From Elusimicrobiota bacterium (GTDB taxonomy: Bacteria > Elusimicrobiota > Elusimicrobia > F11): a stretch of DNA of 64,000 nt. The stretch's first letter is position 1; every line of letters starts with the position of its first letter. The notes beneath the pieces are model-generated. The model was not told the DNA's origin. It searched no databases and saw nothing but the letters and a program-made list of their open reading frames with translations. The position numbers were made by a program, and so were the translations under genes. The stretch covers positions 163,356 through 227,355 of the forward strand of contig JAJVIP010000002.1 in NCBI GenBank assembly GCA_022072025.1, in the 5' to 3' direction. Positions 1 to 64,000 of the stretch are shown here, in pieces.

Positions 1-14
1 TCTCTAAAGTTGCG

Positions 15-1289
15 ATGAAAAAACAACAAGTGGTCGTTGTGGGCGCCGCCAAATCTGGTATCGCGGCGGCTCAACTTCTCCTCCGGCATGGCGCCAAAGT
101 CACTTTGGTTGATGAAAAACCACTGGCGCAGATAAAACCCGTTCCCAAAAACCTTGGCCGTTTTTTTAAGTTCAAGGCGGGGGTCCGAAAATTTTTCAAT
201 TCCCGCTTAGATTTAATCGTGGTAAGCCCTGGAGTTCCATGGAATCACTCGGAGCTCAATCGCGCCAGAAAAAGAGGAATTTCAGTATGGCCTGAACTTG
301 AATTGGGATGGCGATTGTCTTGTCCCAAGATCACCATAGCTGTCACAGGCACCAATGGGAAGACCACCACCACCGCTTTGATCGGACATATTCTCAGACA
401 AGCTGGGTTTCCGACTGTGGTGGGAGGGAATATCGGAACCCCGTTGAGCGCTTTAGTAAACAAAATTACCCCATCGACCTACCTTGTGCTTGAAGTTTCA
501 AGTTATCAATTGGAAGGACATCGTACGTTTCATCCCAATATCGCAGTTTTTTTAAATCTTACTCCCGATCATCTCAAACGGCACGGAACCATGTCACGTT
601 ATGCTGCGGCAAAGGGAAAATTGTTCCAATTGATGCGAGGGCCCGATGTCGCCGTTTTAAATAAATCGGACCGATGGTGTCGGGAATTGGCGAAATCAAT
701 TCGCGCACAGAAAAGATTCTTCCCCAATCCCAGTGATCGAAGGCTGGCCAAGAACCTCAAATTGCCGGGTCGTCACAACTTAGAAAATGCCATGGCCGCC
801 GTGGGGGCTTGCCGCGCGCTGGGAATTTCTGACTCAATTATTCAATCCGGTTTGTCTTCGTTTAGAGGGGTTCCACACCGAATTGAATTTGTTCGGGAAT
901 TAAAAGGGGTGCGGTATTTTAATGACTCTAAGGCCACCAACGTTGACTCAACCAAGGTGGCGTTAAATTCATTTAAAGAAAAAATTGTTTTGATTTTGGG
1001 GGGGGAACACAAAGGGTCTTCCTATCGCCCTCTCATTCCCCTTATTAAAAAAAATGTGCGTGCCATCATCACGATCGGCGAGGCCGCTCCCTTGATAGAA
1101 AAAGAATTAAGAAGGGTGGTTCCCTTGTATTCTTCCGGAAATATTAACAGCGCGGTTCGATTAAGCCAGGGTCTCGCGTTAAAAGGAATGGTGGTTCTTT
1201 TGTCCCCTGCCTGTGCCTCGTTTGATCAGTTCCGGAATTATGAGCACCGCGGTGATGTTTTTATTCGTTGTGTGAGGCAACTGCGGTGA
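15..1289 (+). CDS. murD: UDP-N-acetylmuramoylalanine--D-glutamate ligase MurD
   Basis: Cytoplasmic Mur ligase that adds D-glutamate to UDP-MurNAc-L-Ala in peptidoglycan precursor synthesis. The 424-residue product has the family layout: a Rossmann-type UDP-binding start (VVGAAKSG, residues 8-15), the ATP-binding loop TGTNGKTTT at about 111-119, NLTPDHLKRH in the central domain and NDSKATN in the C-terminal domain. Length is a little under the usual 430-450. The ATG lies only 14 bases into the window, so the upstream partner (often mraY) is outside. Its stop overlaps the ftsW start as GTGA, so it is the first visible gene of a division/cell-wall operon. Confidence 0.96.
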   Translation: MKKQQVVVVGAAKSGIAAAQLLLRHGAKVTLVDEKPLAQIKPVPKNLGRFFKFKAGVRKFFNSRLDLIVVSPGVPWNHSELNRARKRGISVWPELELGWRLSCPKITIAVTGTNGKTTTTALIGHILRQAGFPTVVGGNIGTPLSALVNKITPSTYLVLEVSSYQLEGHRTFHPNIAVFLNLTPDHLKRHGTMSRYAAAKGKLFQLMRGPDVAVLNKSDRWCRELAKSIRAQKRFFPNPSDRRLAKNLKLPGRHNLENAMAAVGACRALGISDSIIQSGLSSFRGVPHRIEFVRELKGVRYFNDSKATNVDSTKVALNSFKEKIVLILGGEHKGSSYRPLIPLIKKNVRAIITIGEAAPLIEKELRRVVPLYSSGNINSAVRLSQGLALKGMVVLLSPACASFDQFRNYEHRGDVFIRCVRQLR

Positions 1290-2470
1290 AAGTTCAATTT
1301 GTCTCGAATTCAAGAAAAGAAAAGAAAAAATTGACCAAATTATTTTCGATTGAGGCTTTGATGCGAAGCCCCTATCCCGACAAAGGACTTGTCTTGTCAG
1401 TTTTTGGTTTGTTGGTGTTTGGATGGGTTATGATTTATTCCTCAAGTGCTTTGTTCGCTGAAAACCGATATGGGGATCAGTTCTATTTCATAAAAAAACA
1501 ATTGCTCTGGTCTTTGGTGGGAGCGGTGGCTTTTTTATTAGCTGCCAATGTTCATCTTTCCTTTCTTCAGTCCAAGGTCAAACCCATTTATCTGGTTACT
1601 GTGTGTTTGTTGGTGTTGGTCCTTATCATTGGCCCCAAAATATCAGGGGCGCGGCGATGGATTCATTTGCCAGGAATGAACTTTCAACCTTCGGAAGCGG
1701 CGAAACTCGTGATGGTTTTATTGGTGGCGGATTATATGGACCGACGACAAAGCCGGTTAAAAGATTTTAAGCGTGGAGTGATGCCTTTATTGTTGATGGT
1801 AAGCGTTATGGTGGGGTTGATACTCGTGGAACCCGACTTGGGGACTCCCGTTCTTATGATGGGCGTTTTGTTCTCTTTGCTCATGTTGGGCGGTGCTAGA
1901 TGGAGTCATTTTTTTGTCTTGGGTTTAGCCTCTCTGCCTGTGTTGGTTATCGGAATTCTTAAAGTTCAATACCGATTGGAAAGGTTTTTCGCCTATTTAA
2001 ACCCATGGGAAGACGCCAAAGGAAAAGGCTATCAATTGATACAGTCATTGACAGCCATGGGATCAGGGGGATTCTTTGGCAAGGGGCTGGGGAATTCACG
2101 CTTGAAAATTTCAAATCTTCCTGAATGTCACACGGATTTTATCTTTTCTGTTTTGGGCGAAGAGTTGGGGCTTTTGGGGACGATGCTTTGTGCGGGTCTC
2201 TTTTTGTTTCTGTGTATGAGAAGTCTAAAAATTGCGAAGCAGGCGCCCGATGTTTTCTCTCGAATGGTGGCGGCCGGAATCGGATTAACCATTGGATATC
2301 AAGCCATTATTAATATGGGCGTGGCCTCTGGACTGTTGCCGACCAAAGGGATGCCGCTACCTTTTATTTCATTTGGAGGGTCTTCGTTGGTCATCATGCT
2401 TTTTTCGGTGGGACTTTTGGCCAATGTTTCTCGTCAAGCGTCATTTCCGATTGAGAAGAGGCGTTCATGA
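1286..2470 (+). CDS. ftsW: FtsW, lipid II polymerase of the divisome
   Basis: SEDS-family integral membrane protein; the family polymerises lipid II with class B penicillin-binding proteins at the septum. I place the start at GTG 1286, giving a GTGA overlap with the murD stop and 394 residues; an in-frame TTG at 1268 is also possible but lies deeper in murD. A basic 25-residue cytoplasmic tail precedes about ten hydrophobic segments. SEDS landmarks include GARRWIHLPGMNFQPSEAAK, the acidic VEPDLGTP loop and PLPFISFGGSS near the C-terminus. Placement between murD and murG favours FtsW over RodA. Confidence 0.94.
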   Translation: MKVQFVSNSRKEKKKLTKLFSIEALMRSPYPDKGLVLSVFGLLVFGWVMIYSSSALFAENRYGDQFYFIKKQLLWSLVGAVAFLLAANVHLSFLQSKVKPIYLVTVCLLVLVLIIGPKISGARRWIHLPGMNFQPSEAAKLVMVLLVADYMDRRQSRLKDFKRGVMPLLLMVSVMVGLILVEPDLGTPVLMMGVLFSLLMLGGARWSHFFVLGLASLPVLVIGILKVQYRLERFFAYLNPWEDAKGKGYQLIQSLTAMGSGGFFGKGLGNSRLKISNLPECHTDFIFSVLGEELGLLGTMLCAGLFLFLCMRSLKIAKQAPDVFSRMVAAGIGLTIGYQAIINMGVASGLLPTKGMPLPFISFGGSSLVIMLFSVGLLANVSRQASFPIEKRRS

Positions 2471-3558
2471 AAATTCTGATCGCTGCCGGAGGGACTGGAG
2501 GGCATTTTTATCCGGGATTGGCGGTGGCGCGAGAATTGTTGCTTCGACAAGATTCTGTGTTCTTTATTATTAAGAAGGGAGATTATGTTCGTCCTCTTCT
2601 TGATCGAGAAAATATTCCCTATTTCGCTATATCCGCTGGTGGATTTAAAAGGAGTCTTCATCCCGCCAATATTTTGGTGGTGCTTAAATTGATTTTTGGA
2701 TTTTTCGAGTCTCTTCGCTTGCTCATTAAAATAAAACCGAACCGTTTGTTGGTGATGGGGGGGTATCTGTCCGTTCCCCCAGCGCTGGCGGCGAGATGTT
2801 TAAAAATCCCTGTCTTTCTACATGAACAAAATGCGATTCCTGGATTGGCCAATCGATGTTTGAGTTGGTTGGCTGCGAAAGTCGCGGTAAGTTTTCCATC
2901 TAGTAAAGATGTGTTTGGGAAAAAAGCGGTTGTAACCGGTAACCCGATTCGAAAAGAGTTTTTGTCTTTGCCAAATCCATCTGACGCTCGCAAACGTTGG
3001 GGGTTGGTTCCTGGGAATCTAACTTTTCTCGTGTTCGGTGGGAGTTTGGGCGCTCACCGAGTCAATCAATTGGTAATCGAGTCGCTGGAAAAATTAACTT
3101 CATTTGTAGATCAATTTCAATTCATTCATATCACGGGTCCCTCGGATGTGGCTTGGGCGCAGTCTCATTATAAAAGCAATGGTTTCCATGCCTATGTTGA
3201 TTCTTATTGTCATGATATGCCTTCAGCCTATGCGGCGAGTGATTTTGTGATCGCGCGGGCTGGAGCTTCCACCGTGTCTGAAATAATGGTGGTCAAAAAA
3301 CCAGCCCTTTTTATTCCATATCCATTGGCGACAGGAGGACATCAAACGGCCAATGCTCGCTATTTGGCCGATCAAGGATTGGCGGTGATTTATGAACAAA
3401 AAAATCTTGCGGGAGGTGAATTCGTTGGAATTTTGAAGAATCTGATGGAGTTTCCTGCTCAATGGCAATCTTGGTGGGGGAAAAACCCTCAGATGGAGAT
3501 TAACCCCGCCAAGTCAGCGTCAATGATAGCCGACCTCGTTCGCGAAAGTGTTGCTTAA
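2467..3558 (+). CDS. murG: UDP-GlcNAc transferase MurG
   Basis: Membrane-associated GT28 glycosyltransferase that adds GlcNAc to lipid I to make lipid II. The 363-residue product shows the glycine-rich N-terminal loop GGTGGHFYPGLAVA (residues 8-21), HEQNAIPGLANR, the second-domain loop GGSLGAHRVN and the donor-binding RAGASTVSE motif. Its ATG overlaps the ftsW stop (ATGA). The last 39 bases overlap, tail to tail, the amidase gene on the other strand. murC, murB, ddl and ftsQAZ do not follow, so the division cluster stops here. Confidence 0.95.
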   Translation: MKILIAAGGTGGHFYPGLAVARELLLRQDSVFFIIKKGDYVRPLLDRENIPYFAISAGGFKRSLHPANILVVLKLIFGFFESLRLLIKIKPNRLLVMGGYLSVPPALAARCLKIPVFLHEQNAIPGLANRCLSWLAAKVAVSFPSSKDVFGKKAVVTGNPIRKEFLSLPNPSDARKRWGLVPGNLTFLVFGGSLGAHRVNQLVIESLEKLTSFVDQFQFIHITGPSDVAWAQSHYKSNGFHAYVDSYCHDMPSAYAASDFVIARAGASTVSEIMVVKKPALFIPYPLATGGHQTANARYLADQGLAVIYEQKNLAGGEFVGILKNLMEFPAQWQSWWGKNPQMEINPAKSASMIADLVRESVA

Positions 3559-4203
3559 CCCCTGATGAATGGCTTCGGCTACTTTCTTTTGATAATTGGC
3601 TGTGATTAACTTTTTCGCTTCGGAGGGATTGCTGAGAAATCCTGATTCCACCAGGATGGCCGGCATGGTGGCCACATCCAACACAGTATAACTGTCCTTT
3701 TTTGTTTTTCGATTAAACGCTTTTAAGTTTCCAACTAGTTTTTTTTGAACATTTTCTGCAAGTTTCCGCGATTGTTCCGTCTTGTAATATGTGGTGACGC
3801 CTCTCATTTTTCGCTTCGGGTTCCAATCGCAATGAATGGAAATGTAGGCATCTGCTTTAAGCACATTGGCCAAAAGCGCGCGGGATTTGTTGTCTTCAGT
3901 TGTGCTTGATCCAAACCGCCAATAGTCTTGTGCGTTTCGCGTATAAACGACCTGTCCTCCCGCATTTTCAATCAATTTCCCTAATTTTTGAGCGATTTGA
4001 TAAGTGATGTAATGCTCAGAAAATCGGCTGTTCGAGGTCGATTTTCCTGAGTTGATGATATGCCCTTGGAAATCAAGTGTCCCATGGCCTGGGTCGATGG
4101 CAATAATTCGCCCCAAGAGAGGAGAGTCCGCATGAAGAAGGTTGGGTGTTAGTGTTCCCAATAGAATCGAGAAAATGGTGTTTCTGAAGGATGCGGGTTT
4201 CAC
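3520..4203 (-). CDS. N-acetylmuramoyl-L-alanine amidase (Amidase_3)
   Basis: Zinc amidase of the AmiA/B/C type that cleaves the amide bond between MurNAc and the stem peptide, acting in the periplasm or envelope. A hydrophobic signal-like N-terminus (residues 8-25) is followed by one Amidase_3 domain with all expected zinc and catalytic residues: H40 in IDPGHG, E63 in SEHYITY, H124 in SIHCDW and E186 in VESGF. No LysM, SH3 or AMIN domain is present, so it is a minimal 227-residue form. The GTG start overlaps the stop of the upstream LOG gene as GTGA, implying translational coupling. Its 3' end overlaps murG. Confidence 0.9.
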   Translation of the reverse strand: MKPASFRNTIFSILLGTLTPNLLHADSPLLGRIIAIDPGHGTLDFQGHIINSGKSTSNSRFSEHYITYQIAQKLGKLIENAGGQVVYTRNAQDYWRFGSSTTEDNKSRALLANVLKADAYISIHCDWNPKRKMRGVTTYYKTEQSRKLAENVQKKLVGNLKAFNRKTKKDSYTVLDVATMPAILVESGFLSNPSEAKKLITANYQKKVAEAIHQGLSNTFANEVGYH

Positions 4204-5273
4204 TGGCTCATATTCATGAAGTCAATTAATTGTCTTAGGCGGCCATTGTTCATGCGATTAAATGAAAAAACAAGTCGAGGCAGCTCATTTAAGTCGGGCT
4301 GATTGGACTCCTCAGAAAGAGGATCGCTTTTTTCAAATGAGCCCTCAGTCAAAATATCTTTGAATTGGCTGTTGAGTGTGCGCAATTGGGATTTGTCGAT
4401 GGGTCGTTTCAGGCGCAAAACAAGTTTATCTTTCACATACCGCATGGAGTGATAGTTAGAATAGAAACGGAAAATTTCAGACGCCGCCTCCTCCACTGAA
4501 TCTGTGATTTTGTAGAGATGTTGATCCTCAGGTGATATTTTCTTTTCTTTGAGCATCTGCTTTGTGATAAATCCGTTGAGGTCTTTCCAGAAATGTTTGC
4601 CGGGAGCATCAATGAGAACGATGGGGATCGGTTCGCATTTCCCGGTTTGAACCAGTGTTAATATTTCAAAGGCTTCATCGAGAGTTCCAAAGCCGCCAGG
4701 AAAAAACGCGGCACCAGCGGCCTCTTTAACGAAGACCAATTTACGGGTAAAAAAGTATCGGCAGTCAATGTAGGTGGGTTGGTCAGCAATAAATGGATTG
4801 GGGTGCTGTTCGAACGGGAGTTTGATGTTGACCCCGAAACTTCCCTTGGGGCCGGCTCCCTCATTACCGGCTTGCATGATTCCCGGGCCGGCACCGGTGA
4901 TGATCATATAGCCGTTATTAATCAGTTTCTTGGCGAAAGATTTTGTCATCTGATACGAGATTTCATTTGATGGGGTTCGAGCTGAACCAAAAATGGTGAC
5001 CTTCCGGACATGGCGATAGTTTTGAAAAATTTTAAAAGCGTAGCGAAGCTCTCGGATGGCCCGACTCAGCAGTTTTAGATCGCCTCTTCCAATTTGCGCT
5101 TCTACTCCTTTTAGCGCTGTGACAATTATTTCTTGAACAACATCGGCGTTTTCAAAATCTTTTTTTGGGGGGCTCATGTCCTTAATGATTTGCTTGATGC
5201 TTTGTTGTATTTTGGGGCTCCAAACTTCGGATGTATTTTCGGATGGCTTTTTAACTTTGGGTTTAGATGTCAT
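4200..5273 (-). CDS. LOG-family (TIGR00730-type) nucleotide phosphoribohydrolase-like protein
   Basis: Contains the Rossmann LOG/lysine-decarboxylase-like domain at about residues 90-280, with the GAGPGIMQAGNEGA loop and the diagnostic PGGFGTLDE at 192-200. Family members hydrolyse nucleoside 5'-monophosphates to base plus ribose phosphate. At 357 residues it is much longer than simple LOG proteins (about 190), with a helical N-terminal region and a roughly 75-residue C-terminal tail, closer in build to PpnN-type enzymes; that comparison is from memory. I choose ATG 5273 because GAGGA lies just upstream; an in-frame TTG at 5336 lacks a ribosome site. It is coupled to the amidase by a GTGA overlap. 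Confidence 0.82.
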   Translation of the reverse strand: MTSKPKVKKPSENTSEVWSPKIQQSIKQIIKDMSPPKKDFENADVVQEIIVTALKGVEAQIGRGDLKLLSRAIRELRYAFKIFQNYRHVRKVTIFGSARTPSNEISYQMTKSFAKKLINNGYMIITGAGPGIMQAGNEGAGPKGSFGVNIKLPFEQHPNPFIADQPTYIDCRYFFTRKLVFVKEAAGAAFFPGGFGTLDEAFEILTLVQTGKCEPIPIVLIDAPGKHFWKDLNGFITKQMLKEKKISPEDQHLYKITDSVEEAASEIFRFYSNYHSMRYVKDKLVLRLKRPIDKSQLRTLNSQFKDILTEGSFEKSDPLSEESNQPDLNELPRLVFSFNRMNNGRLRQLIDFMNMSQ

Positions 5274-5375
5274 GTTGTCCTCGTATGATTTATTTTTATT
5301 TGATCTTAGTTTAATGGGGGGCGGTCGTCGATTCAACGCATATTTTCAACCTGATTCGTTTGTTTGTCAATTCGA

Positions 5376-7367
5376 ATGAATAACTTTGAAGTCATATCAC
5401 AATTCCAGCCTGCGGGTGATCAAGTCGCAGCGATCAAGGAAATGACGTCTGCCTTAAGCCAGGGCAAACGCCATAACACGCTTCTCGGGGTAACGGGATC
5501 GGGGAAAACTTTCACCATGGCCAATGTGATCGCCAATCTTGGGCGGCCTACATTGGTGATGTCACCCAATAAAATATTGGCCGCTCAACTTTACTCGGAG
5601 TTTAAGGCCTTCTTTCCAAAAAATGCCGTTGAGTACTTCATTTCTTATTACGATTATTATCAACCCGAAGCCTATGTTCCAACCTCGGACACTTTCATTG
5701 AAAAAGACGCCAGTATCAATGAACACATTGATCGACTTAGATTAAAAGCCACATCGAGCCTGATGGAAAGACGGGATGTCATTATCGTGGCCAGCGTTTC
5801 CTGTATATATGGTTTGGGTTCGCCGTCTGAATACAAACGCTTGGGGGTTATTATCGAGAAAGGGAAGTCCAAATCCAGTCGACAACTTTTGGACGAACTC
5901 ATTGCCATCCACTATGTCAGAAATGAATTGGAATTTACTCCAGGGAAATTTCGGGTGCGTGGGGATACGGTTGAAATATTTCCGGCCTATTTGGACACGG
6001 CCCTCCGGATCGAATTTTTTGGTGATGAAGTAGAGCGGATCAGGGAAATTCACGCATTGACAGGAAGTCCGATTTGTGAAAAAGATTGCGCCTATATCTA
6101 TCCCGCTAAACACTTCGTTACCACTCGGCCCACCATTGAAAAAGCCTTAAAGGAAATAGAAAAAGAACTCAAGGAACAGTTGGCTTATTTTCATTCCAAA
6201 AAGAAATTGTTAGAGGCACAACGCCTTGAACAAAGGACCCGCTATGACATGGAGATGCTCAGAGAGTTGGGATTCTGTTCGGGAATAGAAAATTATTCTA
6301 GGCCTTTGTCGGGACGCGCTCCTGGGGAGAGGCCCGATTGTTTGTTGGATTATTTCCCGGAAGATTTTCTTGTGGTCATCGATGAGTCTCATGTCACTCT
6401 CCCTCAAATTCGAGGCATGTATGAGGGGGACCGCTCGAGAAAACAGACGCTGGTTGATTTCGGGTTTCGCTTGCCTTGCGCATTGGACAATCGACCCCTT
6501 AAATTCCACGAGTTTGAATCAATGGTGCCTCAGGCCGTTTATGTGTCGGCCACCCCCGGGCCGTATGAATTGGAGCATTGCAAAGGAGAGGTGGTTGAAC
6601 AGGTCATTCGGCCAACAGGATTGGTTGATCCTGAGGTAACCATTCACCCCACGAAAGGGCAGATTCCTGACTTAATGCGCCGAATCAAAGAACATGTGGC
6701 CAAGAAATTTCGTGTTTTGATAACAACCCTCACCAAAAAAATGGCTGAGGATTTGACTGATTATTTGAATGATCAAGGATTACGCGTTCGATATATGCAT
6801 TCAGATATTGATGCTCTGGAACGTATTGAAATTATTCAGAAACTTAGAAAAGCCGAGTTCGATGTGTTGGTCGGGATTAATTTACTCCGAGAAGGGTTGG
6901 ATTTGCCGGAGGTGTCATTGGTGGCGGTTATGGATGCTGACAAGGAAGGGTTTTTGCGATCGGAAACAACGCTTATTCAAGTCTGTGGCAGGGCGGCTCG
7001 TAACTTGAATGGGGAAGTGGTTCTTTATGCAGACAGCATCACAGGTTCGATGCGAAGGGCTTTGGATGAAATGGATCGACGGCGAAAAAAACAATTGGCC
7101 TATAACATTCAATATAAAATTTCTCCTCGGTCGGTGGTCAAAGCGGTTCAGGATTTAGAGGAATTCCAGGTAAAAGCCAAAGAACAGAGCGTGAAAACTG
7201 CCTATTCTAGTTCCATGATTCCCATCACTGATAAAAAAAGTTTGGGAAGGGCCATCAAAGAATTGGAGGTTCAAATGAAGGCTGCGGCCGAGGTATTGGA
7301 TTTTGAGTTGGCGGCGCTATTTCGTGATCGAATCAACGAAATAAGAAAAATGGAAGTTAAGGGGTAA
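5376..7367 (+). CDS. uvrB: Excinuclease ABC subunit UvrB
   Basis: Damage-verifying helicase-like subunit of nucleotide excision repair; it works with UvrA and UvrC. From ATG 5376 the product is 663 residues and begins in the expected [13 protein letters not shown] context; an in-frame TTG at 5364 would add four residues. It carries Walker A GVTGSGKT (38-45), the YYQPEAYVP beta-hairpin region, [22 protein letters not shown], helicase motifs with [12 protein letters not shown] and QVCGRAARN, and a C-terminal UVR domain (about 625-660). It stands alone between two minus-strand gene pairs. Confidence 0.97.
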
Positions 7368-7385
7368 TTACTTAATTTAGATGCG

Positions 7386-8564
7386 TTATTTGGGTCGAGG
7401 AGCTTCGCGGGGGAGATTAATGATCATGGGGGAACCATCGGCGGGAGGGGCCGCCGGGGCCGGAGGCGGTTCACTTCCCTCTTTTCCACTCCAAACCCCC
7501 CGATCGACCCCTCGTAGTTTGAGGGCCAGATCTTCAAGATTTGTGGCATGGTTCAAAGCTTCTTGAGTGGTGATGAGGTTTTGGGCGTGGAGATGTTCCA
7601 AATCCTGATCAAAGGTGTGCATGCCATAATAAGTGTCTTGGGAGAGCAGTCGAATCATTTCTTCAGTTCGTCCTTCTGCCAATAGTCTTTTTATAAAAGT
7701 GGTTCCTATCAATATTTCTGTGGCCGGATAGCGGTGACTGCCGTCAGTAGAACGGACCAGTCTTTGGGCCACAATTCCGGTGATCACGCCTGCCACCTGT
7801 TGACGAATAGAATTTTGTTCATGAGGGGGGAAGGCATCGACAATGCGGTTGACCCCATGAACCGCATCTATGGTGTGAATGGTTGATATCACCAGATGAC
7901 CTGATTCGGCTGCTGAAATGGCGGCCGCCATGGTCTCCACATCTCTCATTTCGCCAATGGCGATGACATCAGGGCTTTGACGAAGAACATTTTTCAGCGC
8001 GGCTTTGAAAGAACTCGTGTCATGACCCACTTCCCGTTGGGAAACGGAAGATTTGATGTCGGTGTGTATATATTCGATAGGATCTTCAACGGTAATGATG
8101 TTATAGGTGTAGTTCGCGTTCAGGTAATTGATTAAAGCATTCATCGTCGTTGTTTTGCCTGCGCCGGTGACGCCGGCGAACAAGATCAGTCCTCGTCCTT
8201 GGGAGACGAGTTTTTTGAGAGTTTGCGCGGGAAGATGCAAATCTTCAAAGGATTTAAGAGTGAGCGGAATGGTTCGAAGTGCCACGGCAACCGTTCCCTT
8301 TTGTCTGTAGAGATTAACCCGAAACCGACTAACTCCATCGACAGTGCAGGCGACGTCCAATTCATTTCGTTCGGAAAAGGCTTTTTGTTGTTCTGGAGAG
8401 AGTAAACTCTTTGATATTTCTTCTGTTTGCGCAGCGGTGAGAGGTTCGAGATTGGTTTGGACCAATTGGCCGTTAACACGGATCAGCGGGCAGGATCCAG
8501 GCTTAAAAAGAATGTCGGATATTCCGTCCCTCAACATCAGCTCAATTAATCGCTTATATTCCAT
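7386..8564 (-). CDS. pilT: PilT-type twitching motility ATPase
   Basis: Hexameric cytoplasmic ATPase that powers type IV pilus retraction. The 392-residue product has an N-terminal PAS-like domain, Walker A GVTGAGKTTT (131-140), an Asp box around EDPIEYIH (160-167), Walker B IAIGEMRDVET and the PilT/PilU His box GHLVISTIHTIDA (222-234). A Pro/Ala/Glu-rich tail of about 30 residues follows the catalytic core. A clear AGGAG site precedes the ATG. No other pilus gene is adjacent; the nearest upstream gene on the same strand is the HD-GYP protein, so a functional link through c-di-GMP is plausible but inferred. Confidence 0.93.
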   Translation of the reverse strand: MEYKRLIELMLRDGISDILFKPGSCPLIRVNGQLVQTNLEPLTAAQTEEISKSLLSPEQQKAFSERNELDVACTVDGVSRFRVNLYRQKGTVAVALRTIPLTLKSFEDLHLPAQTLKKLVSQGRGLILFAGVTGAGKTTTMNALINYLNANYTYNIITVEDPIEYIHTDIKSSVSQREVGHDTSSFKAALKNVLRQSPDVIAIGEMRDVETMAAAISAAESGHLVISTIHTIDAVHGVNRIVDAFPPHEQNSIRQQVAGVITGIVAQRLVRSTDGSHRYPATEILIGTTFIKRLLAEGRTEEMIRLLSQDTYYGMHTFDQDLEHLHAQNLITTQEALNHATNLEDLALKLRGVDRGVWSGKEGSEPPPAPAAPPADGSPMIINLPREAPRPK

Positions 8565-8602
8565 CAGAACTCCTTTGTTTGTCCACTAAATGTCTTCGAT
8601 AA

Positions 8603-8630
8603 AACATAACGAATAGTGCGATTTTTTCAA
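8603..8630 (-). promoter_or_regulatory. Possible sigma-70 promoter upstream of pilT
   Basis: On the minus strand TTGAAA is followed after 16 bases by TATGTT, 39 bases before the pilT start. The match is moderate (4 of 6 at each box), and this is the only space between the HD-GYP stop and pilT. An A/T-rich run overlaps the -35 side. Confidence 0.3.
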
Positions 8631-8643
8631 GGTTTTTTTTGAG

Positions 8644-9891
8644 TTACCAGGTTGGAAGGGAGGCGGGTCCTTCGTCCTCATTTTTTGGGGCGAAGGCTTT
8701 CATGATGGGCAGGACTTTCTCCATGCCTTTATGCAGGGCTTCAACCACCTTGGGGTCGAAGTGTTTACCCGCATCGGCATCGATAATTTGAAGTGTTTCT
8801 TCAATTGAGAATGAGGGTTTGTAAATTCGTTTGCTGGTGAGCGCATCAAAGACGTCCGCGATGGTGGCAATACGGGCTTCCATGGGAATGGCTTCTCCCT
8901 TCAGGCCTCTTGGATAACCCGAACCATCCCACTTTTCATGATGACACAACGCAATTGTGGCAGACATTTGCATGAGCTCATTTTCGGTGTCTTTAAGGAT
9001 TTCATATCCATGCACGGGATGTTTTTTCATCTCCAGCCATTCCTCTTCATTTAGTTTTCCGGGCTTGTTCAAAATGGCATCAGGTACCCCGATCTTTCCA
9101 ATGTCATGCATGGGGGCCGCCAGTCTGAGATTTTCAGTCCAATCGGGATCCAAACCCATTTCACGGGCGACAATGGCCGAATATTGGCTCATTCGCCACA
9201 AATGTGCGCGGGTGTCATGGTCTTTAAATTCCACCGCGGCGGCCAAGCGAATAATGGTTTCCTGCGTGGCTTTCCTGACTTCTTGATAGAGCTGGGCATT
9301 TTCTACATGTCCCGATGCCTGTTCGGATAGCAAGGTGAGAATTTCTTCATCTTGTTTATCGAAATATTTTTTTTCTTTGTTGTTGAGTACCTGAAATACG
9401 CCGATCACCAAATTTTTAGCATTGAACATGGGGGCTGCCAGTGTTGACTTGGTTCGGTATCCGGTTTTTTTATCAATTTCGGGATTAAAACGATTGTCTC
9501 TGTATACGTCTTTAATGTTGAGCATATGGCCTGAAGTGGCCACAGCTCCGGCAATGCCTTTGTCGATGGGAATTCGAATGGTTTCCGTCCCTGAAGCCAC
9601 TTTCGACCACAGTTCATTTTTCTTACGGTCCACCAAAAAAACGGTGGCGCGTTCAGCGTTTAAAACAACTTTGGATTCCTCCACTAACAGTTGAAGAAGT
9701 TCATCAAGGTTGGTGGTGGTGGAGGCCTTTTTGGCGTATTTGAGAAGTAGGGAAAGTCGCCGGCGCCACTTGTTGAGCCGGTCGATTTTTTCTTGAGAAC
9801 TTTTATTGGGCCGAAATTTTAAACCGCGTTTAATCGGTTTTTTTTTCATGTGCGGTCGAGTGTAACTAATTTTAGGAGCATTTTCTGACAA
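8644..9891 (-). CDS. GAF domain plus HD-GYP phosphodiesterase
   Basis: Predicted cytoplasmic c-di-GMP-degrading protein. Residues about 45-200 form a GAF sensor domain, preceded by a very basic N-terminal tail. Residues about 205-400 form the HD-GYP domain with HDIGKIGVPD (H262, D263), the HHEKWDGSGYPRGL segment carrying GYP at 325-327, and DVFDAL, so the metal-binding and catalytic pattern looks intact. No receiver domain or membrane segment is visible, so the GAF domain is the likely input. The start is uncertain: TTG 9891 gives 415 residues, and ATG 9849 gives 401 without a good ribosome site. Confidence 0.88.
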   Translation of the reverse strand: MSENAPKISYTRPHMKKKPIKRGLKFRPNKSSQEKIDRLNKWRRRLSLLLKYAKKASTTTNLDELLQLLVEESKVVLNAERATVFLVDRKKNELWSKVASGTETIRIPIDKGIAGAVATSGHMLNIKDVYRDNRFNPEIDKKTGYRTKSTLAAPMFNAKNLVIGVFQVLNNKEKKYFDKQDEEILTLLSEQASGHVENAQLYQEVRKATQETIIRLAAAVEFKDHDTRAHLWRMSQYSAIVAREMGLDPDWTENLRLAAPMHDIGKIGVPDAILNKPGKLNEEEWLEMKKHPVHGYEILKDTENELMQMSATIALCHHEKWDGSGYPRGLKGEAIPMEARIATIADVFDALTSKRIYKPSFSIEETLQIIDADAGKHFDPKVVEALHKGMEKVLPIMKAFAPKNEDEGPASLPTW

Positions 9892-9967
9892 CTCATTTTG
9901 GAAATGTATCCTGAAGGCCGCATGGTTCGCAATACGTTATTAGAATTGTGCTAATCTCGAATTGTTT

Positions 9968-10846
9968 ATGCACTTTGAAAAACTTTCAAATCGATTGAGA
10001 ACGGCTTTGGAAGAAGATGAAGCATTTTCCGATATCACCACCCAAGCCATTCCTGTCGCTTCATCAAAAAAAATAAAAAGCGTGTTGCTTTCCAAGTCTC
10101 GGGCAGTGGTGTGTGGAACCTTCCTGGCGAACCTCCTTTTTAAATTACTTGATAAAAATGCAAGGGTATACCTCAAAAAGAAAGAAGGCGCCTTGGTTAA
10201 GGAGCGGGAAGTTATCGCCATCATCCAATGTTCTGCGGCGGCTTTGTTGGGTGCAGAGCGAACATTTTTAAACTTGTTTTGTCATTTGAGTGGAATCGCC
10301 ACTTTGACTCGAGCCTATGTTAATTCAGTCAAGGGGACGAAGGCACAAATTTTGGACACCCGAAAAACCACTCCTTTGTGGAGAGATTTGGAAAAATACG
10401 CGGTGGCTTGTGGCGGAGGGAAAAACCATCGGTTTTCATTGAAGGACGCTGCCTTGGTGAAAGATAACCATCTTCAAATTTTGCGATCCGTTCAGCGCTC
10501 CACCCAATCCGTTTATGGAAATAAAACAAAATGGCGACATCGCCATTCTCGTTTGAGTTTTGTTGCCATTGAAGCGAAAACCATTGAAGAAGTGTGGGAG
10601 GCCATAAAAGTTCGGCCCGATATCATTTTGTTGGACAACATGCCGTTAAATCGATTAAAAGATGCCATTGAATTCATTCATGCGGCTAGAGAGGCGTTAA
10701 AATCCTCCAAACCATTGATCGAAGTTTCTGGAGGAATCACCCCCGAAAAAGCAAAACAACTCGCTCGGATGGGGGTGAATCGAATTTCGGTTGGAGCGAT
10801 TACGCATTCAGCCCCATCGATGGATTTTTCACTGGAGGTCTTATAA
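9968..10846 (+). CDS. nadC: Nicotinate-nucleotide pyrophosphorylase (carboxylating) NadC
   Basis: Converts quinolinate and PRPP to nicotinate mononucleotide in de novo NAD synthesis. Family motifs are present: DITTQAI near the N-terminus, AERTFLNLFCHLSGIAT, the substrate-binding DTRKTTPLWRDLEKYAV, the CGGGKNHRFSLKDAALVKDN segment, DNMPLN and VSGGITPEKA. ATG 9968 gives 292 residues; TTG 9962 would add two. It is coupled to birA, whose ATG follows the nadC stop directly. nadA and nadB are not in the window. Confidence 0.95.
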   Translation: MHFEKLSNRLRTALEEDEAFSDITTQAIPVASSKKIKSVLLSKSRAVVCGTFLANLLFKLLDKNARVYLKKKEGALVKEREVIAIIQCSAAALLGAERTFLNLFCHLSGIATLTRAYVNSVKGTKAQILDTRKTTPLWRDLEKYAVACGGGKNHRFSLKDAALVKDNHLQILRSVQRSTQSVYGNKTKWRHRHSRLSFVAIEAKTIEEVWEAIKVRPDIILLDNMPLNRLKDAIEFIHAAREALKSSKPLIEVSGGITPEKAKQLARMGVNRISVGAITHSAPSMDFSLEVL

Positions 10847-11629
10847 ATGGGAATCTCAGAGCTTTACCAAGTACCTGAGCGTTTAAAAACTGATTTGCCA
10901 TGGATCACAGTGGCCAAATTCTTCGATAAGGTTGATTCAACTCAAAATCGTGTTCTTCAATTTCTTCCCAAAGAAGGGGAAGGCGCCATTGTGGTTCTAG
11001 CGGAAACCCAAAGCAAGGGAATGGGGCGTGAAGGTCGTTCATGGCTTTCTCCTGCCGGGGGATTGTGGTTTTCTCTGGCCCTGCCCCTTAAATCCCTTCC
11101 TCTTGCCCAAGTGGCCCCTTTCTCTATTGTGGCAGCGTTGCAAGTGGCCGAGGCACTTAAAGAAGTTAATGCGCTTGATTGCAATATCAAATGGCCAAAT
11201 GACGTGTTGTATGAGGGGAAAAAAGTGGCTGGGTTGCTTTTAACCACAACCACCAAATTCCGCAAACCTTGGTTGATATTGGGCGTGGGAATCAACGTTA
11301 ACAATCCCATTCCCTCTGAAATATCCAAAGTCGCAACTTCTATTTTCGCCATTCGCAAACAATCTCAAGGCCGAACGCGTTTGCTGGAGGCGGTGCTGAT
11401 GTCTCTGTATACGGCGTGGGTCGATTTCGATCGAACAGGTTTTGGACCTTACAAAAAGGCTGTGGAAGATCGTTTGATTGGCATCGGGAAAAATGTGGCC
11501 ATTAAAGTGGGATCGCGGACGATTCAAGGAACCATGAAATCCGTTGACCCTCAAGGAAACCTGTTGTTAGAATCCACCGCAGGCCCCAAAACCGTGCAGG
11601 CTGGGGAAATCGTAGGACAACCCGCCTAA
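10847..11629 (+). CDS. birA: Biotin--[acetyl-CoA-carboxylase] ligase, BirA without repressor domain
   Basis: Activates biotin with ATP and attaches it to the biotin carrier of acetyl-CoA carboxylase. The catalytic domain is recognisable by the adenylate loop GMGREGRSW, the KWPNDVLYEGKKVAGLL block and LGVGINVNN, followed by a small SH3-like C-terminal domain. There is no N-terminal helix-turn-helix, so this is a monofunctional ligase and should not repress transcription. The start directly abuts nadC, with GGAGG upstream inside the nadC end. Confidence 0.94.
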   Translation: MGISELYQVPERLKTDLPWITVAKFFDKVDSTQNRVLQFLPKEGEGAIVVLAETQSKGMGREGRSWLSPAGGLWFSLALPLKSLPLAQVAPFSIVAALQVAEALKEVNALDCNIKWPNDVLYEGKKVAGLLLTTTTKFRKPWLILGVGINVNNPIPSEISKVATSIFAIRKQSQGRTRLLEAVLMSLYTAWVDFDRTGFGPYKKAVEDRLIGIGKNVAIKVGSRTIQGTMKSVDPQGNLLLESTAGPKTVQAGEIVGQPA

Positions 11630-11646
11630 CTCGCGTTGACCCACCT

Positions 11647-11662
11647 CAGTGACAACTCACTG
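11647..11662. repeat. 6-bp perfect inverted repeat upstream of sat
   Basis: CAGTGA, four bases CAAC, then TCACTG, centred in the 56-base gap between birA and sat. No T-run follows, so a terminator is unlikely. A TTGACC at 11636 just upstream could be a -35 box, in which case the palindrome lies where a regulator could bind. Confidence 0.35.
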
Positions 11663-11685
11663 TTGAACCAAGAAGGGAGAATTCG

Positions 11686-12810
11686 GTGATCGCTGTGCAA
11701 GATCCTATTCATCATCATGCGTTTGATTCGATACCCGCCCATGGAGGCGGTGTTCTGGTCCATCGCCATATCCCATCCAATGAAGAAAAAAAGAAACTCT
11801 CAAAAGCGGTTTCCCTCCCCAAAATTTCCATGTCTTCAAAAACATATACAGATCTTGAACTGTTGGCCGTTGGAGCTTTGTCGCCTTTGGAAGGTTTTTT
11901 GAATCAACAGGATTATGAGAGTGTTGTGGCCTGTGGTCGTTTATCCAATGGAGTTCTATGGCCTATTCCCATTTGTTTGGCGGTCAGCGATGAATCCAGA
12001 GTTTCTCTCTCTGAAGGGCAGATGGCCGCATTATATTACGATGATGAGGTGGTGGGTTTTATTCATGTCGAGTCCATTTTTTCGCCAGACAAAAATAAAG
12101 AGGTGTACCGCGTATTTAAAACCAATGATGTGAACCATCCAGGCGTCAGAGATGTTTTTAACAAGGGCAGCTGGTACGTGGGCGGCCGTGTGGATGTATT
12201 GATGAATTCTGATCGAATTGGGCTTTCGCCCTATAACCTAACTCCTCGTGATACCCGCCGTATTTTTCAACAAAAAAAATGGAAAACCATCGCTGGTTTT
12301 CAAACCCGCAACCCCATGCACCGAGGACATGAAGAGCTCACCAAAAAAGCGTTGGAGTCTGTTGATGGCCTTTTGATTCATCCGCTGGTGGGCGAAACCA
12401 AAGAAGGAGACTTTCCCGCTGATGTGCGCATGAAATCCTATGAGGTTTTAATTGAAACCTATTATCCCAAGGCTAGAGTCATTTTGGCCGCCTATCCAGG
12501 ACACATGTATTTTGCCGGCCCACGTGAGGCTATTTTTCACGCGATCATTCGTCAAAATTATGGTTGTACTCATTTCATTGTAGGACGGGACCATGCCGGA
12601 GTGGGTTCCTATTATTCTCCCTATGAAGCGCAAGAACTTATCAATTGGTTTGGCCGTAATGATCTCGCTATTCAACCCGTGTTTCCTTCTGTCCAATCCG
12701 CGGTTTCTGGAACTCAGATTCGAGAACTTCTTCGACAAGGAATTCCTCCATCACCTGATCTTATGAGGCCAGAAGTCACAAAAGTTCTTTTGGAGACCCC
12801 CAGGATATGA
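11686..12810 (+). CDS. sat: Sulfate adenylyltransferase (ATP sulfurylase, Sat type)
   Basis: Makes adenosine 5'-phosphosulfate from ATP and sulfate. The 374-residue product is the homomeric Sat/MET3 type, not CysDN: AHGGGVLVHR near the N-terminus, LSPLEGF, the nucleotide-binding QTRNPMHRGHEEL, and VGRDHAGVGSYYSPYEAQ. No APS-kinase domain is fused. The GTG start has GGGAG nine bases upstream. It heads a sulfur operon with cysK, an M67 peptidase and a siroheme reductase, which points to assimilation. The next step would need an APS or PAPS reductase, which is not in the window. Confidence 0.93.
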   Translation: MIAVQDPIHHHAFDSIPAHGGGVLVHRHIPSNEEKKKLSKAVSLPKISMSSKTYTDLELLAVGALSPLEGFLNQQDYESVVACGRLSNGVLWPIPICLAVSDESRVSLSEGQMAALYYDDEVVGFIHVESIFSPDKNKEVYRVFKTNDVNHPGVRDVFNKGSWYVGGRVDVLMNSDRIGLSPYNLTPRDTRRIFQQKKWKTIAGFQTRNPMHRGHEELTKKALESVDGLLIHPLVGETKEGDFPADVRMKSYEVLIETYYPKARVILAAYPGHMYFAGPREAIFHAIIRQNYGCTHFIVGRDHAGVGSYYSPYEAQELINWFGRNDLAIQPVFPSVQSAVSGTQIRELLRQGIPPSPDLMRPEVTKVLLETPRI

Positions 12811-12935
12811 GGTCCCAGTTCCATATTTTCTTCAATAGAAAACTTAAAGGTGTTGCTAATTTGGCGAATTCTTATGGAAACAGTGATGGCGATGTTTTTG
12901 ACGTGTTATTGGGTATTGGAAAGGCGACATTGTGA
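12807..12935 (+). CDS. Possible 42-residue ORF filling the sat-cysK gap
   Basis: An ATG overlapping the sat stop (ATGA) opens a 42-codon frame whose TGA overlaps the GTG of cysK (GTGA), so it fills the only sizeable gap in this operon exactly. The product starts MRSQFHIFFNRKLKG and contains GDVFDVLLGIG. It has no recognisable motif, signal peptide or cysteine. A sulfur-carrier gene (CysO/ThiS type) would be expected near an M67 peptidase and a cysteine synthase, but this frame is too short and lacks the terminal Gly-Gly. It may be a real small protein, a decayed remnant or chance. Confidence 0.3.
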   Translation: MRSQFHIFFNRKLKGVANLANSYGNSDGDVFDVLLGIGKATL

Positions 12936-13930
12936 ATCCCAACTCGATTGCATCTACCAAAAAATTGGGGCAGGGGCTCATGGAACGGATTGGAAACACG
13001 CCGCTCCTTCGGTTGGAAAGGTTTAGTCACTGGTTGGGGGACCACGGGTCCCAAATTTACGGGAAGGCAGAATTTTGCAACCCCGGTGGATCTGTAAAAG
13101 ACCGCGCCGCTCGCGGGATGATTTTGGGCGCCATTCAATCAGGTGAACTCACAAAAGAGAAAGTCATTTTGGATTCAAGCAGTGGCAATACCGGTATTGC
13201 CTACGCCATGATAGGCACAGCGCTGGGGTATCGCGTAGAACTTTGCATTCCAGAAAACGCCAAACTTAAAGCGCGTATTAGTGAAGCCTTTGGCGCCAAA
13301 GTAATTTATACGGATCCCTTGGAAGGATCTGATGGGGCTATTGTCAAAGCGCAGGAAATGTATAAATCCAATCCCAGCAGGTATTATATGCCCGATCAAT
13401 ACAACAACCCCAACAATTGGAAGGCGCATTATCACACCACCGCTGAAGAGATTTGGACACAAACGGAAGGACGTATCACTCATTTCGTGGCGGGCATTGG
13501 AACATCAGGCACCTTGATGGGAACGGGGCGCCGGCTCAAGGAATTAAATCCCAAAATTGAAATCGTGGCGGTGGAACCCTTTTCTGCTTTGCATGGTTTA
13601 GAAGGTTTGAAGCATATGGCTTCCTCTATTGTTCCAGGGATCTATGACCCCAAGGTGCATGACAAAAAAATCAGTGTGCACACGGAGGATGCTTATGAAA
13701 TGTGCTGTCGATTGGCCAGGGAAGAGGGGGTTTTGGTTGGGTTTTCAGCGGGGGCTGCTTTACAAGGCGCGTTTGAAGTTGCACTGGGAAAAAAAGAGGC
13801 GGTGGTGGTCACCGTATTGTGTGACGCAGGAGAGCGGTATATGAATTCTCAATTTTGGGAAGAAATGGTGAATTATTTTGAAAAGTACTGGAAGACACAC
13901 GACCAATTAAAGTCTCCCAGAGCACATTAA
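12932..13930 (+). CDS. cysK: Cysteine synthase (PLP-dependent, CysK/CysM family)
   Basis: Fold-type II PLP enzyme making L-cysteine from an activated serine and a sulfide donor. Visible motifs are RIGNTPLLRLERF, the PLP lysine in NPGGSVKDRAARG, the substrate loop SSSGNTGIAYAM, GIGTSGTLMGTGR and VGFSAGAALQG. At 332 residues it is slightly long. It uses a GTG start 121 bases after sat. The adjacent M67 peptidase recalls the actinobacterial CysM-CysO-Mec system, where the sulfur donor is a protein thiocarboxylate; whether that holds here cannot be told without a carrier gene. Confidence 0.92.
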   Translation: MNPNSIASTKKLGQGLMERIGNTPLLRLERFSHWLGDHGSQIYGKAEFCNPGGSVKDRAARGMILGAIQSGELTKEKVILDSSSGNTGIAYAMIGTALGYRVELCIPENAKLKARISEAFGAKVIYTDPLEGSDGAIVKAQEMYKSNPSRYYMPDQYNNPNNWKAHYHTTAEEIWTQTEGRITHFVAGIGTSGTLMGTGRRLKELNPKIEIVAVEPFSALHGLEGLKHMASSIVPGIYDPKVHDKKISVHTEDAYEMCCRLAREEGVLVGFSAGAALQGAFEVALGKKEAVVVTVLCDAGERYMNSQFWEEMVNYFEKYWKTHDQLKSPRAH

Positions 13931-13935
13931 ATTCG

Positions 13936-14436
13936 GTGCCTATGCAAATATCCACGGCCATTGTGTTTCCAAAAATTGTTTATGACCATATTGTTCTATG
14001 GGCGGAAAAGGCCTATCCCCATGAAGGGTGTGGGCTTCTGATTGGTCAATTTCTTAAAGGAGGCGTCAAGCAAGTGGTCCGTTTGTCTCCTTTGGTTAAT
14101 GAATTGTTAAGCCAAACGATCACAGACGCGCCGACCCTTCCCTCTGACCGGCAAGGACAAGGCGCAGGAAAAACTGAGTTTGTGATGAGCCCTTCGCAGT
14201 TCAACGAAGAAATGATAAAGGCGGAGCGGGAAGGATTGGATGTTGTTGGAGTGATTCACACTCATCCTGATCACCCAGCCCGGCCGAGTCAGATCGATGA
14301 ATCTCAACCCTTTTTATCGCAGTGGTCAAATATTATAGTCGCGGTTCATCAGGGGAAAGCGGTTGATGTAAAATCTTGGTACCGTGAATTTGACGGTCAA
14401 CTCTTTGATGAAGAAAAAATTCTCATCCAATCATGA
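13936..14436 (+). CDS. M67-family JAMM/MPN+ metallopeptidase (Mec-like)
   Basis: Zinc isopeptidase-like domain with an intact JAMM signature: the upstream glutamate in PHEGCGLLIG and HTHPDHPARPSQID, giving the H-x-H-P-x6-S-x2-D spacing. Length 166 residues, single domain, no signal peptide. In Mycobacterium a related enzyme (Mec) releases cysteine from the CysO carrier; bacterial homologues commonly sit with cysteine synthase and ThiF/MoeB-like genes. Here it lies between cysK and the siroheme reductase, which supports a sulfur-transfer role. Start GTG 13936 or ATG 13942. Its stop overlaps the next start (ATGA). Confidence 0.87.
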   Translation: MPMQISTAIVFPKIVYDHIVLWAEKAYPHEGCGLLIGQFLKGGVKQVVRLSPLVNELLSQTITDAPTLPSDRQGQGAGKTEFVMSPSQFNEEMIKAEREGLDVVGVIHTHPDHPARPSQIDESQPFLSQWSNIIVAVHQGKAVDVKSWYREFDGQLFDEEKILIQS

Positions 14437-16190
14437 AGAAGGAGTCTTATATGTTGTTAGCGCCCGAAGTTGAAGAGGAATTGGTTCGTTTCGAAGATAA
14501 CATCAAGTTGCTTCGATCTGGGCGCATGGATCCCAATGAATTCAAGAAGTTTCGTTTGAACAATGGTGTTTATGGTATTCGCGGTGAAACAGATTTACAG
14601 ATGATCCGAATTAAATGTCCTCATGGGGAGATCACTTCAGATCAATTGGATGTGGTGGCTGAACTGACCGAGAAATTTACTCGAACCAAAATGGCCCACG
14701 TCACCACCCGTCAAGCCATTCAAATTCATCATGTTCATTTGGACAACATTCCGCTGGCTCTTCGCCGATTGGCTGAATGCGGTTTAACATCGCGTGAGGC
14801 CTGTGGAAATACTGTGCGTAACGTAACCAAAACGCCTTATGCGGGGTTTCTTAAAGATGAAGTGTTTGACGTAACCCCTTACGCTCAGGCCATTTTTGAA
14901 CATTTTTTAAGAAATCCAGCGGTTCAAAATTTCCCTCGAAAATTCAAGATTGCTTTTTACGGGGGAGGTTCGGCAGATATTGCATACACGGCGATTCATG
15001 ATTTGGGATACGTGGCAGCCAAACGGGTCGTCAATGGAAAAGAAGAAAAAGGATTTAGAATTTATGTGGGTGGTGGGCTTGGCGCCACACCTCACTCGGC
15101 GATTTTGCTTGAGGAGTTTACGCCGCTATCTGATTTTTTCTCCACCGCTGACGCCATCACCCGAATCTTCGATCGTCACGGCGACCGGAAAGATAAATTC
15201 CACGCGCGCCTTAAATTTGTGGTGAAGAAATTTGGCGACGACGTTTTCCGCCAGATGGTGATTGAGGAGCGTTCCCAAGTTCGCGCCACGCGAGCGGGGG
15301 GATGGAAATGGGTTTTTCCGATAGAAAAACCTTTGGTTGCCCCTGTTTTAACTCAGAAAGTCGGCGGGGATGTGAAACCCGACGCGGCATTTGAGCTGTG
15401 GCGAAAAACGAATGTTCTTCCGCAAAAACAAGAGGGTTTTTCAATGGTGACGGTGGTTACCCCTTTGGGAGATTTGACAGTTCCCCAAATGAGAACGTTG
15501 GCCAACATAGCTCGTAAATACAACGCCGGTCAATTGCGCACCATGGTTCAACAAAATATGTTTTTGCCTTGGATTCGAAACGAACATTTGGTGGCGCTAT
15601 ATGCGGAACTCAAAGCGGCAGGCCTGGGATCAGGAGGAGCACTTCGTTTGTCGGACGTGACCCGATGCCCAGGGGCTGATACCTGTCAAATCGCAGTGAC
15701 AAAATCGAGAGGTTTGGCGGGTGCCATTCTTGAACTTTTCAAAAATGGACTGGCTCAAGATGCCGATATGAATGATTTGGCCATTAAGATTTCAGGTTGC
15801 ACCAATTCTTGCGGTCAACATCACATTGGCAATATCGGTTTTTTTGGGACTTATCGGAAAGTGAACGGACATGAGGTCCCTCACTATCAACTCTTAATTG
15901 GGGGGGATGTCAAAGAAGGCGAGGCCAAATTTGGCCAACCCATCAATGCCATTCCGGCCAAGCGAGCCCCTGAGGTCGTTAAACACTTGGTTGGTCTTTA
16001 TAAGAAGGAGAAGCAGGGTTCAGAAAGATTCGTTGCAACCATGGAGCGACTGGGGCGCGTGCGGCTCAAAGAAGAAATCGAACCCTTCCGAAGTTTGCCT
16101 CCTTTTGAAGAAAAGCCCGATATGTATTATGAGTGGGGCGAATATCATGAATTTAAGGCCGAAATCGGACAAGGAGAATGCGCGGCGTAA
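14433..16190 (+). CDS. Siroheme/4Fe-4S sulfite or nitrite reductase (ferredoxin type)
   Basis: Two-repeat NirA/Sir-type reductase of 585 residues that reduces sulfite to sulfide or nitrite to ammonia with six electrons. The cluster and siroheme ligands are complete: C412 and C418 in CPGADTC, then C456 and C460 in GCTNSCGQHH. The N-terminal ferrodoxin-like repeats show VTTRQAIQIHHV and GNTVRNVT. Gene context (sat, cysK) favours assimilatory sulfite reduction; sequence alone does not separate the two substrates. The start overlaps the peptidase stop, and it is the last gene of the operon before a strong promoter. Confidence 0.9.
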   Translation: MKKESYMLLAPEVEEELVRFEDNIKLLRSGRMDPNEFKKFRLNNGVYGIRGETDLQMIRIKCPHGEITSDQLDVVAELTEKFTRTKMAHVTTRQAIQIHHVHLDNIPLALRRLAECGLTSREACGNTVRNVTKTPYAGFLKDEVFDVTPYAQAIFEHFLRNPAVQNFPRKFKIAFYGGGSADIAYTAIHDLGYVAAKRVVNGKEEKGFRIYVGGGLGATPHSAILLEEFTPLSDFFSTADAITRIFDRHGDRKDKFHARLKFVVKKFGDDVFRQMVIEERSQVRATRAGGWKWVFPIEKPLVAPVLTQKVGGDVKPDAAFELWRKTNVLPQKQEGFSMVTVVTPLGDLTVPQMRTLANIARKYNAGQLRTMVQQNMFLPWIRNEHLVALYAELKAAGLGSGGALRLSDVTRCPGADTCQIAVTKSRGLAGAILELFKNGLAQDADMNDLAIKISGCTNSCGQHHIGNIGFFGTYRKVNGHEVPHYQLLIGGDVKEGEAKFGQPINAIPAKRAPEVVKHLVGLYKKEKQGSERFVATMERLGRVRLKEEIEPFRSLPPFEEKPDMYYEWGEYHEFKAEIGQGECAA

Positions 16191-16198
16191 ATTGTTTT

Positions 16199-16227
16199 TT
16201 GACAGCGGAAAAACTTTGTCTTATGAT
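16199..16227 (+). promoter_or_regulatory. Near-consensus sigma-70 promoter driving the histone-ubiE-nuo operon
   Basis: TTGACA (16199-16204), a 17-base spacer, then TATGAT (16222-16227): a perfect -35, optimal spacing and 5 of 6 at -10. The expected transcript start is near 16234, leaving a leader of about 90 bases before the histone ATG. It starts 9 bases after the reductase stop. It is the best promoter match I found in the window. Confidence 0.75.
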
Positions 16228-16288
16228 CCGCCAACGTTTTTACGACCTCCTGTCATTTAAAATCCTAATCATATTTTCAATCCAACAT

Positions 16289-16308
16289 CATCTCATTGAG
16301 GTGAGATG
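16289..16308 (+). promoter_or_regulatory. Stem-loop just upstream of the histone ribosome-binding site
   Basis: CATCTCA, six-base loop TTGAGG, TGAGATG: a perfect 7-bp stem. It ends one base before AAAGGAG, the ribosome-binding site of the histone gene. Such placement can tune mRNA stability or translation. There is no T-run, so it is not an intrinsic terminator. Confidence 0.5.
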
Positions 16309-16323
16309 TAAAGGAGATTACTC

Positions 16324-16503
16324 ATGTCTGAAGTCTATGTGGTTGTCAGCAAAGTGAAGAAAAAAGTGAAAGAAGCAGGTTTTCGCACTGGGAAAGATTA
16401 TACCGATGCGCTCTCCGCCAAAATCGAACAGATTGTGAATGCTTCAGTCGAAAAAGTGAGGATGGACGGAAAAAAGAAAACTTTGGGGGCTGAAGACCTT
16501 TGA
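16324..16503 (+). CDS. Bacterial histone (single histone-fold protein, Bd0055-like)
   Basis: A 59-residue basic protein with ATG at 16324 and a strong AAAGGAG site. It starts MSEVYVVVSKVKKKVKEAG, has a long central helix (about residues 25-46: ALSAKIEQIVNASVEKVR) and ends DGKKKTLGAEDL, the loop-2 and short alpha-3 pattern of histone folds. From memory it aligns almost end to end with the Bdellovibrio histone Bd0055, sharing the S-K-V-K-K start, the central I-E-Q helix and the final D-G-(R/K)-K-T ... A-x-D. Known relatives form dimers that bind DNA. It heads the ubiE-nuo operon behind a near-consensus promoter, and its TGA overlaps a possible ubiE TTG start. Identification is by pattern; no profile search was run. 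Confidence 0.82.
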   Translation: MSEVYVVVSKVKKKVKEAGFRTGKDYTDALSAKIEQIVNASVEKVRMDGKKKTLGAEDL

Positions 16504-17210
16504 GCGTATCCGTTTCACACCCTCCTATGTCCACTAAACCCATCCGGGATATGTTTGATGCACTGGTCCCGGAATATGACCGATTTAATCGGCTTAGCAG
16601 TTTGGGGTTGGACGTTCTTTGGCGCCGTGAAGTGGCCAGTATGTTTTCCAAGGGATCTTATATATTGGATGTGGGAACGGGGACGGGTGATTTGGCGAAG
16701 GAATTGGTTTCACAGGGGATGGACGTGGTGGGAGTGGATTTCTCCTCCAAAATGTTAGACGCGGCCAAAGAGAAAATGGCGGGAAATCCGCATGTTGTTT
16801 TTGAACTGGCCAAAGCCGATGAGCTTCAATTTGGGCCGCGAACCTTTGACGGAATCACTTCCGCCTTTGTGATTAGAAATCTTCATCACGGAAACATATT
16901 GTCTCAGAGTTTTCGTGAGTTTTATCGGGTTTTAAAACCACAAAGTCAAATGATTCACTTAGAACTTTCCCGCCCACCCAGTGGTTTTCTTTCTTGGGGA
17001 CACAAGGCCTATCTTAAGTTTATTCTTCCCTTAATTGGCCGAGCCAATTTTGGTGAAAGATGGCCCAAAGATTACCTTTCAACAACAATTGAAAAATTTC
17101 CCGAGCCCAAAATTTTGTGCCAACAAATGAGATGGGCAGGGTTTGAAAGGGTTTGTCACTATCCGTTGAATGGGGGTATTGCCGGTTTGTTTGTGGGGTG
17201 GCGATGCTGA
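16500..17210 (+). CDS. ubiE: Demethylmenaquinone/ubiquinone C-methyltransferase UbiE/MenG
   Basis: SAM-dependent methyltransferase for the last ring methylation of menaquinone (or a ubiquinone step). Motifs: FDALVPEYDRFNRLSSLGLD at the N-terminus, the SAM loop DVGTGTGDLAKEL, GVDFSSKMLDAAK, and FVIRNLHH with a C-terminal [15 protein letters not shown]. Two starts are possible: TTG 16500, overlapping the histone stop as TTGA (236 residues), or ATG 16527 (227 residues). It overlaps nuoA by 7 bases. Its place in front of complex I, with a polyprenyl synthase at the far end, suggests quinone supply; the exact quinone is not determined. Confidence 0.92.
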   Translation: MSVSVSHPPMSTKPIRDMFDALVPEYDRFNRLSSLGLDVLWRREVASMFSKGSYILDVGTGTGDLAKELVSQGMDVVGVDFSSKMLDAAKEKMAGNPHVVFELAKADELQFGPRTFDGITSAFVIRNLHHGNILSQSFREFYRVLKPQSQMIHLELSRPPSGFLSWGHKAYLKFILPLIGRANFGERWPKDYLSTTIEKFPEPKILCQQMRWAGFERVCHYPLNGGIAGLFVGWRC

Positions 17211-17566
17211 ATTTAACGGAATATGCGGGCCTGTTGGCTTTTTTGTTTTTTGGTGTGGCTTTCGTGGGGGGCGTTTTCGCGCTGAATTATTTGGTCAGAG
17301 AACGTGGCATGGACCCCTTGCGAAAAAGCATTTATGAATGCGGCATGGAAACCATTGGCACACCCTATGTTTCTCCCAATATTCGGTTCTATGTGTTCGC
17401 ATTGGTGTTTGTTATTTTTGATATTGAAGCCGTTTTCCTTCTCCCTTGGGCAGTTAGGTTCAAAGAATTGGGAATGGTTGGGTTTATTGAAATGATTGTT
17501 TTTATCGCCATTCTGTTCGTGGCTTTTGTTGTGGCCTGGAGAAAAGGCGCCCTCAAGTGGGAATAA
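17204..17566 (+). CDS. nuoA: NADH-quinone oxidoreductase subunit A
   Basis: Small membrane subunit of complex I with three hydrophobic segments and the conserved [20 protein letters not shown] block followed by [16 protein letters not shown] 17204 gives 120 residues, the usual size; the longer open frame from 17153 lies inside ubiE and is unlikely. It is the first of eleven nuo genes. Confidence 0.95.
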
Positions 17567-17576
17567 AGGAATTGAT

Positions 17577-18167
17577 ATGAGCAACAGTTTGATCTTGGAG
17601 AAACTTCCAGCCCTTCGGCAATACAAAATGCCTGGAGGGGAATTTATTTTGACGACAGTTGACTTTTTTATTGACTGGTCCCGAAAATCTTCTATTTGGC
17701 CGCTTACCTTTGGATTGGCTTGCTGCGCTATCGAGATGATGGCGGCTTATGCCTCTCGTTATGATTTTGATCGGATAGGCGTTATTCCTCGTCCGACCCC
17801 TCGCCAAGCCGATTTAATGATTATTGCTGGAACCGTGGTTAAAAAAATGGCACCTGCCGTTGAGACCCTCTATCACCAAATGCCTGAACCTAGGTTTGTG
17901 ATCTCCATGGGGGCCTGCTCCAATTGCGGCGGCCCTTATTATGATTCTTACTCCGTTTCGAAGGGAGTCGATAAAGTTATTCCGGTTGATATTTATGTCC
18001 CGGGATGTCCTCCGCGTCCTGAGGCGCTTTACACCGCCATCGTGGCGCTGCAACAAAAAATTGAAAAATATTATGACGCGGGCAAACGTATCGCTAAACC
18101 CAGTATGCCCACCAACGCAGTCTTGAAAGAAATCAATGCCGCCGCCGTTCAGGCGCGTTCATCATAA
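17577..18167 (+). CDS. nuoB: NADH-quinone oxidoreductase subunit B
   Basis: Peripheral complex I subunit carrying cluster N2, the last iron-sulfur centre before quinone. Cysteine ligands are visible in [22 protein letters not shown] and [14 protein letters not shown] 17577 has AAAGGA upstream and gives 196 residues, with a C-terminal tail of about 35 residues beyond the core. Confidence 0.97.
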
Positions 18168-18178
18168 GTTGTCGAGCA

Positions 18179-18718
18179 ATGTATTCCGCTGAACTTTGTC
18201 AGACCCTTATCAAAAGATTCCCTGAAGTTTCTTTTGTTTCAGTTCCAGATAAATTTGTGAGGGATCCGGAACCTCAGGTGAGAGTGCCAGTCAATAAACT
18301 GGTGGAAGTTTGCCGGTTTTTAAAAACCGATCCACAGATGCAATTCGATGTGCCCCTTCAAATGACGGCTGTTGATTACATCAAAGACAATGTGTTTGAA
18401 CTGGTTTACTATCTTTACTCCTCGAAGAAAAAACATGCGTTGGTTCTTAAAGCGCAGGTGTCCCGCGCTGATGCCATTGTAGATTCCGTGACCTCTGTTT
18501 GGTCGGGTATGGATTGGCAAGAACGGGAAGTGTATGACTTGATGGGGATTACCTTTAAAGGTCATCCAAATTTAAAACGCATCATGATGTGGGAAGGCTT
18601 TCCCGGATATCCGCTTCGCAAAGACTATGTTCACGTGACTGATAAATACGATTCGGGACTTGAGGTAGGAACCCCCGGACTCAATGAAAAAGGTATTCCC
18701 ATCTCGGGGAAAAACTAA
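18179..18718 (+). CDS. nuoC: NADH-quinone oxidoreductase subunit C
   Basis: 30-kDa-type subunit of the complex I connecting domain, 179 residues. It has the signature WQEREVYDLMGITFKGHPNLKRI and GYPLRKDYV. It is separate from nuoD, unlike the fused NuoCD of enterobacteria. ATG 18179 lies 11 bases after nuoB. Confidence 0.96.
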   Translation: MYSAELCQTLIKRFPEVSFVSVPDKFVRDPEPQVRVPVNKLVEVCRFLKTDPQMQFDVPLQMTAVDYIKDNVFELVYYLYSSKKKHALVLKAQVSRADAIVDSVTSVWSGMDWQEREVYDLMGITFKGHPNLKRIMMWEGFPGYPLRKDYVHVTDKYDSGLEVGTPGLNEKGIPISGKN

Positions 18719-18720
18719 TC

Positions 18721-19887
18721 ATGACAAGCAATAGTTATTCCACATCCAGTCTCGCCAAAGGCCCTGTTTTTGAAACAAAAATTGAGCAAGTGGGCGAAAA
18801 TGAAATGCTGCTCAATTTGGGCCCCCAACACCCCTCCACTCACGGAGTTCTCCGCGTGGTTCTCAAGTTGGATGGAGAAGTGATAACCGACGCTGAATGC
18901 GATTTGGGCTATTTGCACCGAGGCGTTGAAAAGCTGGCCGAAAACCGAACTTATCCCATGATTATCGTCCTTTCGGACCGGGACGATTATCTCTCTGCCA
19001 TGAACAACAATTGGGCCTATTGTATGGCTGTCGAAAAACTTCTCAAAGCCGAAATCCCCATTCGCGCTGATTATATTCGAGTGATTGTTGGAGAATTGAA
19101 CCGCATCGCCTCCCATATGGTGTTTTACGGAACTTTTGGTATTGATATCGGCGCTTTCACTCCGTTCTTGCATGCCTTTGGACGGGACCGTGAAGAAATT
19201 TTAGACCTCTTTGAAGAAATTTGTGGGGCGCGTATCACCTATAACTTTGTGCGGGTGGGGGGTGTCATGTTGGACGTCCCAGAAGGATGGATCGGCCGAG
19301 TGAAAGCTTTTGTGGAGAGAATGAAACCTCGATTGGAAGAGTACGATGGTCTTCTGACTTATAACCCTATTTTCATGGACCGGACCATCGGCGTGGGGCA
19401 GTTGCCCGCTCACACTGCATTGGATTTGGGTGTAACGGGGCCGGCGCTTCGAGGTTCGGGAATTCAAATGGATTTGCGCAAGGATCATCCCTACAGTGTT
19501 TACAAGGATTTCAAATTTGATGTGCCCGTGGGTAAAAATGGCGATTGTTATGATCGATTTATGGTCAGACGTCGAGAGATGAGCGAATCACTTAAGATTG
19601 TTGAACAAGCCTGTGACAAGTTTCCAGAGGGACCCATCATGGGGAAAGTTGGAAAAGTATATCGCCCTGGGCCAGGCGAAGTGTACACACAACATGAAGG
19701 ACCGAGAGGATGGCTGGGTACCTATATTGTTTCAGATGGAACCGATCGCCCTTACCGTCTCCACATTCGTCCTCCCTCATTCATTAATTTACAAGCGCTC
19801 AAGGAATTGGTGAAAGGTTGGAAGGTGGCTGATGTGATCGCAATTTTGGGGTCGCTTGATTTCGTTTTGGGCGAGGTGGACCGATGA
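18721..19887 (+). CDS. nuoD: NADH-quinone oxidoreductase subunit D
   Basis: 49-kDa-type subunit that lines the quinone site. Motifs: LNLGPQHPSTHGVLR, DCDLGYLHRG-like block (here DAECDLGYLHRGVEK), RDDYLSAMNNNWAY, ELNRIASH and the C-terminal SLDFVLGEVDR. 388 residues, normal length. The stop overlaps the nuoH start (ATGA). Confidence 0.97.
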   Translation: MTSNSYSTSSLAKGPVFETKIEQVGENEMLLNLGPQHPSTHGVLRVVLKLDGEVITDAECDLGYLHRGVEKLAENRTYPMIIVLSDRDDYLSAMNNNWAYCMAVEKLLKAEIPIRADYIRVIVGELNRIASHMVFYGTFGIDIGAFTPFLHAFGRDREEILDLFEEICGARITYNFVRVGGVMLDVPEGWIGRVKAFVERMKPRLEEYDGLLTYNPIFMDRTIGVGQLPAHTALDLGVTGPALRGSGIQMDLRKDHPYSVYKDFKFDVPVGKNGDCYDRFMVRRREMSESLKIVEQACDKFPEGPIMGKVGKVYRPGPGEVYTQHEGPRGWLGTYIVSDGTDRPYRLHIRPPSFINLQALKELVKGWKVADVIAILGSLDFVLGEVDR

Positions 19888-21167
19888 GTGAAGCGGCGTC
19901 TGTTCCACCAACTCAAATAACCGCGCCAACCGCGTCGGCGGTGGTTTCCCCGCCTGATGCTCGCATGGCGGCCTATCTCACCAAATGGGATGAAAAGCGA
20001 ACCCGAATGCAACAAAGTCGCAAGCGGGCCGGAATATGGTTGGCTGGAATTTTGGTGGTTTTAACAGGGGGCATTATCGCAGTCGGAGAGCTTCATCCCT
20101 TTTTCATTGCCGGTCGGGACTTTGTCGCTGAGTTTTGTCTTAAAAACAATATATCGCCTCTTGTTCCCATGATTATTTCTTTGAGTGTGCCTGCGCTTCT
20201 TCTAAATCTATTGATGCAAGCGGCTCCTGGTGTTTTGGTGTGGTGGGAAAGAAAAGTCGCCGCTCATATGCAGCTTCGTCTGGGCCCCATGGATGTGGGC
20301 GGATGGCATGGTTGGGCCCAAACGCTTGCAGACGGAATCAAGTTGCTTCTTAAAGAAATTATTGAACCCACGGGAGTTGATAAATGGGTGTTTCGCATGG
20401 CGCCAGTTGTGGTGATATTGCCCTGCTATTTATCCTTCGCTCCGCTTCCATTCGGCAATGGTCTTGTGGCCCTCGATTTCGACATCGGACTTGTGTATGT
20501 GTTGGCTGTTTCGGGCCTTTCTACCATTGGGATTCTTATGGCCGGTTGGGGTTCGGCCAATAAATTTTCTCTGTTGGGGGGGCTTCGTGCTGCGGCGCAA
20601 GTGGTTTCCTTTGAGATTCCTCGTGTGTTGTCGACGGTCCCAGTGGTGATGTGGGCGGGGACTCTTTCACTCACGGGTATAGCGGCTCAACAAGCCGAGC
20701 CATTGGGGGGGTGGTTTCCTCGATGGTTTATTTTCTACCCCATTGTCGGACAAATCAGTTTTATCGTTTATCTTATTACCACCATCGCGGAAACCAATCG
20801 CGTTCCCTTTGATGTTCCTGAAGCGGAATCTGAACTGACGGCGGGCTTTCATACTGAATATGGGGGAATGAAATTCGCCATCTTTTTTATGGCGGAATAT
20901 GCCTATGTGGTGGTGGGATCGGTATTGGGCGCCACATTATTTCTCGGTGGCGGAGCCGCGCCGGTTCCGTTTTTAAATTTTATTCCATCCTGGGCTTGGC
21001 TGGCATTTAAAACCCTGGCTCTAATTTTTGTCTTTCTCTGGTCTCGCTGGACATTCCCTCGTCTCCGAGTGGACCGGGTGATGGACTTGTGTTGGAAAAT
21101 TTTTATTCCATGGACTTTGATCAATATCTTGATTGCAGGATTTATGATGTTGTGGAGAAATAGCTGA
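19884..21167 (+). CDS. nuoH: NADH-quinone oxidoreductase subunit H
   Basis: Membrane subunit that joins the quinone cavity to the proton pumps. Family blocks include ERKVAAHMQLRLGPMDVGG, ADGIKLLLKE, ETNRVPFDVPEAESELTAGF and TEYGGMKFAIFFMAEY. At 427 residues it is about 80-90 longer than common NuoH: residues 1-60 form a Pro/Ala/Thr-rich then charged soluble extension before the first membrane segment. The ATGA overlap with nuoD supports this long start. Confidence 0.95.
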   Translation: MSEAASVPPTQITAPTASAVVSPPDARMAAYLTKWDEKRTRMQQSRKRAGIWLAGILVVLTGGIIAVGELHPFFIAGRDFVAEFCLKNNISPLVPMIISLSVPALLLNLLMQAAPGVLVWWERKVAAHMQLRLGPMDVGGWHGWAQTLADGIKLLLKEIIEPTGVDKWVFRMAPVVVILPCYLSFAPLPFGNGLVALDFDIGLVYVLAVSGLSTIGILMAGWGSANKFSLLGGLRAAAQVVSFEIPRVLSTVPVVMWAGTLSLTGIAAQQAEPLGGWFPRWFIFYPIVGQISFIVYLITTIAETNRVPFDVPEAESELTAGFHTEYGGMKFAIFFMAEYAYVVVGSVLGATLFLGGGAAPVPFLNFIPSWAWLAFKTLALIFVFLWSRWTFPRLRVDRVMDLCWKIFIPWTLINILIAGFMMLWRNS

Positions 21168-21685
21168 TGTTTTGGGATCTCAAGAAAATATTTCGCATCA
21201 CGACAGGAACCCTGAAGGGGATGATGATCACGCTTAAATATTATTTTCAACCAGCGGTGACGTTCCAATTTCCACGCGAAAGAAAACCCACTCCGGAGCG
21301 ATTTCGAGGGGTGTTATCTTTTCATCCGGAGGTTTGCATTTCTTGCGAAATGTGTGTGCGCGTTTGCCCCTCAGATGTCATCTCCATGGAATGGGTCCGC
21401 AATGAAGAGACAAAAAAGAAGGATTTGAAGTGGTATCAAATCGATTTTTCTAAATGCAATGTGTGCCGTCTTTGCGAAGAAGCATGTCCTACCAAAGTGA
21501 AGTCCATTCATCACTCAAATGAATATGAAGTTGTGTTCGAAGGGAGAAAGGATTTCCTCGTGAAATGGGGGCCCACCACGCAAGACACTGTGGAAGCTGG
21601 ACCCAAAGCGCAGGAATGGTATCGGTTTATGCCAGACGGTCGCAGAGAAAAAATTTCAACACCTGAAGTGGCGGAGAAAGTGTGA
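21167..21685 (+). CDS. nuoI: NADH-quinone oxidoreductase subunit I
   Basis: Two-cluster ferredoxin-like subunit, 172 residues. Both 4Fe-4S motifs are complete: CISCEMCVRVCPSD and CNVCRLCEEACPTK. It passes electrons to NuoB. Its ATG shares one base with the nuoH stop. Confidence 0.97.
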   Translation: MFWDLKKIFRITTGTLKGMMITLKYYFQPAVTFQFPRERKPTPERFRGVLSFHPEVCISCEMCVRVCPSDVISMEWVRNEETKKKDLKWYQIDFSKCNVCRLCEEACPTKVKSIHHSNEYEVVFEGRKDFLVKWGPTTQDTVEAGPKAQEWYRFMPDGRREKISTPEVAEKV

Positions 21686-22182
21686 TGGTTCAATCCATAA
21701 TTTTTTCATTTCTGGCGGTCCTGGTTTTGTTCCCGGCGGTTTTGGTGGTGACTTCCAAAAATGTGTTTCATTCGGCCTTGTGGTTAATTCTTTCTCTTGC
21801 CGGAGTGGCTGGTATGTATGCTCTGTTGGCGGCTGACTTCCTGTTTGCGGTTCAATTGCTGGTCTATATTGGGGGAGTCACGATTGTCCTTTTGTTTGTC
21901 ATTTTGCTTTCCGGCAAACCCTCTGATTGGGCGGGACGGCAGGTCAACGAAAAAGCGTGGGCGGCCGGTTTGTTTTCATTGTTTCTGTTAGCCGCGTTGG
22001 GTTCTTTTGTGAGTGAGTGGCCGCTGGTGCCGGTCACATCTGCTCCCAAGTTAACATCGGGTCCCTTGGGTGAACTCCTTTTTCGTGAGATGGTTCTTCC
22101 CACAGAACTGATTTCATTTGTGTTGGTGGCCGCTTTGGTGGGAGCCATCTATTTTTCTGTTAAAAAAAGAGGGCCTTCCTAA
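21685..22182 (+). CDS. nuoJ: NADH-quinone oxidoreductase subunit J
   Basis: Hydrophobic complex I subunit with about five membrane segments and the family pattern KNVFHSALWLILSLAGVAG, then LLAADFLFAVQLLVYIGG. The start is ATG 21685 (sharing one base with the nuoI stop) or the GTG three bases earlier. About 165 residues. Confidence 0.94.
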   Translation: MVQSIIFSFLAVLVLFPAVLVVTSKNVFHSALWLILSLAGVAGMYALLAADFLFAVQLLVYIGGVTIVLLFVILLSGKPSDWAGRQVNEKAWAAGLFSLFLLAALGSFVSEWPLVPVTSAPKLTSGPLGELLFREMVLPTELISFVLVAALVGAIYFSVKKRGPS

Positions 22183-22487
22183 TGTCGATCCAACTTTTTC
22201 TTCTTGTGGGTGTGGCCTTGTTTTCGATTGGCGTGTATGGGGTATTGGCCCGGCGAAATATCGTTGGCATTTTGATGTCAGTCGAGCTGATGTTTAACGC
22301 GGCAGGGATCAACTTTGTGGCTTTTAACCGTTATTTGCATCCAGATGGAGTTTGGGGCCAAGGATTCGTTCTTTTTATTATTGCGTTGGCCGCGGCAGAA
22401 GCTGTGGTGGGGTTGGCGCTGGTGCTTACTTTCTATCGGGGTTCCAAAACCGTTTTGGTTGAGAAAATGAACCTGCTTCAAGGGTGA
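22182..22487 (+). CDS. nuoK: NADH-quinone oxidoreductase subunit K
   Basis: Three-segment MnhC/NuoK-type membrane subunit, 101 residues, with GVYGVLARRNIVGILMSVEL carrying the conserved membrane glutamate, and ALAAAEAVVGLALVL with the second one. It shares one base with nuoJ. Its stop overlaps the next gene, which is not a nuo gene (GTGA). Confidence 0.95.
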   Translation: MSIQLFLLVGVALFSIGVYGVLARRNIVGILMSVELMFNAAGINFVAFNRYLHPDGVWGQGFVLFIIALAAAEAVVGLALVLTFYRGSKTVLVEKMNLLQG

Positions 22488-23209
22488 GTATAAATTGGAG
22501 TGAAAAACGACGAGACAAGCGGCTTGATCTCTCGTTAGATCGGTTCCTGACAGTTCATTTGCTGAGTCAAAATGTGGGTTCGGATACGGCAGAAACATTG
22601 GTGGCTCAGGTCAGAAACGTCAGCGTCCGGGGATGTGGTCTTATTTTTTCAAACGCGTCAGACCGTGAGCGGTTGGGCGCAAAGAAGATTTTTTTGATTT
22701 CTTTGGTGGTGGATGGTTTTTCTATCCCAATTCAAGTTGAAGTGGTTCGTCTCATTGGAGACAAAGAGGCTGCCGTGAAGTTTAAAGCACCTTATCCACG
22801 TGAACTTGAGAAACTGGAAAGATTTTTAGAGCCACGGTTCTTGGGGAAATCTCTGAGGGAGATTGATCCATCAAAACTTCAAAGGAACCAACAAAAGGAT
22901 TTTCGATGGTTTCAAGGGACGAACGAAACCCATCTGTATTCCTGGGGAAATCCGGGAGAGGATGGGACGATCCAACAACAGTTGGTTTTTCTGGACTGGG
23001 TGGTGGAATGGAAAGGTGGAGGTTCGGCTCAAACGGGGACGATTCGGCGCGATGAACGCTCCAAAACCGGGGATGTGGGATGGGTTGTCTCAGAGCTGCT
23101 GGATTTTGATGCGGTTCCAGATCCCACGGTTTTGAAACAGGCAAAAATTTTAATCGAATCTTCAACCATCGAAGAGAAAATAAAAAAAGAGTTTTTGAAG
23201 CGGCTATAA
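22484..23209 (+). CDS. PilZ-domain protein embedded in the nuo operon
   Basis: A 241-residue soluble protein between nuoK and nuoL. The N-terminal part fits a PilZ c-di-GMP-binding domain: the RxxxR motif in EKRRDKRLDL (about residues 8-14), then RNVSVRGCGLIF matching (D/N)xSxxG about 35 residues later, followed by beta-rich sequence to about residue 105. The C-terminal 130 residues, with many Trp, Gly and charged residues, match nothing I recognise. GTG 22484 overlaps the nuoK stop, so it is translationally coupled; nuoL starts 12 bases after its end. No membrane segment or signal is visible. Link to complex I is by position only. Confidence 0.72.
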   Translation: MSINWSEKRRDKRLDLSLDRFLTVHLLSQNVGSDTAETLVAQVRNVSVRGCGLIFSNASDRERLGAKKIFLISLVVDGFSIPIQVEVVRLIGDKEAAVKFKAPYPRELEKLERFLEPRFLGKSLREIDPSKLQRNQQKDFRWFQGTNETHLYSWGNPGEDGTIQQQLVFLDWVVEWKGGGSAQTGTIRRDERSKTGDVGWVVSELLDFDAVPDPTVLKQAKILIESSTIEEKIKKEFLKRL

Positions 23210-23221
23210 AAGGAAAAAAAT

Positions 23222-25213
23222 ATGTCGGGTGAAGTCTTGTTACAACATAGTTATTGGATCGCGCTGGCTCCCTTGTTGGCGTTTGTTGTCATTTTGGTGC
23301 TTCGAAATTTTGTGGGGCTTCAAGGCGCGTGGGTTGGCACTGTGGCCATGTTTTATTGTTTCGTTCATTCCCTTTTGATAGCTCTGGGGATTTTTTTCGA
23401 AAGAATTCATTTGCCCAATACGGGATTACAGGGGCATTTTTTTGAGTCAACCTATACTTGGTTCAGCGCAGGGAATTTTGATTTTCGCGTTGGCCTTTTG
23501 ATTGACGGTCTTTCCGCCATGATGTTGGTGGTGGTCACGCTCGTGTCATTTCTCGTTCAGCTCTACTCCATTTCTTACATGCATGAACACCGCCGATATG
23601 GCCGGTATTTTGCGTACGTGAATTTGTTCACTTTTTCCATGTTGGTTTTGGTGTTGGCGAACGATATGCTCCAATTTTTCATCGGATGGGAGTTGGTGGG
23701 GTTGTGCTCCTACTTGCTCATCGGGTTTGATTTTGAGCGTGACGCAGCGGGATATGCCGGGCGCAAAGCTTTCTTAACCACAAAAGTGGGCGACTTGGGG
23801 ATGTACCTCGGACTTTTGATTATTTTTAATTATTTAGGGACTTTCAATATTCCGCTGCTTCATCAGAATTATCAAAATATGGCTTCATTGAATTACCCGG
23901 GATGGGTCCTTCTTATGGTTCCCCTTCTTCTTTTCTTTGGCGCGATGGGAAAGTCGGCTCAATTTCCTCTCCATGTGTGGTTGCCAGACGCCATGGAAGG
24001 CCCCACTCCGGCTTCTGCTCTCATTCACGCTGCGACCATGGTGGCGGCGGGTGTGTACATGGTGGCGCGAGTTTTCTTCCTTTTTGAGGCCTCTCCCCTT
24101 GCTATGGACGTGGTGGCTTGGGTGGGTGTCGCAACTGCGGTTGTGGCCGCCAGTATGGGCTTGGTCTCGGAAGACATTAAACGGGTGTTGGCTTTTTCTA
24201 CCGTTAGTCAACTTGGATTTATGATGGTGGCCTTGGGCTGTGGTGGATATGCCGCTGGAATGTTTCATTTAACAACCCACGCTGCGTTTAAAGCGTTGTT
24301 GTTTCTTTGCGCTGGAAGTGTCATCCATGCTGTTCATACGAATGATATGTGGAAAATGGGAGGTCTCAAAACCCAAATGCCCATCACGTGCGCAGCCTAT
24401 TTAGTTGGGACTTTGGCCATCGCCGGATTTCCATTTATGTCGGGTTTTTTCTCAAAAGAAGAGGTTTTGGCGGCGGCCTATAATCACAATCCTCTTATTT
24501 TTGGCTTACTTTCCTTCGCCGCTCTTTTAACGTCCTTTTATATGTTCCGCTCACTTTTTCTGACCTTTTTTGGGCTACCGCGCGACAAACATTTGTTTCA
24601 ACATGCTCATGAGTCTCCTTTGTTGATGACAATTCCTCTGATGGTGTTGGCGCTGCTCTCCATTTTTTTGGGAGGAACGCTGTATCATGATGGGAATCTC
24701 GCGCGTTTGATCAGTTGGGGGAGTCACGGGGCGGAACAACATCACGCAAGTCACGTGGTTTTGTATTCCTCTCTTTCTGCGTTCGGCCTGGGATTTGTGG
24801 GGGCTTTTTGGGTTTATCTTTCAAAACCGCCGCGATATGAGTTTCTACAACAGAAGTTCGCTCTTCCGCACAAGCTCCTCTCGCGACGGTATCTAATTGA
24901 TGAATTGTATCTGTGGTTCATCGGAAATATATACACACCTGTGACCACCTGGTTTGCAAAAACCGACTACGATGTCGTTGATCAATTTATTGTTGATGGG
25001 TTTGGTCGAATGGGGAAAAGATTTTCATGGGTCAGCGATTTGTTTGATGGAAAATTTGTTGACCGCGTTTTGGTTGATGGCCAAAGTGATTTGGCCAATT
25101 GGGCGGGGGACAAAATCCGCAAAGTGCAGTCAGGTTTGGCGCAAAGTTATTTGTTTTGGATGATCTTGGGGCTGGGTGGAATGATCGTCTGGATTTCTCA
25201 TAATTTCAAATAG
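23222..25213 (+). CDS. nuoL: NADH-quinone oxidoreductase subunit L
   Basis: Antiporter-like proton-pumping subunit with the long lateral helix, 663 residues. Recognisable blocks: LQLYSISYMH-type segment (here VQLYSISYMHEHRRYGRYF), FFIGWELVGLCSYLLIGF, GAMGKSAQFPLHVWLPDAME, GPTPASALIHAATMVAAGVY and AFSTVSQLGFMMVALG. A ribosome site AAAAGGA precedes the ATG. Confidence 0.96.
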   Translation: MSGEVLLQHSYWIALAPLLAFVVILVLRNFVGLQGAWVGTVAMFYCFVHSLLIALGIFFERIHLPNTGLQGHFFESTYTWFSAGNFDFRVGLLIDGLSAMMLVVVTLVSFLVQLYSISYMHEHRRYGRYFAYVNLFTFSMLVLVLANDMLQFFIGWELVGLCSYLLIGFDFERDAAGYAGRKAFLTTKVGDLGMYLGLLIIFNYLGTFNIPLLHQNYQNMASLNYPGWVLLMVPLLLFFGAMGKSAQFPLHVWLPDAMEGPTPASALIHAATMVAAGVYMVARVFFLFEASPLAMDVVAWVGVATAVVAASMGLVSEDIKRVLAFSTVSQLGFMMVALGCGGYAAGMFHLTTHAAFKALLFLCAGSVIHAVHTNDMWKMGGLKTQMPITCAAYLVGTLAIAGFPFMSGFFSKEEVLAAAYNHNPLIFGLLSFAALLTSFYMFRSLFLTFFGLPRDKHLFQHAHESPLLMTIPLMVLALLSIFLGGTLYHDGNLARLISWGSHGAEQHHASHVVLYSSLSAFGLGFVGAFWVYLSKPPRYEFLQQKFALPHKLLSRRYLIDELYLWFIGNIYTPVTTWFAKTDYDVVDQFIVDGFGRMGKRFSWVSDLFDGKFVDRVLVDGQSDLANWAGDKIRKVQSGLAQSYLFWMILGLGGMIVWISHNFK

Positions 25214-25230
25214 ATGAAAAGGAGTTGGCT

Positions 25231-26769
25231 GTGAATCTACCTCTGTTGTCGTTGTTGACGTTTCTACCGCTGATAGGCGGGTTGATCATAATGTTTTCTG
25301 ATAAGGAAAATAGGGCTTTTCATAAAAATATTGCAACCGCTTTCGCGTTATTTACCTTTGTGCTTTCGTTGGGATTGCTGACAAAATTCGATGCTTCTAC
25401 CCACCTTCCTCAATTTGTGGAAAGATATCAATGGATTTCGAGTTTTAATATCGATTATTACATGGCCGTTGACGGACTTTCATTTCCCTTGGTCCTATTA
25501 ACCACCTTCTTGAGTCTCATCTCCGTTGTTGCCTCTTTTGGAATCGAAAAGCGCACAAAAGAATATTTCTTTTGGTTTATGATGCTAGAAACCGGCATGT
25601 TGGGTCTATTCGTGGCTTTGGATTTTTTCCTTTTTTACGTCTTCTGGGAGATTACGTTGGTCCCTATGTATTTCTTGATTGGTGTCTGGGGAGGACCCAA
25701 ACGAGAATACGCAGCCGTCAAATTTTTCCTGTTTACGCTTTTCGGTAGCGTGTTTATGTTGTTGAGCATGATCGCTCTTTATTTCGCCAGTGGCAGCGGT
25801 TTACCTGGCAATGAACGAACGTTGGATCTCATTCGACTCTCTGAGTTGGCGCACAATGGACAGCTACAGCTTGTCGGCACCGCCGCTATGTTGGTTTTTT
25901 TGGGGCTTTATTTGGCGTTTGCGATCAAGGTGCCGGCTTTTCCATTCCACACATGGTTGCCTCTCGCACACGTTGAAGCCCCCACCGCGGTTAGTGTGAT
26001 TCTGGCAGGGGTCTTGCTTAAGATGGGGACCTACGGAATCTTACGTGTTTGTTATCCCATCATGCCGGAACAGACCAAACTTTTCTTGCCTATCCTGGTT
26101 GTAATCGCTTGTATCAATATCGTTTACGGCGCTTTCTGCGCGATGGCCCAAAAAGATATGAAACGGATGGTGGCCTATTCTTCAGTGAATCACATGGGTT
26201 ATTGTTTGTTGGGAATGGCGGCAGTCATGGGGAACTCCAATGCGGCTCATGCGGGGTTATCCGGTGCCGTTCTTCAAATGGTCACGCACGGTATCATCAC
26301 CGGGTCACTCTTTTTGTTGGTGGGAGTCATTTATGACCGGGCTCACACGCGTGAGATTGATGCCTTTGGTGGGCTTGCCACCAAAATGCCGATCTTTGCC
26401 GGGTTTATGATTATGCAATGTATGGCTTCGTTGGGATTGCCGGGTTTGGCGGGATTTATTTCTGAATTCCTTTGCTTCTTGGGCGGTTTTGGTGGAAGTT
26501 TCGGAGGTTTTAATTTCAAAATTTGGGTATCGATATCGGTTATCGGAATTGTCGTGACGGCTGCTTTTTTCTTGAGGATGCTCAAACTTGTTCTGATGGG
26601 GGAATTTAATGCCAAATGGGAAGGTCATATGCCTGACCTGACAACCCGTGAACTGGTGACCATCGTTCCCTTGGCAGTTTTTACGTTGGTTTTGGGAATT
26701 TATCCAGCGTTGGTTTTGAGGTTGATGGATACCACATTGGCCCAATTAATTAAGTTGGTGGCTGGATAA
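25231..26769 (+). CDS. nuoM: NADH-quinone oxidoreductase subunit M
   Basis: Second antiporter-like subunit. Blocks: FYVFWEITLVPMYFLIGVWG, AIKVPAFPFHTWLPLAHVEA, PTAVSVILAGVLLKMGTYG and VAYSSVNHMGYCLLG. I choose GTG 25231, six bases after GGAG, giving 512 residues; the TTG at 25225 would sit on the ribosome site. Confidence 0.96.
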   Translation: MNLPLLSLLTFLPLIGGLIIMFSDKENRAFHKNIATAFALFTFVLSLGLLTKFDASTHLPQFVERYQWISSFNIDYYMAVDGLSFPLVLLTTFLSLISVVASFGIEKRTKEYFFWFMMLETGMLGLFVALDFFLFYVFWEITLVPMYFLIGVWGGPKREYAAVKFFLFTLFGSVFMLLSMIALYFASGSGLPGNERTLDLIRLSELAHNGQLQLVGTAAMLVFLGLYLAFAIKVPAFPFHTWLPLAHVEAPTAVSVILAGVLLKMGTYGILRVCYPIMPEQTKLFLPILVVIACINIVYGAFCAMAQKDMKRMVAYSSVNHMGYCLLGMAAVMGNSNAAHAGLSGAVLQMVTHGIITGSLFLLVGVIYDRAHTREIDAFGGLATKMPIFAGFMIMQCMASLGLPGLAGFISEFLCFLGGFGGSFGGFNFKIWVSISVIGIVVTAAFFLRMLKLVLMGEFNAKWEGHMPDLTTRELVTIVPLAVFTLVLGIYPALVLRLMDTTLAQLIKLVAG

Positions 26770-26770
26770 A

Positions 26771-28246
26771 ATGAATCAACTCGTTTTATTAGCCCCTGAA
26801 ATATTTCTTTCCGTTTGTGCACTTGGAATATTATTGGGAGAAGCTTTTTTCCCCAATAAATCCAAACAATGGTTTTTATTTGGGCTCGTGGCGCTGGGTT
26901 TGGCGGGCCTTCACCAAGGTGCCTTCTTTTTTAGTCATGCGATTCCTGGAGCGTCCTTTTTTGGAATTCAACCCACTTTGCTCAATGAAGGATGGGTTCA
27001 ATACGCCCCCGTTTTTGGAATGGTGGCTGTGGATTCATTGGCTCTCTTTTTTAAATTCATCACCGTTGTGGGTGTTGTTATGGTCTTGTGGTTATCGATG
27101 GATTATCCCGAGTTTAAAGAACGTCCCATGGGGACCTATGTGTCTCTCCTTCTGTTGGCTACGGTGGGGATGTTGTTTTTGGTTGGTTCCGTTGATCTGT
27201 TATTGGCTGTTATTGCCCTTGAGCTTTTGAGTATCAGTTCATTTATTCTATCCGGATTTGTCATCGAAAGAAAATCGTCTATTGAAGGCGCCATTAAACT
27301 ATTCTTGGTGGGGACTTTTTCGACAGGTATCCTTCTTTTTGGGATTTCCTATTTTTATGGGTATTTTGGATCTACAAGCATGGATGCCTTATTCGCCTAC
27401 TCCTCCTCTGGCCAAACCGCGGATTTGGGTTTGAGTGTTGTTTTGGTTTTTATCATTGCCGGTCTTGGATTTAAGTTGGCGATGGTTCCTTTTCATATGT
27501 GGGCGCCCGATACTTATGAGGGGGCACCAACCCCTGTCGCCGCATTTCTTTCTGTGGCTCCAAAAGCGGCGGCGTTGGGATTTTTGATTCGATTGTTGGC
27601 CAATCATGTCTCACTGGGCATCACTCCTATTTTGGCTCTCTTGGCTGCTTTAACCATGACGGTTGGAAATTTGGGTGCCCTCAAGCAAAACAATATTAAA
27701 CGGATGTTGGCCTATTCTTCAATCGCTCAAGTGGGATATATTTTGGTTGCTATTGTGGCCGGTGGAAGTTTGGGAACGCAAGCCGCGATGGTTTACATGT
27801 TCGTGTATTTGTTTATGAATTTGGGCCTATTTTCAGGACTTCTCATTCTCTCCAATCAAAATGGGTCTGACGACCTATCGACCTTTGCCGGACTCGCATC
27901 TCGTTCCATGGGTTTTGCGTTGGGATTGGTTATTTTGGCTCTTTCGATGATTGGGATTCCACCATTGGGAGGATTTGTCGGTAAATTCGCTATTTTCTCC
28001 GCTGTGATTGGTAATTCCCATTTGTTGTGGTTGGGGGTTGTCACCGCGATTAATAGCGTGATTTCCTTCTATTACTATTTCAAAATTGTCCAACAGATGT
28101 TTTTCCGTGAACCCGTCCACACCGCTCGAGTTCAACTTTCTCCCGCCTTGATGAGTTGTTTGGTTCTTGCTCTTGGCATTACTCTCGTTGCGGGATTGTT
28201 GCCCAATCAACTCTTGGGCTGGGTTCGGAATATTCTTGGATCCTAA
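26771..28246 (+). CDS. nuoN: NADH-quinone oxidoreductase subunit N
   Basis: Third antiporter-like subunit, 491 residues, with LLAVIALELLSISSFILSGF, KLAMVPFHMWAPDTYEGAPT, PVAAFLSVAPKAAALGFLIR and MLAYSSIAQVGYILVA. It closes the nuo genes. There is no nuoE, nuoF or nuoG between nuoA and nuoN. Its stop shares a base with the start of the polyprenyl synthase. Confidence 0.96.
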   Translation: MNQLVLLAPEIFLSVCALGILLGEAFFPNKSKQWFLFGLVALGLAGLHQGAFFFSHAIPGASFFGIQPTLLNEGWVQYAPVFGMVAVDSLALFFKFITVVGVVMVLWLSMDYPEFKERPMGTYVSLLLLATVGMLFLVGSVDLLLAVIALELLSISSFILSGFVIERKSSIEGAIKLFLVGTFSTGILLFGISYFYGYFGSTSMDALFAYSSSGQTADLGLSVVLVFIIAGLGFKLAMVPFHMWAPDTYEGAPTPVAAFLSVAPKAAALGFLIRLLANHVSLGITPILALLAALTMTVGNLGALKQNNIKRMLAYSSIAQVGYILVAIVAGGSLGTQAAMVYMFVYLFMNLGLFSGLLILSNQNGSDDLSTFAGLASRSMGFALGLVILALSMIGIPPLGGFVGKFAIFSAVIGNSHLLWLGVVTAINSVISFYYYFKIVQQMFFREPVHTARVQLSPALMSCLVLALGITLVAGLLPNQLLGWVRNILGS

Positions 28247-29223
28247 TGAATATATTTGTAACGCGTGATTTAAAGGAAGCGCTTAAACCAGACCTCAATC
28301 GTCTTAATCAAATATTGGAGACCATGGCGGATGAAACGGGCGGTTTCCTGGGAGATCTCAAGTCTTACGTTCTTGTTGGTTCTGGAAAAAGAGTTCGTCC
28401 CGCTCTGGTGATATTGAGTTCGATGCTGGGGAAGTCTCTGCAAAGTGAAGTGCAGACAGTGGGGCTTGCGGTTGAACTTATCCATATCGCCACGCTGGTT
28501 CACGACGATGTGATTGACAAAGCCGCCATGCGTCGAAATCGAAAAACGGTGGCCAACGAACATGGCGTTGACGCAGCTGTTTTGTTGGGGGACCATATTT
28601 TTACCCATGCTTTTGAAAAAGTGGCCGAACTCAACCGCCCTTCCATCCTTCGATTGTTGGCGCGTTCAACGTCGGTGATGTGCGCTGGGGAAATCGATCA
28701 GCTGAAGAAAAGGTTTCACTTTGACCTTTCAGAAGAAGAATATTTTTCTTTTTTGGAAAAGAAGACCGCTTCTCTTTTTGGAGCTTCTGCAAGGAGTGGG
28801 GCGATTTTAGCTGATCAGTCGGAATCTATTCAGTTGGCGCTTGAACAATTTGGGCTTCATTTGGGATTGGCTTTTCAAATCACGGATGATTTACTCGATT
28901 TAACAGGCGAGGAATCAGTGGTAGGAAAAACACTTCGAACGGATTTAATGAACGGGAAAATGACTTTACCACTGATTTATTTTCGTGATCACCTGTCCTC
29001 TGATAAAACATCCAAAGAATTTTTTGAAAATTTAAATCACCCGAATGGACACTTGTTGGATTTGGTGGATCAAATGAAAACATCGGGGGCCATTCAATAT
29101 GCCGAGGACATCGCCAAAAAAAACATCCAATTGGCATTGAATCAATTGGAGAAACTTCCCAAAGGGTTGGTTCGGGACCTTCTTTCTGCCTTGGCCAACA
29201 TGCTTCAAGTTCGGACGGCCTAA
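28246..29223 (+). CDS. All-trans polyprenyl diphosphate synthase
   Basis: Trans-prenyltransferase that extends allylic diphosphates with IPP. Both aspartate-rich motifs are present: LVHDDVIDKAAMRR and FQITDDLLDLTG, plus GSGKRVRPALVIL near the N-terminus. From ATG 28246, sharing a base with the nuoN stop, it has 325 residues, typical of IspB/HepT-like long-chain synthases that make quinone side chains. Position in the ubiE-nuo operon supports that job; a role in carotenoid or other isoprenoid supply is also possible. Confidence 0.9.
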   Translation: MNIFVTRDLKEALKPDLNRLNQILETMADETGGFLGDLKSYVLVGSGKRVRPALVILSSMLGKSLQSEVQTVGLAVELIHIATLVHDDVIDKAAMRRNRKTVANEHGVDAAVLLGDHIFTHAFEKVAELNRPSILRLLARSTSVMCAGEIDQLKKRFHFDLSEEEYFSFLEKKTASLFGASARSGAILADQSESIQLALEQFGLHLGLAFQITDDLLDLTGEESVVGKTLRTDLMNGKMTLPLIYFRDHLSSDKTSKEFFENLNHPNGHLLDLVDQMKTSGAIQYAEDIAKKNIQLALNQLEKLPKGLVRDLLSALANMLQVRTA

Positions 29224-29227
29224 AACC

Positions 29228-29947
29228 CTGGCTGAAGATTTTTCCGATATACCTGCTCCCCTCACCACTCACCTCCACGAATTGCGCCATAGGATTATCG
29301 CATCTCTCTTGGTTGGTTTGTTGTTTTCAGCCATTGCCTATATTTATGTTGGTCCGATCATCAACTGGTTGGCGCGTCCAGTGGGATCATTTGTTTTTAC
29401 AAAACCCACCGAAGCATTCTTTATTCAACTTAAAGTGGCTTGTGGAGTGGGGGGCGGTATGGCACTCCCCTTTTGGATTTTTCAATTATGGCGGTTTGTT
29501 GGGAAGGCGTTAAAAATGCGAGAGAGAACCCTCTTCTTGGGGATTCTCCCTTCGGCATTGGGTCTTTTTTTTCTAGGGGCGGCGGTGGCATTGTTTGTGG
29601 TGGTTCCGGCTGCGATGAAGTTTCTTTTGGGATACTCATCTCCCACCCTTCAGCCGATGATCTCCTTGGGCGAGTACGTGGCTTTTGTTTTTTGGATGAC
29701 ATTGGGTTTTGGATTGTTTTTTCAGATTCCCTTGGTGATAGTGGCTTTGGCCCGTTTGGGCTTTGTTGATCCGATATTGCTTGTTCAATATAGAAAACAT
29801 GTCGTTTTGGGGATTTTCGTGGCCGCCGCTGCTTTAACTCCAGGACCTGATATCGTGAGTCAATTGGCGTTGGCTGTTCCTTCTTACGTTTTGTTTGAAT
29901 TGGCTTTGATCCTGGCCAAACGGGTCTATAAGTCCCCCTTGGGATAG
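29228..29947 (+). CDS. tatC: Sec-independent translocase TatC (start non-canonical)
   Basis: Six-segment membrane core of twin-arginine protein export. Hydrophobic segments and the ALTPGPDIVSQL and LGEYVAFVFWMTLGFGLFFQ blocks identify it. The conserved TatC opening H-L-x-E-L-R-x-R is encoded at 29270-29293, but the first ATG, GTG or TTG in frame is the TTG of its own leucine at 29282, which would cut the motif. Upstream the frame is open to a stop at 29138 with no canonical start. CTG 29228, five bases after the synthase stop, gives 239 residues and an ordinary N-terminus, so I use it. tatA and tatB are not here. Confidence 0.82.
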   Translation: MAEDFSDIPAPLTTHLHELRHRIIASLLVGLLFSAIAYIYVGPIINWLARPVGSFVFTKPTEAFFIQLKVACGVGGGMALPFWIFQLWRFVGKALKMRERTLFLGILPSALGLFFLGAAVALFVVVPAAMKFLLGYSSPTLQPMISLGEYVAFVFWMTLGFGLFFQIPLVIVALARLGFVDPILLVQYRKHVVLGIFVAAAALTPGPDIVSQLALAVPSYVLFELALILAKRVYKSPLG

Positions 29948-30017
29948 GGTTTTGACATGATTATTGACGGAAATTCATCGAATTTGTACCGTCTTTGTAG
30001 ACCCCTCAAAAAGATTT

Positions 30018-30033
30018 TAAGGGTTCACCCTTA
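30018..30033. repeat. 16-bp near-palindrome upstream of the sugar transferase gene
   Basis: TAAGGGT-TC-ACCCTTA: two 7-base arms around a 2-base centre, 40 bases before the transferase ATG. The tiny centre makes an operator more likely than an RNA hairpin. TTGACA at 29953 and TTGACG at 29964 lie upstream as possible -35 boxes, without a good -10. Confidence 0.35.
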
Positions 30034-30072
30034 CCCACCACACGACTTAGTCTTAATTGAGGTATTTATTCT

Positions 30073-30885
30073 ATGTTTGAAAATATACGCGATCTGGTCC
30101 GTTCCGATATTCTATGGCCGCTTGCCTACATCAATGGGCATGCACCTTACTACAAGCCCCTGACTTTTCGTCGAATATATATCTATATCATCAAGAGATG
30201 TTTGGATGTATTTCTCAGCTTTCTGATGCTTCTTTTGGTTTCCCCTTTGATGTTTTTTATCGCGCTCTTGATCAAATTGGATTCGAGGGGACCCGTTTTT
30301 TATTCTCAACTTCGAGTGGGGCATAACCGTCGACGCGGATCTCATTTGTTTAAGATGTGGGGGCAATACAATCGCCGGCGCCGTTCCTCCTATGGCGCCA
30401 CATTTAAAATCTTGAAATTTCGTTCAATGCACGTGGACGCTGAAATAGGTAATCAACCGCAATGGTGTCAAATCAATGATCCTCGAGTAACCCGAGTTGG
30501 AAAAATTCTGAGAAAAACTCATATGGATGAATTGCCTCAGTTGATTAATATTTTGCGGGGAGAGATGACTCTTGTGGGTCCTCGTCCAGAACGGCCGGAA
30601 TTCGTTGCCGATTTGGCTACCGAAATCCCTCAATATCCGAACCGATTGAAAATTAAGCCGGGTCTTACTGGGTTGGCTCAGATTTATCAAAGTCCTGATC
30701 ATTCCATTAATGATGTGCGAAGAAAACTTCGATATGACCGACTTTATGCCAAATCTATTTCCTTGGCCACGGACTTGAGGATAGTGATTGGGACCATCCC
30801 TATGATCTTTGGAGGACATGCGGGAAGAAGTGGAAAATTTAAAGCATCCGAATCTGAGGTGGTGGTGAGTTCTGGACGAAACTAG
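30073..30885 (+). CDS. Bacterial sugar transferase (polyisoprenyl-phosphate hexose-1-P transferase family)
   Basis: Starts surface-polysaccharide or glycan synthesis by moving a sugar phosphate from a UDP-sugar to undecaprenyl phosphate. One membrane or re-entrant segment (about residues 38-65) precedes the catalytic domain with [41 protein letters not shown] and [10 protein letters not shown]. Between [11 protein letters not shown] and FKILKFRSM is an Arg-rich insertion of about 25 residues that most members lack. There is no N-terminal four-helix region as in WcaJ/WbaP. 270 residues. It converges with a nucleotide-sugar dehydrogenase, 4 bases overlapping. Confidence 0.88.
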
Positions 30886-32189
30886 GCTTTGACGATATTT
30901 GGGGCGGTTTCTTGGTATACGCCGCGGGTATCGATTATCAGTTGAGCAGTCTTTTTTAGGAGTTTGTAGTCAAAGGCATCATGTTGGGTGGCAATTAAGA
31001 CACAGTCATAAGAAGCGATATTCCTTTTTGTGAAAGGAACGCTCTTGAGGTTAAATTTGTGTCGTCTCATTTTGGGGAAAGTGGGAAAAAACGGATCACA
31101 GTAATCAATATTCGCTTTCTTTTCCTTTAAAATTTCCATCAGCTCCAGAGAAGGCGATTCCCTTACATCGTCAACATTTTTCTTGTACGCAATTCCCAAA
31201 ACCAGAACCCGGCTCCCTCGAAGTGACTTTTTCCTTTCGTTGAGCGCATCCATGAGTTTGGAAATCACCCAATGGGGCATCAGAGTGTTGACTTCGCCAG
31301 CCAGTTCAATGAATCGGGTGTGGATACCGTATTCCCTCGCTTTCCAAGTCAAATAAAAGGGGTCGACCGGAATACAATGGCCGCCAATTCCGGGGCCTGG
31401 GTAATAGGGCGTAAACCCAAACGGTTTGGTTGCAGCAGCTCGAATAACTTCATGAATATCAATCCCCATTTTGTCAGATACGATTTTCATTTCATTGACG
31501 AGACCGATATTGACCACGCGGTGAATATTCTCCAGTAACTTTGTTAGTTCGGCGGTGCGTGTGGTGCTAACTGGGACAACTTTGTTGATGACTTGAGAGT
31601 AAAGCGCCAATCCTGCCTTCAAGCAACTGGAGGTGTCGCCCCCACATATTTTCGGAATAGTTTCTGTGGTGAAATGGGGATTGCCTGGATCTTCCCGCTC
31701 AGGGGAATGAACCAGGAAAAAATCCTTTCCAATGACGAATCCTTTCGATTCAATGCGGGGGCGTAATTCTTCATCGGTGGTCCCTGGATACGTTGTGCTC
31801 TCAAGTGAGATCAATTGCCCTTTTTTCAGATGCGGTAACAAAGCTTCCATGGTGTTGATGACATAGGAAAGATCGGGTTCACGGTATTTGTCCAGTGGAG
31901 TGGGAACACATATAAGGAGGGCATCGGTTTTGATAGCTCTCGAAAAATCGGAGGTGGGGGAAAAGCCATTTTTGAGGGCTTCTGAAATTCGGTTGGGTTT
32001 GATGTGATCGATATAGGATTCGGCCTTCCGAAGTTTTTTCACCTTTTCCGGGTCAATATCAAATCCGATGACGCGGAAGCCGACACGGGTGAATCTTAAA
32101 GCCAAGGGCAGGCCGACATATCCAAGGCCGATAACGCCCACCACTGCGTCTTTTCGCTCGATCTTTTCAATGAGTTTTTTTAATGGCAT
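30882..32189 (-). CDS. UDP-N-acetylhexosamine (nucleotide-sugar) dehydrogenase, WbpA/WecC/TviB type
   Basis: NAD-dependent double oxidation of a UDP-sugar to the uronic acid for surface polysaccharide. The NAD loop [16 protein letters not shown] is near residues 17-32. The catalytic cysteine is in [17 protein letters not shown], and the C-terminal domain carries [19 protein letters not shown]. The first part, with [20 protein letters not shown], is typical of UDP-GlcNAc or UDP-ManNAc 6-dehydrogenases rather than UDP-glucose enzymes; the exact substrate is uncertain. ATG 32189 with AGGA upstream gives 435 residues; an in-frame start at 32240 is less likely. Confidence 0.88.
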
Positions 32190-32253
32190 GAATATCAGGA
32201 TCCTATTCAATTTCAAATCAATTGTCGACGACAAAGCCATTTTTCTGAACGGG

Positions 32254-32281
32254 TTGCCATTTTTTTGTTTTGTTGTATAAT
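32254..32281 (+). promoter_or_regulatory. Sigma-70 promoter of the rpsB operon
   Basis: TTGCCA (32254-32259), 16-base T-rich spacer, perfect TATAAT (32276-32281). It lies in the divergent gap between the sugar dehydrogenase and rpsB and points toward rpsB. Confidence 0.65.
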
Positions 32282-32379
32282 CCCAGGCCTCATTTGCTAA
32301 GCGGACCTCAATATCCCCGTTGGTTTGTAAAGTGCCAGCCAGTGAGCAATTTAAAATCCGAAGGAGTCAAAAAAAGTTA
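32282..32379 (+). promoter_or_regulatory. rpsB leader region
   Basis: About 90 bases of untranslated leader between the promoter and the rpsB ATG, with AAGGAG 13-18 bases before it. A weak TTGCT/AGCAA pairing can be drawn across it. I cannot match it to a known S2 autoregulatory leader. Confidence 0.3.
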
Positions 32380-33216
32380 ATGGTTTCTAATACGTCTACG
32401 GCCCCAACAGCAACGAACGAACCTGTCATTTCAATGAAAGCATTACTGGAGGCCGGTGTTCACTTCGGTCACCAAACCCATCGATGGAACCCCAAAATGG
32501 CTCGTTATATATATGGAAGCCGCAACAATATCCATATTATCGACCTCCAAAAAACAGTACGGGAATTAAAGAAAGCATATTTGTTTGTTAAAAGCGTTGC
32601 GGCTTCGGGTCAATCTGTTCTTTTCGTTGGTACCAAAAAACAGGCACAAGATGCCATTGTTGCAGAAGCCAAACGAAGCCTTTCTCCTTTTGTGGCAGAA
32701 AGATGGTTGGGCGGCACCCTTACCAATTTTGAAACCATTCGAAAATCATCCAAACGCCTTCATGAGCTTGAATCAATGAAAGAGAAAGGGGTTCTCGACC
32801 TGCTCTCCAAAAAAGAATATGCAATGAAGGACAAAGACATCAAACGTCTCACCAAATCTTTGGCCGGAATCAAAGACATGCTGGAACTTCCTGGTTGTAT
32901 TTTTATCATTGACCCTTCCAATGAGGGAACCACCATTGCGGAAGCCCGACGTATTGGAATTCCGATCGTCGCAGTCTGCGATACAAACACAGACCCAGAT
33001 CTCATCGACTACCCCATCCCCGGAAATGACGACGCCATTCGCGCGATTCGCTTGATCACGGGACTGATTTCCGAAGCGGTTATTCAAGGCCGAGCTCAAG
33101 CCGAGCAAGCATCCACCCAGACTTTAAATCAATCTGAAGAAGCGGCCATGCAAGAAGCTATGGCTGGAACCCTCCCGGTTAATCCTGATGAGCCGGTTCC
33201 CTCTCCGGCGGCCTAG
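32380..33216 (+). CDS. rpsB: 30S ribosomal protein S2
   Basis: Small-subunit ribosomal protein. ATG 32380 follows AAGGAG; the longer open frame from 32320 runs into the leader and is rejected. Signatures: [51 protein letters not shown] and [20 protein letters not shown]. 278 residues, including a C-terminal Gln/Glu/Ala/Pro-rich tail of about 40. It heads the conserved tsf-pyrH-frr run. Confidence 0.97.
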
Positions 33217-33225
33217 GATAATCCC

Positions 33226-34086
33226 ATGACACCAACCATTGAAATAAAAGCCGCTGACGTTCAGAAATTGCGCCAAATGAGCGGAGCCGGTCTCATGGAC
33301 TGCAAAGCCGCCTTGCAAGAGACAAAAGGCGATTTTGAAAAAGCATTACAGCTCCTGAGAGAAAAAGGAATTGCCAAGTCCTCTAAACGGGCGGATCGCG
33401 TGGCGGCAGAAGGACTGGTTGATACCTGGTTGTCTGAAAACAACAAAGAAGGCATTATTTTTGAACTCAATTCCGAAACAGATTTCGTGGCGCGTAACGA
33501 AGAGTTTGGATCGCTGCTTAAATCCTATCTTGAAATTCTTAAAACCAATCCATCTTTTTCAACGGTGGATCAATTGCCCAAAGATAAACTTGAAAGTCTT
33601 TCGGCCAAGGTGGGAGAGAAATTGTCGGCTCGCCGATTCATCCGATTTAAAACTGAAAAAGGGTTGGTCACCTCCTATATCCATCCAGGATCGAAACTGG
33701 GAGTATTGGTGCAAATAGACTCTGATCAAGAAGCCGGAAAAAATGAAGAGGTTAAATCTCTCGGAAGAGAATTGGCTATTCAGGTGGCGGGAGCAAACCC
33801 TCTTTATGTGAACCGAACGGAAGTTCCAGCGGATGTGATCTCTCGGGAAAAAGAAATTGCAAAAAAACAGATGGAAGGACAAAAAAAACCCGCTGAAATT
33901 CTGGAGAAAATTGCAGTGGGGAAATTGGAACAATTTTTTGAGGCCAATTGCCTTCTTGATCAGCCTCATGTGAGAGACGCTGCGGGAAAAACAAAAATAA
34001 AAGATTTGGTGGAAAATATCGGCAATAAGAATGGACTTAAGCTCAGTGTTGTCAAGTTTGTTCGATTCCGAGTTGGCGCAGACTGA
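33226..34086 (+). CDS. tsf: Elongation factor Ts
   Basis: Nucleotide-exchange factor for EF-Tu. N-terminal UBA-like signature KLRQMSGAGLMDCKAALQE, then the core domains with ELNSETDFVARNEEF. 286 residues, normal. It starts 10 bases after rpsB. Confidence 0.97.
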   Translation: MTPTIEIKAADVQKLRQMSGAGLMDCKAALQETKGDFEKALQLLREKGIAKSSKRADRVAAEGLVDTWLSENNKEGIIFELNSETDFVARNEEFGSLLKSYLEILKTNPSFSTVDQLPKDKLESLSAKVGEKLSARRFIRFKTEKGLVTSYIHPGSKLGVLVQIDSDQEAGKNEEVKSLGRELAIQVAGANPLYVNRTEVPADVISREKEIAKKQMEGQKKPAEILEKIAVGKLEQFFEANCLLDQPHVRDAAGKTKIKDLVENIGNKNGLKLSVVKFVRFRVGAD

Positions 34087-34100
34087 TTCATTCACTTCCT

Positions 34101-34805
34101 GTGCGTAGGATCGTCCTTAAACTCTCTGGAGAGGCCCTCTTGGGTGAGGAAAGGTCCGGCATTGACCTCAAAAGCTTGTTTCGTTTTGCCGGTGAAATAA
34201 AAAAAGCCGTTTCGCGCAGTGTCCAACTGGGTATCGTAGTCGGAGGCGGAAATATATGGCGTGGCGCTCGAGATCAAGGATTGGGTCTTGAGCGTGCCAT
34301 TTCAGACAATATGGGGATGTTGGCCACCTTGATCAATTCTCTGGCTCTTCAAAACACTCTCGAACAAGTTGGAGTTTCCACCCGTGTCATGTCAGCCATC
34401 TCTGCGACCAATGTGGCTGAACCCTATATTCGTCGTCGGGCCATAAGACATTTGGAGAAAGGACGGATTGTCGTTTTCGCGGCTGGAACCGGTAACCCCT
34501 ATTTTTCTACTGACACCGCGGCTGCTCTTCGCGCCTCTGAAATTGGGGCCTCCTTGTTGCTCAAAGCCACTCAAGTTGATGGTGTTTACTCTGGCGATCC
34601 CAGGAAATCAAAAAAAGTGAAACTTTACCGAGAGTTGACCTTGAGTGAAGCCATCAGGAAACACTTGGGCATCATGGACACGGCCGCTCTTGCCTTATGC
34701 CGAGAAAACAATTTATCGATTCGGGTGTTTAACTTGCATAAGTCTGGCAATATTGTGAAAGCCATTCGCGGTCAAAACATCGGAACTCTTGTGACACCCA
34801 AGTAA
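34101..34805 (+). CDS. pyrH: UMP kinase
   Basis: Phosphorylates UMP to UDP for pyrimidine nucleotide supply. Amino-acid-kinase fold with RIVLKLSGEALLGEE, VVGGGNIWRGA, TGNPYFSTDTAAALRA and KATQVDGVYSGDP. 234 residues. GTG start 14 bases after tsf, without a strong ribosome site. Confidence 0.96.
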   Translation: MRRIVLKLSGEALLGEERSGIDLKSLFRFAGEIKKAVSRSVQLGIVVGGGNIWRGARDQGLGLERAISDNMGMLATLINSLALQNTLEQVGVSTRVMSAISATNVAEPYIRRRAIRHLEKGRIVVFAAGTGNPYFSTDTAAALRASEIGASLLLKATQVDGVYSGDPRKSKKVKLYRELTLSEAIRKHLGIMDTAALALCRENNLSIRVFNLHKSGNIVKAIRGQNIGTLVTPK

Positions 34806-34814
34806 GGAGGACAT

Positions 34815-35375
34815 ATGTCGATTCAAAATATTTTGAATGATGTTGAACATTTGATGAAAAAAACCATTGATCGTTTACATACAGATTTTTCAGCGGTGAG
34901 AACGGGCCGCGCTTCTCCTGCCATTTTGGATCCAGTTCGTGTCAATTACTATGGTTCGCTTGTGCCTCTTCAACAAGTTGGAACTGTGGCGGTGACAGAA
35001 GCTCGGACCATTGAAATTCGCCCCTGGGAAGCCAACCTGATTCAGGAAATTGAAAAGGCCATTCATGGCGCAAATTTGGGGGTGAGCCCCAATTCTGATG
35101 GGAAAATATTACGACTTGTGTTTCCGCCGTTAACCGAAGATCGCCGAAAAGATTTGGTGAAGGTCGTTAAAAAGCTGGCTGAAGATTTTCGCGTATCTCT
35201 TCGCAATGAACGCAGAGACGCCATTGAGAAAATAAAAGCGGCCGAAAAAAATAAGGAAATTACCCAAGACTTTAGAGTTCAAGGAGAAGAGAGAATCCAA
35301 GGACTGACGAACGCCTATATCAAAAAGGTGGATGAGATCCTGGCCGCCAAAGAAAAAGAAATCCTCGAAATATAA
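34815..35375 (+). CDS. frr: Ribosome recycling factor
   Basis: Splits post-termination ribosomes with EF-G. 186 residues with RTGRASPAILD, PWEANLIQEIEKAI, GLGVSPN-like block (NLGVSPNSDGKILRL) and FPPLTEDRRKDLVK. A strong AAGGAGG lies just upstream. Confidence 0.97.
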   Translation: MSIQNILNDVEHLMKKTIDRLHTDFSAVRTGRASPAILDPVRVNYYGSLVPLQQVGTVAVTEARTIEIRPWEANLIQEIEKAIHGANLGVSPNSDGKILRLVFPPLTEDRRKDLVKVVKKLAEDFRVSLRNERRDAIEKIKAAEKNKEITQDFRVQGEERIQGLTNAYIKKVDEILAAKEKEILEI

Positions 35376-35397
35376 GTTTTGTTGGACCTGCCCCTTC

Positions 35398-36123
35398 ATG
35401 TCCGCTGCTGGATCCGTTGTTATTAAAAAATTAGACCCATCACGTATTCCCGTTCATGTGGCGGTTATTATGGATGGGAATGGCCGATGGGCAAAAAAGC
35501 GGCATTTACCACGTTTGTGGGGACATCGACAGGGAACCAAATCAGTTCGAGAGATTGTCGAAGTGGCAGGGGAGATGGGGGTGAAATTTTTGACTCTCTA
35601 CGCCTTCTCGACGGAAAATTGGTCTCGCCCCCGTCCTGAGATTTCCGGACTTATGCGTTTGTTAAAAAGAACGCTCAGACAAGAAGAAACCCACCTTGAT
35701 AAAAAAAATGTTCGATTGGAAACCATTGGGGATATCAGCAAGTTGCCCGTAGATGTTCAGCAGCAAATTTCAAAAACCAAGAAAGTTTTATCCGCCAATA
35801 CGGGATTACGTTTGATATTGGCCTTGAATTATGGGGGACGGCAAGATATTGTTCAAGCCTGTAATAGATTGCTCGCGGATAACCTGTCTGAGATAACAGA
35901 AGATCAACTGTCTTCGAAACTCCAAACCCACGGCATACCAGACCCAGATCTGCTCATTCGGACATCAGGAGAAAATAGAATCTCCAACTTTTTACTTTGG
36001 CAGATAGCCTATACTGAATTGCATATTACCCCTGTTCTTTGGCCCGATTTTAAGAAACAGCATTTCATTGAAGCTCTTCTTGATTTTCAAACTCGCGATC
36101 GTCGGTTTGGTGGGGTGGGGTGA
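35398..36123 (+). CDS. uppS: Isoprenyl transferase, undecaprenyl diphosphate synthase UppS
   Basis: Cis-prenyltransferase making the lipid carrier for peptidoglycan and other glycans. Motifs: VAVIMDGNGRWAKKR with the catalytic Asp, GHRQGTKSVREIVE, LYAFSTENWSRP and PDLLIRTSGENRISNFLLWQ. ATG 35398 gives 241 residues. The stop overlaps the cdsA start region. Confidence 0.96.
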   Translation: MSAAGSVVIKKLDPSRIPVHVAVIMDGNGRWAKKRHLPRLWGHRQGTKSVREIVEVAGEMGVKFLTLYAFSTENWSRPRPEISGLMRLLKRTLRQEETHLDKKNVRLETIGDISKLPVDVQQQISKTKKVLSANTGLRLILALNYGGRQDIVQACNRLLADNLSEITEDQLSSKLQTHGIPDPDLLIRTSGENRISNFLLWQIAYTELHITPVLWPDFKKQHFIEALLDFQTRDRRFGGVG

Positions 36124-36977
36124 TGCTTCTGCCCCGGGTTTTAACTTCCTGTTTATTGGTCCCCTTGATATTGGCTGTGGTGTGGGTGGGGGAGATCCCG
36201 TATTTCCTTTTCGTGAGCGCCATCTGTCTTTTGTCTGTATGGGAATATTCTGTGATGGCTGAAGAAGGAGGCTACCCCAATCAAAGAGGCGTGGCCCTTT
36301 TTGGGACGGGACTCCTGTTGATGGCCTTGTATTTTGATGGAATTCCGATGGGCCCCCTCCAAATGGCTCCTGGCCCCTTGTTTATGCTGATGTTTTGGAG
36401 TTTCATTGTATTCTTACGAGAATTCGCAAGAACAGACAAAGGACATTCCTTTCTTCGCGTCATCACAACCATCTGTGGGGTTGTTTTCTTTGGATTGTTC
36501 TTGGGACATTTTTTGTTGCTTAGAGATTTAAGGATGACATTGGGAGAAGGAGATGTGTTGGTGGGCCGAGAAGTAACCCTTTTTCTTATATTTGTTATTT
36601 GGTCCGTCGACACCGGGGCTTGGCTTGTTGGGAAATGGATAGGTCGAAACCCTTTGGCGCCCAGAATTTCTCCAAAAAAATCCTGGGAAGGAGCGATCGG
36701 AGGAACTCTGATGGCTTGCGCGGTGGGTTGGTTTTTGCGTGAGGCGATTCTGAAAACGGCCATGGGGCCCATTGAGGCCGTAGTTTATTCTCTGGTCATT
36801 GCCATTGCAGCGCAATTCTCAGACCTCATCGAATCATTGATGAAACGGTCTTTTGGCGCCAAAGACTCTTCGCAATTACTTCCTGGGCATGGGGGAATAT
36901 TGGATCGTTTTGATTCTTTTGTATTTGCAGCTCCATTTTATTATTACGTGTTGATTGGAACGGGCCGTTTCCAATAA
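36120..36977 (+). CDS. cdsA: Phosphatidate cytidylyltransferase
   Basis: Makes CDP-diacylglycerol for phospholipid synthesis at the inner membrane. About seven or eight hydrophobic segments and the CdsA signature SLMKRSFGAKDSS followed by LLPGHGGILDRFDS near the C-terminus, preceded by ISPKKSWEGAIGG. 285 residues; GTG 36120 or ATG 36123, both overlapping the uppS stop. Confidence 0.95.
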   Translation: MMLLPRVLTSCLLVPLILAVVWVGEIPYFLFVSAICLLSVWEYSVMAEEGGYPNQRGVALFGTGLLLMALYFDGIPMGPLQMAPGPLFMLMFWSFIVFLREFARTDKGHSFLRVITTICGVVFFGLFLGHFLLLRDLRMTLGEGDVLVGREVTLFLIFVIWSVDTGAWLVGKWIGRNPLAPRISPKKSWEGAIGGTLMACAVGWFLREAILKTAMGPIEAVVYSLVIAIAAQFSDLIESLMKRSFGAKDSSQLLPGHGGILDRFDSFVFAAPFYYYVLIGTGRFQ

Positions 36978-36980
36978 ATC

Positions 36981-38150
36981 ATGAAAATGAAAAATATTGT
37001 TATTTTGGGATCTACGGGATCGATTGGCGTCAATGCCTTGGATGTTGTGCGGCGTTATTCCAACGATTTCAATGTTGTGGGGTTGGCTGCCAATAAAAAT
37101 GTTCGATTGATTCTGCGACAAATTCAAGAATTCAAACCCAAAGTGGTCGCCATGGCCGATACTCCCTCCGCGGAGATATTAAAAAAGGCCCTTGCCCATC
37201 AAAGAATTCGACCAGAGGTGTGGAATCACTCCGATGGAGTGGATCGTTTGGCCAAAATAAAAGAGGCTTCGTTTGTTTTGTGCGGTATTGTGGGGGCTCA
37301 AGGACTCACTCCATTGGTTGCTGCACTTAAAAGCGGAAAGACCGTGGGTTTGGCCAACAAGGAAGCGCTGATCATTGCGGGGGCGACCATCGCCGCCTTA
37401 TCGAAAAAATACAAGGCACAGCTTATACCGGTTGATAGTGAGCATTCCGCTATCTATCAATGTTTGAGAGGTCATGAAGGAGTCGAGATTTCACGAATTA
37501 TTTTAACTGCGAGTGGGGGGCCCTTTTACCGATATGAAGGGGACCTCAACAAGATCAATGTGGAACAAGCCTTGAATCATCCCACATGGAAAATGGGCAA
37601 AAAGATCACGGTGGATTCGGCCACGCTCATGAACAAAGGGTTGGAAGCCATCGAGGCTCATTTGCTTTTTGGGGTGCCCATGGAAAAGATTTCCATTGTT
37701 ATTCATCCCCAATCCATTGTTCATTCCCTCGTGGAGTTTTCTGATGGGGCTCATCTGGCGCAATTGTCACACCCAGATATGCGGCTGCCCATCCAATACG
37801 CCATGACTCACCCCAGGCGAATTAAAACATCCGTGAAACCATTGGATCTGGCAAAAGTGGGTCGCTTGGATTTTGCCGAACCGGATTTCTCTCGCTTCCC
37901 CTGTTTGCAATTGGCATTATCGGCGGGTCGTCGAGGAGGAACTGCGCCCACAGCTCTATCTTCAAGCAATGAAGTGGCCGTGCGGGCTTTTATCGATAAG
38001 AAAATATCCTTTATGGCCATTCCCAAAGTGGTGGCTGGGGTCTTGAAAAAACATAAAGTGAGAAACTCTCCGACGTTGGATGATGTTCTTGAAGTGGACA
38101 ATTGGGCACGGATTGAGGCCCAAAAAATTATTGAAAGGAAAGGGAAATAA
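36981..38150 (+). CDS. dxr: 1-deoxy-D-xylulose 5-phosphate reductoisomerase
   Basis: NADPH-dependent committed step of the MEP isoprenoid pathway. NADP loop ILGSTGSIGVNALDVV, GLANKEALIIAGA, PVDSEHSAIYQCL, ILTASGGPF and the VDSATLMNKGLE metal and substrate region. 389 residues. It shows that isoprenoids here come from the MEP route, relevant to the quinone and carotenoid genes in the same window. Confidence 0.96.
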   Translation: MKMKNIVILGSTGSIGVNALDVVRRYSNDFNVVGLAANKNVRLILRQIQEFKPKVVAMADTPSAEILKKALAHQRIRPEVWNHSDGVDRLAKIKEASFVLCGIVGAQGLTPLVAALKSGKTVGLANKEALIIAGATIAALSKKYKAQLIPVDSEHSAIYQCLRGHEGVEISRIILTASGGPFYRYEGDLNKINVEQALNHPTWKMGKKITVDSATLMNKGLEAIEAHLLFGVPMEKISIVIHPQSIVHSLVEFSDGAHLAQLSHPDMRLPIQYAMTHPRRIKTSVKPLDLAKVGRLDFAEPDFSRFPCLQLALSAGRRGGTAPTALSSSNEVAVRAFIDKKISFMAIPKVVAGVLKKHKVRNSPTLDDVLEVDNWARIEAQKIIERKGK

Positions 38151-38152
38151 AT

Positions 38153-39295
38153 ATGGGATCGATTGCATCAATCTTAATGACCACAGCCGGCATTCTCTTC
38201 GCTTTTGCGTTGGTGATTCTTTTACATGAATTTGGACATTTTATCGTGGCTAAAAAATCAGGCGTCAAAGTGGAACGTTTTTCGTTCGGCTTGGGCCCGG
38301 AAATGTTTGGAATAAAAATCGGGGAAACCCGGTATTGCGTGGCGTGGATCCCCTTGGGCGGAGAAGTGCGTATGGCCGGTGAGATGATAGACACTGAGGG
38401 AGAAGTGAAAATTGAATCTGATTCCGGTAGTTCTGTGGATACCACTCGCCACTTTTTTTCTCAGCCTTGGTATAAACGGGTTTTGATTGCATTGGCAGGT
38501 CCCTTTATGAATTACGTTCTTGCCTCAGTCATATTTTTTGGGATGCTCATGGTGTGGGGACAATCGGTTCAAACCAACAGCACACAGGTGGGAGAATTGA
38601 TGGCAGGGATGCCGGCTGAAAAAGCGGGTCTTCTCAAAGGGGACACCATCCTTCGCGTTCAAGGAGAGAGTGTTCAAGACTTCATGGCCTTAAGAGAGAA
38701 AATTCAAAAACGACCCGGTCTCGAAACTGAAATTGTTTTGTCCCGCGAGGGAAAAGAGATGACCCTTATGCTGACACCCCAGCAAGCCGAAGGCAACGGC
38801 CCTGGCCTCATTGGAATCACACCGGCCGAGGCAATTGTCGAACGGAAGAAAGTTGGTGTGTGGGGGGCGGCCAAAAAATCAGTGTGGCAATGCTGGAATA
38901 TTTCGGCTTTTACTCTTTATTATTTGGGGCAAAAAATTGTGAAGCGAGAGAAGCCGGATATGGCCGGGCCTATCGGTATTGGCCAGGTGATTTCAAAAGC
39001 TGTTAAATCCGGCTGGGAAGATTACTTCTATTTGATTGCAATGATTTCTGTCGCCATTGGACTATTTAATTTGTTCCCGATTCCCATGTTGGACGGGGGG
39101 CATATTTTTTATTACCTCATTGAAGGTATTCGGGGCAAGCCATTGAGTCCAAAAATTATGGGCAAGGCCAATGTGGTGGGCTTGGTTTTACTTCTTGGTT
39201 TGCTGGTTTTTTCAACCATGAATGATTTACAACGTTTTAGACAAACCAAAGACAAATCGACAGAAGCACAACCCGAAAGTTCTCCGTCAAAATAA
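38153..39295 (+). CDS. rseP: Site-2 membrane metalloprotease RseP (M50B)
   Basis: Intramembrane zinc protease that typically cleaves anti-sigma factors and signal peptides. The HEFGH zinc motif is at residues 25-29 in the first membrane segment, one PDZ domain lies at about 120-215, and the third zinc ligand is in NLFPIPMLDGGH. 380 residues, with only one PDZ where E. coli RseP has two. Its place after dxr is common. No sigma-E or anti-sigma gene is nearby. Confidence 0.92.
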   Translation: MGSIASILMTTAGILFAFALVILLHEFGHFIVAKKSGVKVERFSFGLGPEMFGIKIGETRYCVAWIPLGGEVRMAGEMIDTEGEVKIESDSGSSVDTTRHFFSQPWYKRVLIALAGPFMNYVLASVIFFGMLMVWGQSVQTNSTQVGELMAGMPAEKAGLLKGDTILRVQGESVQDFMALREKIQKRPGLETEIVLSREGKEMTLMLTPQQAEGNGPGLIGITPAEAIVERKKVGVWGAAKKSVWQCWNISAFTLYYLGQKIVKREKPDMAGPIGIGQVISKAVKSGWEDYFYLIAMISVAIGLFNLFPIPMLDGGHIFYYLIEGIRGKPLSPKIMGKANVVGLVLLLGLLVFSTMNDLQRFRQTKDKSTEAQPESSPSK

Positions 39296-39298
39296 GTT

Positions 39299-40999
39299 GT
39301 GAGATTCTCCAAATATTTCATTCCCACTGTTAAGGAAACACCCGCTGACGCCGACACGATGAGCGCGAAGCTCATGTTACGTTCGGGCATGATTCGAAAA
39401 GTGGGAGCTGGTCTTTATGATTGGCTTCCTATTGGATTTCGGGTCCTGAAAAAAGTCGAACGAATTATACGAGAAGAAATGGATTTTTCTGGAGCCATGG
39501 AAGTGTGGTTGCCCCACGTTCAACCGAAAGAATTGTGGGAAGAAAGTGGCCGATGGCAGTTTTATGGACGTGAGCTTTTACGCATCAAAGACAGAAAGGA
39601 CAATGATTTTTGTTTTGCTCCAACAGCTGAAGAAATTATCACCGATTTGGCCAGGCGGAGTTTCAAGTCGTATCGAGATTTACCGGCTCTTTTCTACCAG
39701 TTTGGAACCAAATTTCGAGATGAAATTCGTCCTCGTTTTGGCGTCATGCGGGCCCGGGAGTTTTATATGAAAGACGCCTACTCATTCCACGCCAATGAGG
39801 ATGATTTGGATGCGACTTATCAATTAATGGTCGATACTTACACGAGAATTTTTTCACGGTTGGGACTCAAGTTTAGGCCGGTCGAAGCTGACACGGGCTC
39901 TATTGGCGGAAGTTTTTCACATGAATTTATGGTGTTGGCTGAGACAGGTGAAGAGCAAATTGCCACCTGTGAAAAATGTGGTTATGCTGCCAATATCGAA
40001 CGCGCTGAGACAGTGGTGGTGGCAGAAGCCAAAAAGGAACCTTTGGGAGACATCGAAGAAGTTCATACTCCCGGGCTCCATCGCGTGTCGGAGGTGGCTG
40101 AAAAGATGTCGGTGGGAATGGACAAGGTGATCAAGACGGTTTTTTTAATCGCCGATTCCCAGCCCATTGTGGCATTGTTGAGAGGAGATACCGATCTCAA
40201 CGAACACAAGCTCAAGCGTTTATTGGGCGCTCAACTGATACGGCCCGCGAAAGATGAAGAGTATAGAGAGATCGCTGGGTGCGATGTCGGGTTTGCAGGC
40301 CCCATGAATCTTAAGGCGAAAGTGGTGGCCGATTTTCTCATCCCGACACTTACAAATGCGGTGACGGGGGCCCGGAAAAAAGATTTTCATTTAAGAAACG
40401 TCAATATTGAACGTGATTTCAAGCCGGACCATGTGGCGGATATTCGAAACATTCGCCCCGGGGACCCTTGTCCCCGATGTTCAGCCCCCATTACTTTTAC
40501 TCGAGGAATAGAAGTGGGGCATGTATTTAAATTGGGGACTAAATATTCAAAAAGTATGAAGGCGAATATTCTAGACGAACAAGGGCATGAACAACCCATG
40601 ATGATGGGGTGTTACGGGATTGGTGTGTCGCGTATTGTTGCGGCGGCGATCGAACAAAATTACGACGAATGGGGAATTCGTTGGCCCTTGCCCATTGCTC
40701 CATTTCAAGTGATAGTGACACCCGCCAATGTGACCCACGAGCCGTCCATGCAGGCGGCCCAAAAGATTTACGATGGGTTGATGAAGGAAAAAGTCGACGT
40801 ACTTTTTGATGACCGCGATGTTCGCGCGGGTTTTAAATTCAAGGACGCTGATTTGATTGGGATTCCACTTCGCGTGACTGTGGGTGAAAAGTCCATCGCG
40901 AAAGGAATGGTCGAAATCAAATGGAGGAATCAATCTTCTTTTGAGGAAATTCTAGTCGAACAAACGGTTGAAAAGGTGGTGTCTCTCCTCCAAGCTTAA
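39299..40999 (+). CDS. proS: Prolyl-tRNA synthetase (bacterial type)
   Basis: Class II aminoacyl-tRNA synthetase charging tRNA-Pro. Motifs: LMLRSGMIRKVGAGLYDWLP, FRDEIRPRFGVMRAREFYMK, a YbaK-like editing insertion (about 225-390), then GVSRIVAAAIEQ and a C-terminal anticodon-binding domain. 566 residues is the normal size for the form with editing domain. GTG start 3 bases after rseP. Confidence 0.97.
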   Translation: MRFSKYFIPTVKETPADADTMSAKLMLRSGMIRKVGAGLYDWLPIGFRVLKKVERIIREEMDFSGAMEVWLPHVQPKELWEESGRWQFYGRELLRIKDRKDNDFCFAPTAEEIITDLARRSFKSYRDLPALFYQFGTKFRDEIRPRFGVMRAREFYMKDAYSFHANEDDLDATYQLMVDTYTRIFSRLGLKFRPVEADTGSIGGSFSHEFMVLAETGEEQIATCEKCGYAANIERAETVVVAEAKKEPLGDIEEVHTPGLHRVSEVAEKMSVGMDKVIKTVFLIADSQPIVALLRGDTDLNEHKLKRLLGAQLIRPAKDEEYREIAGCDVGFAGPMNLKAKVVADFLIPTLTNAVTGARKKDFHLRNVNIERDFKPDHVADIRNIRPGDPCPRCSAPITFTRGIEVGHVFKLGTKYSKSMKANILDEQGHEQPMMMGCYGIGVSRIVAAAIEQNYDEWGIRWPLPIAPFQVIVTPANVTHEPSMQAAQKIYDGLMKEKVDVLFDDRDVRAGFKFKDADLIGIPLRVTVGEKSIAKGMVEIKWRNQSSFEEILVEQTVEKVVSLLQA

Positions 41000-41004
41000 G
41001 GGCC

Positions 41005-41832
41005 ATGCGGTTCCTAAGATTATCTCGGAATGTGTCCTTTTTATTAATCCTCTGTTGTGTTTCCCCGTCGTGGTCTACCGATGTTTCCCGCATTGCTTGG
41101 GAGTTTGATGAAACTTATCAAGGTCCCTATCAGAACAGCTTTAACAAACTGAGAAATGAAGTGCCCATTCTCATGCGCCAGACCATGATTGATTTGGCGG
41201 TGCGATGTGGGCTCTCTTTTTATGAAGGTTGGCAGATCCCTTTGGTTGTGCGTTTTTCTGATCAAGCTCCTTTTGGAGTTGAAAGCATATTGGCCTATGT
41301 TCAGATGCAAACCAACGCAAGAGGGGAAGTAAGGCAAGAACTGGTGATCAATCTCAAAGCGTATGAAACTGAGAATTTTAATTTCGATAAAGTGTTCGCC
41401 CATGAGTTGGTCCATGCGATGCTCAATGATTCGCTGGGGGTCGCGTCGGTCCAATTACCTGTTTGGTTTCATGAGGGTTTGGCCGTTTATGGGGCCAATC
41501 AAGGGGAAAATCTGAAATTGGCGACGGTGGGACAAATGGACAATGCCACTGTGTCTACTTTTATAAACGGGCTGGAGGGTGCGCACGGTGCGTTGGATTA
41601 TTTAGAAGATTATCTTGCGTTCAAATATATTCATGACAAGCATGGTATTAACTCTCTGCACAATTTCATCAGGGAGATTATTAGTCGAAAAGGCGATATC
41701 CCGGGGGCACTGGAATATACCTGTTTGGAAGATTGGAATACGTTTCTAAAAGAGGCAAAAACCTTTGCAGAAAAAGAAGTGGCGGAGATGACCCGTTCCT
41801 ATCAGAGGGAACGGGCCATCCGCCCTTATTAA
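41005..41832 (+). CDS. Secreted gluzincin-like metallopeptidase (peptidase MA-like)
   Basis: A signal peptide (about residues 1-24) is followed by a domain with HELVHAML at 133-140 and WFHEGLAVYG about 20 residues later. The HExxH plus downstream glutamate (E157) is the gluzincin zinc pattern of the peptidase MA-like group. 275 residues, no other domain seen. It starts 5 bases after proS, so it may be the tail of that operon. The substrate is unknown. Confidence 0.75.
   Translation: MRFLRLSRNVSFLLILCCVSPSWSTDVSRIAWEFDETYQGPYQNSFNKLRNEVPILMRQTMIDLAVRCGLSFYEGWQIPLVVRFSDQAPFGVESILAYVQMQTNARGEVRQELVINLKAYETENFNFDKVFAHELVHAMLNDSLGVASVQLPVWFHEGLAVYGANQGENLKLATVGQMDNATVSTFINGLEGAHGALDYLEDYLAFKYIHDKHGINSLHNFIREIISRKGDIPGALEYTCLEDWNTFLKEAKTFAEKEVAEMTRSYQRERAIRPY
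41792..41815. other. 8-bp inverted repeat at the convergent gene ends
   Basis: CCCGTTCC, eight-base loop, GGAACGGG, inside the last codons of the peptidase gene and 19 bases past the end of the opposing membrane-protein gene. It could work as a terminator hairpin in either direction, but neither side has a T-run. Confidence 0.3.
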
Positions 41833-41833
41833 T

Positions 41834-42460
<627 letters not shown>

Positions 42461-42514
42461 ATTTCCTCCTTATTTTTATTGAGCAAAAAGTAGCAAAAAT
42501 GAAGCGGTGGTGGG

Positions 42515-42982
42515 TCACTTTTTTCTTTTGCGAGGGGCCTTTGTTGGGGGGGGGATGTTGCTCCACACGGGAACCACTTTGAAATTATATTTTCCCACTT
42601 CAATTGTTTTTTCCATTCCTTGTTTGTCTTTAATGGGAATTTTTCTATTTAACATGAAGGAAAATTCTTGACGATCTCCCGGCGCCATGGTGGGGACGTC
42701 CAATTTCTCAACCCATACATGGCGAGGTTTTCCTTGTTTGGTCGCTCCAATTTCTATGTTGAGTTTTGTTTTATAGGCGGTTTTTTTACCCGCGTTATAT
42801 AGTTGTCCTTGAACGCATATTTTTTCGACTTCACAGGGCTCCAATATTTCTTGGTCTTCAACAATAACGTGAGCGTCAATCGAGGGGCGAGTGGGAAGTG
42901 TTTTGATTTGAGAGGAAGTCTCAGAGGCCTGTAAAGGCCCAATTAATAATATGAAGAATACTGACTGGAAAAAATGTCTCAT
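42515..42982 (-). CDS. Secreted protein of unknown function
   Basis: From ATG 42982 the product has 155 residues: a signal peptide (MRHFFQSVFFILLIGPLQAS) and a beta-rich domain with two cysteines (PCEVEKICVQG), ending in a basic tail KAPRKRKK. The pattern of alternating charged and hydrophobic strands recalls CARDB-like adhesion domains, but I cannot assign it. Starts further upstream (43003, 43054) are possible; the first would nearly touch the start of the divergent response regulator. Confidence 0.6.
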   Translation of the reverse strand: MRHFFQSVFFILLIGPLQASETSSQIKTLPTRPSIDAHVIVEDQEILEPCEVEKICVQGQLYNAGKKTAYKTKLNIEIGATKQGKPRHVWVEKLDVPTMAPGDRQEFSFMLNRKIPIKDKQGMEKTIEVGKYNFKVVPVWSNIPPPTKAPRKRKK

Positions 42983-43004
42983 AACCAGTACATTTTGAAA
43001 CATT

Positions 43005-43370
43005 ATGGGAAAGATTTTAATCGCTGATGATGAACAAAGCATTTTAGAGGCCATGACTGACGTTTTACTTGATCAAGGGCATCAAGTGGTCGGTGTTTCT
43101 GATGGACGTGAGGCACTTTTTCAAATTCAGCTCCAGGATTTTGATGTGGCCATATTGGACGTTATGATGCCAAAAATGGACGGATATCATTTGGCTCAGG
43201 CGCTTCGAGGGCTGGCTCATCCACCGGCCGTTTTAATTGTTACCTCTCGAGATTTCGAAGGGGATCAGCAGGCTTTAAAAGCCACTGGGGTCACCGCATT
43301 TCTTCAAAAGCCATTTTCCAACTCTGAACTCGTTGACGTGGTTGATCAACTTCTAAAAAGAGAAAAATGA
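43005..43370 (+). CDS. Single-domain response regulator (CheY-like receiver)
   Basis: 121 residues forming one receiver domain: acidic pair D8/D9 in ILIADDE, phosphoacceptor D52 in ILDVMMPKMDG, T80 in IVTS and K102 in LQKPF. No output domain is attached, so it probably acts by protein contact. No histidine kinase is nearby. Its stop overlaps the next start (ATGA), pairing it with a small secreted protein. Confidence 0.9.
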   Translation: MGKILIADDEQSILEAMTDVLLDQGHQVVGVSDGREALFQIQLQDFDVAILDVMMPKMDGYHLAQALRGLAHPPAVLIVTSRDFEGDQQALKATGVTAFLQKPFSNSELVDVVDQLLKREK

Positions 43371-43774
43371 AATTCCTTTTTTCAAACCTTGTTGTTCTTC
43401 TTTCCTTATTTTCCTCAGCGCTCTCCTGGGCTGAGAATCCGGTAAAAATTAATGTTGGTTTTGGATCCATTAAAGTGCTTGCGCAGGCACCGATTCCAGA
43501 GGAAGTGAAAAATGAGACTCAGGCACGAGCTCTTTCGAGAGAAGCGGCCATAGTTCAAGCTCAGTCGGCCCTTTTGCTCTATGTTTTAAATCGAACCGCT
43601 CATTCAGGAAAGACTTTGGCTCAAGCTCAGGAGGTTTCTTTAAAACTTCAAGAGCAAATTCGAGGAACCATCAATGGGGCGCGTGTGGACAAAACAGTGT
43701 GGGAAAAAAAGACTTGCACAGTGGTATTAGTTTTAGAAAAAAGACGCGTCAAATCCATCCTAAAAAAGAATTGA
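43367..43774 (+). CDS. Small exported protein, LPP20-like
   Basis: 135 residues with a signal peptide (cleavage likely after ALSWA at about 22). The mature part, with REAAIVQAQSALLLYVLNRT and QIRGTINGARVDKTVWE, resembles LPP20/FlgO-type periplasmic domains: an alpha helix rich in Ala followed by beta strands. There is no lipobox cysteine. It is coupled to the response regulator by ATGA and converges with leuD, leaving one base between. Confidence 0.55.
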   Translation: MKFLFSNLVVLLSLFSSALSWAENPVKINVGFGSIKVLAQAPIPEEVKNETQARALSREAAIVQAQSALLLYVLNRTAHSGKTLAQAQEVSLKLQEQIRGTINGARVDKTVWEKKTCTVVLVLEKRRVKSILKKN

Positions 43775-43775
43775 T

Positions 43776-44366
43776 TCAGCCCCGCTTGGCTTCATAGGCC
43801 GTTATTTTGGACTCGTGTTGCAAGGTGAGGCCAATATCATCAAGTCCATTCAGCAGACAATGTTTTCTAAAAGCATTCACATCAAACGATATTTTCTTTC
43901 CAGATGGGGTGTTGATCGTTTGTTTTTCTAGGTCAATGTTGAGCTCATAACCAGGTTGGGCCGCGGTTTCTTTAAAGAGTTCATCAATGGTGGCTGCGGG
44001 CAAAACAATGGGGAGTATCCCGTTTTTAAAGCAGTTGTTATAGAAAATGTCCGCAAATGAGGGCGCCAAGATACATCGGAAGCCATATTCGAGTATGGAC
44101 CAAGGGGCATGTTCTCGCGAACTGCCACAACCAAAATTGTCCCGAGTGAGAAGGATAGTGGCCCCTTTGTAGCGCGGTTTGTTGAGCTCAAAATCGGGGT
44201 TGGGCGTTTTACCGTCGCTTAAGTAACGCCAATCAAAAAATAAAAATTGACCGAAACCTGTTCGTTCCACGCGTTTCAAAAATTGTTTTGGGATAATTTG
44301 GTCGGTGTCGACGTGTTGAGCATCCAGCGGTGCGACCAAGCCTCTCAGTGTTTTAAAAGATTCCAT
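43776..44366 (-). CDS. leuD: 3-isopropylmalate dehydratase small subunit
   Basis: Swivelling domain of isopropylmalate isomerase in leucine synthesis. Motifs: [36 protein letters not shown] and [13 protein letters not shown]. 196 residues. Its ATG shares one base with the leuC stop. leuA and leuB are not in the window. Confidence 0.95.
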
Positions 44367-45775
44367 TATTTATAGTCCCATTTGCGAATGTCAGTAAATG
44401 CTCCTTTGATCGCCGCGGCGGCAGCCATGGCGGGGCTCACCAGGTGAGTGCGTCCGCCTTTGCCTTGACGACCTTCAAAGTTTCTGTTGCTGGTGGATGC
44501 GCATCGTTCGCCCGGTTGTAGAATGTCATCATTCATGGCCAGGCACATACTGCAACCGGATTCTCTCCATTCAAAACCTGCATCTTTGAATATTTTATCC
44601 AACCCTTCTTTTTCTGCATTTGCTTTCACCCACTGAGAACCGGGTACCACCATTGCATGAACATGGGGCGATTTTTTATGTCCCTTCACAACCTTGGCGG
44701 CGGCTCGCAAATCCTCAATTCGCCCATTCGTACAGCTGCCGATAAACACGCGATTGATTGACAGGCCGTTTAACGGTTGGTTGGAAGATAACCCCATGTA
44801 GGTCAAGGCTTTTTCATAGGTATGTCTTAGGTTCTTATCTGTGATTTTTTCCAGATCAGGAGTGTGGCCTTCGATATTGCATCCCATCCCAGGGCTTGTT
44901 CCCCATGTCACTTGTGGGAGAATCTGTTGCGCGTCAATTTCGATAAGCATGTCGTACTTGGCGCCGGGGTCTGTTTTTAGAGAGCCCCAATATTGGACGG
45001 CTTTATCAAACGCGTCTCCTTTGGGAGCTCGAGGGCGAGAGCGCAAATAGGAAAAAGTTATCTCATCAGGGGAAATGAGACCTGCGCGAGCGCCAGCTTC
45101 TATGGACATGTTACACACCGTCATTCGCTCTTCCATTGAAAATCTGCGGATGACCTCTCCGGTATATTCAATGACATAACCGGTGGCTCCCGCAGTGCCG
45201 ATTTTATCGATGATGCTCAATATAACGTCTTTGGCTGTGATGCCCTGGGGGAGTGTCCCATTCACGCGAACTTCCATGGTTTTGGGTTTAAATTGTTGAA
45301 GGCATTGTGTTGCCAGAACGTGTTCTACTTCGCTGGTGCCGATGCCGAACGCAAGCGCTCCAAAAGCGCCATGGGTGGAGGTATGGCTGTCGCCACATAC
45401 AATGGTGTGGCCGGGTTGGGTGAGTCCCAGTTCTGGGCCAATGATATGCACGATGCCAGAATTGGGATGCGCCATGTTGAAACATTCAATTCCAAACTCT
45501 TTGCAATTTCTTTCGAGGACTTCAATGGCATGTTGAGAGTTTGGATCTTTCACCGGCATGCGGCGGTCCGTTGTGGGGATGTTGTGGTCCATGGTGGCCA
45601 GCGTCAGATCCGGTCTGCGAACTTTGCGATGGGAAAGTCTCAATCCATCAAACGCTTGGGCGCTTGTGACCTCGTGGATCAAATGCAAATCAATGTAAAT
45701 GATGGCCGCTTTTCCCGGTTCCTCGTGAACGAGGTGGTTGTTCCAAATTTTTTCAACAATTGTTTTCGCTGTCAT
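44366..45775 (-). CDS. leuC: 3-isopropylmalate dehydratase large subunit
   Basis: Aconitase-family subunit with the 4Fe-4S cluster; ligands are in IGSCTNGR and [10 protein letters not shown]. Also [20 protein letters not shown] and [22 protein letters not shown] 45775 gives 469 residues, the usual length; the frame is open for 14 codons further upstream but without support. Confidence 0.96.
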
Positions 45776-45857
45776 AGGGGCGCGATTGTAGATGATTTTT
45801 ACCGACGATGGAATCAATCATGGTAAAAAAGAATATTCAATGTTATAAAGCAAAATT

Positions 45858-46799
45858 ATGAATCCTTTGATGATGGTTATCCTGGCCTTTTTTACTTTGC
45901 TTGTGGGTTTGTGGTTGTTGCCCCTTTGGGTGCTCGTGCGGGGAGACATGTTTAAATCGCTCTCCTTCAGTGAAAAGTCTCTTCTGGCTTTGAAAATGGC
46001 GCGAAGCTGGCCTCTCAGTCATTACTTTTTCGTGATGGGGGTTTCAAAAAAAGCTTTGTTTTTATTGTTAAGTGTGGTGCTTTTGGTGGTTTCTTTATTC
46101 GTAGTCAGAAAGGCCACGCGTTTCTTCAATTTTACGATTAAAAAAGAAAATCAAAATTATGAAGGCGACCTTCCATCCATGGAGGGAATTACCTTTACGG
46201 ATTTGACAGATGAGGAGATATCTAAATTTAAGAGTCTTCTTATTCAATCTTCCCTCTGGTCCAAAGAAAAATCGAAATATTTAAAAATCATTTTAGAGGA
46301 CGGGGACGTGAATTCCGTGGAATATCAACGTTGGATCGGTTTTTCACTTGAGACAACTTCCGCGAAAAATCTGGAAAAATTACAGGATGAACCTTCAATA
46401 ATGATTGCGATATTCCAAGAGCGAGATAAGCAGTCACCTGTTATTGCCCCCAAAAGTGGAAACCCGCCAACGCAAATCGAAGCTGTTCCCTCTTCGCCTG
46501 AGCAAAAATTTGAAATCACTTATTTCCCGGAAGGGGGACTCAGAAGTGTTTGTACTGTTGAAAATGGGCTAAAAAATGGATGGGCAAGATATTACAGGCG
46601 TGATGGGACGGTTTATTTTGAGACGACCTATGCGAATGGAATTGAACAAGGAATGCGTAAGGTTTATTCTTCAAATGAAGAAATCATTGCTCAGGTGAAT
46701 ATGGTCAATGGCGAAGCATTGCCTCCGGTTGATCCGCATACCAGCCTCCAATGGTGGAAAGAAGAATTGATTTCCACCATTAAGGCTTGGGGCCAATAG
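45858..46799 (+). CDS. Membrane protein with MORN/YwqK-like repeats
   Basis: 313 residues. Two hydrophobic segments (about 1-28 and 64-85) frame a short loop, followed by a soluble region. Residues about 210-275 carry MORN/YwqK-type repeats: a run of G-(W/M)-x-R-x-Y-x-x-x-G units, such as NGWARYYRRDGTVYFETTY and NGIEQGMRKVYSS. The middle region (DLTDEEISKFKSLL onward) is unfamiliar. No operon partner. Confidence 0.6.
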   Translation: MNPLMMVILAFFTLLVGLWLLPLWVLVRGDMFKSLSFSEKSLLALKMARSWPLSHYFFVMGVSKKALFLLLSVVLLVVSLFVVRKATRFFNFTIKKENQNYEGDLPSMEGITFTDLTDEEISKFKSLLIQSSLWSKEKSKYLKIILEDGDVNSVEYQRWIGFSLETTSAKNLEKLQDEPSIMIAIFQERDKQSPVIAPKSGNPPTQIEAVPSSPEQKFEITYFPEGGLRSVCTVENGLKNGWARYYRRDGTVYFETTYANGIEQGMRKVYSSNEEIIAQVNMVNGEALPPVDPHTSLQWWKEELISTIKAWGQ

Positions 46800-46816
46800 A
46801 ACCGATTTGACTTGCC

Positions 46817-47158
46817 CTATTTGGATTGAGATTTAAGTTTATTGGCGAGTAAATCGAAAGCGCTGTTGATTTTTTTGAGTCCTTCCTTGGCCGCCTTTTT
46901 GGCTTCCCTTTCACCTTTTACCTTGCTGATTTTGACGACCCGGCCCACCCTATTTCTAATTCGTTTGGCTTCTGAACTGTCCTTGGCCGCTTTGAGGGAC
47001 TTCATCAAACTGGTTGATACGGTTCTCACGCTTTTTACGATTTCACTTTCGAGGTCTTGGAATTCTTTGCTCGATTTCACTATTTTGATGGCCTTCACCA
47101 ATTCTTGACCCAGACCTTTTAATTCTTTCCCGATATCCGCATTCTGTTTTTTATCCAT
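46817..47158 (-). CDS. Small, highly basic helical protein of unknown function
   Basis: 113 residues, almost wholly predicted helix, rich in Lys, Glu, Ser and Ala with many heptad-like patterns (IGKELKGLGQELVKAIKIV, then VRTVSTSLMKSLKAAKD). No cysteine, signal peptide or membrane segment. A perfect AGGAGGG precedes ATG 47158; a start at 47209 lacks one. It is divergent from the helicase gene, 82 bases away. The amphipathic repeat build recalls apolipoprotein- or YtxH-like coiled proteins; function unknown. Confidence 0.65.
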   Translation of the reverse strand: MDKKQNADIGKELKGLGQELVKAIKIVKSSKEFQDLESEIVKSVRTVSTSLMKSLKAAKDSSEAKRIRNRVGRVVKISKVKGEREAKKAAKEGLKKINSAFDLLANKLKSQSK

Positions 47159-47178
47159 ATGATCCCTCCTGTTATCCA

Positions 47179-47206
47179 ATGATAGATTCATTTTAAGAAA
47201 TCCCAA
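47179..47206 (-). promoter_or_regulatory. Possible promoter of the basic helical protein
   Basis: Minus-strand TTGGGA, 16 bases, then TATCAT (5 of 6), 21 bases before the ATG. It lies in the divergent gap that must also hold the helicase-operon promoter, for which I see no good match. Confidence 0.3.
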
Positions 47207-47240
47207 CAAAGAAGGGTGATTTGCTTTAATTCGCCTTCAA

Positions 47241-49157
47241 ATGGATGACTCACATTTTGAACATCTCTTAACCCTGCTGGACCTCGAACGAGAGGCGGAA
47301 AAAGAAGAAAATAAACGCGAACTGGAAAAATATCCGCTCCAAGTTCGAGAAGCCTTGGGAAAAACAGTGACACGACTCCAAATTGTGGATGAAGATTCCG
47401 GCGTGGGAGGAATGCCTTTGCTGCGTTTGCGCCGGTCCACTCTGAGGGCCGGAGCGGCCGCTTTATCTCCTTTTCATGCCATGAATCAAGGAGACAATGT
47501 TCGTTTGTCTTATCCAGTGGAGAGTGGACTCAAACCCATTGATGGAACTCTTTATGATGTGCAGGAAATGGAGGTGACGGTGGCCATCAATGGATATATT
47601 CCAGATCCCTGGCCAGATGGGCTTTGTCAATTGGACTTACTCGGATCCGATGCGACCTATAAACGAATGCGTCAGGCGTTGGGGATGGTTCGTCGGACAG
47701 AAAAACCCGCTCTTAAACGGTTACGTGAAATTTTTTTGGGAAATGAAGCTGCCCTCAAAGGAAGAAAAGAGTCTTTTGATTTGTTTAATTTACAACTCAA
47801 TAAATATCAAATCATGGCGGTGGAAAAATCCTTGGCGGCGGAAGAAGTCGCCTTGATTCATGGTCCTCCTGGAACTGGGAAAACCACGGTCCTTATGGAA
47901 ATTATTCTTCAAACCGTCCGCCGAGGGGGGCGGGTTTTGGCTTCCGCCCCAAGCAATATCGCTGTCGACAACATGGTGGAAAAACTTTTGCCGTGGAATT
48001 TGCGTGTGGTGCGAATGGGGCATCCCGCCCGAATTATGGACTCGCTGCGCCACGTCACACTTTCTGCTCAAGAACAAGAACATGCCCTTATGGATCAAAT
48101 TAGACGAATGGATGACGAACGTCACCGCTTACAAATTCAATTGCGGCGCCGCGAAAACCGTGGGGGCGGATTACGAGGCGATGATCGTCATGAAATTCAG
48201 TCCATGATTCAGGCCCTTCGAAAAGAGATTAATGACATGGAGTTTGGACTTCGTCGACAAATCATTCAAGACGCACAAGTGGTGTTGTGCACGCATGGGG
48301 GGGTGGGGGGAGCTCTCAGTCGTCAAAAATTTGATCTGCTGGTAATGGATGAAGCGTCTCAGGCCACAGAACCCCTTTCTTGGATTCCCATGACCTTGGC
48401 AAAAAAAGTGGTGTTTGCGGGAGACACGCATCAGCTTCCTCCCACCATTTACTCCAAAGAGGCGGCGGAACAAGGGCTCTCCAGCACTATTTTTGATCGG
48501 ATGAAGGAAAATCTAGATGACGATTTTCAATCTTTGCTGCGTGTGCAATATCGTATGCATGAAACGATCATGCGGTTCTCATCAGATAAATTTTATGAGG
48601 GAAAATTGATTGCCGATGATTCGGTTCGCGCTCACACCGCAAGCGAGCTAAAAGGAGCTCAGGAAACTGAACTCACACGGGCGCCATTGGTTTATGTAGA
48701 TACTGCCGGGACGGGATATGGCGAGGAATGGAATGAATTGTTGGAGAGCCGGGAGAATGAGGGAGAGGCGCAATTGGCGCTTAAAATTCTTGATGAACTG
48801 AAAGCGTCGGGAATTGAACCCCATGACATCGCCCTTATCACTCCCTATGTGGCTCAGGTCAAGAAATTGAAATTGATGTTGCCCGATCGATCGGTTGAAA
48901 TTGGCAGCATTGATAGTTTTCAAGGGCGTGAGAAAGAGGTGGTGATTGTTTCTTTGGTTCGAAGCAACGAGAAGGGGGAAGTGGGTTTTTTAAGCGATAC
49001 CCGTCGAATGAACGTGGGGATGACCCGGGCGCGCCGGTTGCTCATTGTGATCGGGGACAGCGGAACCATTTCAAGGCATCCTTTTTACAGCGATTTTCTT
49101 TCCTATGTGGAAAAGATCAATGCTCACAGAAGCGCATGGGAGTGGATCAAACAATGA
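47241..49157 (+). CDS. Superfamily 1B helicase, UPF1/IGHMBP2-like
   Basis: 638-residue DNA/RNA helicase. All key motifs are visible: Walker A HGPPGTGKTTVLMEI (about 206-220), APSNIAVDNMVEKLL (Ia), Walker B LLVMDEASQATEPL, GDTHQLPPTI (III), VQYRMHETIM (IV), SIDSFQGREKEVVIVSLVRS (V) and NVGMTRARR (VI). The N-terminal beta-barrel 1B-like region (about 40-130) matches eukaryotic SMUBP2/UPF1 relatives; bacterial members are of unclear role. ATGA overlap with the next gene starts a tightly packed operon that reaches addA. Confidence 0.88.
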   Translation: MDDSHFEHLLTLLDLEREAEKEENKRELEKYPLQVREALGKTVTRLQIVDEDSGVGGMPLLRLRRSTLRAGAAALSPFHAMNQGDNVRLSYPVESGLKPIDGTLYDVQEMEVTVAINGYIPDPWPDGLCQLDLLGSDATYKRMRQALGMVRRTEKPALKRLREIFLGNEAALKGRKESFDLFNLQLNKYQIMAVEKSLAAEEVALIHGPPGTGKTTVLMEIILQTVRRGGRVLASAPSNIAVDNMVEKLLPWNLRVVRMGHPARIMDSLRHVTLSAQEQEHALMDQIRRMDDERHRLQIQLRRRENRGGGLRGDDRHEIQSMIQALRKEINDMEFGLRRQIIQDAQVVLCTHGGVGGALSRQKFDLLVMDEASQATEPLSWIPMTLAKKVVFAGDTHQLPPTIYSKEAAEQGLSSTIFDRMKENLDDDFQSLLRVQYRMHETIMRFSSDKFYEGKLIADDSVRAHTASELKGAQETELTRAPLVYVDTAGTGYGEEWNELLESRENEGEAQLALKILDELKASGIEPHDIALITPYVAQVKKLKLMLPDRSVEIGSIDSFQGREKEVVIVSLVRSNEKGEVGFLSDTRRMNVGMTRARRLLIVIGDSGTISRHPFYSDFLSYVEKINAHRSAWEWIKQ

Positions 49158-50356
49158 CACGACAGTTGGTTGGATTTTTATCATCAATGCTCTTTTGGCA
49201 TACGGTTCTCGTCGCTGCGAATCCTGTTTTAATCAGTGTTAAACAAGGTTCCCACTCCTTCACACCAGCCGATAGTTCAAACCCCAGTATCAGCGAAGAG
49301 GGAATGGTGGTGGTGTTTGAGTCCCTTGCCAAATTGACAGAAGAAGATACAGACCGATCCAAAGATATCTACCTTTATGATCGGCTTTCAGGAAAATTGA
49401 AGTTACTCACGGGGTTTGATTGGGATCGAAAGTGGGGAGGGGCCACCATTAGCTTCAATGGTAGATGGGTTGCTTGTCACGCCTATTTGGCGCTACCCAC
49501 CAAGAATGATTTCCCTGCCACGGCTGATATTTGTCTGATTCCCCTTAAAAGCGGCAACCCTCTTTGGCCGCTTATGGAAAATGCCGATACCCAGGTAAAT
49601 GGGGAATCTATTTTTCCACGATTTGATTCAACGGGTTTAAAACTTGTTTTTACTTCAAACAATACGCTTCTCCATCCGAAAGCCAACGTGGGATTTTCTC
49701 AAATATTCTTATTGGACCGAAAAAGAGATCGGATTGACCTTCTCAGTGTCAATGCTCAAGGAGAGGCGGCGAACCGATCTTGTGGCCATCCGCGGTTAAC
49801 CGCGGATGGATCGCAGGGAGCTTTCCTTTCTATGGCCACCAATATGGATCCCCCGTTGCCACCCAACAATTTAACTCCTCACTTATATTGGTTCGATGTT
49901 GAAGAAAAAAATGTGATGCGTGTTGACACTTTTGAGAGAGGATTCGATGATTCTGAATATGTGGCGGGAGCGTTTGATTTGGACGACGACGGACAAGCGT
50001 TGGTTTTTGAGGCCCGGAAAAGAGGTTCAGACCCCAGCAAAATGCGGGCTCGCGCGAATCTGTTTATTTTTGAACAAAAATCCAAACAGGTTCGCTTGTT
50101 GACCACGGGCCTTTTTTCCGATAAGGCGCGTAACCCATCCATCAGTGGTGATGGTCGATACGTGGCCTTTGTGTTGATGGAAGCAGGGGGCGTTGTCATT
50201 TACGATCGAAACGAGGATCGGTGGGTTCAGGCGGCCGATGGACGGTGTGACAACCCAGTGATCTCAAAAGATGGAAAGGTCTTGGTTTTTGAACGATTCG
50301 ATAAAACCGTTAAGAATGTGTATGTGATGGACAATCCCCATCTTGAACGAAAATGA
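49154..50356 (+). CDS. Secreted TolB-like beta-propeller protein
   Basis: 400 residues. A signal peptide (about 1-22) is followed by repeated PD40/WD40-like blades: PSISEEGMVVVFES, ATISFNGRWVACHA, FPRFDSTGLKLVFTS, PRLTADGSQGAFLS, PSISGDGRYVAFVL and PVISKDGKVLVFER. The family usually folds as a six-bladed propeller for protein binding in the periplasm. It lies between a helicase and an ABC exporter, overlapping both by ATGA, so it may serve the exporter; its ligand is unknown. It is not in a tol-pal context. Confidence 0.78.
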   Translation: MTRQLVGFLSSMLFWHTVLVAANPVLISVKQGSHSFTPADSSNPSISEEGMVVVFESLAKLTEEDTDRSKDIYLYDRLSGKLKLLTGFDWDRKWGGATISFNGRWVACHAYLALPTKNDFPATADICLIPLKSGNPLWPLMENADTQVNGESIFPRFDSTGLKLVFTSNNTLLHPKANVGFSQIFLLDRKRDRIDLLSVNAQGEAANRSCGHPRLTADGSQGAFLSMATNMDPPLPPNNLTPHLYWFDVEEKNVMRVDTFERGFDDSEYVAGAFDLDDDGQALVFEARKRGSDPSKMRARANLFIFEQKSKQVRLLTTGLFSDKARNPSISGDGRYVAFVLMEAGGVVIYDRNEDRWVQAADGRCDNPVISKDGKVLVFERFDKTVKNVYVMDNPHLERK

Positions 50357-51339
50357 CGGCACCTCTCATTGAAGTGAAAAATTTGGCCAAAACTTACCAC
50401 GTGTCTGAACGGGCGGAGGGTTTTTGGGGATCCGTGAAAGGTCTTTTCAAACGGCGGGTTCGGCCAGTAGAAGCGGTCAAGTCAGTCAGTTTTTCGATTC
50501 AGCCGGGGGAGTTGGTGGCTTTTTTGGGACCCAATGGCGCCGGGAAAACAACAACCCTGAAAATGCTTTCTGGACTTCTTTATCCCACGGGGGGGGAGAT
50601 TCGCGTGTTGGGTCATGTCCCCTTTGATAAAAAAAACGATTTTTTAAATCGGTTTTCATTTGTGATGGGACAACGCCACCAATTGTGGTGGGAATTGCCC
50701 GCGGTTGACACGTTTCGGCTCAATGCCGCCGTATTCAGCTTGAGCTCGCAGGCATTTAAAAATCGTTTGAAAGAGTTGGATGACTTGTTGGATCTGGACC
50801 CACTCTGGAATACGCCGGTCAAGAAATTATCGTTGGGACAGCGCATGAAAATGGAGTTGGCTTGTTCGCTCATTCATAACCCTGAATTGTTGCTATTGGA
50901 TGAGCCCACCATTGGGTTGGATGTGGTAATGCAGAAAACGCTTCGGGACTTTATTGAACGGGTGAACCGAGAAAAGGGGACCACCGTCCTTTTAACCAGT
51001 CACAACATGGAAGACATTGAAACCCTCTGCCGCCGCGTGATTGTCATCCATCATGGGATTTTGCTTTTTGATGGAGAATTAACTGATCTCGTGAACCGTT
51101 TTGTGCCTGCGAAATTTGTGAGCGCCGATTTGCTTAATGATCCCAAAGGGATCAATTTCGCCTCCTTCGGTCGGGTGATGAACGTGAGTGGAACTCGCAT
51201 TCAGTGGGAAATTCCGCGAGAAGATATTTCCCGGGGTGTTGCGGCCATTCTCAAAGAACTTCCGGTGAAAGACCTGACCGTTGAAGAAATGCCGTTGGAT
51301 GAAGTGGTCCGTCGAATTTTTCGAGAGGGATCGGTATAA
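50353..51339 (+). CDS. ABC-2 exporter ATPase subunit
   Basis: 328 residues: Walker A GPNGAGKTTTLKML, Q-loop in the VMGQRHQLWWELP region, signature LSLGQRMKMELA, Walker B LLLLDEPTIGLD and the switch His in LLTSHNMEDIE. The C-terminal extension of about 80 residues is typical of ABC-2-type exporters. Two integral membrane genes follow directly. Substrate unknown. Confidence 0.9.
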   Translation: MTAPLIEVKNLAKTYHVSERAEGFWGSVKGLFKRRVRPVEAVKSVSFSIQPGELVAFLGPNGAGKTTTLKMLSGLLYPTGGEIRVLGHVPFDKKNDFLNRFSFVMGQRHQLWWELPAVDTFRLNAAVFSLSSQAFKNRLKELDDLLDLDPLWNTPVKKLSLGQRMKMELACSLIHNPELLLLDEPTIGLDVVMQKTLRDFIERVNREKGTTVLLTSHNMEDIETLCRRVIVIHHGILLFDGELTDLVNRFVPAKFVSADLLNDPKGINFASFGRVMNVSGTRIQWEIPREDISRGVAAILKELPVKDLTVEEMPLDEVVRRIFREGSV

Positions 51340-51343
51340 ACCT

Positions 51344-52138
51344 TTGCGTAAATACCTCACCCTTTTTGTTCTCTCTTGGCAAAAGCAGTTGGAGGTTCGC
51401 AGCGATTTCTTTTTCGAGCGAGCCCGGAGTATGGCGGTTCTTATCTCCATCTATTTTCTTTGGAACACGCTTCTCGATAAACAAACGAATTTATTGGGGT
51501 ACGACCGCATTTCTCTTTTGACGTATGTGTTGATGATGACATTGCTCCGAGCGTGGGTATTGGGATGCGTGACCGACCGGTTGCCGTCTGAAATCGCCAA
51601 GGGAAAAATTTCGGAACTTTTGCTCAGGCCCATCTCACATTTGGGATATTGGGCCACGCAAGACGTCGCTATGAAAGGGTTGAATTTGGTGTTCGCCATT
51701 CCGGAAGTTCTCATATTTTCCTGGTTGGTTTCCGCGCCCTTTTTTCTGCCCCAACAGACCATTACATTTTTGTGGTTTCTGCTCAGTGTGTTGGGAGGGA
51801 TGATTCTCTACTTTCAAATGAGTTACATGTTGGGCGTGATGGGATTTTGGACATCTCAATCGTGGGGGCCGCGGTTCTGCTTTGAGGTCATTCTCGAATT
51901 TTGCGCGGGGGCTTATTTCCCCGTTGATATTTTGCCAGCGGCGGCGCAACGTATTATTTCACTCTTGCCATTTCCCTATTTGGTTTTTTACCCGTTGTCC
52001 ATTTATCTTGAGCGTTTATCAGGGGCTGAAATTTTATCGGCTCTCCTCCACCAGGTTGTCTGGATTGGAATCTTGGGTGTTTTGATGAGCCAGTTGTGGA
52101 AAGTCGGTCTGCGGCATTACGCTGCGGAAGGCGGGTAA
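51344..52138 (+). CDS. ABC-2 permease, first subunit (PF06182-like)
   Basis: 264 residues from TTG 51344, just after the ATPase stop and with GAGAGGGA upstream; the longer open frame from 51281 lies inside the ATPase gene. Six hydrophobic segments. RARSMAVLISIYFLW, LLRPISHLGYWATQD and FCAGAYFPVDILPAAAQRII match the two-permease ABC-2 family (DUF990-like). It abuts the second permease. Confidence 0.82.
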   Translation: MRKYLTLFVLSWQKQLEVRSDFFFERARSMAVLISIYFLWNTLLDKQTNLLGYDRISLLTYVLMMTLLRAWVLGCVTDRLPSEIAKGKISELLLRPISHLGYWATQDVAMKGLNLVFAIPEVLIFSWLVSAPFFLPQQTITFLWFLLSVLGGMILYFQMSYMLGVMGFWTSQSWGPRFCFEVILEFCAGAYFPVDILPAAAQRIISLLPFPYLVFYPLSIYLERLSGAEILSALLHQVVWIGILGVLMSQLWKVGLRHYAAEGG

Positions 52139-52936
52139 ATGTTGCCGGGTTTCCGAAAGTATTTCAGACTTTGGATGATTTTGGTTCTGAACAGTTTCAA
52201 AACCCAAATCTCCACGGCCCTTGCTTCTCTCGGATATTTGTTGGGGAAGTTTTTGCGGTTTGGTTTTTTCCTGGCTTACCTGCTCGCGATTTTTAAACAA
52301 GTCCCAGGGCTCAAAGGATACAGCATGCCCGAGGTGGTTCTCTTCTTTATGACTTTTAATTTGGTGGATGTGGGAGCGCAATTTTTGTTTCGGGGGCTCT
52401 ATGGCGTAAAAACTCTCATTGAAGAAGGGGACTTCGATAAAATTTTGACACAACCCGCGCATGTGTTATTTCGAATATCCGTCATGGGCATGGATCTGTT
52501 GGATTTGCTGACATTGATTCCCATCGGCGGCGTGACCGTCTGGGCGCTTCGCCAACTCCCGTATGCCGTCACACTTCATCATGTTTTTCTTTATGTTCTG
52601 TTGTTGGCCAACGCGATGGTGATGGCCTATGCCTTCCATGTGATTATTGGGGCTTTGTCAGTGAAAACCCAGGAAATGGAAGGCGCCATATGGATTTACC
52701 GGGATGTAATGACTTTGGGTCGCTTCCCCATCAATATTTATTCCGAGGTGATGCGAGGTTTGTTTGTGACATTGGTGCCGGTGGGAGTGATGATCAGCTT
52801 CCCCTCGGAGGCATTGCTTGGAATATTGTCGTGGAAGAGTGTGGTGTATGCGCTTTTTATCGGAGGGCTCGCTCATATGACCGCGCAAGCGTTTTGGAGA
52901 AAGATGCTACGCGAATACACTTCCATATCAACATGA
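52139..52936 (+). CDS. ABC-2 permease, second subunit (PF06182-like)
   Basis: 265 residues, six hydrophobic segments, ATG directly after the previous stop. EGDFDKILTQPAHVLFRI corresponds to the GKISELLLRPISHLGYW region of the first permease, so the two are paralogues and probably form a heterodimeric channel with the ATPase. Confidence 0.82.
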   Translation: MLPGFRKYFRLWMILVLNSFKTQISTALASLGYLLGKFLRFGFFLAYLLAIFKQVPGLKGYSMPEVVLFFMTFNLVDVGAQFLFRGLYGVKTLIEEGDFDKILTQPAHVLFRISVMGMDLLDLLTLIPIGGVTVWALRQLPYAVTLHHVFLYVLLLANAMVMAYAFHVIIGALSVKTQEMEGAIWIYRDVMTLGRFPINIYSEVMRGLFVTLVPVGVMISFPSEALLGILSWKSVVYALFIGGLAHMTAQAFWRKMLREYTSIST

Positions 52937-52949
52937 AGGAAATATTCTT

Positions 52950-55667
52950 GTGTTAAAAGTGGTGTCGGGGACTTTTCATCCTGGTCTGGAATTGGCTTTC
53001 CTCGGCAGGATCAAAGAAATCAAAAAGGACCCCCTGGCCAGCGTGGCTGTGGTGGCTCCCTCGTCTCGTTTGGTTGAGAGGTTACAATGGGTCTTGGCGG
53101 CCGACGGCGGTTCTTATCTCAATATCCATTTCCACACTTTTGCCTCTTTGGCTGAAATGGTGGTGGATGCGCATGCGCCTTTAAGTAAATCCATTTTAAG
53201 TGATCCGCTTTTTTTTGACACTCTCGTCAAACAGATTGTTAAAGATGACAAACCTTTTGAGGCCTTTTCTGATATGGCGGTTCCAGACGGTTTTCCACCC
53301 GCGGTTCGCGGCACGTTGCGTGATTTGTTGGACGCCGGCATCCACCAGGAAAATGTCGACGAATTGATCCAAGAAGGGTTTGTGGGAACCGACGTTGATC
53401 TGGGGAGTTTGCGGAGTTTGCTCAACCTCCACCGGCTCTATTTAAGGCGAATCGATAAACTGGATGTTCTTCCCAGGTCAGAACTACTCAAACAGGCGAT
53501 CAAGCTGGCCCCCACCTCAGCGGCGCTCGCAAAATATCAGGAAATTCTTTATTACGGGTTCTATGATCTGACCGGTCTCCAGGCTGATTTTTTTCAGGCG
53601 GTGGCGAAACATTTTCCTTCTCGATTTTTCTTTCCCTATGTTCATGATCATCCCGCCTATTCATTCGCCAAAAATTTCAGGGACGTTTTCGTTCAACCTG
53701 TCATGCAGGATGAAATTATTTGTCCAACCGACAAATCCTCCAATCTCTTAAGAATTCTCAATATATCGGGGATTCGCGATGAAGCCTGGTTTATCGCCAA
53801 TGAGATTCGTCGGTTGCATGATGAAGAAGGCATCGAATTCTTGGAAATGGGGGTGGTGGCCCGCACGAAGGATCGATTGGGTTTTGTTATTCAAGAGGCT
53901 TTTCAGGACCGAGGCATTCCTTTTAAAACAACACATCATCCCTCCCTTCTTATGTTTCCAGAAACACAAGAAGCGCTCAAAACTTTGCAGGCCCATCATT
54001 TACCCGAAGAGTTCCTGTCATGGGAAAAGGCCATTCAATTGGCCGGAGAACGGCTGGCTTCTTTTTCCAATCCATTGAAAGAGAGTGTGGCGTCATTGGC
54101 TCCATTTGAACAGATCGTGAAACACGTCACTTGGGACAATTTCATCGAAACATTGAGAGACCGGTGGTCTCGCATGGAAAGGCGAGATCCTTCCTCAGCG
54201 GAGGCCGGCGTGTCATTGCTCTATGCTGAAGCGGCACGGGGTTTGCCTTTCAAAGCGCTTTTTTTAATCGGTCTTGAGGAAAAAGTTTTCCCGCGTATTG
54301 TGCGCGAAGATCCTTTTTTGCGTGATGATGCTCGCGAGGCACTGAATGGAATCGGATACAAAATCTCAAAAAAAATGACGGCTCTGGAGGAAGAAAAACT
54401 TCTTTTTGAGTTGTTGGTATCAGCGGCATCAGAGCGGCTGTATTTGCTTTATCAGCGCTCCAATGATGAGGGCGGCGTGGTGGGCGCCTCTCCTTTTTTG
54501 CGCGCGTTCGCTGAGGAGCGGGGAGTGAACCTTGACGAAGAAGTTGTTTCCTTGCCACGACCTTTGATGGCGAAGATCAAAAGCGCGAACCCCGCCACTT
54601 TGGGTTTTAGCGATGTGATGGTGGGTTTGCTAGCGGCTCATCAACAAGCAGAGGCCCTTCAATTGGCTCAAGGGGTGGGACGAGATGAGGGAAACCTTGA
54701 AAGAGGGCTTCGTCTTCAAAAAAGTATTCACAGTTTTAATGAATTGGGCGTTTATGATGGCCTGATTGGAAAAAGGAGCGCCGCAGAGGTGTTTCACCAA
54801 GGAAAAATATCCGCCACCGCGCTTGAAACCTATGGCCAATGCGGTTTTAAATATTTTGCCTCCCGTCTCCTTGGGCTGGCCCCTCTCGAGAAGGAGGGGG
54901 ATGAGGAGCAATTGGCGGCGGATATTCGGGGCCAATTGGTTCATCGGTTTGTAGAGGCATTTTTTCGGCAAGTAACCAAAGAAGGCCAGTCGCCGCCGCC
55001 AACTCAATTTCCTCGGGAAAAATTTAACACTCTGTTTGACACGATGGTGACTCTCACTCCGCCGGATGGGACTCAGGTTCCTTTGGTTCTTTGGCAGGCG
55101 ACGCGTGAAGGATTGAAAAGTGTCTTGTCGGTATTTCTTGAAAATGAAATTAACTTTTTGCGTTCACAAAAAATCACCCCGGTTTTTTTTGAAGTGGAGG
55201 TGGAAGGACGATTGCCGGCCCCTTTGGATGGCATTGTTTGGACGGGAAAAATAGACCGTATTGATGAAACGCCTGAGGGAGCCGAGATTCTTGATTATAA
55301 AAGCGGTCGTCCATTTAAAACGAAAACCGTGTCCACGCTTGCCAAAAATGGGGAAAAACTTCAGGCGCCGCTTTATCTTTTATTGGCCGGTCAGTTCCTT
55401 GAAAAAATGGGACGAAAAGCGAAATCCCTGTCCTTCCGTTATGAATTCGTTGATTATTTGGGCGAGTCGCGCGTGATGAGTTCTGATGAATGGGCCATTC
55501 ATTCTCAAAGCATCCAAACCACCATTCGGGATATGGTCGATTCTGCGCGTCAAGGAAATTTTGTGATGAAGCCGGGGTGGTATTGCGATTATTGCGAGGT
55601 GGTGCGAGTGTGCCGGAAAAACCATGGCATTTCTGTCTACCGCTCTGAGCAGGGGGTCGCAAAGTGA
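52950..55667 (+). CDS. addB: AddB-like nuclease/inactive helicase subunit
   Basis: 905-residue partner of AddA in double-strand-break end processing. The C-terminal PD-(D/E)XK nuclease has EILDYKSGRP and an AddB-type iron-sulfur set: C631 (YGQCGFKY) with C879, C882 and C888 in CDYCEVVRVC. The middle holds a helicase-like region (ALFLIGLEEKVFP). The N-terminus reads VVSGTFHPGLELAFL with no G-x-x-G-x-G-K-(S/T), so the ATP site appears lost. GTG start with GAAGGA upstream; the stop overlaps the addA GTG (GTGA). Confidence 0.85.
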   Translation: MLKVVSGTFHPGLELAFLGRIKEIKKDPLASVAVVAPSSRLVERLQWVLAADGGSYLNIHFHTFASLAEMVVDAHAPLSKSILSDPLFFDTLVKQIVKDDKPFEAFSDMAVPDGFPPAVRGTLRDLLDAGIHQENVDELIQEGFVGTDVDLGSLRSLLNLHRLYLRRIDKLDVLPRSELLKQAIKLAPTSAALAKYQEILYYGFYDLTGLQADFFQAVAKHFPSRFFFPYVHDHPAYSFAKNFRDVFVQPVMQDEIICPTDKSSNLLRILNISGIRDEAWFIANEIRRLHDEEGIEFLEMGVVARTKDRLGFVIQEAFQDRGIPFKTTHHPSLLMFPETQEALKTLQAHHLPEEFLSWEKAIQLAGERLASFSNPLKESVASLAPFEQIVKHVTWDNFIETLRDRWSRMERRDPSSAEAGVSLLYAEAARGLPFKALFLIGLEEKVFPRIVREDPFLRDDAREALNGIGYKISKKMTALEEEKLLFELLVSAASERLYLLYQRSNDEGGVVGASPFLRAFAEERGVNLDEEVVSLPRPLMAKIKSANPATLGFSDVMVGLLAAHQQAEALQLAQGVGRDEGNLERGLRLQKSIHSFNELGVYDGLIGKRSAAEVFHQGKISATALETYGQCGFKYFASRLLGLAPLEKEGDEEQLAADIRGQLVHRFVEAFFRQVTKEGQSPPPTQFPREKFNTLFDTMVTLTPPDGTQVPLVLWQATREGLKSVLSVFLENEINFLRSQKITPVFFEVEVEGRLPAPLDGIVWTGKIDRIDETPEGAEILDYKSGRPFKTKTVSTLAKNGEKLQAPLYLLLAGQFLEKMGRKAKSLSFRYEFVDYLGESRVMSSDEWAIHSQSIQTTIRDMVDSARQGNFVMKPGWYCDYCEVVRVCRKNHGISVYRSEQGVAK

Positions 55668-58600
55668 CCCCACAAACGAGTGTGCCTGATATTGATCAAC
55701 GCCGGATGGCGGTGGGAGAGTTGGAAAAAAATTTGGTTGTGCTTGCCGGCGCTGGGACGGGAAAGACCACGCTATTGATTGATCGTCTGACCCTCCTCTT
55801 AATTGGGAAAGAAATTCCAATTGAAAAAATCGTGGCGCTCACTTTTACCAAGAAAGCGGCCGAAGAAATGCGTGAAAGATTGGAAAAACGTTTGCGCGAC
55901 ATCATAAAGGGTGAGCCTGATATTGAAATGCTTAAAGAGAAATTCCTGTCCAACCGATCCCGTTGGGTCCCTTTGGCCAAAAAGGCGTTGGAAGATATTC
56001 CCAAGGCTCAGATTGGAACCATTCATAGTTTTGCGGGGCATGTGCTTAGGCTTTATCCGCTTCAGGCGGGGGTGGATCCCAAGTTTCGAGAAGATGAGGG
56101 ACTGATCCGCGAAATCACCTTCGAGTCCCTGTGGAAGGAATGGATCAACAAGGAATTGGATGGAACAAAACCGTCTTCTGTGGAGTGGTCTGTTTTGTTG
56201 CAGCGCGTTTTGCTCTCCGATTTACGGAAGTTGGCGGCTGCGCTCGTGAGCCCGATGATCGATCGAGAGGATCTCAAAAAGAAAGTGGACCTGACTTCGC
56301 TTTTGAACCACGCCGCGAACGATTTGGTCAACCTGCGCCAAATTTATCCTGATCCAGTTCGAGCCCGCTCTTTTTTACCTGCTTTGGAGGCTTTGGGGGC
56401 CATTTTTGATTTGGCAAAAGAAAAAAAACCGATTCCCGAAGCCCTTTTGGATTTAATTGAACCCGTTGACAAACCTCCCGTTGCTTGGGTGGAGGCCAAA
56501 GTGAAATTGAAGGAACTCAAGAGAACCGCTCAAGCCTTGGCCGTTTTGGATGAAAATCTTTTTCGTCAAATTTATGAACGCCTAAACCCTTTTATTGAAA
56601 GAGTTCAGAGGGAGTTGGCGCGCGGAGGGGCGGTTTCTTTCGATGGATTGCTTGTGTTCGCTCGGAATTTGCTCAGAGAGCATCGGGAGGTTCGCGCCTC
56701 CTTAAAAAAACGTTTTTCAGTTTTCCTCGTTGATGAGTTTCAAGACACCGATCCTCTGCAAGGAGAAATTCTGTTTTATTTGGCCGAAGGTCCCGGAAAG
56801 CAAGCCTCCTGTTGGCAGGAGGTCCAATTGGAACCCGGCCGTTTGTTTGTCGTGGGAGATCCGAAGCAATCCATTTACCGATTTCGCGGGGCTGACATCG
56901 CGGCGTTTGAGGCTTTTGAGGAACATATGGTTCGGCAAGGGGCTCTTCAGGCCACGCTTTCTGCCAATTTTAGAAGCGCCCCTCCCATCATTGATTTTGT
57001 GAACACCGTTTTTTCTCCATCAATGAGAGAAGAAAAATTCATTCAGCCGGCCTACACACCGCTAGAACCGGGACGAATGGTTTTTGGTGAAGACGCTGAA
57101 TTTTCTGGCCCGGCTGTTACTGTGGTGAAAGTGATGGGGAGTGAAAATGAAAAACTGAGCGCCAAAGGCCGTCGAATAGTAGAAGCTCAGACCATCGCTG
57201 ATTGGATTGAGTCACATATAAAAAATGGGCTTCATTACGGCGATATCGCCATTTTGCTGCGAAGCGCCAACGCGTTTGAGGAATATTTGGAAGTGTTTCG
57301 AAGCCGCGGCATTCCTTATTTGGCCGAAGGAGAAAAATCTTTTTATCGCACAAGCGAGGTGTTGGATTTCCTTAATTTGCTCTCCGTGGTGGCTGATCCC
57401 AACGATAAATTGGCTTTGGTGGGAGTTTTACGTTCACCCGTGGGAGGTCTAAACGACAAAGAAATTTGGGATTTGAACCAAGCGGAAAGCCTTTCTGTTC
57501 TTAAAAACCCTCTCGTCCATCAGGATAAGATCGGGCGCCTCTTCCAAACATTACGAGAACTCCATGAGGAGTCCAAGTCCCATCCCTTGGGGAGAACCCT
57601 TCGACAGATTTTTTCACGCACCTGGGCTTTGGAAACGGCCTCCACCTCTTTTCATGGGGAACAAGCGATGGCCAATTTGCTTAAAGTGGGACATTTGGCG
57701 GAAAAGTGGAGCGAACAGACGCCCCTGACCCTTAAAGAGTTTGTGCGTCGTTTTGATCAATATCGGGATGAGGAACGCGACGAGGGGGAAAATCCGCTGG
57801 CCGATGTTAAATATGACGCGGTTAAAGTATTGACCATTCATAAAGCCAAAGGACTGGAGTTTCCTCTGGTTATTTTGCCGAACCTTTCAGCCAATAAACG
57901 TGCCCGAAACGACAAGAAAGATGTTCGTCGAGATTGGCGCACTGGAACGGTGGGGCTTCGTTTAGAAGGGGCCGGTTTCACAAATGCCGCGATGATTGAA
58001 ATAGAACGACAAGAGGATAAACGGGAGAGCGCTGAAGAGATTCGTGTGTTTTATGTGGCGACCACACGCGCAAAAAAACAATTGGTGTGTTTTGTTGGCG
58101 GAGGTGAAAAAGAGTCGGGACAGTTTGCCAACATTCTTAAATCGGCTGAATTAAGTCCTCATTTCCATGTGGAAGAAATACAACAAAAACCGATGTCGGA
58201 AATGACTTCAGCTCGTTCCGCTTTGAAGTTGGACAACACCTGGAATGTGCAAGGTTTATCCGCTGGCTTTCAAAAACGCGCCGATGAATTAACCCGGCTG
58301 GTGAATGAGCGGTTGATCCTCTCTCCCACGGCTCTGTTGGAGGAACCTGAAAAGAAAAAATATCTGGAAGAGGATGAAACATATCCTGCAAGAGAAAAGG
58401 CCCTCCTGATTGGGCAAATATGTCACAAGGTTTTGGAAGAATGGGATTTTCAAATCCCCCCGGCCAAACACAAAGCCCTTCTTAAGAAAAATGTCGACCG
58501 GGCGGCTCAGTTGGTTGAATTCCCAATGGGGAACTCGTCGTCTGATCTCATTAAAAATGAATGCGCGGAAATTATAGGGGGATTTTTAAAGAGCGCTCTA

Positions 58601-58888
58601 TACCAGAAACTGTGCCGGGTGAAAATCATCGGACGCGAAATGCCTTTTGTGTATCCCCAGGGCTCAGGACTGATGAGGGGTGTGATTGATTTGCTCTACG
58701 AGTTTGAAGGTCTCCTGGTGGTGGCCGATTACAAAACCAATAAATTGGATGGTTCTTCCACCCTCCAATGGGAAACGCATTACCGCCCTCAAGGCGCCGC
58801 TTACCAAGAAGCGGTGCGAAGAAGCCTTCAGCGAGAAGTTGTGTTCGAACTTATCTTTCTTCGGAATTTTACCGCCATCCGTTTGTAG
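55664..58888 (+). CDS. addA: AddA-like ATP-dependent helicase-nuclease
   Basis: 1074-residue UvrD-family helicase with a C-terminal nuclease. Motifs: Walker A LAGAGTGKTTLLID (27-40), ALTFTKKAAEEMRERL, VDEFQDTDPLQGEIL, VVGDPKQSIYRFRGADI, LSANFRSAPPI, VLTIHKAKGLEFPLVIL and FYVATTRAKK. The nuclease motif VVADYKTNKLDG followed by YRPQGAAYQEAV is near the end. It forms the AddAB complex for RecA-dependent repair with the preceding gene. Somewhat short compared with Bacillus AddA (about 1230). Confidence 0.92.
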   Translation: MTPQTSVPDIDQRRMAVGELEKNLVVLAGAGTGKTTLLIDRLTLLLIGKEIPIEKIVALTFTKKAAEEMRERLEKRLRDIIKGEPDIEMLKEKFLSNRSRWVPLAKKALEDIPKAQIGTIHSFAGHVLRLYPLQAGVDPKFREDEGLIREITFESLWKEWINKELDGTKPSSVEWSVLLQRVLLSDLRKLAAALVSPMIDREDLKKKVDLTSLLNHAANDLVNLRQIYPDPVRARSFLPALEALGAIFDLAKEKKPIPEALLDLIEPVDKPPVAWVEAKVKLKELKRTAQALAVLDENLFRQIYERLNPFIERVQRELARGGAVSFDGLLVFARNLLREHREVRASLKKRFSVFLVDEFQDTDPLQGEILFYLAEGPGKQASCWQEVQLEPGRLFVVGDPKQSIYRFRGADIAAFEAFEEHMVRQGALQATLSANFRSAPPIIDFVNTVFSPSMREEKFIQPAYTPLEPGRMVFGEDAEFSGPAVTVVKVMGSENEKLSAKGRRIVEAQTIADWIESHIKNGLHYGDIAILLRSANAFEEYLEVFRSRGIPYLAEGEKSFYRTSEVLDFLNLLSVVADPNDKLALVGVLRSPVGGLNDKEIWDLNQAESLSVLKNPLVHQDKIGRLFQTLRELHEESKSHPLGRTLRQIFSRTWALETASTSFHGEQAMANLLKVGHLAEKWSEQTPLTLKEFVRRFDQYRDEERDEGENPLADVKYDAVKVLTIHKAKGLEFPLVILPNLSANKRARNDKKDVRRDWRTGTVGLRLEGAGFTNAAMIEIERQEDKRESAEEIRVFYVATTRAKKQLVCFVGGGEKESGQFANILKSAELSPHFHVEEIQQKPMSEMTSARSALKLDNTWNVQGLSAGFQKRADELTRLVNERLILSPTALLEEPEKKKYLEEDETYPAREKALLIGQICHKVLEEWDFQIPPAKHKALLKKNVDRAAQLVEFPMGNSSSDLIKNECAEIIGGFLKSALYQKLCRVKIIGREMPFVYPQGSGLMRGVIDLLYEFEGLLVVADYKTNKLDGSSTLQWETHYRPQGAAYQEAVRRSLQREVVFELIFLRNFTAIRL

Positions 58889-58903
58889 TTTTTGGCGGCA
58901 TCC

Positions 58904-58924
58904 ACTTTCTTCGTCGAAGAAAGT
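58904..58924 (+). terminator. Hairpin after addA
   Basis: ACTTTCTTC, loop GTC, GAAGAAAGT: a perfect 9-bp stem 16 bases past the addA stop. No clear T-run follows, so it may be a weak or factor-aided terminator. A second possible stem, CCGCCA with TGGCGG (58872-58898), spans the stop codon. The rest of the 160-base gap to the carotenoid genes shows no gene and no convincing promoter. Confidence 0.45.
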
Positions 58925-59048
58925 TCCTAAAATGGAAAATAAAATTATTTAATCACCGCGGGCGGGATGGAACTTCCTGTTGATTCGCGATGCTTAACTT
59001 CTCGCCTATGTGCAAAATCCCTTGCTAAGATGGCACACTCCTAAAAAT

Positions 59049-60581
59049 ATGTCCAAAAAAAACATCATCATAATTGGCGCGGGGCCGGGAGGCCTGACAA
59101 GTGCCATGATATTGGCTCACCGCGGGTTTAACGTTACTGTATTCGAAGCCAAAGACGTGGTGGGCGGACGAAACGCGCCTCTCAAGGCGGGGCCTTACAC
59201 GTTTGACATTGGCCCCACTTTTTTAATGATGCGCTTTATCCTTGAAGAAATGTTCAAGGAAGCGGGGCGCGACGCTTCAAAATACCTTACGTTTAAAAAA
59301 CTCGATCCACTTTACTCGCTGCGATTTGACGATCGCGAGATGCTCATGTCTTCCAATCACAGCCGGATGCGTGAGGAAATCAAGCGGCTTTTTCCAGGAA
59401 ATGAGTTGGGGTTCGATGCCTTCTTGTCCCATGAAGGAGACCGCTACAAAAAACTCTATCCTTGCATCCAGCGCGATTACTCAAAGTTGACCTCGCTTTT
59501 CTCCTTGGATCTCATGAAGGCTTTCCCTTCACTTTCTTTTGGCCGGTCGCTTTTCCAAAACTTGGGCCGTTACTTCACCGATGACAAATTAAAACTGGCT
59601 TTCACTTTCCAAGCCAAATATCTCGGAATGTCACCGTGGGAATGCCCGGCTTTCTTTACGATGCTTCCCTTTATAGAACACGAGTATGGGATCGAGCACG
59701 TCATGGGAGGTTTAAACCGAATTTCTCAAGCGATGGCGCGGGTGGTGGAAGAGGTGGGAGGAACAATTCGTTTGTCTACTCCAGTGGCCTCACTTCTTTT
59801 GGAGGGACGAACAGTCAAGGGAGTGAAATTGGAATCCGGGGAAACAGTTGAGGCCGACGAAGTGATTCTAAATGCGGACTTTGCCCATGCCATGTCCAAG
59901 CTGGTACCCTCCGGCACGTTGGAAAAATACAGCGTTAAAAAATTAAAAAAGAAAAAATATTCCTGTTCGACGTTTATGCTTTATTTGGGCGTCAATAAAA
60001 AAATCCCGCTTAACCACCACACTATTTTCTTCGCCAAAGATTACCGCACAAATGTTCGGCGCATCTTTTCGGAGAAAACACTTTCCGATGATATGTCTTT
60101 CTATATTCAGAACGCCTCGGTAACCGATCCCTCTTTGGCGCCGGAGGGAAAGTCAACGCTTTACGTCCTGGTTCCAGTTCCCAATCGGATGGGCTCCGTG
60201 GATTGGACCAGAGAAAAAGAACCTTTTAAAAATCGGGTCTTGGATTTGATTGTGGAACGGGCCGGGATAAAGGATTTGCGTTCCCATATCGAGGTCGAGA
60301 GGGTCATCACCCCATTGGATTGGGAAGAAAAACAGCGCATCTACGCTGGTGCCACGTTTAATTTGGCTCACACCTTTTCCCAATTGTTGTATTTGAGACC
60401 CCGAAACAAGTTTGAAGAATTGGATCACTGTTATCTGGTGGGGGGAGGCACTCATCCGGGGAGCGGACTTCCCACCATTTATGAGTCGGCTCGCATCTCC
60501 TCAAATCTGATCTGTGAAAAGTATGGCGTTCCTACTCCCGCTATTCCGTCTCTGCCGACTAGAAATAAGAGCCTGAACTAA
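59049..60581 (+). CDS. CrtI/CrtN-type carotenoid desaturase
   Basis: FAD-dependent phytoene-desaturase-family enzyme, 510 residues from ATG 59049. Dinucleotide loop IIIIGAGPGGLTSAMILAH with VFEAKDVVGGRNAP, and the C-terminal YLVGGGTHPGSGLPTIYESA. It should introduce double bonds into a C40 or C30 carotenoid backbone. The cluster desaturase-aldehyde dehydrogenase-second desaturase resembles the C30 set (crtN-ald-crtNb) known from Methylomonas, by memory. The backbone synthase (crtB/crtM or hpnCDE) is not here, so C30 versus C40 stays open. Confidence 0.82.
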   Translation: MSKKNIIIIGAGPGGLTSAMILAHRGFNVTVFEAKDVVGGRNAPLKAGPYTFDIGPTFLMMRFILEEMFKEAGRDASKYLTFKKLDPLYSLRFDDREMLMSSNHSRMREEIKRLFPGNELGFDAFLSHEGDRYKKLYPCIQRDYSKLTSLFSLDLMKAFPSLSFGRSLFQNLGRYFTDDKLKLAFTFQAKYLGMSPWECPAFFTMLPFIEHEYGIEHVMGGLNRISQAMARVVEEVGGTIRLSTPVASLLLEGRTVKGVKLESGETVEADEVILNADFAHAMSKLVPSGTLEKYSVKKLKKKKYSCSTFMLYLGVNKKIPLNHHTIFFAKDYRTNVRRIFSEKTLSDDMSFYIQNASVTDPSLAPEGKSTLYVLVPVPNRMGSVDWTREKEPFKNRVLDLIVERAGIKDLRSHIEVERVITPLDWEEKQRIYAGATFNLAHTFSQLLYLRPRNKFEELDHCYLVGGGTHPGSGLPTIYESARISSNLICEKYGVPTPAIPSLPTRNKSLN

Positions 60582-60585
60582 CACT

Positions 60586-62082
60586 ATGACGGGGGGTGAG
60601 GATATTGTTGGGATCACCGCCAAGGCTCGTCAGGGATTATCCGTTTGGAAAAACATCCCCATCCGTCAGAGACTGGCCTCCTTGGGTCGTTTGGCCGACA
60701 CCATCGTTGAGCGAATGGACGACATTTCAAATCGGATGGCTCACATCACTGGCAAAACACCGGTGGAAGTGGTGTTGACTGAACTAATTCCGACGCTCGA
60801 GAATCTTCGTTACTTGGAAAAGAATGCGGAGAGAATTTTGGCGCCGGAAAAACGAAAGACGCCATTTTCTTACCGCCATTCAACGTCTTATATGACCCAT
60901 TATCCCTGGGGTGTGGTGCTGATTCTTTCTCCTTGGAATTTCCCATTTCAATTGTCTTTGATCCCCGTCATCACTGCGCTCGCCGCGGGGAATGCCGTGA
61001 TATTAAAAATGTCTGAGATCACCCCTGCCGTGGGAGATCTCCTTCAGGAGCTCTTCAACCAAGCGGGTTTCCCTCCCGATGTCATAAATATAATAAAGGG
61101 TGATGCGCAATCAGGCGAACGCCTGATCGAGGCCCGGCCGGATATGATCTTTCTAACGGGCAGCTCCACCACTGGGAAAAAAGTCATGGCGACCGCGTCC
61201 CGCCATTTAATTCCCGTTATCCTCGAATTGGGGGGGAAAGACCCGATGATTGTTTTTGATGATGCCCCATTTGAACGAACGGTGAACGGAGCGGTGTACG
61301 GGGCGTTCGCGAACGCGGGCCAAGTATGCGTCGCCGTTGAGCGCCTGTATCTCCAAGAAGGGATTTACGACCGTTTTGTGAAAGCTGTGGTTCAAAAAGT
61401 TCGAACCTTGCGCGTGGGGGGCTCCATGGATCACGACATCGGGGCCATGACCAGCCCTCGCCAAATTGAAATCGTAAACGGTCAAATTGATGAGGCCCTC
61501 CAGAAAGGGGCCATCCTCCAAACGGATCGACGGGTTGACGGTCAACTGATGCATCCCGTTGTTTTGACCAACGTTAACCACACAATGAAAATTATGACAG
61601 AGGAAACCTTCGGGCCTGTCTTGCCCATACAGAAATTTAAAACAGAGTCCGAAGTGATTGCGTTGGCCAATGATTCCCCCTTAGGCCTCAATGCCAGCAT
61701 CTGGACACAGGACTTGAAGCGCGGTCAACGTGTCGCCGCGCAATTGGAGGTGGGGAACTGTGCCATTAATGATGTGCTTAAAAATATAGGAAACCCCTAT
61801 GCCTCGTTTGGAGGGGTGAAGCAAAGCGGGGTGGGACGCTATCACGGCCCGGAAGGATTGAGATCGTTTTGCCGGCCCATGGCGGTGATGGTGAACAAGG
61901 GAACCGCCAAAAAGGAACTCAATTGGTTCCCTTATAGCCGACAACTTTATGAGAACCTGCGCATCTATTTGAATATTTCGTTTTTAAACAAACCATTGTG
62001 GGTGAAGTTAAAAGGATTGTGGGGATTTATAAAAGCGTATCGCAACACCCAGAATGAAGAGCGAGGAAGTCATGGAAAATAA
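60586..62082 (+). CDS. Aldehyde dehydrogenase, probably carotenoid-aldehyde oxidising
   Basis: 498-residue ALDH-superfamily protein with SPWNFPFQLSLIPVITALAA, FLTGSSTTGKKVM, LELGGKDPMIVFDDA and the catalytic cysteine in FANAGQVCVAVERLY, then EETFGPVLPI. The C-terminal stretch (about 445-498), with hydrophobic YLNISFLNKPLWVKLKGLWG, could be a membrane anchor, as in ALDHs acting on lipophilic aldehydes. Lying between two CrtI-family genes, it likely oxidises a carotenoid aldehyde to the acid. It starts 4 bases after the desaturase. Confidence 0.83.
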   Translation: MTGGEDIVGITAKARQGLSVWKNIPIRQRLASLGRLADTIVERMDDISNRMAHITGKTPVEVVLTELIPTLENLRYLEKNAERILAPEKRKTPFSYRHSTSYMTHYPWGVVLILSPWNFPFQLSLIPVITALAAGNAVILKMSEITPAVGDLLQELFNQAGFPPDVINIIKGDAQSGERLIEARPDMIFLTGSSTTGKKVMATASRHLIPVILELGGKDPMIVFDDAPFERTVNGAVYGAFANAGQVCVAVERLYLQEGIYDRFVKAVVQKVRTLRVGGSMDHDIGAMTSPRQIEIVNGQIDEALQKGAILQTDRRVDGQLMHPVVLTNVNHTMKIMTEETFGPVLPIQKFKTESEVIALANDSPLGLNASIWTQDLKRGQRVAAQLEVGNCAINDVLKNIGNPYASFGGVKQSGVGRYHGPEGLRSFCRPMAVMVNKGTAKKELNWFPYSRQLYENLRIYLNISFLNKPLWVKLKGLWGFIKAYRNTQNEERGSHGK

Positions 62083-63580
62083 AAACAAGAAAGTTGTTGT
62101 TGTTGGCGCGGGGTTGGGAGGTCTATCGGCGGCTGTTTCTCTTCTGAGCGAAGGGTTTCAAGTCGACATTTATGAAAAAAACGAACGGGTCGGCGGAAAA
62201 TTAAACATTTTAAAGCAGGACGGATTTACATTTGATTTAGGTCCCTCCATTCTGACCATGCCGCATATTTTTAGAACGCTCTTCACCCGCGCAGGGAAAC
62301 GCATGGAAGATTATGTGCCGATTCAAGAAGTGATCCCGCACTGGCGGAATTTTTTTGAGGACGGCACGATTTTTGACTTTACTTCCGACATTCGACAGAT
62401 GGAGGTGGAACTGGGGAAAATTCCCGGCGGGGGGACAGAGGGATTCTTTAAATTTCTCGAATATTCAAGACAACTTACCAAACTCACTGAAGAAGGATAT
62501 TTCGCGAAAGGGTTGGACAATTTTTGGGAATTGGTTCGGTTCTATGGGCCCCTAAAAAGTTTACGCGGCTTTGATGTTTTTCGAACACTTGATCAAGGCG
62601 TTCGGCATTTCGTGAAAAACGAAAAGTTGGTAGATGCTCTTAATTATTTCATCAAATACGTCGGGTCTTCTCCCTATGATGCCCCTGCTTTGCTCAATTT
62701 GATGCCCTACATTCAATGGGGATATGGGTTGTGGTATGTGAAGGGCGGCCTTTATAACTTAGGAGTTGGAATGGAACGGTTGCTCAAAGAATTGGGCGGC
62801 CGTGTCCATACCAATTGTGAAGTGGTGGGGGTGGAGCGGTCTGGTGGACGGGTTCAGTCCATTGTTCTCAAAGGAAATGAAAAAGTTACGGCTGATTTAT
62901 TCGTATCCAACATGGAGGTGATTCCGGCCTACAGGGATCTCTTTAATGAGTCGCCGGGATTTCTAAAGACCTACGAGAAATTTGAGCCGGCCTGTTCGGG
63001 TCTCGTGCTTCATTTGGGAGTGAATCGGATCTATCCAGAGCTCGCACACCACAATTTCTTCTATGCCCAAAATGCAAAAAAACATTTTGACACGTTATTC
63101 CATAGACAAGACTTGTCTCAAGATCCCACTATTTATCTTGTCGCTCCATGCAAGTCGGATCCCTCGCAGGCTCCAGAGGGATGCGAGGTCATAAAAATTC
63201 TTCCCCATATCCCTCATTTACGGGACGAGAACCCCTTTACCAGAGAAGATTATTTGGCCCTTCGAGAACGCCTGCTCGTGAAGTTGGAAAGAATGGGACT
63301 CACCAATTTAAGGAAACACATAATCACCGAAGACATGTGGACTCCACATGATATTCAACAACGATATTATTCCAACAAAGGGGCGATCTATGGCGTTGTG
63401 TCTGATCGCAAGAAAAATTTGGGATTCAAGGCGCCCCAAAGAAGTGAAACCTACAAGAACCTTTATTTTGTTGGGGGAAGCGTGAATCCAGGCGGCGGCA
63501 TGCCGATGGTGGTTCTCTCCGGTCAGTTGGTCCGTGATAAAATTCTCCAAGACAGCGCCTCAGGTCGCCATTCATCCTAA
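62072..63580 (+). CDS. CrtP/CrtNb-like carotenoid oxidase (CrtI family)
   Basis: 502 residues from ATG 62072, preceded by GAGGA; an in-frame ATG at 62054 is possible. FAD loop VVVVGAGLGGLSAAVSLL with YEKNERVGGKLN, and the C-terminal YFVGGSVNPGGGMPMVVLSG. The P-G-G-G-M-P-M-V ending resembles terminal-methyl oxidases CrtP/CrtNb more than desaturases. That would supply an aldehyde for the preceding dehydrogenase, whose 3' end it overlaps by 11 bases. The oxidase call is inference from motif and context. Confidence 0.76.
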   Translation: MENKNKKVVVVGAGLGGLSAAVSLLSEGFQVDIYEKNERVGGKLNILKQDGFTFDLGPSILTMPHIFRTLFTRAGKRMEDYVPIQEVIPHWRNFFEDGTIFDFTSDIRQMEVELGKIPGGGTEGFFKFLEYSRQLTKLTEEGYFAKGLDNFWELVRFYGPLKSLRGFDVFRTLDQGVRHFVKNEKLVDALNYFIKYVGSSPYDAPALLNLMPYIQWGYGLWYVKGGLYNLGVGMERLLKELGGRVHTNCEVVGVERSGGRVQSIVLKGNEKVTADLFVSNMEVIPAYRDLFNESPGFLKTYEKFEPACSGLVLHLGVNRIYPELAHHNFFYAQNAKKHFDTLFHRQDLSQDPTIYLVAPCKSDPSQAPEGCEVIKILPHIPHLRDENPFTREDYLALRERLLVKLERMGLTNLRKHIITEDMWTPHDIQQRYYSNKGAIYGVVSDRKKNLGFKAPQRSETYKNLYFVGGSVNPGGGMPMVVLSGQLVRDKILQDSASGRHSS

Positions 63581-64000
63581 ATGCGAGGTCGAACCTTTCC
63601 GTCCTGGTTGTTGGCATCACTTCTCCTGACAGCCTCACTGGTGTATGGCCAATCGAATCTTGAAAAAGAAAACCTTACTTTGATTGTTGAAGGCCTTATT
63701 CCAAACACCGGAGTCTTGCGAGTCGCTTTGTTCCAATCTGCCGACGGTTATCCGGGAAACACGAAGAAAGCTTTCTCGATATGCCGGGCAACAGTCACCG
63801 CGACCAGTGAGACAATAACCTTCGAAAATATCCCCCTTGGACCGTATGCCATCAGCGTTTACCAGGATTTGAACAACGATCACCGGTTGAATAAATCACT
63901 CATAGGAATTCCCAAAGAACCCGTTGGGTTTTCCAACGACCCGTCCATGAGAAGAGGGCAACCTCCATTTGAGGACACTGTCTTCTTATTCAATAACCGC
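63581..64000 (+). CDS. DUF2141-family exported protein, cut by window end
   Basis: ATG directly after the preceding stop opens a frame that runs 140 codons to the window edge without a stop. A signal peptide (about 1-22, ending VYGQS) leads into a beta-sandwich domain with LTLIVEGLIPNTGVLRVALF, GPYAISVYQDLNNDHRLNKS and IPKEPVGFSND, the DUF2141 pattern (G-x-Y-A ... D-x-N-x-(N/D) ... G-x-P-x-E-x-x-G-F-S). Function unknown; the family is small and secreted. It is coupled to the carotenoid cluster by position. Confidence 0.78.
   Translation, partial: MRGRTFPSWLLASLLLTASLVYGQSNLEKENLTLIVEGLIPNTGVLRVALFQSADGYPGNTKKAFSICRATVTATSETITFENIPLGPYAISVYQDLNNDHRLNKSLIGIPKEPVGFSNDPSMRRGQPPFEDTVFLFNNR

Follow-up and report, generated by a model that had tools for sequence, protein, structure and literature searches.

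Only in recent years have histones of bacteria come to be recognized as chromatin proteins. One of them, HBb (Bd0055) of Bdellovibrio bacteriovorus (PDB 8fvx, 8cmp, 9ezz, 9f0e), is an abundant nucleoid protein; it bends DNA as a dimer (PMC11317129), while the two crystallographic papers on HBb disagree about its DNA-bound form, which is described either as a sheath on straight DNA or as bending it (PMC11317129). The main survey of these proteins counts Elusimicrobiota among the holders of bacterial dimer histones and describes α3 histones as single-gene operons (Schwab et al. 2024, PMC11390915). Histones encoded in conserved multi-gene operons are known as well, namely the RdgC and IHF histones, the latter reported from Elusimicrobiota too (Schwab et al. 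2024, PMC11390915). The locus described here resembles these in its multi-gene arrangement, but RdgC and IHF histones are partnered with RdgC-like, IHF-like, or membrane proteins instead of respiratory complexes, and they carry extra C-terminal parts that our 59-residue protein lacks. No earlier report of a link between a histone and the complex I genes (nuo) was found in the literature searched, which did not cover subscription papers and preprints; as far as this literature shows, a histone-complex I operon has not been described before.

The window, i.e., the whole stretch of 64,000 nucleotides that was analyzed, comes from an Elusimicrobiota genome and contains on its forward strand an ORF of 59 codons (16324-16503), with an ATG start, a TGA stop at 16501-16503, and a Shine-Dalgarno sequence, aaaggag, at 16310-16316. 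It is present as a single copy, the sole other match in a search of the same genome having an E-value of 0.35. Counterparts were identified in 38 of 59 other genomes in the first search of relatives, nearly all of them full length and with 62-83% identity, and 22 positions are invariant in an alignment of 28 members. Pairwise dN/dS values are mostly 0.06-0.24; therefore, this is a coding gene under purifying selection, a real and conserved gene far beyond a chance ORF. The encoded protein has a pI of 9.5. It is not detected by any Pfam or NCBIfam model, and the HU/IHF domain (PF00216) is absent from it in the Pfam search, while HU is encoded elsewhere in the window's own genome (2 matches).

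The first-pass annotation had read this protein as a Bdellovibrio-type histone with a complete histone-fold pattern, and the fold call was supported. Its best sequence match in the PDB is HBb (phmmer, E 2e-7), followed by HLp and HTkC, and the family profile matches HBb with an E-value of 8.5e-12. An AlphaFold2 model based on the family alignment predicts helices at residues 2-17 and 24-48 and a three-residue helix at 56-58 (mean pLDDT 83, pTM 0.55). The first 6 Foldseek matches of this model in the PDB are all α3 histones, comprising HLp, the HBb entries, and the archaeal histone HTkC (TM about 0.7, probability 0.99-1.00). The modest pTM and the Foldseek E-values of 0.006-0.09 are due to the small size of the protein. 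The comparison with histone folds that had been proposed as a check thus came out in favor, albeit on monomer models only. Furthermore, several defining features of the HBb group are present: the model has a truncated α3 (the predicted helix 56-58, against 3-4 residues in the group), α2 is short relative to archaeal histones (helix 24-48, aligned to HBb without gaps), and the sequence falls with HBb, as judged by the best PDB match and without re-clustering of all prokaryotic histones. We therefore consider the window protein, from sequence and model, a well supported member of the α3-truncated "bacterial dimer" histones (HBb/Bd0055, HLp), with a distinct residue pattern.

With HBb it shares the length, the truncated α3, the SK motif and lysines of α1, the KT of loop 2, and D58, while identity is only 43-47%, loop 1 is one residue shorter, loop 2 one residue longer, and the C-terminus slightly shorter. 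HLp of Leptospira perolatii (PDB 9qt0) is likewise a small bacterial histone and the best Foldseek match (TM 0.69-0.72), but is only about 30% identical (phmmer E 0.0015). HTkC, the face-to-face histone of Thermococcus kodakarensis (PDB 9f2c), is α3-truncated too and has an aligned loop-1 arginine; it differs in being archaeal, in its 32% identity, and in forming tetramers by the published account.

The residues that touch DNA in HBb are listed in PMC11317129. Six of them (S9, K10, K12, K16, K52, and T53) are present in the window histone, and the SK motif with the α1 lysines, a further mark of the HBb group, is invariant in 28 sequences (S9, K10, K12, K13, and K16). The group's RKT...D motif with its RD clamp is retained only in part: KT and D58 are kept, R51 is replaced by lysine, turning the R51-D58 clamp into K51-D58, and the next contact, R57, is an invariant glutamate in the Elusimicrobiota histone. 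In HBb, R57 is the second strongest DNA contact (PMC11317129). Moreover, T8 of HBb is replaced by valine, S24 aligns with G23, and N22 aligns with an invariant arginine, R21. DNA binding may therefore differ from that of HBb, as far as can be judged from the exchanges R57 to E and R51 to K. R21 in turn aligns with the arginine in loop 1 of HTkC; as a guess from the alignment alone, it might serve as the sprocket arginine, which is missing from HBb. Given these altered residues and the low identity, "Bdellovibrio-type" is an apt label at the level of the group but not beyond it. The variant with K51, E57, and R21 can be compared with HBb, for which the mode of DNA binding is under dispute.

The histone gene lies between a sulfite/nitrite reductase gene (14433-16190; PF01077, PF03460) and ubiE-nuo, as first annotated. 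Just after the former, at 16199-16227 on the forward strand, there is a near-consensus sigma-70-type promoter (TTGACA-17-TATGAT), for which no start has been measured. A similarly placed TTGACA-18-TATGAT occurs in 2 genomes of the same family (L035 and L039). A strong promoter of this type precedes the histone in only 15 of 54 nuo-linked relatives, so that a universal sigma-70-like promoter can be rejected. The leader also contains an 8-bp hairpin just before the Shine-Dalgarno sequence (16289-16308, forward strand, z -2.9), and L035 and L039 have hairpins of different sequence at the same position. Such hairpins are confined to part of the window's family, and a search of the leader against Rfam gave no match; an RNA element was thus discarded.

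Downstream, all genes follow in the same direction: ubiE, encoding a menaquinone/ubiquinone methyltransferase (16500-17210; PF01209, E 1.4e-37); nuoA (17204-17566; PF00507, E 2.8e-32); nuoB (17577-18167), nuoD (18721-19887), and nuoH (19884-21167), assigned from the ORF list and relatives; nuoC (18179-18718; PF00329); nuoI (21167-21685; 4Fe-4S ferredoxin domains and operon position); nuoJ (21682-22182; PF00499); nuoK (22182-22487; PF00420); a PilZ-domain gene, possibly for a c-di-GMP receptor (22484-23209; PF07238, E 2e-5); nuoL (23222-25213), nuoM (25225-26769), and nuoN (26771-28246), again from the ORF list and relatives; and a polyprenyl synthase for the quinone side chain (28240-29223; PF00348). 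The described overlap of the histone stop with a possible ubiE start is real: a TTG at 16500, in the reading frame of ubiE, shares nucleotides with the TGA at 16501-16503. The alternative start is an ATG at 16527 in the same frame, and either way there is no space for a terminator after the histone gene. The gene order ubiE-nuoA-N suggested earlier needs correction, as it is ubiE-nuoABCDHIJKLMN, and nuoEFG are absent from the nuo operon (17204-28246). Since, in addition, NuoF (PF01512) has no match in the whole genome, the operon encodes a complex I of 11 subunits that does not necessarily take its electrons from NADH, which weakens NADH as a theme of the operon. Directly upstream of the histone, the window carries a sulfate assimilation cluster (11686-16190) that includes an ATP sulfurylase-like protein, a cysteine synthase-like enzyme, a JAB-domain protein, and the sulfite reductase; 4 other loci (L034, L044, L057, and L088) also have parts of this cluster ahead of the histone.

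The linkage between histone and nuo, kept across 12 families, is our main finding. We searched 341 genomes of the phylum, most of those compared being metagenome assemblies with anonymous family labels (f1-f29), with the histone profile (98 positive) and the nuoA family PF00507 (164 positive), and compared positions in 97 genomes with a strong histone match. Of the 74 genomes with the histone in the window's class, 64, from 12 families and including a complete chromosome (L047, CP096137), have nuoA 110-1272 nt downstream of the histone on the same strand; the proposal to look for homologs ahead of ubiE/nuo in related genomes was thus answered positively. In 3 more genomes of the class (G003, G213, and G214), the contig breaks off at the ubiE or midA that comes after the histone, and a ubiE- or midA-like remnant precedes nuoA on another contig. 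Of the remaining 7, five show nothing of this nuo lineage in the matches listed, and 2 belong to family f14, where nuo is mostly of another type and also occurs without the histone. Outside f14, 2 genomes have this nuo without a histone in front (G021 and G195), and none was found in the phylum comparison that has both but apart. As other classes carry the histone without nuo, neither requires the other.

What surrounds this pair is variable. In the named loci, histone and nuoA are separated by ubiE in some families and by midA (PF02636, to which the complex I assembly methyltransferase NDUFAF7 belongs) in others, and 4 loci have no gene between the two (L060, L071, L081, and L088). The estimated gap from the histone to the next start is mostly 10-35 nt in relatives, start codons being uncertain, and no terminator was detected there between the two. 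The commonest upstream gene cluster, in opposite orientation, is common to only 17 of 45 loci, and among 31 genomes examined the polyprenyl synthase adjoins nuoN in 12, every one of which belongs to the ubiE half of the class. As these 31 were chosen as histone carriers and contig ends interrupt a few of them, the comparison offers guidance rather than a test. Because false ORFs on the reverse strand of GC-rich genomes obscured the clustering of neighboring ORFs, neighbors were identified by protein searches. Unlike the window histone, the HBb-like loci of Bdellovibrionota that were examined have no nuo or rex neighbors.

Rex is a sensor of NADH/NAD+. Neighbors mapped in all loci reveal, in pieces across classes, an older order uvrB-nadC-birA-LUD-rex-histone. 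A rex match above the cut-off was obtained in 12 of 60 genomes examined, and 6 of these have rex directly ahead of the histone (families f6, f11, f12, and f25, from 2 classes), with nuo following in 4 of the 6. One such locus, L057 (rex from about 7321, histone 8001-8177), has a perfect Rex-type palindrome, TTGTGA-N6-TCACAA (TTGTGATGTGTTTCACAA site), at 7281-7298, just upstream of rex-histone-ubiE-nuo; from a simple base count, about 0.002 exact matches would be expected in this locus. Rex-like sites in L088 and L102 were discounted, having 2 mismatches each, with that in L088 overlapping the rex start. In families f16 and f18, which lack nuo, rnfC and rnfD are found 1.5-3 kb downstream of the histone (L065, L073, L104, and L139), which is flanked by nadC or a LUD-domain gene on one side and, in f18, by aroB on the other, and in genus g35 a pyridine-nucleotide oxidoreductase gene follows the histone. 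Since the histone neighbors in f19, f22, f23, f24, and f29 are unrelated, the redox theme is common but not universal. For the window lineage, direct redox control is not claimed, as no PF06971 match to rex was found in the genome and no Rex box near the operon.

What was observed is the homology, the predicted fold, the promoter sequence, the close spacing of genes that run in one direction, and the conserved arrangement in 12 families. The reading that we prefer, to which we assign a probability of about 0.77, is that a DNA-binding, α3-truncated histone is the first gene of one unit with ubiE or midA and the complex I genes, and that these are made together. By homology to HBb and without binding data, the histone would form a dimer, bind DNA without sequence preference, and bend it, presumably acting as a nucleoid protein beside HU. 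Co-transcription with ubiE (midA in other families) and complex I genes is likewise inferred: the strong promoter just upstream would drive the unit, so that the histone and part of the respiratory chain would be produced together, for which transcript and protein data are lacking. DNA packaging and energy metabolism may thus be switched on together in Elusimicrobiota. Whether the linkage is kept because the supply of a nucleoid protein matches growth or energy state is a further inference that we put forward only tentatively. More speculative still, and rather unlikely as a whole, is a redox regulon in which Rex would let NADH/NAD+ set the amount of histone in rex-histone-(ubiE)-nuo, the linkage to nuo or Rnf would be kept after loss of rex, and compaction would follow energy state. 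A deeply conserved operon of a histone and a respiratory complex, with a redox sensor ahead of it in some families, makes it directly testable whether bacteria tune genome packaging to energy metabolism.

The most serious alternative, with a chance not far below even, is that this is an ordinary global histone whose place before nuo is inherited gene order without function, kept by inertia or for a convenient strong promoter. The occurrence of each partner alone, the histone in other classes and nuo in f14, fits this, as do the older neighborhood of housekeeping genes (uvrB, nadC, and birA), still visible in several classes, and the histone loci of the HBb type in Bdellovibrionota, Deltaproteobacteria, and Chlamydiae, which have neither nuo nor rex nearby. 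However, the adjacency has outlasted changes of the intervening gene, of the gene after nuoN, and of the upstream neighbors, and outside f14 it was never found broken up where both partners occur. Since the intervening gene and the gene after nuoN vary across the class, plain inertia is an incomplete account; we read the changing surroundings as favoring selection for the adjacency, but without a genome-wide null for the retention of gene pairs, inheritance alone continues to be a serious rival.

Two other readings concern the protein itself. It could be a local regulator, a histone-fold protein recruited to control the nuo operon rather than a global nucleoid protein, and its position as first gene, its retention with one operon type over 12 families, its 22 invariant residues, and the HU matches that can cover general packaging are all compatible with this. 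We nevertheless regard it as quite improbable, since HBb binds the whole genome without sequence preference (PMC11317129), the histone persists beside other genes where nuo is absent, and the upstream regions outside the window's family have no operator-like repeat in common. That the protein is no histone at all but another small basic protein, e.g., an antitoxin, a ribbon-helix-helix regulator, or a complex I assembly factor, is hardly tenable: the lack of a Pfam or NCBIfam model and the constant linkage to complex I genes leave room for it, but all specific sequence and structure matches are histones, there is no toxin-like partner gene, and the gene is kept in lineages without complex I.

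Furthermore, it should be noted that the large families f10 and f21, mostly with small genomes, have no histone, and for nuoA they give weak matches at best. Several genomes additionally contain, away from nuo, another histone-like ORF that is highly divergent (E 1e-3 to 1e-7; G032:C59, G218:C47, G005:C18, G057:C49, and G059:C24).
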